Source of the DNA: a virus
DNA length: 28,145 nucleotides
Virus record (IMG/VR): IMGVR_UViG_3300044639_000612
Coordinates: 1-28,145 of that record
Reading direction: 5' to 3' (one strand)
The notes beneath the pieces were generated by a model. It was not told the origin of the DNA. It ran no database searches and saw nothing but the letters and a program-made list of their open reading frames with translations. The translations under genes and the position numbers were made by a program. Shown piece by piece: positions 1-28,145 of the stretch; the stretch's first letter is position 1; the number at the start of each line of letters is the position of its first letter.

Positions 1-1120
1 CACTTATAGTTGCTCTAAAATTTACAGCTGCTTTTTTAACAACAGACCAAAATTTTAAAGTTACAAAATCATAATCATCTAATTGCTTTTCCGCATCTTT
101 GATTAAATCATTTTTTAACCCAGTTGCTGATGGATATGAAACCTGTTTATTTAAGTAATCTGATGTTGTAAACATCGCTCTGACTCTTTCAATACTATTA
201 TTACGTTGTATTTCATTTCTACTAAATTTTGTTTTTGGTGTTTTTATTACATTTGGTCTAATATATTTACCCCATTCAACATCTGGACCTATTTCTTTTT
301 GTGGAAATGTTACATACTTTGAAGATAAATCATCTCTAATTTCTATCGTACTCGCATCAACCCAAGGTAATACAGTTTTTGAATATGGATAATTACTAGC
401 GTATCCTGCAGTCTCACCAGTATCACTCAATTTAGCTTTAAGTTGTGCTGCTTGCGATGGTGACCCCAATAATAATTTGTTTAACGCCTTTTTTCCAATT
501 TCTAAAGCTGAACCAATCAATTGATTTTCATTTGGTCTTCCTTGTAAGTTATTGGCTAATACTTTACCTAAAAAATTTCCTGCACCAGCTGATTTTATTT
601 TTTGTAATCTAATCATAGTTGCATACTCTCCGCCCGGCTTTGCACCAGGACCTAATGGACCTATTGTTCCAAAATCTTTATTAAGAGCAATACGGCTTGG
701 TATTAATTGTTCAGGTAATTTAACTCCTAATTTTGATAATATATTGTTACCTAAATTCTCTGCTTTATTTAAAAATGTACTTAATATACCACCATTACTA
801 ACACCCTTAGCTCCACTTTTCATATCATCCACAATCCCTCTACTTTTTGTAGTGAATTTAATTATATCAGTTCCGTATATAAAAGGGCTTGTTGTTGTTG
901 CTAATATTCTTAGTCCAGTTACTTCTTCTTCTAATCTTCTTTCTCTTGTTCGGATTGATAAATTTCTTCTACCAATTTCAGCAATTCTAAAAGATGGAGT
1001 CATTAAAACATTATATGGATTTCTTCGTAAATCAGCAGTATTACGAATATCATATTGTTGTTCAGCAGTTTGCCCACTAACTAATTTTTTACTTTTAAAT
1101 AATTCTTCTATTGTTGGCAT
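1..1120 (-). CDS. Unrecognised phage structural-region protein, C-terminus cut by window edge
   Basis: An open frame runs from an ATG at 1118-1120 to the left edge without a stop, giving 373 visible codons; the true end lies outside the window. The protein begins MPTIEELFKSKKLVSG and has an Arg/Glu-rich stretch (IRTRERRLEEEVTGLRIL) around residues 55-73, then a Gly/Ser/Leu-rich amphipathic part, and later a Lys/Asp-rich part ending ...VVKKAAVNFRATIS at the edge. I do not recognise the family and see no signal peptide or membrane segment. It starts 11 nt after the tape-measure stop with no promoter-like motif between, so it is probably cotranscribed. In T4-like phages the genes after the tape measure usually encode baseplate or tube-cap proteins (gp48/gp54 in T4), so a baseplate role is a positional inference only. 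Coding reality is well supported by continuous open frame and codon use; function is open. Confidence 0.8.
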   Translation of the reverse strand, partial: MPTIEELFKSKKLVSGQTAEQQYDIRNTADLRRNPYNVLMTPSFRIAEIGRRNLSIRTRERRLEEEVTGLRILATTTSPFIYGTDIIKFTTKSRGIVDDMKSGAKGVSNGGILSTFLNKAENLGNNILSKLGVKLPEQLIPSRIALNKDFGTIGPLGPGAKPGGEYATMIRLQKIKSAGAGNFLGKVLANNLQGRPNENQLIGSALEIGKKALNKLLLGSPSQAAQLKAKLSDTGETAGYASNYPYSKTVLPWVDASTIEIRDDLSSKYVTFPQKEIGPDVEWGKYIRPNVIKTPKTKFSRNEIQRNNSIERVRAMFTTSDYLNKQVSYPSATGLKNDLIKDAEKQLDDYDFVTLKFWSVVKKAAVNFRATIS

Positions 1121-1131
1121 TTACTTATATT

Positions 1132-3552
1132 TTATGCTATTGCAAAGTTATTTCGTGTACTCTTATTAACCTGATTTGATACTCCTGCTGTAACTTTTGC
1201 TCCATCCATATGTACCGATATTTTACCAGCAGCCATATCTGCTCTTAATCCTTTTATTTCAGCTATCATAGCATTTAATGGTGCAGATAAAATTGCTAAA
1301 TTAATTTGAGGTGTACCTCCGCCAGCCGCTGCTCCTTGCATCGCTTTTGCTGCTCCAGGTGCTGCTACTAAATCATCGTTTGGCGATAATTCAAATAAAC
1401 CACCTTCTTTTGTTGATACTCTAGTTTTACCATCAGCAGGTGACATTACGTCTCCAGCTTTACTAACCAAACTATATCCATACGCCAATGCACCAGCAGC
1501 TGCCACCGCACCTAAAATTGGACCTATAACAGGGATGAATGCTGCAATTGAGTTATATGCACTTATAGCCATTTTAGCTACACCAGCTAATAATCCTTTT
1601 TTCTCTGCTAATGCTGCCCTATTTGTAAGTGCCAGCTTAGCTATCATAATAGCATTTTCATATTGAGATACAACAACAGTTGCTATTTTCTGTGCGTATA
1701 TTGCACCTAATACTCCTAAAAATACACCAGCTATATCCAAATTTTCTTTTAAGAATCCTGCCATTTTTGCCAATCCCTCAACAGCTGCGTTTATTGGTAA
1801 TAGTATTAAATTCATTATACTTGCTACCCCTTCTAATAGTGGAGATAGTACGCCACCAACAGTAGCAACAATACCCATAAATGCGTTTTGCATTCTAGTC
1901 AATTGCCCTTGCTGTTCTTGCTGTGCTGCAAATTTCTTTACTTCAAGTCCTAATTGTTCTTTATCTATATTAGTTATATCTAATCCTTTATCAATAGCTT
2001 CTTGTGCCATTTTTTGGTCTTCAGCTGATAATGAGTTTAATTTTTCTTGTGCGTTTAATTGCTTATTAATTTCTTCCACACTCATACCAGCTGCTTTAGC
2101 TAATTGTTGTTGTGTGAAGTAATCTTTTTTACGGAAGTCACCACTTCTTTGTAATTGTGATAACGTTTCTGCATTAGCTTCAGCAAGTTTACCTTCCATT
2201 GCCAATGCTCTTGCTCTACTTAAATTAAATTCACCCCCAACAAATGTTGCTGCTACCAATTCTTCCTCTATACCATTTTCAAAATCTAATAATTTTTCTG
2301 CTAAAGATACTTGTTGTTTTAAAGAAGTACCCATTCTTTGTGCTTGTACTGCATTTTTTGTTAATGCATTCAAATCACCTTTAAAAAATGTTGATGCTGC
2401 TTCCGCATTTTCTGCAATATCTTTAAATATTTTATCAGGAGCTATTCCAGACATCTTAGCCATATTAGCAACTTGCAATTGAACATTTGCAGCTGTATCG
2501 GAACTCAATCCACCCACACTTTCAAATATACTTTGTACATTAGCTGCGTGTTCAGCGGTAACACCAAAATTGGTTTTCATTAAAGTTAATGCAGCTACAG
2601 TTTCTTCCGAAAATTGTGCTACATCACTAAATGATGTTTTTAATGCTGACATTGTATCAAACACATCCTTCAACTCAATACCAGCATCTCTATAATACAT
2701 CTCAATATGATGCGCTTGATGTGCTAGTTCTTTTGTTTGTGATAGTGTTAATCCAGTTTCTTTTCTAAAATCTTCTGCAGCTTGGTCTAATGCAATAAAC
2801 GAATGTAATGCTGCCCCAGCTGCAGCAAATACTAATGCCAAAGGTCCTAATTTTGTAATAGCTTTAATTAATCCTTTAGAAAAATCCAAAGCTTCACTCA
2901 TAAACCCCGGCAAATGATGCATTAATTGATGTTGTTGTTCATGCAATTCAGCAATTCTTTCTTCTTTTTTCTCTAAAGCCTCTTTTATTTTATATAATTG
3001 CCTAGCTTCTTCTTTTTGTTTTGTAGTTAAATGAGATATACTTCTCTCAAATTGTTCTATTTTTTCCTCATGAGCAATATGCTCTCCGCTGTGATGTGCT
3101 AATGATTGTGCTTGTTCGATTACAGCTTTTTGCAACCCTTCTAATGTTTCTCTCCTTGCTATTGATTTTTCTAAAGCAGCGCCATCCAAGTTTACCTCAG
3201 CTTGCTTCATTTTAATTACTCGTTGAGTAACAGAAGCTAATGAACTTTCAGTAGTAAACTTACCATCTATAATTTTTTTAGTGGCCTTACTTAACGATGC
3301 AATTGATTCCAATGCATCTTCTTCGTAATCTAAATATTCCTTTCTTTTTTGATATTGAATTGCAGATTCTTTTTGGAGCTTTAATCTTATTTTTTCCTGC
3401 TCCATCATATCTTCCAACTGCTGTTTTTCAGAACCTACGGCAGTAGCAATTTTTTCGTTTATAATACGAATACGTTCAGATATCTGAGCGTTTTCTTCTA
3501 ACAAACGATTTAATTCTGATTGTTCAGCTGGTGTAAGTGGTTTTATTGCCAT
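1132..3552 (-). CDS. Tail tape measure protein
   Basis: An 806-aa protein that should span the tail tube lumen and set tail length. Residues 1-215 are rich in Glu, Lys and Gln with heptad-like spacing and look like a long coiled coil, including a His-rich piece near 203-213. A hydrophobic segment follows near 236-255 (ALVFAAAGAALHSFIAL). The middle is Ala/Gln-rich helix. Further hydrophobic stretches lie between about 560 and 700, ending in IPVIGPILGAVAAAGALAYG. From residue 700 comes a conserved-looking GDVMSPADGKTRVSTKEGG and FELSPNDDL element, then an Ala/Gly linker and a short C-terminal beta/helix part. Length, coiled-coil plus hydrophobic layout, and position after tube and chaperone genes all fit a tape measure. 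At about 0.15 nm per residue, a rule of thumb for the family, the tail would be roughly 120 nm. The ATG start at 3550-3552 follows the previous gene by 8 nt with no clear Shine-Dalgarno, suggesting coupling. Confidence 0.88.
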   Translation of the reverse strand: MAIKPLTPAEQSELNRLLEENAQISERIRIINEKIATAVGSEKQQLEDMMEQEKIRLKLQKESAIQYQKRKEYLDYEEDALESIASLSKATKKIIDGKFTTESSLASVTQRVIKMKQAEVNLDGAALEKSIARRETLEGLQKAVIEQAQSLAHHSGEHIAHEEKIEQFERSISHLTTKQKEEARQLYKIKEALEKKEERIAELHEQQHQLMHHLPGFMSEALDFSKGLIKAITKLGPLALVFAAAGAALHSFIALDQAAEDFRKETGLTLSQTKELAHQAHHIEMYYRDAGIELKDVFDTMSALKTSFSDVAQFSEETVAALTLMKTNFGVTAEHAANVQSIFESVGGLSSDTAANVQLQVANMAKMSGIAPDKIFKDIAENAEAASTFFKGDLNALTKNAVQAQRMGTSLKQQVSLAEKLLDFENGIEEELVAATFVGGEFNLSRARALAMEGKLAEANAETLSQLQRSGDFRKKDYFTQQQLAKAAGMSVEEINKQLNAQEKLNSLSAEDQKMAQEAIDKGLDITNIDKEQLGLEVKKFAAQQEQQGQLTRMQNAFMGIVATVGGVLSPLLEGVASIMNLILLPINAAVEGLAKMAGFLKENLDIAGVFLGVLGAIYAQKIATVVVSQYENAIMIAKLALTNRAALAEKKGLLAGVAKMAISAYNSIAAFIPVIGPILGAVAAAGALAYGYSLVSKAGDVMSPADGKTRVSTKEGGLFELSPNDDLVAAPGAAKAMQGAAAGGGTPQINLAILSAPLNAMIAEIKGLRADMAAGKISVHMDGAKVTAGVSNQVNKSTRNNFAIA

Positions 3553-3560
3553 TTATAGTA

Positions 3561-3800
3561 TTACTTAAAATCTTTTCCTATAATCCCCATATCTTGCATT
3601 TTTTTAAACAATCTTGGGTCTTCTTTTTTCATTTGTCTAAGTCTAGGAACATATGATTGATTAATATCTGCTAATTCAGCATCTAATTTTTTTAATATTG
3701 GGTCATCATCAATAATTTGCTGCATAGTTTCAGGTTTTTTCTTACCAAATAATCCCCAAAACTCATTTAATTTTGATTCTGATATTTTATATCTTTTCAT
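3561..3800 (-). CDS. Small conserved-type phage protein upstream of tape measure, function unknown
   Basis: A 79-aa, highly charged protein starting MKRYKISESKLNEFWGLFGK and carrying a DDDPILKKLDAELADI helix and a PRLFKKMQDMGI tail. It has no signal peptide or membrane segment and is predicted helical. Small proteins of this general look (SESKLNEFWGLFGKK, DPxLKKLD) occur in the tail regions of aquatic myoviruses as hypothetical proteins; that is from memory and I cannot name a function. It is the first gene of its transcription unit: a terminator (3842-3882) and a TATTTATA motif (3821-3828) lie just upstream, and the tape measure follows 8 nt downstream. By position it could be a minor tail or assembly factor. 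No better start exists nearby. Confidence 0.8.
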   Translation of the reverse strand: MKRYKISESKLNEFWGLFGKKKPETMQQIIDDDPILKKLDAELADINQSYVPRLRQMKKEDPRLFKKMQDMGIIGKDFK

Positions 3801-3820
3801 AGTATATACAATTTAACATC

Positions 3821-3828
3821 TATAAATA
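3821..3828 (-). promoter_or_regulatory. Candidate phage late promoter, TATTTATA motif
   Basis: On the coding (minus) strand the sequence reads GGGATATTTATAGATG, with the octamer 20 nt before the ATG of the 79-aa gene and directly after a terminator hairpin. The same octamer recurs in the other intergenic gaps. Spacing fits a -10 element with a short leader. The octamer is the reverse complement of the T4 late consensus TATAAATA, so its identity as a promoter in this direction is an inference. Confidence 0.5.
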
Positions 3829-3835
3829 TCCCATA

Positions 3836-3882
3836 AATAAAAAAGTTAGGATTACCAATGATTATCGGCGTATCCTAACTTT
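3836..3882 (-). terminator. Rho-independent terminator after the gp26-like/62-aa genes
   Basis: A perfect 11-bp inverted repeat (arms 3842-3852 and 3872-3882; AAAGTTAGGAT / ATCCTAACTTT) with a 19-nt loop is followed on the minus strand by TTTATTTAT. The 5' arm and part of the loop are coding: they encode the last residues (KVRIRR) and stop codon of the 62-aa ORF. It separates the tube/chaperone unit from the tape-measure unit. Confidence 0.75.
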
Positions 3883-4050
3883 AGAATTTGATGATTTATT
3901 TGTTTTCTGAACTTCTTCTGATTCTTTTTTCTTTGCATCTACCAACTTATTATAGTAAAAATTTCTAAGATAAGTTGGCATTTTATACATTTCCATTATA
4001 GTAAATCCATTCCCATATTGAACCATATCAAATATTTGGGTATGGACCAT
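3862..4050 (-). CDS. Small basic protein; probable frameshift extension of the gp26-like chaperone
   Basis: As a separate ORF it is 62 aa, from MVHTQIFDMVQYGNGF to a Lys/Glu/Ser-rich basic tail (KSSNSKVRIRR). It starts 4 nt after the TAG of the upstream gp26-like gene, with no Shine-Dalgarno-like sequence before the ATG. Its frame is open further upstream, back to 4083, and so overlaps the end of the upstream gene. A +1 or -2 slip on the GGGTTTTTTTGG run (4084-4073) would join the two into one protein of about 317-318 aa. In many long-tailed phages the two tail assembly chaperones upstream of the tape measure are made this way, as in lambda gpG and gpGT. Independent translation by coupling remains possible. 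Function beyond this context is unknown. Confidence 0.65.
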   Translation of the reverse strand: MVHTQIFDMVQYGNGFTIMEMYKMPTYLRNFYYNKLVDAKKKESEEVQKTNKSSNSKVRIRR

Positions 4051-4054
4051 AATA

Positions 4055-4816
4055 CTATGATTCGGAGCCAGGCCAAAAAAACCCTACCCCCATCGAGATA
4101 GGCGCCTCCTCCACCTCACCATCTTCGTGGGTATATTCAAACTTCATATCCAAATCAGGTGATATTGTTTTTATATATTCTCTAAATGCTCTACTATCTC
4201 TAGCTAACATACCATTAACAAATTTATTAATAGTACCAATAGCGTTATCACCATCAACTGATTTAATCATATATCTTAAACGAGTTGTGATTGATGCAGA
4301 TACATCTTTACCAAGTTTTTCCAATGCGGTAATATCTCTTTCAATAGCCGTTTCATCTGCGTGTGTAAGTAATTTAAATGTAATCTTAGTTCCGTTGCTT
4401 GGTAATTTAAATTCAAATTCATTTTTATTATTGAACATTGAAAAGTCTACTTCTTTTGTTTTAACTTTACCCAAATCAACCGTTGCTTGTATTGATTGTC
4501 CTAATTTAGAAGAATAGAAATTAAATACATAATCAGGACCATATCCTAATAATCTTGTTGCTAATATAATAGCGTTTTTGTCACCCAATATAATATCATT
4601 TGGGTTTACACCATCAACGATAATAGATTCAAATAATTTATCCAAAACAATACCTTTTTTGATAAGATTTTGATTTGATAGAATATCTTCTTCTTTTGCA
4701 GTCATGTACTTTATAGTAATTCTGCCAGATGATAATGGATTATCTTTTGGATATACTTTACCTTGAGATGGAAGGTCTAATACCTCCGTTGGAAAATCAT
4801 ATTGTTTTTCGCTCAT
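4055..4816 (-). CDS. T4 gp26-like baseplate/tail assembly protein
   Basis: A 253-aa soluble protein. The N-terminal part (LPSQGKVYPKDNPLSSG, then TIKYMTAKEEDILSNQN and LIKKGIVLDKLFESI) matches the pattern I associate with the T4 baseplate-hub protein gp26 family in T4-like phages, which is about 208 aa in T4. The middle part includes DRL/NAIILATRLLGYGPDYVFNF and a later FKLLTHADETAIERDI helix. In T4 gp26 is assigned to baseplate hub assembly; in aquatic T4-like phages its position between tube and tape measure resembles the tail assembly chaperone slot. The last 20 codons switch to G-rich choices (GAG, GCG, GGG, GGC, TCC) unlike the A/T-ending codons of the rest, which suggests selection on the RNA, consistent with a frameshift signal at 4073-4084. 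The ATG at 4814-4816 lies 25 nt after a TATTTATA motif. The family assignment is from pattern memory. Confidence 0.7.
   Translation of the reverse strand: MSEKQYDFPTEVLDLPSQGKVYPKDNPLSSGRITIKYMTAKEEDILSNQNLIKKGIVLDKLFESIIVDGVNPNDIILGDKNAIILATRLLGYGPDYVFNFYSSKLGQSIQATVDLGKVKTKEVDFSMFNNKNEFEFKLPSNGTKITFKLLTHADETAIERDITALEKLGKDVSASITTRLRYMIKSVDGDNAIGTINKFVNGMLARDSRAFREYIKTISPDLDMKFEYTHEDGEVEEAPISMGVGFFWPGSES
4073..4086 (-). promoter_or_regulatory. Candidate programmed ribosomal frameshift site
   Basis: On the minus strand the gp26-like frame reads GTA GGG TTT TTT TGG CCT and ends at a TAG 15 nt later. The +1 (equivalently -2) frame has a stop, TAG, at 4086-4084 and is then open as GGT TTT TTT GGC through to the end of the 62-aa ORF. 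The overlap of the two open frames therefore begins exactly at the slippery G3T7 run. A SD-like GGAGGAGG lies 23 nt upstream of the T run. The site is not a canonical X-XXY-YYZ heptamer for -1 slippage in this frame. Confidence 0.5.
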
Positions 4817-4841
4817 AACTTTGTTATTTTAAGTTTGTATA

Positions 4842-4849
4842 TATAAATA
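4842..4849 (-). promoter_or_regulatory. Candidate phage late promoter, TATTTATA motif
   Basis: The coding strand reads CTATGTATTTATATATAC, with the octamer 25 nt before the ATG of the gp26-like gene in an 80-nt gap that otherwise holds only A/T-rich runs. A weak AAAAG-CTTTT hairpin with a T run lies near the end of the tube gene but is too short to call as a terminator. Confidence 0.5.
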
Positions 4850-4896
4850 CATAGTTTTTAAAAAAATAGAAAGCACAAAAAAGGGTATACTTTTGA

Positions 4897-5385
4897 TTAG
4901 AATTCTAAGATTGCGTAATCGTAAGTTAATGTTAATTCTATTGTTGCAGGTTCATTAGAATCAAATGCTAAGTCACCAAAGTTAGCCTGAGAGATAAATG
5001 CACCTTTTAAAGTCCATTGTTCAATCTTATCACCAACAGGTCCTAATAGATAGAATGTGATATCTTTCTTATAGAAGTCAGCGTATCCATCTCTACCAGT
5101 TATTGATTCATGTCCTAAACGAATCCAGTCCATTACCGCCTGAGCTGCTGAAGGAACAATTGGGTCATACAAAGTGATAGTCACATCTTGCCAATCTCCC
5201 TTACCTTTCAACTTTCTCTTAACGTTGATGTGGTCCATTACAATAGGTTCAAATTGAATTGAAGGTCTATTTGCTGCCTTTACAAGATATGAAGGGATAT
5301 TTTCAATCTCCATCACATATCTATTTTTCATCTTCGGTTCGAAGTTCGTATAGAACATCTTATCAAACTCTAATATTTCTGCCAT
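4897..5385 (-). CDS. Tail tube protein, T4 gp19-like
   Basis: A 162-aa protein, almost exactly the length of T4 gp19 (163 aa), the subunit that stacks in hexameric rings to form the inner tail tube. The sequence has the family pattern: an N-terminal MEIENIPSYLVKAANRPSI strand region, a VKRKLKGKGDWQDVTITLYDP hairpin with the charged K/R-x-K-G loop, the AVMDWIRLGHESITG helix, a YKKDITFYLLGP strand, and a C-terminal ATIELTLTYDYAILEF strand. No signal peptide. Preceded by AAAGGAAT about 6 nt before the ATG, one of the clearer ribosome-binding sites here. It lies directly downstream of the sheath gene, the usual gp18-gp19 order. It should be highly expressed as a major virion component. Confidence 0.9.
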   Translation of the reverse strand: MAEILEFDKMFYTNFEPKMKNRYVMEIENIPSYLVKAANRPSIQFEPIVMDHINVKRKLKGKGDWQDVTITLYDPIVPSAAQAVMDWIRLGHESITGRDGYADFYKKDITFYLLGPVGDKIEQWTLKGAFISQANFGDLAFDSNEPATIELTLTYDYAILEF

Positions 5386-5407
5386 TTTTATTCCTTTTTA
5401 TTATATT

Positions 5408-5415
5408 AATAAATA
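5408..5415 (-). promoter_or_regulatory. Candidate phage late promoter before the tube gene, TATTTATT variant
   Basis: The coding strand reads TAGATATTTATTAATATAATAAAAAGG. The octamer differs by one base from the TATTTATA seen in the other gaps and sits 22 nt before the tube ATG. It would allow tube to be made in excess of sheath. Confidence 0.4.
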
Positions 5416-5436
5416 TCTACTTTGTTTATTTTCATA

Positions 5437-7785
5437 TTATGCTGTGAAACTTGCTCCAGTTGGTAAGATGTTGAAATCAATTACGATGAATTCAGCTGTC
5501 TTAGCCGGTTGTAAGAAAATTTGTCCTGCTAATATGTTTCTATCAATCACATCAGGTGTGTTGTTACTTTCATCCATTACAACTTTGAATGTGTAAAGAC
5601 CTTGTCTTTGTTGTACAGACTCTAAATAAGGATTAACAGTATTTAAGAATCTATTTCTAGTCGTAGATGTGTTTTGTTCGAACACTAAGAAACGAGATGT
5701 TGAAGCGATGAACTTCTTAAGAGTGATAAGTAATCTTCTAACATTGATTCTATCTAAAGCAGATGCCTTATCTTGCAATGTCTTCTGTCCGAATGCTACA
5801 ATACCTTGTCCAGGAAATGCTGCGATTGGGTTTACTTTGTTCTCATAAAGAGTATCTCTTTCAGCGTGCGTTAATCTATTTAATACACTAACTGCTCCAG
5901 TGATACCACCTCTATTTAAACCAGCAGGTGCGAACCATTCAGCTGCTAATCTATCATTAGAAGCGAATACAGCCGGCATCAATACTGATGGTGGTACAGT
6001 TGTTAATTTATTTGTGTTACTATCAATTGTTTTAACCCAAGGATAGTAAGTTGCTACATAGTTTGAATCTACTGAATTTGCTTGCTCAGTTGCTTCAGTA
6101 ATTGTATCATCATAATCGTTGAAATCAGCGATGTAGAAACAATCTTGTCTATCTTCAACCATATCAATTACTTTAGAAGTAATAGCCGGATGTAATTGTC
6201 TTACAATACCAGGAGTTACTACCATATTGATATCATACTCATCAGGATTAGATACAGCGTTGATTGCTTTTGTATATGCTACCGAACCAGATGCTGTTGA
6301 AGTTGCGCAATTGAATCCTTGCTGATTTGCATTTCCCCAATCAGTATCACCAGCTTTAGCTATTTTTACAGTTGGGTTAGTACCATCAAATCCGAATTGG
6401 AATCCTAATATAAATTGTCTCTTAACCATATCAGTTGATGCTGAACCGGTCATTACATATGATAACCCTTGCTCACCATCAAATGCGAATGCTTTGTTTG
6501 CCCCAGCAACTGCTGATGCAGGTATTGGTGCTAAGTACTGAGCGTTATCATTTTTTACACCAGCAGTTTCAAAATCAAAACCAGCATAATATACAGGAGA
6601 TGATGATGTGTTGTTTGCTGAACCAGTTTGGTAAACCACTGCAGGTACTCTACTTTCAGTACTACCTAAATAAACAGGGTTAGTGTATGCTTCGTGTCCG
6701 AATGGTGCTGCTGATATTGGATAAGAACCAGGTCCTAAAATATTAGCGTTTGAATCCTGAACTACAACTCTTACATATTTTGATTTTGAAGTATAATCAC
6801 CATATTCAGTAATTTTACCATTAGAATCAATTGTGAAATATCTATCACCAATTCTTCTAGCGATATAGTTTGGAGAAGCAGGGTCTAAGTTTACATTGTT
6901 AAATGTTTCAACAACACTCTTTCTCTTATCAGTATCACTATATGAACGAATTGTTACAGTAAATGTAGAATAATCAGTTGCTCCATCTTCACCAGCTGCT
7001 TTTACATTAGAAATACCAACTTTAAATTTAGTATTATATAATGTACCATGTCCAATAGTTTTAAATTGGAATAGATTATATCTTTCACCACTAATTAATT
7101 GTGATTGAACAATTGGAGTTTCAGCTTCTTTTGCATCACCGAATTCTTGTGTTGGTAATTGAGCTACAGTTAAAACTGTCTTATTACCAATTACATTAGA
7201 TGAACCAGTGTAAAATTGTGCAATGTTTTCAAAGTATTTGTAAGCGTATGCTGTTTTTGAACCATATGGAGATTCACCAAATACATCTGCTAAATCATTA
7301 GTATCTGTTGGTAAAATAGATGCAGATACATTAAAAGTTACTGCTGAACTAGAAAGTACAAACGAACCAATACTAGCATCATTTTGTACTAAAGTTGTTG
7401 ATGGAAAACCAACACCTTCGTTACCAGTATATGTTGAATGTAATACTCCAACTAATTTAGCTTGGGTATCTCTATTAGAACCAGATGCAAATATTGCCAA
7501 AGGTGCTAATTGTTGATATCCACCAATACCAGCAACTCTTACGATTGTTGCTTGTCCAGCTTCTCTTAAATAGTTTTGTACTGCATATTCAGTATAATAA
7601 GTTCCATCAGGAGTACCGAAGATATCTTCGAACTCTGATTGGGTTCTCACAATAGTAGGTACGAATGCAGGTCCTTGCTTAAAAGGTCCTATAAATGCTG
7701 CTCCGATTTCTCCTACACCTTGTGCTAAGAATGAAAGGTCATTTTCTCTTGTGAAAACTCCCGGTGATACGATTCTTTCTGCCAT
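5437..7785 (-). CDS. Contractile tail sheath protein, T4 gp18-like
   Basis: A 782-aa sheath subunit, the protein that surrounds the tube and contracts to drive it through the cell envelope. The N-terminus (AERIVSPGVFTREND, IGAAFIGPFKQGPAFVP, SEFEDIFGTPDG) is the typical tail-sheath start, with the GVFTREND and ...GP.KGPAF.P patterns. The C-terminal 150 residues are the conserved core: NPIAAFPGQGIVAFGQKTLQ, the ASALDRINVRRLLITLKK helix, FEQNTSTTRNRFLNTVNPYL, and a final strand IVIDFNILPTGASF. The middle, roughly residues 100-500, is Ser/Thr/Asn-rich and variable, presumably surface domains; the protein is longer than T4 gp18 (659 aa). GGAGAAA sits about 4 nt before the ATG. A terminator and two TATTTATA motifs lie upstream, suggesting its own strong transcription unit. 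Confidence 0.93.
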   Translation of the reverse strand: MAERIVSPGVFTRENDLSFLAQGVGEIGAAFIGPFKQGPAFVPTIVRTQSEFEDIFGTPDGTYYTEYAVQNYLREAGQATIVRVAGIGGYQQLAPLAIFASGSNRDTQAKLVGVLHSTYTGNEGVGFPSTTLVQNDASIGSFVLSSSAVTFNVSASILPTDTNDLADVFGESPYGSKTAYAYKYFENIAQFYTGSSNVIGNKTVLTVAQLPTQEFGDAKEAETPIVQSQLISGERYNLFQFKTIGHGTLYNTKFKVGISNVKAAGEDGATDYSTFTVTIRSYSDTDKRKSVVETFNNVNLDPASPNYIARRIGDRYFTIDSNGKITEYGDYTSKSKYVRVVVQDSNANILGPGSYPISAAPFGHEAYTNPVYLGSTESRVPAVVYQTGSANNTSSSPVYYAGFDFETAGVKNDNAQYLAPIPASAVAGANKAFAFDGEQGLSYVMTGSASTDMVKRQFILGFQFGFDGTNPTVKIAKAGDTDWGNANQQGFNCATSTASGSVAYTKAINAVSNPDEYDINMVVTPGIVRQLHPAITSKVIDMVEDRQDCFYIADFNDYDDTITEATEQANSVDSNYVATYYPWVKTIDSNTNKLTTVPPSVLMPAVFASNDRLAAEWFAPAGLNRGGITGAVSVLNRLTHAERDTLYENKVNPIAAFPGQGIVAFGQKTLQDKASALDRINVRRLLITLKKFIASTSRFLVFEQNTSTTRNRFLNTVNPYLESVQQRQGLYTFKVVMDESNNTPDVIDRNILAGQIFLQPAKTAEFIVIDFNILPTGASFTA

Positions 7786-7844
7786 TTTATTTCTCCAATT
7801 TGTATTTTAAGTTTGTAATTAAGAAAATCCCATGTAATTACCTA

Positions 7845-7852
7845 TATAAATA
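7845..7852 (-). promoter_or_regulatory. Candidate phage late promoter for the sheath gene, TATTTATA motif
   Basis: The coding strand reads TTTATATTTATATAGG, 59 nt before the sheath ATG, in the T-rich tail just after a terminator hairpin. The leader is longer than in the other gaps. A second copy of the octamer (7883-7890) lies inside the loop of that hairpin. Confidence 0.45.
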
Positions 7853-7853
7853 T

Positions 7854-7904
7854 AAAGAAAATGTTCAAAACACAAATTTGTTTATAAATAAGTGCTTTGA
7901 ACAT
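7854..7904 (-). terminator. Rho-independent terminator between the 133-aa gene and the sheath gene
   Basis: Inverted repeat with arms 7861-7873 and 7892-7904: 12 of 13 positions pair (one A/C mismatch at 7870/7895). On the minus strand ATGTTCAAAGCAC pairs with GTGTTTTGAACAT, and TTTCTTTATATTTAT follows. The loop (7874-7891) contains TTATTTATAAA. It lies 26 nt past the stop codon of the 133-aa gene in the largest gap of the window (7786-7930). Confidence 0.7.
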
Positions 7905-7930
7905 ATTACAATAAAAATCTTTAAATATTA

Positions 7931-8332
7931 TTAAGTTGTTGGTGCAACCTCTGGTGGGGTTGGTGTAGCACTACCAGATGTTGGTGACCAAGGTAAATCA
8001 ATTTCATTTACATCTATTGTTGCAAATTTTACAGTATTAATTTGTTTTTGTATTTGTTGATTTATATGATTCATATAGTTCGATGGAGATGAACCACTTA
8101 CATGGTTTTGTATCCAACCCAATACTAATTCTTCTGTCAAATCTCTATAATCAACAAAACCATCACCATTAAGGTCTTGTATTTCAAAAGGAGTTGCTCC
8201 ATTGAATATACCGCTATTACCATCTTCATCGGTACCTGTTAATCTCCAATTAGTACCAACAATTACATCAGATAAATTTTCTGTGTTTTGTTTTTTAAGT
8301 CCTATTAATTTCCAATCGTATGTTAATCCCAT
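7931..8332 (-). CDS. Small virion-region protein with EF-hand/dockerin-type calcium loop
   Basis: A 133-aa protein. The N-terminal half (TYDWKLIGLKKQ, GTNWRLTGTDEDGNSG, FNGATPFE, then LVLGWIQNHVSG) follows a pattern I associate with a small uncharacterised protein family next to fibre and tail genes of aquatic myoviruses. Within it, residues 53-65 read DLNGDGFVDYRDL. This is a complete 12-residue EF-hand loop of dockerin type, with Asp53, Asn55, Asp57, Asp61 and Asp64 at ligand positions 1, 3, 5, 9 and 12 and Gly58 at position 6. Only one loop is present, whereas dockerins have two. The C-terminus is Pro/Thr/Ser-rich. It sits between the 143-aa fibre-unit gene and the sheath, has its own candidate promoter and ends at a terminator. 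The function is unknown; calcium binding is inferred from the motif only. Confidence 0.8.
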   Translation of the reverse strand: MGLTYDWKLIGLKKQNTENLSDVIVGTNWRLTGTDEDGNSGIFNGATPFEIQDLNGDGFVDYRDLTEELVLGWIQNHVSGSSPSNYMNHINQQIQKQINTVKFATIDVNEIDLPWSPTSGSATPTPPEVAPTT

Positions 8333-8351
8333 AATTTTTTATTTTATATTA

Positions 8352-8359
8352 TATAAATA
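8352..8359 (-). promoter_or_regulatory. Candidate phage late promoter before the 133-aa gene, TATTTATA motif
   Basis: The coding strand reads CAATATATTTATATAATATAAAATA, with the octamer 19 nt before the ATG of the 133-aa gene, in a 35-nt gap that contains nothing else. There is no terminator hairpin upstream, so the unit could also be reached by read-through from the fibre genes. Confidence 0.45.
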
Positions 8360-8367
8360 TATTGATT

Positions 8368-8799
8368 TTAAACTTCCAATGAACCACTATAATAATCGGT
8401 AGTTAATAAATGTCTATATGCTTGTGCCATATGGTCCAATGTTGATGATTGGTCTATAAAAAATACGCACTTATGGTCCATACCAGCAGTACCAATACTA
8501 ACACCATGTTTATTATCAGATGGGTTAGTTCCTATAAATCCAATTGGGTTTGCATTGGCATCCCTTGCAGCTTTATTTACCCAAATAGTTACTGCCACTT
8601 CTCCAGTATATCCAGCAGACCAATATACTTCCGTACCTGCGCTTCTATTCATTGGCGTTAAACCATCGGGTCTAGATAGGTCAACAGGTGGCTTAAAATC
8701 TGCCATTCTTTTTTCAACTTTTATATTTGTAACAACGTGATATGCATTTGGTACAGTCAATCCAGTTCCTGGTAATTCGTAATCTCTAATTAGTGCCAT
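8368..8799 (-). CDS. Unrecognised small phage protein downstream of the S74 fibre
   Basis: A 143-aa protein starting MALIRDYELPGTGLTVPNAY, followed by VVTNIKVEKRMADFKPP, a strand-rich centre (TEVYWSAGYTGEVAVTIWV) and a C-terminal helix (STLDHMAQAYRHLLTT). It looks like a compact beta-rich domain with a helical end, without signal peptide or membrane segment. I cannot name the family. It begins 4 nt after the stop of the 2452-aa fibre, with AAAGGA about 8 nt before the ATG overlapping the end of that gene, so translation is probably coupled. Position suggests an accessory to the fibre, such as an attachment or assembly protein, but that is inference. Confidence 0.8.
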   Translation of the reverse strand: MALIRDYELPGTGLTVPNAYHVVTNIKVEKRMADFKPPVDLSRPDGLTPMNRSAGTEVYWSAGYTGEVAVTIWVNKAARDANANPIGFIGTNPSDNKHGVSIGTAGMDHKCVFFIDQSSTLDHMAQAYRHLLTTDYYSGSLEV

Positions 8800-8803
8800 A
8801 TTA

Positions 8804-11800
8804 TTATCCTTTAATATTAAGTATTAAATTATTTAAAATTTCTTTCAATTCTTTAATTTCAGCTGATTGTTTTTTTATAATTTCATTTTGTTCTTTTATT
8901 GCTTCAATAAATAAACCAGCAAAATTACCATATGAAACACCATACTCATCCACATCAGCTGCGTATGTTACTACCTCAGGTAATATTTTTTCTACTTCTT
9001 GTGCAATTACCCCTATATTTCTTTTTTTGGTTTCATCATTAATTCTACTATAAAATACACCTCTCATTTGTGATACTTTATCTAAAGCATTATCAACAGT
9101 TATAATATTTTCTTTTGCTCGTCTATCAGAATAAGCTACTATATTACCTTCAGAATAAATACCTTTAGCTACATATATACCATATGCTCCAGATGTTGAA
9201 GATGTACAAAATCCCGTACAGTTATTTCCTAACGAATGATACAATACCCATCTTCCAGCGTCTTGTAAATATATTCCACCATTACCACTCTCCCACATAT
9301 AGTGAGGTAAATATGCTGAATCGATTACGTGTCCATACCATCCATTTCTATTACCATTCATTCTCCAAGCACCATATGTGATGTTGTTTGGATACCAGTG
9401 AGCTCCGTTTTGACTGGCGTAATATCCCGTGTCATTGGTCCACATCCATTTATACTTAAATGAATAGTTTGATGAACCTGCCAATTGGATACACAAATCA
9501 CTCATATCGTAATCAGAATAAACTCTAGTTCCTTCATAAGAACCAGCATTTCCTCCCAATTTAATACCAGTATGATATGCAATTCTTAAATCCGGATAAG
9601 GATAACCCCATCCACCACCTTCTTGGAAGATAGAGTATGCATTTGTACCTTGTCCAGAGTTACCACCAGTACCAATGAAATCTATACGAGCTGCTCTCAT
9701 ATAGTTGTTGAATTCACCAGAACTCATTTGAGAATATCCAGTAGGGTCAGTATAATATGCCGTATTGTTTTGGTCATAGAATATTGGTGCTCTAGAACTA
9801 CCATTTGAATATGAGTTACCACCTCTATCAATATAGAAGTCGGTAGTACCCCAACTTTGGTTTCTATGTCCGTGGTCGTGATTGATTCTAAAATAAGAAT
9901 CATCTGCATATCCATATCCACAAGACCATGTATTACTATTAAATCCGCTTGAGAATAAGATAGAAGGTCTATCACCTCCAGGTCCACCATTTACTCTAAA
10001 TTCACCAACAATACCCCAAGAGTTATCACCCTGGTTGTTTGCTGCCATAAATGCTCTACTATTAGGACCTGTTCCAAGTTTTACAACTTCTAATACTAAA
10101 CCAGTGTTTGTAAAATAACTATATCCATTAGGGTCTACATATCGAGATGTGTCATTGGCATCGTACATAATTGTAGAATATAGTGAACCAACACCAACTT
10201 CATTCAATCCGTACATTGCTAACTTATACCAAGCACGCTTTGAACTCCAATAAGATGTCCACCATGCACCTTCAATAGGTCCACCAACTAATTGCCACCC
10301 ATATCCACTATTATATGAACTTACATAGTGAAGTGCCTGAACTCCAGTCCAGTGAGATGTACCAGCAGGTTGGTTAGCCGGATTACTCCATGTATCAAAG
10401 AATCCACTACCCCAAGTAAATACAGAGATAAGGTCCGTTGTACCCCATCCCATTGAACCTACCCAATAGTTAGTATCTCCAGTATAATCATTTCTTCTAA
10501 AGTTACCCTTTGCAGTTAAACCAATTCTCATTTTACCATAATTGGTCAAACCTTGCCAGTTGGTCTCACTATTAAAATCACCATAATATCCAGTATCTCT
10601 ATCGTAATAAATTGGTGCGTTCATTTGGTCTCTTGCCCAAATTCTAGAAGAAATTGCTGCGAATGTAGTACCATAGTTCATTACTAATAATCCGTGGTCA
10701 TTTAAAAATCCAGCTTGTCCTCCAGCGTTTGGATGTGACCAAGCTAAACCATATAAGTTACCAGGACTACTTCCATCAATTGCCAATTTATATGAATCAC
10801 TCATTGCAAATACACCCTGATATCTAGTAGATGTATAAACACCTACAACAGATTGTCCGTAGTTGTAATCTAAGTAAAGGTTATTGTTTGTACCAATTCT
10901 AACTGCCGAATTAAATCTAACAGAAGATGTACTATCTGCATTAAATCCTAATAATGTGTTTCCTGCTGAGTTATTTGATGAATAGAATCCACCTGCTTCG
11001 TAAGCGTAATAAGAGCCATCAACTAATGTATATCCTTGTCCACCTTTATATAGGATTACAAATTCAGAACCCCCAGACATAGCATGTCCCCAAGCTCTAG
11101 TAAATCCATAAGATGCTAAATCACCTAACCAACCACCACTATTATACCAAACTTGTGCGCCACCAATGGTCATATTAACGGCGTTAATACCACTATTTGT
11201 AAATGTTGCCGATGTTACACCATTACTACTTTGAACTCTAAATCCAGTTCCAAAATAGTATCTCATTTCTTCCCAATCATCATCCGCATTCCATATAAAG
11301 TGATTGGTATCTCCGTTAGTTCTTAGATATAATCTTTGGTCATTTAAACCATAAGAACCAGTCATATTTATACCACCACTAATAGGAATTGCGTATCCAG
11401 AATAGTTTCCAGCATGCAACATTGCTCTCCACCCACTTTGCCAGTTCGTAGTACCATACCATCCGTATCTATGAAGAATTTCACCCTGATAGAAATAGTA
11501 TTGGTCATGTTGATGCCCACCTAATCCATAATATTCAATTAATGTACCATAAGATGAAGGTGCTCCACTTTGAGTGTAACTATCCCACATTCTAAAGGAC
11601 ATTGATTGAGTACCACTACCAGTACCATGAGCTCCCCAACTATAATCCCATTCTCTATAAGGGAATGTTACTTGGTTTACTACTATTCTATTACTATTCC
11701 ATAAATAAGTTGTATCATCCGAAACATAATATAGTGGTGAACGTAAATTACCATTTACCGAATCAGGCGTTACATATACTTCCTGATTTACCATTCTTAA

Positions 11801-14800
11801 TGTAGTAAAATTCGATGCACCTTCAGTACCAGTATTTAAATTGATTCTTTTTGATGAACCTCTATTTGATATATTGATTGCGCCAGCTCCATCTAAATTC
11901 ATAGATAATCCATCAGTAGAATATGCTGCATAAGAACCAAAAGATTGTGTTCTACCACCCATACCAAACCAAACTCTTTGAGTACTATTATCATCATACA
12001 TTCCCAATAACATATATCCAGATGCAGATGTATTATGCCATCTCATAAACGGAGCGCCACTACTATTGAATCTTGCTAAACCATTTACAATTAAACCGGC
12101 ATTATTTACATTCAAATTACCAGTATCTAATGTTAAATAATTTGTTCCATTAATACTCCAATAATGAGCGTTATTATTAGAATCAATTTGATATGTTGTA
12201 TATGCTCCAGAGTTTGAAGGTCTAGTTTGGAATCTCATTTTTGCACGGCTGGTGCCATTATCTACAGTCTCTATATAAAGACCTCCACTATCCATATCAC
12301 TATAAGTGTAATATGAGTTACCACCAGAAGACCATCTTAAATTACCAACCGCTTGTATAGTAGCTTGAGGAGTACCAGTACTTCCAGCTATTAAGCTATT
12401 TGTTACTTTAACGTTTGCATCACTAGTACCAACTGATAAAATAACTGCATCTAAATCTTCATTATTATAGAAACGAACACCACCATATCCAGGCTGTGCA
12501 CCCATACGAATACCAGTGTGCCATCTTAAATCCAATTTAGTATAGTTACCACCAAAATTTTCTAAGTTTGTACCGATGTAGTAATTGCTATTTGCATCAG
12601 AGTCACCACCACCAAAATGTAATCTAGTAGAACCTACTGAACTATATGCCTGATTACTAAAGTTACCACCAATTACAGCTCTACCTGTTACTGTTAAATC
12701 ATTAAAAGTAGGAGAATCGGTTGTACGAACATACTGATTCATATAATATGCATATGGAGAATTGAAATCAGTAAGAACTAATCTACCACTTCCCCAATTT
12801 GCCGAATCAAATGCTTGTTTTGCGAAGAAAACATTTTCTGAGTATTTGTCACTTACAATAGCGAAACTACTCTTAACATCACCACCACTATATGTACTTG
12901 TCCATAACACATCACTCCAAGGACCACTAAATCCTAAATTACCACTGGATAGCATTGCTACTTTAAACTTACCAGCTCCAAATATAGCGTTGTTTGGTTT
13001 TTCACTACCACCACTCACATAGTAACCACCTAAATAGTTATCTGCTCTTGTATATTGTCTTTGGTCATAATAAGTACCTTCTTGCCCATCCAATAAATCT
13101 GAATTGAGGCTTGATACTAATGTAGTTGATGAAACTACCAATGGAGATGTACCAGTTGCAACTCCTAATGTTAGTCTATTATGTGTTACGTTATCAGTTG
13201 TTCTAACCGGTTGGTTTAAATAATCTGAGAATTGGTAACCGTCCCATAAATCCGCATCCAATCCAGTACCAGTTCCATCATTTGCACTATGCCAAATTGT
13301 TCCAGCAATATGTCCTTGATTTGCAGTTGTCATAGTTACCCATCCAACCGATGACCAAGATGTATTATCCGTTCTATTTCTTATTTTGAATCCTCTAACA
13401 GGAGTATTATATTCAAACTCCATTTGAACTGTTCCAGTAGAACCACCCATATTAGTAGACCACAATCCAGAACTATATCCTGTATAACTTAAGGTTCTAA
13501 ATCCATTATCAACATAAGTATCAATACTAGTACCAGTACCTCCACTTAAATTTCTAAAGAATAATGAATTTTGTTGTCCACCTAAATAATCAGAGTTTAA
13601 GTTACTAACTAAAGTTGTAGATGATACTGCTAATGGTGATGTACCAGTTGCTACAGTTGATGTTATTCTATTGAATGATGGTGAATCAGTTGTACGAACA
13701 TTTTGGTTCATTAAATGAACTTCAGTTGCTCCTTGTCCACTATCAACAGTTCCACTAAGAACTAAATTACCAGCTATGTATGTGTTATCGTCGTGATACC
13801 ATCTATCACTACCTTCATCCCAATAAAATTGTTTTGTTGCTGCATTGCCTCTCTTAACTTCTATACCAGCATTTTCAGTTGGTGTAGTTGATGCTCCAAT
13901 ATCTGCGTTAAGTGTAATGATATTATCACCTACATTTAATGTTGTTGTATTAATATATGTTGTTGTACCACTTACAGTAAGGTCACCACTAATTGTAGCG
14001 TTACCAGTTACTGCTAATGTAGTACCATCGAATCTTAAATTTGCTTCAACAGTTCCGTTAGGAGCTGAACCATTTAGTGTGATTACACCATTATCAGTTG
14101 TACCAGTTAATGCTAATAATCCAGATGTACCAGATGTACCACGCGTACCTGATGTTCCACTACTTCCAGAAGTTCCAGAAGAACCAGAAGTACCACTACT
14201 TCCAGAAGTTCCAGAAGTTCCAGAAGTACCACTACTACCGCTTGTACCAGCAGAACCACTTACTCCAGAAGTTCCCGATGAGCCACTTGTACCAGAAGTT
14301 CCTGAAGTACCTCTACTACCACTTGTACCAGAAGTTCCAGCCGAACCACTTGTACCAGAAGTTCCTGAAGTTCCAGCCGAACCACTCACCCCACTACTAC
14401 CACTAGTCCCACTACTACCACTTATACCAGAAGTTCCTGAAGTGCCTCTACTACCACTTGTACCAGAAGTTCCTGCTGAACCAGAAGAACCTTGTGCTCC
14501 AGAAGTTCCAGATGTTCCTGCTGAACCAGAAGAACCTTGTGCTCCAGAAGTTCCAGATGTTCCCGATGTACCTGCCGAACCTGAAATTCCAGATGTACCA
14601 GAAGTTCCTGATGTTCCTGCTGAACCAGAAGAACCTTGTGCTCCAGAAGTTCCAGATGTTCCTGCTGAACCCGATGAACCTTGTGCTCCAGAAGTTCCTG
14701 ATGTACCTCTACTTCCACTTGTTCCCGAAGTTCCTGAAGTTCCCGATGAACCCCCACTACCACTTATTCCAGAAGTTCCAGATGAACCAGAAGTTCCTGA

Positions 14801-16162
14801 TGAACCAGAAGTTCCTGATGTACCTCTACTTCCACTTGTTCCCGAAGTTCCCGATGAACCACTTCCTCCACCGGCTCCAGTTATACCTGAAGTTCCCGAT
14901 GAACCTCCACTACCAGCCGTTCCATTCGTTCCACTTGTACCGCTTGTCCCACTACTACCAGAAGTTCCTGATGTTCCATTTGAACCGCCACCACCAGTTA
15001 TACCACCACTTCCTGCAGTTCCAGAAGTTCCCGAAGTACCACTACTACCACTTCTTCCAGAGGTTCCCGATGTACCAGCTGTACCAGTTGTACCACCCGT
15101 ACCATTTGTACCACTTATTCCCGATGAACCACTCGTACCGCTTGTTCCACTACTACCACTTAGTCCAGATGTACCGCTTGTACCAGAAGTTCCTGATGTT
15201 CCAGAAGTTCCTGATGTTCCAGAAGTTCCTGCCGAACCCGTTGTACCACTACTACCGGTTGAGCCCGATGTTCCAGAAGTTCCTGATGTACCACTTGTAC
15301 CACTACTACCGCTTGTACCAGAAGTTCCTGATGTTCCAGAAGTTCCTGATGTTCCAGAAGTTCCTGATGTGCCAGCCGAACCAGTTGAACCAGAAGTTCC
15401 TGATGTTCCAGAAGTTCCTGATGTTCCAGAAGTTCCAGACGAACCCTGAGAACCAGAAGTTCCTGATGAACCCGATGTACCAGATGAACCAGATGTTCCT
15501 GATGTTCCCGATGTTCCAGAAGTACCAGATGTTCCTGATGTTGCTGCTGCTGTTTTTACACCAACTCTACCAGTTGTTGTATTATAAACTAAAACTTCAT
15601 TTGTACTACCATCTTGCGGTAAAGAACCAACACCAAATGTTAATGAACCAGTAATCCCAACACTTCCAGTAAATTCCTGCTTATCAGTTTGAGCATCACC
15701 AAATTTTGATGAACCACTTGCGTAGATTATTGATGATGATATATAAGTTACTTTTAATTCAGTTGCATTTATTGTACCAGCTACTGTTAAATCAGTATTA
15801 ACTACTAAACCTTTATTTGGAGAAATTATTGCCGTTGCTGAACCTGATTTTAATCTATCCAAATCACCAATTGATGTAGCTGATATATTAAACAATCCAC
15901 TACCATCTCCTCTAAACAAAGATGCTGATATTGATGATGAAATATTAAAAGAGCCACTAATTTGGGTATTTGCTTTTATTTGAAGTGGTGATGTACCAAT
16001 TACTCCAATTACATTTGTTTGTACTGCAGAAGAACTAAAATTTCCTACAATATTAACAGATTCAGATGAGGCATTTAAAATAGGAGAACCACTTACAAAA
16101 AGTGATACACTATTTACACTAGTCTGATTTAAACCATTTGGATTATTACCGTTAAACGCCAT
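8804..16162 (-). CDS. Long collagen-like tail fibre with C-terminal S74 intramolecular chaperone
   Basis: A 2452-aa fibre. Residues 1-207 are short Gly/Ser beta repeats (GDGSGLFNI, SGSATAIISPNKGLVV, TYISSSIIYASGSSKFGD), ending in VLVYNTTTGRVGVKTAAA. Residues 208-681 are an unbroken Gly-X-Y tract, mostly TSG. Residues 682-800 form an adapter (TTLNVGDNIITLNAD, KRGNAATKQFYWDEGSDRW). A long beta shaft follows with three NQ.VRTTDS/N repeats and repeated Y-D-x-N/D-T-x-Y-Y-x-D-P units (YDQNNTAYYTDP). The C-terminus, from residue 2345, is an S74 domain (SDRRAKENI, IGVIAQEVEKILPEVV) ending in a coiled coil. In this family, known from endosialidase and T5 fibres, the domain drives trimerisation and then cuts itself off at the Ser of the SDxRxK motif. 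It should therefore mature to about 2344 residues. It is probably the host-recognition long fibre. No Shine-Dalgarno is clear; it follows the 110-aa gene by 16 nt. Confidence 0.92.
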   Translation of the reverse strand: MAFNGNNPNGLNQTSVNSVSLFVSGSPILNASSESVNIVGNFSSSAVQTNVIGVIGTSPLQIKANTQISGSFNISSSISASLFRGDGSGLFNISATSIGDLDRLKSGSATAIISPNKGLVVNTDLTVAGTINATELKVTYISSSIIYASGSSKFGDAQTDKQEFTGSVGITGSLTFGVGSLPQDGSTNEVLVYNTTTGRVGVKTAAATSGTSGTSGTSGTSGTSGSSGTSGSSGTSGSQGSSGTSGTSGTSGTSGTSGSTGSAGTSGTSGTSGTSGTSGTSGTSGSSGTSGTSGTSGTSGSTGSSGTTGSAGTSGTSGTSGTSGTSGTSGTSGLSGSSGTSGTSGSSGISGTNGTGGTTGTAGTSGTSGRSGSSGTSGTSGTAGSGGITGGGGSNGTSGTSGSSGTSGTSGTNGTAGSGGSSGTSGITGAGGGSGSSGTSGTSGSRGTSGTSGSSGTSGSSGTSGISGSGGSSGTSGTSGTSGSRGTSGTSGAQGSSGSAGTSGTSGAQGSSGSAGTSGTSGTSGISGSAGTSGTSGTSGAQGSSGSAGTSGTSGAQGSSGSAGTSGTSGSRGTSGTSGISGSSGTSGSSGVSGSAGTSGTSGTSGSAGTSGTSGSRGTSGTSGTSGSSGTSGVSGSAGTSGSSGTSGTSGTSGSSGTSGSSGTSGSSGTSGTRGTSGTSGLLALTGTTDNGVITLNGSAPNGTVEANLRFDGTTLAVTGNATISGDLTVSGTTTYINTTTLNVGDNIITLNADIGASTTPTENAGIEVKRGNAATKQFYWDEGSDRWYHDDNTYIAGNLVLSGTVDSGQGATEVHLMNQNVRTTDSPSFNRITSTVATGTSPLAVSSTTLVSNLNSDYLGGQQNSLFFRNLSGGTGTSIDTYVDNGFRTLSYTGYSSGLWSTNMGGSTGTVQMEFEYNTPVRGFKIRNRTDNTSWSSVGWVTMTTANQGHIAGTIWHSANDGTGTGLDADLWDGYQFSDYLNQPVRTTDNVTHNRLTLGVATGTSPLVVSSTTLVSSLNSDLLDGQEGTYYDQRQYTRADNYLGGYYVSGGSEKPNNAIFGAGKFKVAMLSSGNLGFSGPWSDVLWTSTYSGGDVKSSFAIVSDKYSENVFFAKQAFDSANWGSGRLVLTDFNSPYAYYMNQYVRTTDSPTFNDLTVTGRAVIGGNFSNQAYSSVGSTRLHFGGGDSDANSNYYIGTNLENFGGNYTKLDLRWHTGIRMGAQPGYGGVRFYNNEDLDAVILSVGTSDANVKVTNSLIAGSTGTPQATIQAVGNLRWSSGGNSYYTYSDMDSGGLYIETVDNGTSRAKMRFQTRPSNSGAYTTYQIDSNNNAHYWSINGTNYLTLDTGNLNVNNAGLIVNGLARFNSSGAPFMRWHNTSASGYMLLGMYDDNSTQRVWFGMGGRTQSFGSYAAYSTDGLSMNLDGAGAINISNRGSSKRINLNTGTEGASNFTTLRMVNQEVYVTPDSVNGNLRSPLYYVSDDTTYLWNSNRIVVNQVTFPYREWDYSWGAHGTGSGTQSMSFRMWDSYTQSGAPSSYGTLIEYYGLGGHQHDQYYFYQGEILHRYGWYGTTNWQSGWRAMLHAGNYSGYAIPISGGINMTGSYGLNDQRLYLRTNGDTNHFIWNADDDWEEMRYYFGTGFRVQSSNGVTSATFTNSGINAVNMTIGGAQVWYNSGGWLGDLASYGFTRAWGHAMSGGSEFVILYKGGQGYTLVDGSYYAYEAGGFYSSNNSAGNTLLGFNADSTSSVRFNSAVRIGTNNNLYLDYNYGQSVVGVYTSTRYQGVFAMSDSYKLAIDGSSPGNLYGLAWSHPNAGGQAGFLNDHGLLVMNYGTTFAAISSRIWARDQMNAPIYYDRDTGYYGDFNSETNWQGLTNYGKMRIGLTAKGNFRRNDYTGDTNYWVGSMGWGTTDLISVFTWGSGFFDTWSNPANQPAGTSHWTGVQALHYVSSYNSGYGWQLVGGPIEGAWWTSYWSSKRAWYKLAMYGLNEVGVGSLYSTIMYDANDTSRYVDPNGYSYFTNTGLVLEVVKLGTGPNSRAFMAANNQGDNSWGIVGEFRVNGGPGGDRPSILFSSGFNSNTWSCGYGYADDSYFRINHDHGHRNQSWGTTDFYIDRGGNSYSNGSSRAPIFYDQNNTAYYTDPTGYSQMSSGEFNNYMRAARIDFIGTGGNSGQGTNAYSIFQEGGGWGYPYPDLRIAYHTGIKLGGNAGSYEGTRVYSDYDMSDLCIQLAGSSNYSFKYKWMWTNDTGYYASQNGAHWYPNNITYGAWRMNGNRNGWYGHVIDSAYLPHYMWESGNGGIYLQDAGRWVLYHSLGNNCTGFCTSSTSGAYGIYVAKGIYSEGNIVAYSDRRAKENIITVDNALDKVSQMRGVFYSRINDETKKRNIGVIAQEVEKILPEVVTYAADVDEYGVSYGNFAGLFIEAIKEQNEIIKKQSAEIKELKEILNNLILNIKG
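8807..9130 (-). other. S74 chaperone domain and predicted self-cleavage site
   Basis: The last 108 residues of the fibre (2345-2452). The predicted cleaved Ser2345 (codon 9128-9130) and the catalytic Lys2350 lie five residues apart in SDRRAKENI, the same spacing as the Ser-Lys pair of the endosialidase domain. The conserved IGVIAQEVE and LPEVV segments and a terminal heptad-like helix (EIIKKQSAEIKELKEIL) are all present, so the domain looks active. Confidence 0.85.
14120..15541 (-). repeat. Collagen-like Gly-X-Y tract of the S74 fibre
   Basis: A run of 474 codons (158 triplets) coding for residues 208-681 with glycine at every third place, mostly Thr-Ser-Gly or Ser-Ser-Gly, with scattered AQG, SRG, ITG, SAG and NGT variants. 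There is almost no proline, unlike animal collagen. The tract is uninterrupted, in contrast to the one in the giant fibre. At the DNA level it is a 9-bp-period repeat with varied synonymous codons. Confidence 0.95.
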
Positions 16163-16178
16163 TTAATATATCTTTTTA

Positions 16179-16511
16179 TTATGTCAATTCTAATACTGAA
16201 ACAATTACATCTGCCGAAGCTGCTAACGATGATGTAACTGAAATAAAGTCTGTTGCTTCTAATACAACTTTTTGGTCTCCACCTACCATAACATTTGAAC
16301 TACCTTGTACAATTAAAGCATTCTTTACCAAAAATACGCATTTGTTTCCACCATTGTCTCTAAGCATTACACTTACAGAAATATTTTGAGTTGATGTATT
16401 TGCTACATTGACACCAATTACAGTTGCTGCTGTTCCTGCCGGAGCTTCATATACTTTTACGCCTGTTATTCCGATTGAACTTGTTATACTATTTTTAAAT
16501 GTATTTGCCAT
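16179..16511 (-). CDS. Small beta-rich phage protein, function unknown
   Basis: A 110-aa protein: MANTFKNSITSSIG, GVKVYEAPAGTAATVIGVNV, NISVSVMLRDNGGNKCVFLV, then VVLEATDFISVTSSL and a final VIVSVLELT strand. The alternating hydrophobic pattern and the NxxxTxIG...VYxxPAGTxxTV...LEAxDxIxVT...SVLE arrangement resemble a small protein often found beside tail-fibre genes of marine phages, whose function I do not know. It is likely a virion beta-sandwich. There is no signal peptide. It lies between the 92-aa shard (12 nt away) and the S74 fibre (16 nt away), so the three are probably cotranscribed and may act together at the fibre base. Confidence 0.82.
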   Translation of the reverse strand: MANTFKNSITSSIGITGVKVYEAPAGTAATVIGVNVANTSTQNISVSVMLRDNGGNKCVFLVKNALIVQGSSNVMVGGDQKVVLEATDFISVTSSLAASADVIVSVLELT

Positions 16512-16523
16512 TTTGTTTTATTT

Positions 16524-16802
16524 TTATCCTAATGCTATTGCAAAGGCTATTGCCGAATCTAATACGTCCACACCATCTACTAAATAACCACCTTGTGTTA
16601 ATCTAATAGAACCAGTAATTATTTGAGAACCAGTAACAGATAATCTTTGATTTATATTAAGAAAATCAAAAGATGCTTGAGATACATCAATAGTTCCTTT
16701 AAATGAACCAGTAAATGAACCAGTAAATGAACCGCTTAAATTTGCGTATGCATTTGAAGCTTGAATAATTGAACCTGAAAATATTGGACTATGTATTACC
16801 AT
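16524..16802 (-). CDS. Short fibre-like protein with GSFTG repeats
   Basis: A 92-aa protein with the same sequence texture as the two long fibres: SGSFTGSFTGSFKGTIDV, then LSVTGSQIITGSIRLTQGG, and a hydrophobic end (LDSAIAFAIALG). The three GSF(T/K)G units come from a near-perfect 15-nt repeat in the DNA. It has no TSG tract and no S74 domain. It may be a free-standing fibre module (for example an adapter or tip) or a fragment split off from a fibre gene; the good start, preceded by a candidate promoter, argues that it is expressed. Function is not known. Confidence 0.72.
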   Translation of the reverse strand: MVIHSPIFSGSIIQASNAYANLSGSFTGSFTGSFKGTIDVSQASFDFLNINQRLSVTGSQIITGSIRLTQGGYLVDGVDVLDSAIAFAIALG

Positions 16803-16830
16803 CTATATCTATATACTTTTGTGTTATGTG

Positions 16831-16838
16831 TATAAATA
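16831..16838 (-). promoter_or_regulatory. Candidate phage late promoter before the fibre unit, TATTTATA motif
   Basis: The coding strand reads TTATTTATATTTATACACATAAC, with the octamer 28 nt before the ATG of the 92-aa gene, in a 51-nt gap after the 147-aa gene. It would drive the 92-aa, 110-aa, 2452-aa and 143-aa genes, between which no further motif is seen. Confidence 0.5.
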
Positions 16839-16853
16839 TAAATAATTTTCCTT

Positions 16854-17297
16854 TTAAGGTTTCACAGGCCAAGTTATACTAAATGGATTGGGTTGAGATG
16901 TAATATCTCTTAAAGATTGTCTGTATTCAGACCAAATTGCTTTTGTTTCAGCTGATACATCTGCTAATTGTGTCCAATCACACTCTACCAATAATTCATT
17001 TCGAGTTTCTCTAACAATAAACCATTGATTTTCTAATCTATAATCTATTTCAGTTTGAGATGCATTGGTTTGAATCCAATTTTGATAATATACACCATCA
17101 GTTAAAACAGGCGTTCCTTCGGTGATATTTTTTGTGTAATCGGTTGGCATTGGAGTTGGAGTAACTACATACATATCCCACTCTATCAATGATGTATCAG
17201 TTAATTCGCTAGGTAAGCTTACATTTGGAAATGCTGCTCTTAATTGAGGAATACTATAAGGATAGTTTATTGTTTCATCTATAATTCGTAAATACAT
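16854..17297 (-). CDS. Probable tail fibre/tail assembly chaperone
   Basis: A 147-aa soluble protein. The N-terminal part (MYLRIIDETINYPYSIPQLR, then WDMYVVTPTPMP) resembles the substrate-binding half of small fibre-assembly proteins. The C-terminal part has the hallmark RNELLVECDWTQLAD, then IWSEYRQSLRDITSQPNPF and ITWPVKP. In tail assembly chaperone families this RxxLLxxxDWTQ...W..YRQALRDI...P..WP.KP pattern is very common. Such proteins help the long fibre fold and trimerise and are not usually part of the virion. It starts 1 nt after the stop of the BspA-like gene, so translation is coupled. Its likely clients are the 300-aa protein and/or the giant fibre just upstream. The role is inferred from motif and position. 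Confidence 0.7.
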   Translation of the reverse strand: MYLRIIDETINYPYSIPQLRAAFPNVSLPSELTDTSLIEWDMYVVTPTPMPTDYTKNITEGTPVLTDGVYYQNWIQTNASQTEIDYRLENQWFIVRETRNELLVECDWTQLADVSAETKAIWSEYRQSLRDITSQPNPFSITWPVKP

Positions 17298-17298
17298 A

Positions 17299-18201
17299 TT
17301 ATTTAAAGTTTACAGGTATTGATGCAAAATTTGATAAACCAGTACAATTGTTGAATGCATCAGTTCCAGATGGAGTTGGAGTTCTTAACCACAATTCAGG
17401 TGCAGTTCCCGTTAATGAATTTACAGTTGAACTCATATTATAAATATTATTAAAAATAGTTACGTTTGTATTAAATGTAAATTGTAATACATTTGTTAAT
17501 GCTCTACAATTTCTAAAAGTTGATGAAAAGTTTACTACTAAAGTATTAGTATCAAATAATGTAGAAGGTACTGATGTTAATCCAGTACAAGCAAAAAAGC
17601 AAGATGCAAATGTTGTTGCTAAAGTTACATTATCAAATAATCCAGTTGGTACGGTTGTTATAGTTGTTATACCAGAAAAACTATCCGTAAATGTTGTTGC
17701 GTTTGGTGAATAATCAAATACATCCTCAGGAATTGCTGTTATTCTAGTACCTCTCATAAAAGAGGCAAAAGAAACTACCTCTGCTAAACCAGTATACCCA
17801 CCCACACCACTCAATGAAGCACTTCCAGGTATTGCTGTCAAATTAGTACATCCATAAAAATTTATAGTTCTTAATCCAACAATTCCCCATTGTACTAATT
17901 CCGTAACAAGAGTTCTAATACCAGCATTATTATCGACACGAAAACCTGGCATAAATCCATTTATAGTAATTGTATAAGTTCCGGCTGTTACAAAGGTATG
18001 TATTCTATCTACTGAATTTGATGATGTTATTAGTGGTGATGATGTAGAATCTCCCCAGCTAATCGTTAAATTAGGAGTTAAACCACCATAATCTACTAAA
18101 GGAGTTGTAAATACAGTATTAGCCGTAGTCGTTGTTATTCTAAATACAAACGGAAAAACTGCCGATGATTCTGATTCTACTAGTCTTCTAAATATTCCCA
18201 T
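17299..18201 (-). CDS. PKD-like plus BspA-like leucine-rich-repeat protein, probable receptor-binding tip
   Basis: A 300-aa protein with two parts. Residues about 20-82 look like a PKD/Ig-type beta domain: ISWGDST at 47-53 and VDRIHTFVTAGTYTITI at 64-80, the WGDG...HTY...GTYTVTI signature. Residues about 105-240 are BspA-like leucine-rich repeats with units such as TTVPTGLFDNVTLATTFASC and TSVPSTLFDTNTLVVNFSST, each with a central F and conserved Cys/Asn turns. The C-terminus (LWLRTPTPSGTDAFNNCTGL) is a further degenerate unit. There is no signal peptide, so it is not an exported host-type lipoprotein. It follows the giant fibre by 11 nt and precedes the assembly chaperone by 1 nt. This suggests it forms the distal tip or adhesin of the giant fibre. 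BspA-like repeats are otherwise known from bacterial and protist surface proteins that bind other proteins. Confidence 0.78.
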   Translation of the reverse strand: MGIFRRLVESESSAVFPFVFRITTTTANTVFTTPLVDYGGLTPNLTISWGDSTSSPLITSSNSVDRIHTFVTAGTYTITINGFMPGFRVDNNAGIRTLVTELVQWGIVGLRTINFYGCTNLTAIPGSASLSGVGGYTGLAEVVSFASFMRGTRITAIPEDVFDYSPNATTFTDSFSGITTITTVPTGLFDNVTLATTFASCFFACTGLTSVPSTLFDTNTLVVNFSSTFRNCRALTNVLQFTFNTNVTIFNNIYNMSSTVNSLTGTAPELWLRTPTPSGTDAFNNCTGLSNFASIPVNFK

Positions 18202-18212
18202 AACTATAATTA

Positions 18213-21200
18213 TTAACTTAAGTTTTTACCTGTTACAAATCCATAGTAAGATGTTCCACCATTATAAGTGTAGAATACTAAAACATCAGTTCCAGAAGAA
18301 GTAAGTATTGGCGCACTTCCACCAACCCAATCAACACTAGCAGGCCAAGTAATTGCATATGCTCCGGCATTTACGGTTACTAATGTAAATCCAAATCCAA
18401 TTGGAGAATTAGGTGCGTTTGTTATTGTTATTGTTGCAGTTCCGTTAAATTGTCTTCTAAAGTTGTTTGCTGTTGATAAATCCAATGTTGCACTTCCACC
18501 AGTTCCTAAATCATTAAATGTTTCTCTATATGTTGTTGATATTACGTTACCTACTACTGCTAAATTCGTACCATCAAATGTTATATTACTTTCAACAGTT
18601 GCACCAACGGGTGCATTTGTGTAAGTTAATAATCCATCATTGGTTGTTCCAACCAAAGAAAATCCATTTGTACCAGAAGTTCCAGATGAAAATGCCGGTG
18701 AATTAGTACCCGATGTACCATTTGCACCACTAGTCCCAGATGAACCAAAGAATGTACCATTTAATCCAGAAGTACCATTTGCACCACCACTACCAGAAGT
18801 ACCAGATGAAAATCCCGGAGCGTTTGTACCTGATGTACCAGAAGAACCGGAAGCGCCAGTCTCACCATTAATACCACTCGTACCACTGCTACCAAAGAAT
18901 GTACCATTAACACCAGAAGTTCCTGATGTACCAGAAGTTCCAGAAGTTCCTAATCCAGACGTTCCCGATGTTCCAGCCGTACCACTTATTCCAGAAGTTC
19001 CTGATGAACCGAACATTGTACCATTTAATCCAGAAGTTCCTGATGTACCAGAAGTTCCCGATGTACCAGCAGAACCAGATACTCCAGAAGTTCCTGATGT
19101 GCCGCTTGTACCACTACTACCAAACATAGTACCATTCAATCCAGAAGTTCCTGCTGTCCCAGAAATACCAGATGTGCCCGATGTACCACTTACTCCGGAA
19201 GTACCCGATGTTCCAGAAGTACCACTACTTCCAAACATTGTACCATTTAATCCAGAAGTTCCTGATGTTCCTGATGTTCCAGAAGTTCCTGATGTTCCAC
19301 TACTTCCACTTACTCCTGAAGTACCACTTGTACCACTACTTCCAAAGAAAGTTCCATTTAATCCAGAAGTTCCTGATGTTCCCGATGTACCAGAAGTTCC
19401 TGATGAACCATCCGTGCCATTTAAACCAGAAGTTCCCGATGAACCACTTTCTCCAGAAGTACCACTACTTCCGAACATTGTACCATTTAAACCAGAAGTT
19501 CCCGATGAACCACTTTCTCCAGAAGTTCCAGATGTACCAGCTCCGCTTGTACCAGAAGTACCATCAAAACCAGATGTTCCACTACTTCCAAACATTGTAC
19601 CATTTAAACCAGAAGTTCCTGAAGTTCCAGAAGTTCCAGAAGAACCACTTTCTCCAGAAGTACCTGAAGTACCACTTATTCCAGAAGTACCACTACTTCC
19701 AAACATTGTACCATTCAATCCAGAAGTTCCTGAAGTACCATCAGTACCATTTATTCCCGATGTACCACTTGTACCACTTGTACCAGACGTACCATCAGTA
19801 CCATTTATACCAGAAGTTCCTGAAGAACCAAAGAAAGTTCCGTTTAATCCAGAAGTTCCTGAAGTTCCGCTAGTACCATCCGTACCATTTATTCCACTCG
19901 TTCCACTACTTCCACTTTCTCCCGATGTTCCAGAAGTACCGCTACTACCAAAGAATGTACCATTTAATCCAGAAGTTCCAGAAGAACCATTTTCTCCAGA
20001 AGTTCCTGATGAGCCATTTTCCCCAGAAGTTCCTGATGTTCCCGATGTACCATCAGAACCACTTACGCCGCTTGTACCACTACTACCAAAGAATGTTCCG
20101 TTTAAACCAGAAGTTCCTGATGAACCATTTTCTCCAGAAGTTCCTGAAGTTCCTGATGTGCCACTTGTACCGCTTGTACCAGAAGTACCACTACTACCAA
20201 AGAAAGTTCCATCTAATCCAGATGTTCCTGATGTACCACTTGTACCACCACTTCCAGATGTTCCAGAAGTTCCATCACTACCACTTGTGCCGCTTGTACC
20301 GCTTGTTCCATCACTACCAGAAGTTCCTGATGTTCCAGAAGTTCCATCTGAACCATTTGTACCGGATGTACCAGCTGAACCATTTGTACCTGAAGTTCCC
20401 GATGTACCACTTGCTCCAGAAGTTCCTGATGAACCACTTTCTCCAGAAGTTCCAGAAGTTCCTGATGTACCATCAGTACCAACACCACTTGTACCACTTG
20501 AACCAGCACTACCATTTGTACCACTTGTACCAGATGTACCTGAAGTTCCAGATGAACCACTTTCTCCAGAAGTTCCTGAAGTACCAGATGTACCATCAGT
20601 ACCAACGCCGCTTGTACCAGAAGTTCCGCTTGTACCACTTGTACCAGACGAACCATCACTACCACTTGTGCCTGATGTTCCAGATGTACCAGAAGTTCCC
20701 GAAGTACCCGATGTACCACTACTACCACTAGTACCACTTGTACCAGACGAACCATCACTACCGCTTGTACCAGATGTACCGCTTGTTCCAGAAGTTCCCG
20801 ATGTACCGCTTGTACCAGATGAACCCGATGTACCATCCGAACCAGAAGTTCCTGATGTTCCAGAAGTTCCAGAAGTTCCCGATGTACCCGAAGTTCCAGC
20901 CGAACCAGTTGAACCAGAAGTTCCTGATGAACCAGAAGTTCCCGATGTACCATCTTGTCCAGCTGAGCCGGATGTACCAGAAGTTCCTGATGTACCATCT
21001 GAACCAGTTGAACCAGATGTACCACTTGTTCCAGATGTACCAGAAGAACCACCACTACCAGATGTTCCACTACTACCACTATCACCACCACTACCAGAAG
21101 TTCCCGATGTACCAGAAGTTCCCGATGTACCAGAAGTTCCCGAAGTACCACTACTACCATTAGAACCAGAAGTTCCTGAAGTACCCGATGTACCAGAAGT

Positions 21201-24200
21201 ACCTGCTGTACCAGCAGAACCATTTGTACCGCTTGTTCCCGATGTTCCAGAAGTTCCTGATGTTCCAGAAGTTCCTGATGTTCCAGAAGTTCCTGATGAA
21301 CCACCACTTCCTGCAGTTCCATTTGTACCGCTTGTTCCTGATGTTCCTGATGTTCCAGAAGTTCCAGAAGTTCCTGATGTTCCGCTTGTGCCTGATGTTC
21401 CAGATGTTCCGCTTGTGCCTGATGTTCCAGAAGTTCCCGATGTCCCAGATGTTCCAGAAGTTCCCGATGTTCCAGATGTTCCAGAAGTTCCCGATGTTCC
21501 AGATGTTCCTGATGTTCCAGAAGTTCCTGATGTTCCTGATGTACCAGAAGTTCCTGATGTTCCTGATGTACCAGAAGTTCCTGATGTACCATCTAATCCA
21601 GAAGTTCCAGAAGTTCCTGATGTACCAGAAGTTCCTGATGTACCAGAAGTTCCTGATGTACCATCTACTCCAGATGTTCCAGAAGTCCCAGAAGTACCGC
21701 TTGTACCACTTGTACCAGAAGTTCCTGATGTACCATCCGTTCCACTTATACCAGAAGTTCCTGATGTACCAGATGAACCCACAGCTGCTGCTATATTTCT
21801 ATATCCTAATTTTTTTGTTACTGTATCCCATATTACTACTTGCTCATATGATGCAGATGGTAAATTTCCAAAAAATACACTACCACTCACACCCAAACTA
21901 GCACTAACTACTAAAGATGCTCTAAAAGTTTGGTCAGTATTAATTTGTAAGAACGATGAAGTATCACTTCCAGCTGCATTTAAAGCGTATGATGCAGTAA
22001 ATGCAAATATTGCTAATGAAGCCGTACCAACTCTCATTGATGCGGTTTGGAAATTTTGTATAAAGTTAGCCGTATCAACGTTTGATGCATTTTGTGCAAA
22101 TAATGCATATGATGCGGTAATTGCTAAAGAAGCAGTACCAACAGTCATTGAAGATGTTCTACTATTTCTTACATAATCAGTTAAATTAAGATTACTTAAA
22201 TCAGCTACATATGATGCGGTTTCTGCAAATTTAGAATTTAAAACAGCCATTGAAGCTGTTTGGTCATTTCTTACATAAGCGTTTGCATTTGATAACGATG
22301 CTGATAATGCTACCAACGATGCCGAATCAAATCCAGTTACAGCGTCTGCTAAAGCTGCTCTCCTAGCATAAGATGCCGAATAAACTTCACCAAATACCCT
22401 ATCTCCATTAATAGTTCCATTTATTAAAGAACCACCACTACCAATTACAACATGTCCAGATGTTAATCCACTAAATACAATTTGTATAGTATCATCATCA
22501 ATTGATTTTATTGTTCCAGGTAAAATTTGGTCTTCAGAACCAGTAGCGTACACCTGAACCATTGGATATTTTATACCCAAATTGTGTACAATAGTTAAAT
22601 TACTTACATTATTAAATGCTACTGTTTCAGTTAATGATGTTTCCGGCTGAGGTATGAAATATCCTTGTGTTGGATTGAATCTTAAAATATCATATTCTGC
22701 ACTAGCCGTAGCCCCAACTCCTTGGAAATTATATGTACCTAAGAATGAACCGGTAAATAATTGAGATTTAATAACATTACTTGCCGTAATATTATTTACT
22801 AATATTTTATTCAATACATTCAAATCACCTTGTATAGATGCTGATGTATTTACAACTAATCCTAAATTTGGAGAGATTTGTGCAGTTACAGAACCAGATT
22901 GTAATAGAGAAGTTTCAAATGCTAAATTAGCGATATTGATATTTCTTAATCCACTACCATCTCCAATAAATGAAGAACCAGATGCTGCTATTACATTTCC
23001 ACCACTAACAAATACCGAACCACTCACAGTTAGTGAACCAGAGAATATTCTTACAGATGTATTTACTTCAAATCCTTTATTTGGAGATATCACACCTTCA
23101 ACCGAACCAGATATAACTCTATCTAATTTAAGGTCTTGTAATGCGTTTGCCGGAATGTTAAATAATCCACCACCATCACCAATAAATAATGCAGCTGTTA
23201 TAGGTACGTTTACATCTAATTTTTCTGGGTCTACAATTGCTCTACCAGAACCAGATTGAATTATACTTAATTGTAAATCTTCTAATGCCGATGCTGGGAT
23301 ATTAAACAATCCACCACCATCACCTTCAAAACGAGATGATGATATCGAACCACTAATACTTACCGAACCAGTGAATATAGAACCATAATAAGAACCAGAA
23401 TTAGAACCTACACTTGAGAATACACCATTCGTTGTTACTACAAATTGTATTCCACTTTGAACGGATGCCGTTGCAGAACCACTTGCTATTAATGGAGCTG
23501 CAGATGCTTGTACATTCGTTAATTGAGAACCATCTCCAATGAATGAAAATGCTCTAACACTACCACTTACGTCAATTGAACCCGTAAATCTAGAACCAAT
23601 GGCCGAACCAGTTGCTCCAGTTGTTACTACAAAGGAATCACCACTTTGAACCGATGCAGTTGCAGAACCACTACCAATGAATGGTGCAGCTGCCGCTTGT
23701 ACGTTTGTTATAAATCTACCATCACCTAATATAAATTGAGCTTTTAAACTACCACTAACATCAACACTACCAGTTATACGAGTACCAATTTGATAATTTA
23801 AGCCAGAACCAGTTGCACCGGTTGTAACTACAAAAGTATCACCACTAGCTACCGAAGCCGTTGCAGAACCACTTGCTATTAAAGGTGATGCTGCCGCTTG
23901 TACATTTGTAATTTGAGAACCATCTCCTATAAATCTAAATGCTCTAACACTTCCACTTACATCAACACTTCCAGTAAATTGAGAACCAAACTCAGAACCA
24001 CTAAATATATTAGTTGCTATTACTTTAAATCCAAAATCAGGACTTACAGATGCCGTTACTGAACCAGATACAATAAACGATGATAATAGTGCATCTTCAG
24101 TTAATGCAGAACGAGGAATATTTCTAAGATATGTTCCATCAGCAAATATAAATGATGATGAATCTATAAATAGTCCTCCGCTTGTATCATTTACAAATAA

Positions 24201-27200
24201 ACTACCAGATACGGATATTGAACCCGTAAATTGAGATGCTATTTGTGTAACAAAGAAACTTTCACTTACTGATGAAGTAAATGGTGTTTTTACTATAAAT
24301 CCAAATACAGGAGATACCGATGCTGTTACTGAACCTGATTTAATTTCAGATGAAGCTAATGCATCTTCAGTTAATGCAGAACGAGGAATATTTCGTAAAT
24401 AAGTACCTTCTGAATAAATAAAAGAAGATGAATCAATTAAAATACTTCCACTAAAAGATGAACCACTTTCAACTGATTCAACAAAAAATCCTTTTTGTGG
24501 TGATACCGATGCTGTTATACTACCAGTTGCTATTCGTACTGCATCACCAGTAATATTTGAGAAAGGAATATCAAATAATCCTTTACCACTACCACTAAAT
24601 ACAGAAGCAGTTACTACACCAATTACTTTTGTATCTCCAATTAATTTTATTTCTGCTGGAACATATAATGCATCTACTACATTAATAGTGCCGGCCATTG
24701 AACCATGTAATTGACAATTATAATAAAGTGTATCCGGTGCACTTCCTGAAACTAAAAATGTTATAACACCAACATCATCACCATTATTAGTTACCCAAGT
24801 ATCATATGAGTTTGCAGTACCTGTACTATTTGTATCTTTAATCCAAAATGGATGCCCACTAGCATTTACATTAAATGTATAATTTACATTTCTAACTAAA
24901 GTTAAAGTTGGGTTTGAACCACTTACTAATCTATTACTTATATTATATGCACTACTTCCAGCATTGGTTACGTTAAATACAGTATCTATATCAGAATATG
25001 CTAATTCTCTTGCCGAAGATGATACTATAAAACTTCCACTAATTGTAGAAAATGTATTTACTCTAAGCCCATAATCAGGCGAAATTGATGCAGTTACCGA
25101 ACCACTTGCAATTCTATTAATTTTAAATGATAATGCAGATTCAGGAATATCAGATAATCCAGCACCACTACCACTAAAGAAAGAACCAGTCTCAACTCTA
25201 ATATATCCACCAGTTACAAATAAACTACCAGTAAATTGCGAACCACTTTCAGCTGATATTACTCTAAATCCAAAATCAGGAGAAACAGATGCAGTTACAC
25301 TACCACTTTTAATTTCGGTAGATATTAAAGCATCTTCGGTCAATGCGTTTCTAGGAATATCTTTTAATCCAGCACCAGAACCAGAGAAAAATGAGCCAGT
25401 CTCAACTCTAATGTATCCACCAGTTACAAATAAAGAACCTGTAAATTGAGAACCACTTTCAGCTGATATTACTCTAAATCCATCATCAGGAGAAACCGAT
25501 GCAGTTACACTTCCACTAGCAATTCTTTTTAATTCTTCTGATAACGCTGAAAATGGAATATCTGTTAATCCTTTACCACTACCACTAAATACGGATGCTG
25601 ATACTGAACCAGAAAAGTTTGATACTGAAGCGAATACCTCAAATCCTCTATCAGGAGAAATTGATGCAGTTGCAGAACCAGAGAAAATTTTAGAAAGGTC
25701 TAAGTTTGCCAATGCTGATAGTGGGATATCAAATAAATTTTTACCACTACCAGAATAAGATGAACCACTTGCTAATGATATATTACCACTAACAAATAAA
25801 CTACCAGTAAATTGAGAACCACTTTCCGCAGATAATACTTTAAATCCAAATTCAGGACTAACCGATGCCGTTACACTACCACTTTTTATTTCAGTAGATA
25901 ATAAAGCATCTGGCGTTAAAGCTGCTCTTGGTATATCAAATAATCTAGCACCACTACCGCTAAACGAACCACTGGATATTTCTATACTTGAATTTCCAAA
26001 TATACTACCACTTAAAAATATACTACCAGTAAATTGAGAACCTTTATCAGAAGATACTACTACGAATCCAGAATCAGGACTTACAGAAGCTGTTACCGAA
26101 CCAGATACTATCTTTGTTGCAACTTGAGGTGGTACGTTTATATTTGTTAATCTACTACCATCTCCTTGAAATGAACCACTAAAGCTTGAACCACTAATTT
26201 CTTGTCCAATTAAATTTCCAAATATAATTAAAGAACCACTAATATCAACAGACCCACTAAAAGTTGAACCACTTTCAACTGATTTTACTAAAAACCCATC
26301 ATCAGGACTTACAGAAGCCGTTACAGAACCACTTGCTATTCTAGGAGAATCTCCAGTAAATGCTGCTCTTGGAATATTAAATAATCCCCCACCATCACCT
26401 TGGAAAAACGAACCACTAAATGAGCCAGTAAATTCTCTAGCTCTAATAATATCACTAACATCCAAACTTCCTGTTATGGTAACACCATCACCTTTTTGCA
26501 ATAATCCATCTACTATATTAATAGTACCAGCCATAGATGCATGGAATTGACAAATATAATAAAGTCTATCAGGTGCATTTGATGGTACTGCAAATATTAA
26601 AGTACCAACTTGACCTCCATTATTCGTTACACCCGTATTATATAAATCGTTTGTTCCGGTTGTATTAATTGTTTTTATTTGAAAAGGATGTCCGCTTACA
26701 TTTAAATTAAAAATATAAGTTATACCTCTTACTAATGTTAATGTTGGATTCGAACCAATAGCTGCCCCAGTAAAATTATAATTTAAATTATCATTATTAG
26801 TTACGTTAAATACAGTTTGTATAGATTCGGATGGAAAATATTGCTTAGATGCTGAAATAAGCATACTTCCACTAAATGTAGAGAATGTATTTACTACCAA
26901 TCCTTTATCAGGAGAAATTGATGCAGTTGCCGAACCGCTTGAAATCTTAGATAAGTCTAAATCTCTTAATGCTCTTACTGGAATATCAAATAATCTAGCA
27001 CCACTACCAGAGTAAGATGAACCAGAATTAATTTCAATTCCACCACTTACAAATAAACTACCAGTAAAACTAGAACCACTTTGTGCAGATATTACTTTAA
27101 ATCCAAAATCCGGAGATGTTGATGCCGTTACACTACCACTTGCTATTAATGTTGCTACCAATGCATCCGGAGTTAATGCTGAACGTGGTATATCGAATAA

Positions 27201-28145
27201 TCTTGCACCACTACCAGAATAAACACCACCAACACCCAATTGAATATTACCAGTAACAAACATGCTACCAGTTATCTGAGAACCAACCGTAGCAGATTCT
27301 ACTCTAAATCCAAAATTAGGTGATACCGATGCCGTTACACTACCACTTGCTATTAAAGTTGCATCCTCTGCTAAAGCTGATTGTGGAATATCAAATAATC
27401 CCTTACCACTACCACTAAACATTGATGCGGATACTGGAAATTGGAATGTTGAGAATGTATTTACAACCAATCCAGTGTTTGGTGCGATAGATGCAGTTGC
27501 AGAACCACTTGCTATTAATGTTGCTGTTAAAGCTGGTAAATTAAATAATCCTCTACCATCTCCGATAAATAAAGATGCTGATATACTACCACTAATATCT
27601 ACACTACCAGTAAATTCAGAACCACTTAATGCCGATTCAACTTTAAATCCATATGTAGGGTCTACGGAAGCAGTTACACTACCACTAGCTATTCTAAATG
27701 AATCACCACTAAATGCAGAACGAGGAATGTTAAACAATCCAGCACCATCTCCAGTAAATGCACCAGATACAGAACCTGTTATTTGTTGCGCTTTAAGTGA
27801 ACCAGTTATTGTAACACTGCCGCTAATATTAAGTGAACCAGTTATTTGTTGTATATCTAATATATCATCTCCAAACTTATTTGAACCCGATGAATATATT
27901 ACAGATGATGAAATATAAGATACTACTAATTGTTCTGCAAATATAGAATCTCTTACAATTAAATTTCCTTGAACTGTTGTATTTGTATTTACAACTAAAT
28001 TACCTCCTATAAAAGATGCAGTTGCCGAACCACTAGCTATTCTAATTGCTGCAGGTAGATTTGTTAAGTTACTACCGTCCCCTTGAAATGAACCAGAAAA
28101 AGAACCTGAAATTTGGTCTAAACTAATTGTTCTTGCAAATCCTCT
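18213..28145 (-). CDS. Giant collagen-like tail fibre, N-terminus beyond window edge
   Basis: The frame is open from the right edge to the stop at 18213-18215, at least 3310 codons; no true start is visible. Order from the N-terminal side: about 22 short beta modules (28145 to about 22740) with the pattern GDGxGLFNIPxxAL...IASGSVTASVSPDFGFKVxSxxSGSxFTGS; two cupredoxin-like inserts at 26507-26820 and 24665-24990; a domain with NLTIVHNLGIKYPMVQVYA (about 22440-22620); a helical ATASYALxA segment (21780-22400); a Gly-X-Y tract (18663-21779); and a C-terminal cap (GTTNDGLLTYTNAP, ITWPASVDWVGG, YYGFVTGKNLS). It lacks an S74 domain. Repeats, Gly-X-Y stalk and position beside a fibre chaperone identify it as a virion fibre, probably trimeric. 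It is far longer than T4 long-fibre proteins. Confidence 0.9.
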   Translation of the reverse strand, partial: RGFARTISLDQISGSFSGSFQGDGSNLTNLPAAIRIASGSATASFIGGNLVVNTNTTVQGNLIVRDSIFAEQLVVSYISSSVIYSSGSNKFGDDILDIQQITGSLNISGSVTITGSLKAQQITGSVSGAFTGDGAGLFNIPRSAFSGDSFRIASGSVTASVDPTYGFKVESALSGSEFTGSVDISGSISASLFIGDGRGLFNLPALTATLIASGSATASIAPNTGLVVNTFSTFQFPVSASMFSGSGKGLFDIPQSALAEDATLIASGSVTASVSPNFGFRVESATVGSQITGSMFVTGNIQLGVGGVYSGSGARLFDIPRSALTPDALVATLIASGSVTASTSPDFGFKVISAQSGSSFTGSLFVSGGIEINSGSSYSGSGARLFDIPVRALRDLDLSKISSGSATASISPDKGLVVNTFSTFSGSMLISASKQYFPSESIQTVFNVTNNDNLNYNFTGAAIGSNPTLTLVRGITYIFNLNVSGHPFQIKTINTTGTNDLYNTGVTNNGGQVGTLIFAVPSNAPDRLYYICQFHASMAGTINIVDGLLQKGDGVTITGSLDVSDIIRAREFTGSFSGSFFQGDGGGLFNIPRAAFTGDSPRIASGSVTASVSPDDGFLVKSVESGSTFSGSVDISGSLIIFGNLIGQEISGSSFSGSFQGDGSRLTNINVPPQVATKIVSGSVTASVSPDSGFVVVSSDKGSQFTGSIFLSGSIFGNSSIEISSGSFSGSGARLFDIPRAALTPDALLSTEIKSGSVTASVSPEFGFKVLSAESGSQFTGSLFVSGNISLASGSSYSGSGKNLFDIPLSALANLDLSKIFSGSATASISPDRGFEVFASVSNFSGSVSASVFSGSGKGLTDIPFSALSEELKRIASGSVTASVSPDDGFRVISAESGSQFTGSLFVTGGYIRVETGSFFSGSGAGLKDIPRNALTEDALISTEIKSGSVTASVSPDFGFRVISAESGSQFTGSLFVTGGYIRVETGSFFSGSGAGLSDIPESALSFKINRIASGSVTASISPDYGLRVNTFSTISGSFIVSSSARELAYSDIDTVFNVTNAGSSAYNISNRLVSGSNPTLTLVRNVNYTFNVNASGHPFWIKDTNSTGTANSYDTWVTNNGDDVGVITFLVSGSAPDTLYYNCQLHGSMAGTINVVDALYVPAEIKLIGDTKVIGVVTASVFSGSGKGLFDIPFSNITGDAVRIATGSITASVSPQKGFFVESVESGSSFSGSILIDSSSFIYSEGTYLRNIPRSALTEDALASSEIKSGSVTASVSPVFGFIVKTPFTSSVSESFFVTQIASQFTGSISVSGSLFVNDTSGGLFIDSSSFIFADGTYLRNIPRSALTEDALLSSFIVSGSVTASVSPDFGFKVIATNIFSGSEFGSQFTGSVDVSGSVRAFRFIGDGSQITNVQAAASPLIASGSATASVASGDTFVVTTGATGSGLNYQIGTRITGSVDVSGSLKAQFILGDGRFITNVQAAAAPFIGSGSATASVQSGDSFVVTTGATGSAIGSRFTGSIDVSGSVRAFSFIGDGSQLTNVQASAAPLIASGSATASVQSGIQFVVTTNGVFSSVGSNSGSYYGSIFTGSVSISGSISSSRFEGDGGGLFNIPASALEDLQLSIIQSGSGRAIVDPEKLDVNVPITAALFIGDGGGLFNIPANALQDLKLDRVISGSVEGVISPNKGFEVNTSVRIFSGSLTVSGSVFVSGGNVIAASGSSFIGDGSGLRNINIANLAFETSLLQSGSVTAQISPNLGLVVNTSASIQGDLNVLNKILVNNITASNVIKSQLFTGSFLGTYNFQGVGATASAEYDILRFNPTQGYFIPQPETSLTETVAFNNVSNLTIVHNLGIKYPMVQVYATGSEDQILPGTIKSIDDDTIQIVFSGLTSGHVVIGSGGSLINGTINGDRVFGEVYSASYARRAALADAVTGFDSASLVALSASLSNANAYVRNDQTASMAVLNSKFAETASYVADLSNLNLTDYVRNSRTSSMTVGTASLAITASYALFAQNASNVDTANFIQNFQTASMRVGTASLAIFAFTASYALNAAGSDTSSFLQINTDQTFRASLVVSASLGVSGSVFFGNLPSASYEQVVIWDTVTKKLGYRNIAAAVGSSGTSGTSGISGTDGTSGTSGTSGTSGTSGTSGTSGVDGTSGTSGTSGTSGTSGTSGTSGLDGTSGTSGTSGTSGTSGTSGTSGTSGTSGTSGTSGTSGTSGTSGTSGTSGTSGTSGTSGTSGTSGTSGTSGTSGTSGTSGTSGTSGTSGTNGTAGSGGSSGTSGTSGTSGTSGTSGTSGTSGTNGSAGTAGTSGTSGTSGTSGSNGSSGTSGTSGTSGTSGTSGTSGSGGDSGSSGTSGSGGSSGTSGTSGTSGSTGSDGTSGTSGTSGSAGQDGTSGTSGSSGTSGSTGSAGTSGTSGTSGTSGTSGTSGSDGTSGSSGTSGTSGTSGTSGTSGTSGSDGSSGTSGTSGSSGTSGTSGTSGTSGTSGTSGSDGSSGTSGTSGTSGTSGVGTDGTSGTSGTSGESGSSGTSGTSGTSGTNGSAGSSGTSGVGTDGTSGTSGTSGESGSSGTSGASGTSGTSGTNGSAGTSGTNGSDGTSGTSGTSGSDGTSGTSGTSGSDGTSGTSGSGGTSGTSGTSGLDGTFFGSSGTSGTSGTSGTSGTSGTSGENGSSGTSGLNGTFFGSSGTSGVSGSDGTSGTSGTSGENGSSGTSGENGSSGTSGLNGTFFGSSGTSGTSGESGSSGTSGINGTDGTSGTSGTSGLNGTFFGSSGTSGINGTDGTSGTSGTSGTSGINGTDGTSGTSGLNGTMFGSSGTSGISGTSGTSGESGSSGTSGTSGTSGLNGTMFGSSGTSGFDGTSGTSGAGTSGTSGESGSSGTSGLNGTMFGSSGTSGESGSSGTSGLNGTDGSSGTSGTSGTSGTSGLNGTFFGSSGTSGTSGVSGSSGTSGTSGTSGTSGTSGLNGTMFGSSGTSGTSGTSGVSGTSGTSGISGTAGTSGLNGTMFGSSGTSGTSGTSGVSGSAGTSGTSGTSGTSGLNGTMFGSSGTSGISGTAGTSGTSGLGTSGTSGTSGTSGVNGTFFGSSGTSGINGETGASGSSGTSGTNAPGFSSGTSGSGGANGTSGLNGTFFGSSGTSGANGTSGTNSPAFSSGTSGTNGFSLVGTTNDGLLTYTNAPVGATVESNITFDGTNLAVVGNVISTTYRETFNDLGTGGSATLDLSTANNFRRQFNGTATITITNAPNSPIGFGFTLVTVNAGAYAITWPASVDWVGGSAPILTSSGTDVLVFYTYNGGTSYYGFVTGKNLS
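18663..21779 (-). repeat. Collagen-like Gly-X-Y tract of the giant fibre, interrupted in its C-terminal half
   Basis: About 1039 residues with glycine at nearly every third position, chiefly Thr-Ser-Gly. The half nearest the N-terminus (about 20210-21779) is almost pure TSG, with a stretch of over 20 consecutive TSG triplets near 21240-21600. The C-terminal half (18740-20210) carries 13 single-residue interruptions of the form GT(F/M)FGSSG, spaced about 37-49 residues apart. Two GVGTDG one-residue deletions lie around 20480 and 20610. The DNA is a 9-bp-period repeat, so slippage or assembly collapse could change its length. Confidence 0.95.
24665..24990 (-). other. Cupredoxin-like domain, copy 2, inside the giant fibre
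   Basis: About 108 residues: VFNVTNAGSSAYNIS, NPTLTLVRNVNYTFNVNASG, then HPFWIK, a loop, GVITFLVSGSAPDTLYYN, and CQLHGSMAGTINVVD. The strand pattern and the ligand set His...Cys-x2-His-x2-Met match type-1 copper cupredoxins; the Cys-x2-His-x2-Met spacing equals that of amicyanin. His to Cys is 46 residues. It is inserted after an SPDYGLRVNTFSTISGS module. Confidence 0.72.
25175..25530 (-). repeat. Recent 210-nt tandem duplication within the fibre module array
   Basis: Two adjacent modules are nearly identical at the DNA level, with a shift of exactly 210 nt (70 codons). For example, the plus-strand stretch CCAGTCTCAACTCTAAT occurs at 25187 and again at 25397, with the following 20 or so bases differing at one position. 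Both encode TGGYIRVETGSFFSGSGAGL. The low divergence marks the youngest duplication I can see in the array. Confidence 0.8.
26507..26820 (-). other. Cupredoxin-like domain, copy 1, inside the giant fibre
   Basis: About 105 residues: VFNVTNNDNLNYNFTG, NPTLTLVRGITYIFNLNVSG, HPFQIK, a loop, GTLIFAVPSNAPDRLYYI, and CQFHASMAGTINIVD. It has the same His, Cys, His and Met set and the same 46-residue His-to-Cys distance as copy 2. The Cys codon is at 26550-26552, the second His at 26541-26543 and the Met at 26532-26534. It is inserted after an SPDKGLVVNTFSTFSGS module, the same context as copy 2. Confidence 0.72.

Follow-up and report, generated by a model that had tools for sequence, protein, structure and literature searches.

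The giant tail fibre encoded in the viral DNA analysed here carries two copies of a domain that we predict, with very little doubt, to be a cupredoxin with an intact type 1 copper site. The best overall explanation, to which we assign a probability of roughly 0.6, is that these are type 1 cupredoxin modules of the tail fibre, which would be metallated after release and would present a copper-locked surface for interaction. The parts of this reading carry different weight: copper is likely to be bound in the virions, and a role mainly as an interaction module locked by copper is put forward tentatively, at somewhat less than even odds. Our computational analysis establishes the fold of copy 2, the ligand set, its conservation and its concerted loss, the use of the module in many phage tail proteins and one domain-sized exchange.

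The window, that is, the whole stretch of DNA analysed, is a 28145-base IMG/VR viral record, which was read on both strands in six frames. The fibre is encoded on the minus strand by a reading frame of 3310 codons (18213..28145), with its 5' end open and the N-terminus of the protein lying beyond the window. The frame contains GDG..LFNIP and SGSVTAS repeats, the two cupredoxin domains and then a long (SGT)n tract. The initial annotation had claimed two His/Cys/His/Met motifs with the spacing H-x45-C-x2-H-x2-M within a phage tail fibre. We find the motif twice, both times in this one open frame, once in each domain of about 110 residues, and the placement in a tail fibre holds as well, since the protein matches PHROG tail-fibre families and tail genes adjoin. 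The PHROG tail-fibre matches of the whole protein run mostly through the (SGT)n repeat tract.

The domain coordinates proposed earlier were right in position to within a few bases, but their ends came slightly too early and did not respect the reading frame; better limits, on the minus strand, are 26496..26825 for copy 1 (frame residues 441-550) and 24660..24992 for copy 2 (frame residues 1052-1162). Copy 1 is assigned from the motif and from its 61% identity to copy 2, and copy 2 from the motif, an AF2 model and structural matches. On the same strand, the first ligand His of copy 1 (in HPF) lies at 26688..26690 and its ligand loop CQFHASM at 26532..26552 (Cys 26550-26552, His 26541-26543, Met 26532-26534). 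The corresponding positions in copy 2 are 24852..24854 for the first His, again in HPF, and 24696..24716 for the loop CQLHGSM (Cys 24714-24716, His 24705-24707, Met 24696-24698). Chance is no serious option for the two motifs, because Cys and His are so rare in the product and the motif is absent elsewhere: the 3310 residues include 2 Cys and 6 His, of which both Cys and four His are motif ligands, and C-x2-H-x2-M has no further occurrence in the six frames of the window. An intradomain disulphide was considered and ruled out, each window domain having a single Cys.

In the C-terminal part of the fibre (18213-22176, minus strand), GTSGTSG repeats form a low-complexity tract of great length, interrupted by LNGTFFGSSGTSG units. 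Long open frames run antisense to the fibre genes at 18640-22176 and 13845-15449 on the plus strand, the first of which is probably no gene, because its VPEVPDVP-like repeats mirror the (SGT)n tract.

Judged from its genes, the window virus is a contractile-tailed phage. The minus strand also encodes a tail sheath protein (5437..7785; Pfam PF04984/PF17482), a second giant tail-fibre protein of 2452 aa (8804..16162; PHROG tail-fibre families) and a tail fibre assembly or tail assembly chaperone-like protein (16854..17297; Pfam PF16778 and PHROGs), and Pfam and PHROG scans add a tail tube, a weak tape-measure match and a T4 baseplate-like protein as further same-strand neighbours of the fibre. 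The nearest named relative of the sheath is that of Microcystis phage Mel-JY01 (47.8%), followed by a 484 kb uncultured phage and Flavobacterium phages; the tape-measure-like protein has a single match, at 25%, likewise in Mel-JY01.

To characterize the fold, we built an AF2 model of copy 2 from an alignment of this copy with 114 relatives (A2). The model has nine strands, a mean pLDDT of 97.1 and a pTM of 0.89. A Foldseek search of the PDB gave 24 matches at E<=0.001. By their titles, 22 of these are copper proteins of the cupredoxin fold; the titles of the other two, 3cvd and 3cvb, do not name a protein. The best match is a nitrite reductase (E 6.7e-5), and the others include AcoP, rusticyanin, plastocyanin, purple cupredoxin, multicopper oxidase and small laccase; the TM-scores of the 24 best rows are moderate, at 0.43-0.61 by query length. 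VIA-align of the Foldseek matches gives Z 11.5 and 2.4 A over 96 residues against residues 24-137 of 2dv6 (the N-terminal part of the H. denitrificans nitrite reductase), Z 9.3-10.5 for rusticyanins, the top one being the ligand mutant His143Met, and Z 8.6 for auracyanins. Sequence identity to the structural matches is low (8-21% over 50 VIA-align rows).

A sequence profile of the 115 members, searched against the PDB, yields 17 matches at E<=10, of which 16 are cupredoxins (best E 0.0036) and the other is ribosomal protein L23. A first profile of 12 members had given 27 matches, 17 of them cupredoxins and 10 not; the repeat beta-propeller designs (8prj and kin) that topped this earlier result are gone with the 115-member profile. 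We accept the cupredoxin fold because the matches agree, each alone being weak. We are confident in the Greek-key beta-sandwich that the model predicts for copy 2, and copy 1, at 61% identity, probably shares it. The fold proposed in the initial annotation is thus borne out: copy 2 is confidently predicted as a cupredoxin sandwich, and its best structural matches are solved copper proteins. In a 301-residue context model, with a mean pLDDT of 62.5, the domain is again confident (block pLDDT 87-96) and the flanking fibre repeats stay under 72; this model does not settle how the domain is placed on the fibre.

Among predicted viral structures, the matches of the cupredoxin model include cyanophage fibre and baseplate proteins and, from giant viruses, a few proteins with a beta-sandwich. 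The giant-virus matches include the BFVD entries A0A481Z6J5 and A0A481YVH3 (Pithovirus LCPAC302 and Marseillevirus LCMAC201), at E 1.3e-8 and 5.3e-8, respectively.

Recognition as a cupredoxin, for which the initial annotation proposed a profile search and structure prediction, comes from the deeper 115-member profile and the fold search and not from the family databases. Neither window copy matched a cupredoxin family in the Pfam and NCBIfam scans: PF00127 (Copper-bind, cut-off 21.2 bits) has no match in the window copies or the window DNA, and the cut-off of PF25489 (At5g54830-like domain, 27 bits) is reached neither by copy 1 (17.4 bits) nor by copy 2 (13.0 bits). Within the family of 115, 8 members match PF00127 and 40 match PF25489 at E<=0.01, and the cellular members L149 and L147 exceed the PF00127 cut-off, with 28.8 and 24.9 bits.

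The copper-ligand identities of azurin are known, and we compared the family with 14 azurin-like proteins, which are PF00127 matches from Bacteroidota genomes and owe the label to our own reading. A forced global profile alignment pairs SGHPFWI with MGHNFVL and Cys with Cys, and in copy 2 the first His and the loop Cys are the residues so paired. At GHPF the column confidence is 7-8 of 9; the shorter loop puts the second His out of line. The forced global alignment has an E of 0.0081 and a probability of 2.1, and the local one, with E 2.4e-4 and probability 43, covers the Cys loop only. Against plastocyanin 2plt, the HPF of the family is shifted by two residues from the ligand His, which counts against ligand equivalence; we take this shift as a local misalignment, because the azurin-like profile alignment has the His in register. 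Indirectly, the azurin-like alignment suggests that the first His and the Cys may be equivalent to the azurin-like copper ligands. Amicyanin, present among the PDB profile matches as 1sfd (E 1.2), is known to have a C-x2-H-x2-M loop of the same length as the fibre domains, but its spacing from the first His to the Cys is about 38 residues, as opposed to 45 in the fibre.

We then consider the ligands in the relatives. H, C, H and M are all present in 153 of 162 distinct domains. Pattern-based searches pick those relatives that have the ligands, and we therefore split the relatives by search type: 107 of the 110 domains from pattern-selected places are complete, as are 46 by alignment, or 47 counting locus L163, of the 52 that were not pattern-selected. 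The searches that used no ligand pattern gave 41 full domains, whose median pairwise identity is 33%. All 41 have the Met and 40 have the other three ligands as well; the four ligands are among the seven most conserved positions. This set, obtained by tblastn or whole-profile search, is less biased but not unbiased, as the tblastn queries and profile A2 carry the ligands themselves. It comprises 31 domains from named or single-cell phages, 30 of which keep the ligands, and 10 from genomes of the Bacteroidota phylum, where 13 genomes matched and the 10 with loci were taken.

The 31 phage domains include the 21 phage domains of the split by search type, and 30 phage loci from 29 phages were hand-picked, non-randomly, among the tblastn matches listed. 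One partial genome domain and three partial phage stretches (two of them with part of the motif) were left out before counting, and one Polaribacter locus appears twice, as L173 here and as L131 among the pattern-selected places. Four departures from HCHM were not scored as losses, namely L144 (cut short), L153 (which reads as frame-shifted relative to L150), L163 (an alignment slip, with THAL and CSNHSGM present) and L138 (Met to Gln only). The last of these, from an Acidobacteria MAG (L138:3992-4309), is a bacterial relative with Gln for the axial Met, that is, H-C-H-Q. Stellacyanin is known to use Gln as the axial ligand of its type 1 site.

These counts bear on whether the site holds another metal, e.g. 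zinc, or none in nature, its ligands being kept for some other reason. His/Cys sites can take zinc and the fibre is made in a copper-poor compartment, but zinc would not need the Met that all 41 relatives keep, 40 of them with the full set, and the Gln of L138 at the place of Met is an axial ligand of the stellacyanin type. We consider this alternative highly unlikely.

Five intact copies among the 162 lack the Cys, and all five also lack the second His. The states at the four ligand positions are Q-S-G-M (L019), Q-S-Q-M (L013), H-S-D-M (L054), H-D-L-L (L010) and F-A-V-M (phage S-B05, L162); the first His is thus gone in three of the five and the Met in one. All five keep the fold residues, with Pro-Phe following the His position, Tyr-Tyr preceding that of the Cys and Gly following that of the Met. 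On a tree with few columns and many weak forks, the losses fall at three places: L019 with L013 and L054 (96/83 support), L010, and L162. Copy 1 is the site-less one in L010, L013, L019 and L054, and the other copy or copies read there keep all four ligands. The ligands are kept together and lost together and therefore form one site, which is the mark of a metal site. Since the domain persists after the site is lost, the metal is not essential to every copy, and the fold is useful without metal in some phages. The selection for metal binding suggested in the initial annotation is supported by both results, as the ligands do not vary freely in the 41 relatives and their losses are concerted; the limit to this claim is that site-less copies keep the domain. 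The S-B05 copy (frame residues 163-281) lies in a tail fibre of a cultured phage and, with F, A, V and the Met kept, offers a natural putative metal-free control.

Many of the IMG/VR relatives have two copies in a fibre, and three copies are present in L017, L018, L019, L022 and L058, among others. Compared with L008, L010, L013, L019 and L028, copy 1 of the window is 54-72% identical and copy 2 is 70-96% identical. In the same five comparisons the 100 codons upstream of copy 1 are 71-83% identical and the 100 codons downstream 59-73%; because the downstream codons are as divergent, it is the whole stretch from copy 1 onward that is variable. The dN/dS against the window is about 0.14-0.44 in 18 of 18 comparisons, ligand-less copies included. 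Between L008 and the window, the DNA of copy 2 is 95% identical and the flanking 100 codons on each side are 74% identical, the identity rising at the domain start and dropping a few dozen bases past the domain end. The simplest reading of this one case is that the domain was exchanged as a cassette.

The copper, or the sandwich alone, could serve stability only, stiffening the fibre against the environment with neither recognition nor redox chemistry. The confidence of the fold is very high, type 1 copper stabilises cupredoxins, and the ligand-less copies persist, with a dN/dS below 0.45 for copy 1 of L013 and L019 against the window, which indicates that the sandwich itself is useful. Many substitutions could give stability alone, however, and the ligands still rank within the seven most conserved positions at 33% median identity; the domain-sized exchange with L008 also suits an interacting surface somewhat better. 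Stability as the only function is doubtful, with an appreciable chance of being right.

Outside the fibre of the window, the module is widely used. With three different members as tblastn queries, 339, 275 and 338 of 50,697 phage records matched; among the 339 matches of the first query, 333 bear the name Synechococcus phage, Prochlorococcus phage or cyanophage, many of these records being near-identical strains. A profile-derived pattern finds at least 600 stretches in IMG/VR, at least 541 of them confirmed. In the Bacteroidota phylum, 13 of 296 genomes hold a relative at E<=1e-6, and at many bacterial genome loci the domain stands at the C-terminus of the frame, some of these frames having signal-like N-termini as judged by eye. 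In Syn9 and P-TIM68 the module is C-terminal in a protein with a T4_gp9_10_N domain (PF07880), and the marine relatives in gp9/gp10-like baseplate proteins carry the annotations tail fibre connector or tail pin. It is also fused to a subtilase (ACG-2014i), to collagen repeats (P-SSM2), to fibre repeats (S-B05) and to a YHYH domain (Actinomycetia phage DSL-LC01), and in the T7-like podovirus P-GSP1 it lies near the protein start.

PHROG 677, annotated as 'baseplate wedge tail fiber protein connector' and containing gp9-like proteins of marine cyanophages, is the best match of each window domain alone, yet it is unlisted in the scan of the whole 3310-residue protein. Its positions 306-410 of 412 correspond to the fibre domain (E 5e-27 for copy 1). 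The window protein differs from this family in being a giant fibre and not gp9, and the PHROG 677 description mentions no cupredoxin.

In phage ACG-2014i, the subtilase (PF00082) and the C-terminal cupredoxin module are in one protein (L158:1264-3333), and the cupredoxin model also matches proteins called Peptidase S8/S53 in ACG-2014e and ACG-2014h. Synechococcus phage S-SCSM2R has a 168-residue gene annotated 'PetE' (L046:2788-3294), which adjoins peptidase S8 and FhaB annotations and is a member of the module family. The S-SCSM2R PetE is closest in the tree to an S-SSM7 protein annotated gp9, and it may form part of the virion instead of serving photosynthesis.

In a baseplate protein or in a fibre, the site could also have a redox role: by taking or giving an electron at the surface of the host, it would act as a sensor of contact or as a trigger. 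The closest folds include electron carriers (rusticyanin, auracyanin, plastocyanin), the full H-C-H-M set is kept, and marine relatives reside in gp9/gp10-like baseplate proteins. Against this, ligand-less copies share fibres with complete copies, and no redox partner was recognised in Pfam and PHROG scans of the window proteins, some of which match nothing. We regard a redox role as unlikely.

Type 1 cupredoxins such as rusticyanin, auracyanin, plastocyanin, azurin and the N-domain of nitrite reductase have the fold and the His-Cys-His-Met order in common with the fibre domains, and GHx[FW] and the Cys pair with those of the azurin-like proteins; unlike these proteins, the fibre domain is a repeated module inside a phage fibre and is not known to have an electron-transfer partner. 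Cyanophages also carry petE (plastocyanin) as an auxiliary gene, which is described as metabolic, for electron transport (PMC2984593). Phage petE is a cupredoxin gene of cyanophages too, and the fibre domain is instead part of tail proteins. Among the papers listed in our search of the PMC literature, judged in part by title and with subscription papers and preprints outside its scope, none dealt with a phage-tail cupredoxin; those on other subjects treat plastocyanin as the petE metabolic gene, viral nirK, Borgs and an archaeal genome, among others. It is well supported that this is a type 1 copper-site module in phage tails, whose fold and site are classic and whose placement is apparently undescribed in the literature searched.

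Metal has been seen or proposed in tail fibres, as iron at the HxH motifs of T4 gp37 and other fibres (PMC11705849). There, the iron is octahedral and held via HxH, in contrast to the type 1 copper site predicted within a globular domain of the present fibre. By analogy with the iron-based Ferrojan or Trojan Horse hypothesis, for which this iron is a precedent of metal in a fibre, fibre copper might act as bait that aids docking to a metal-uptake protein of the host. We find this most improbable: residues 441-550 and 1052-1162, which the domains occupy, are far from the C-terminal end of the 3310-residue frame, and we found no copper-receptor link. Type 1 copper is, moreover, buried and tightly held.

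We return to the reading favoured at the outset, a copper-locked interaction module. The host cytoplasm, in which phages have their proteins made, contains very little free copper, and the fibre is for this reason probably assembled metal-free. Copper would then be taken up from the water following lysis. The bound ion would lock the loops atop the sandwich and create a rigid, exposed interaction surface, which may contact the cell or neighbouring tail parts. Such a surface fits the spread of the module across unrelated tail proteins and bacterial proteins, including those with signal-like starts, and the domain exchange. A further step, that copper is the signal of exit from the cell and switches metal-free modules to a copper-locked, infection-ready form on release, is quite unlikely; such a maturation step, in that same improbable case, would be common to many marine T4-like cyanophages and to a wide set of uncultured phages.

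The recurrence of this module in tail proteins, including the gp9-like baseplate proteins of cultured marine cyanophages, means that phage tails may hold copper. It calls for caution with phage genes labelled petE, some of which, as in S-SCSM2R, may be virion parts. If copper is bound, the infectivity of these viruses would be tied to dissolved copper, their tails would offer a handle by colour or EPR, and a domain whose present annotations are gp9, tail fibre, tail pin and hypothetical protein would gain a directly testable role.
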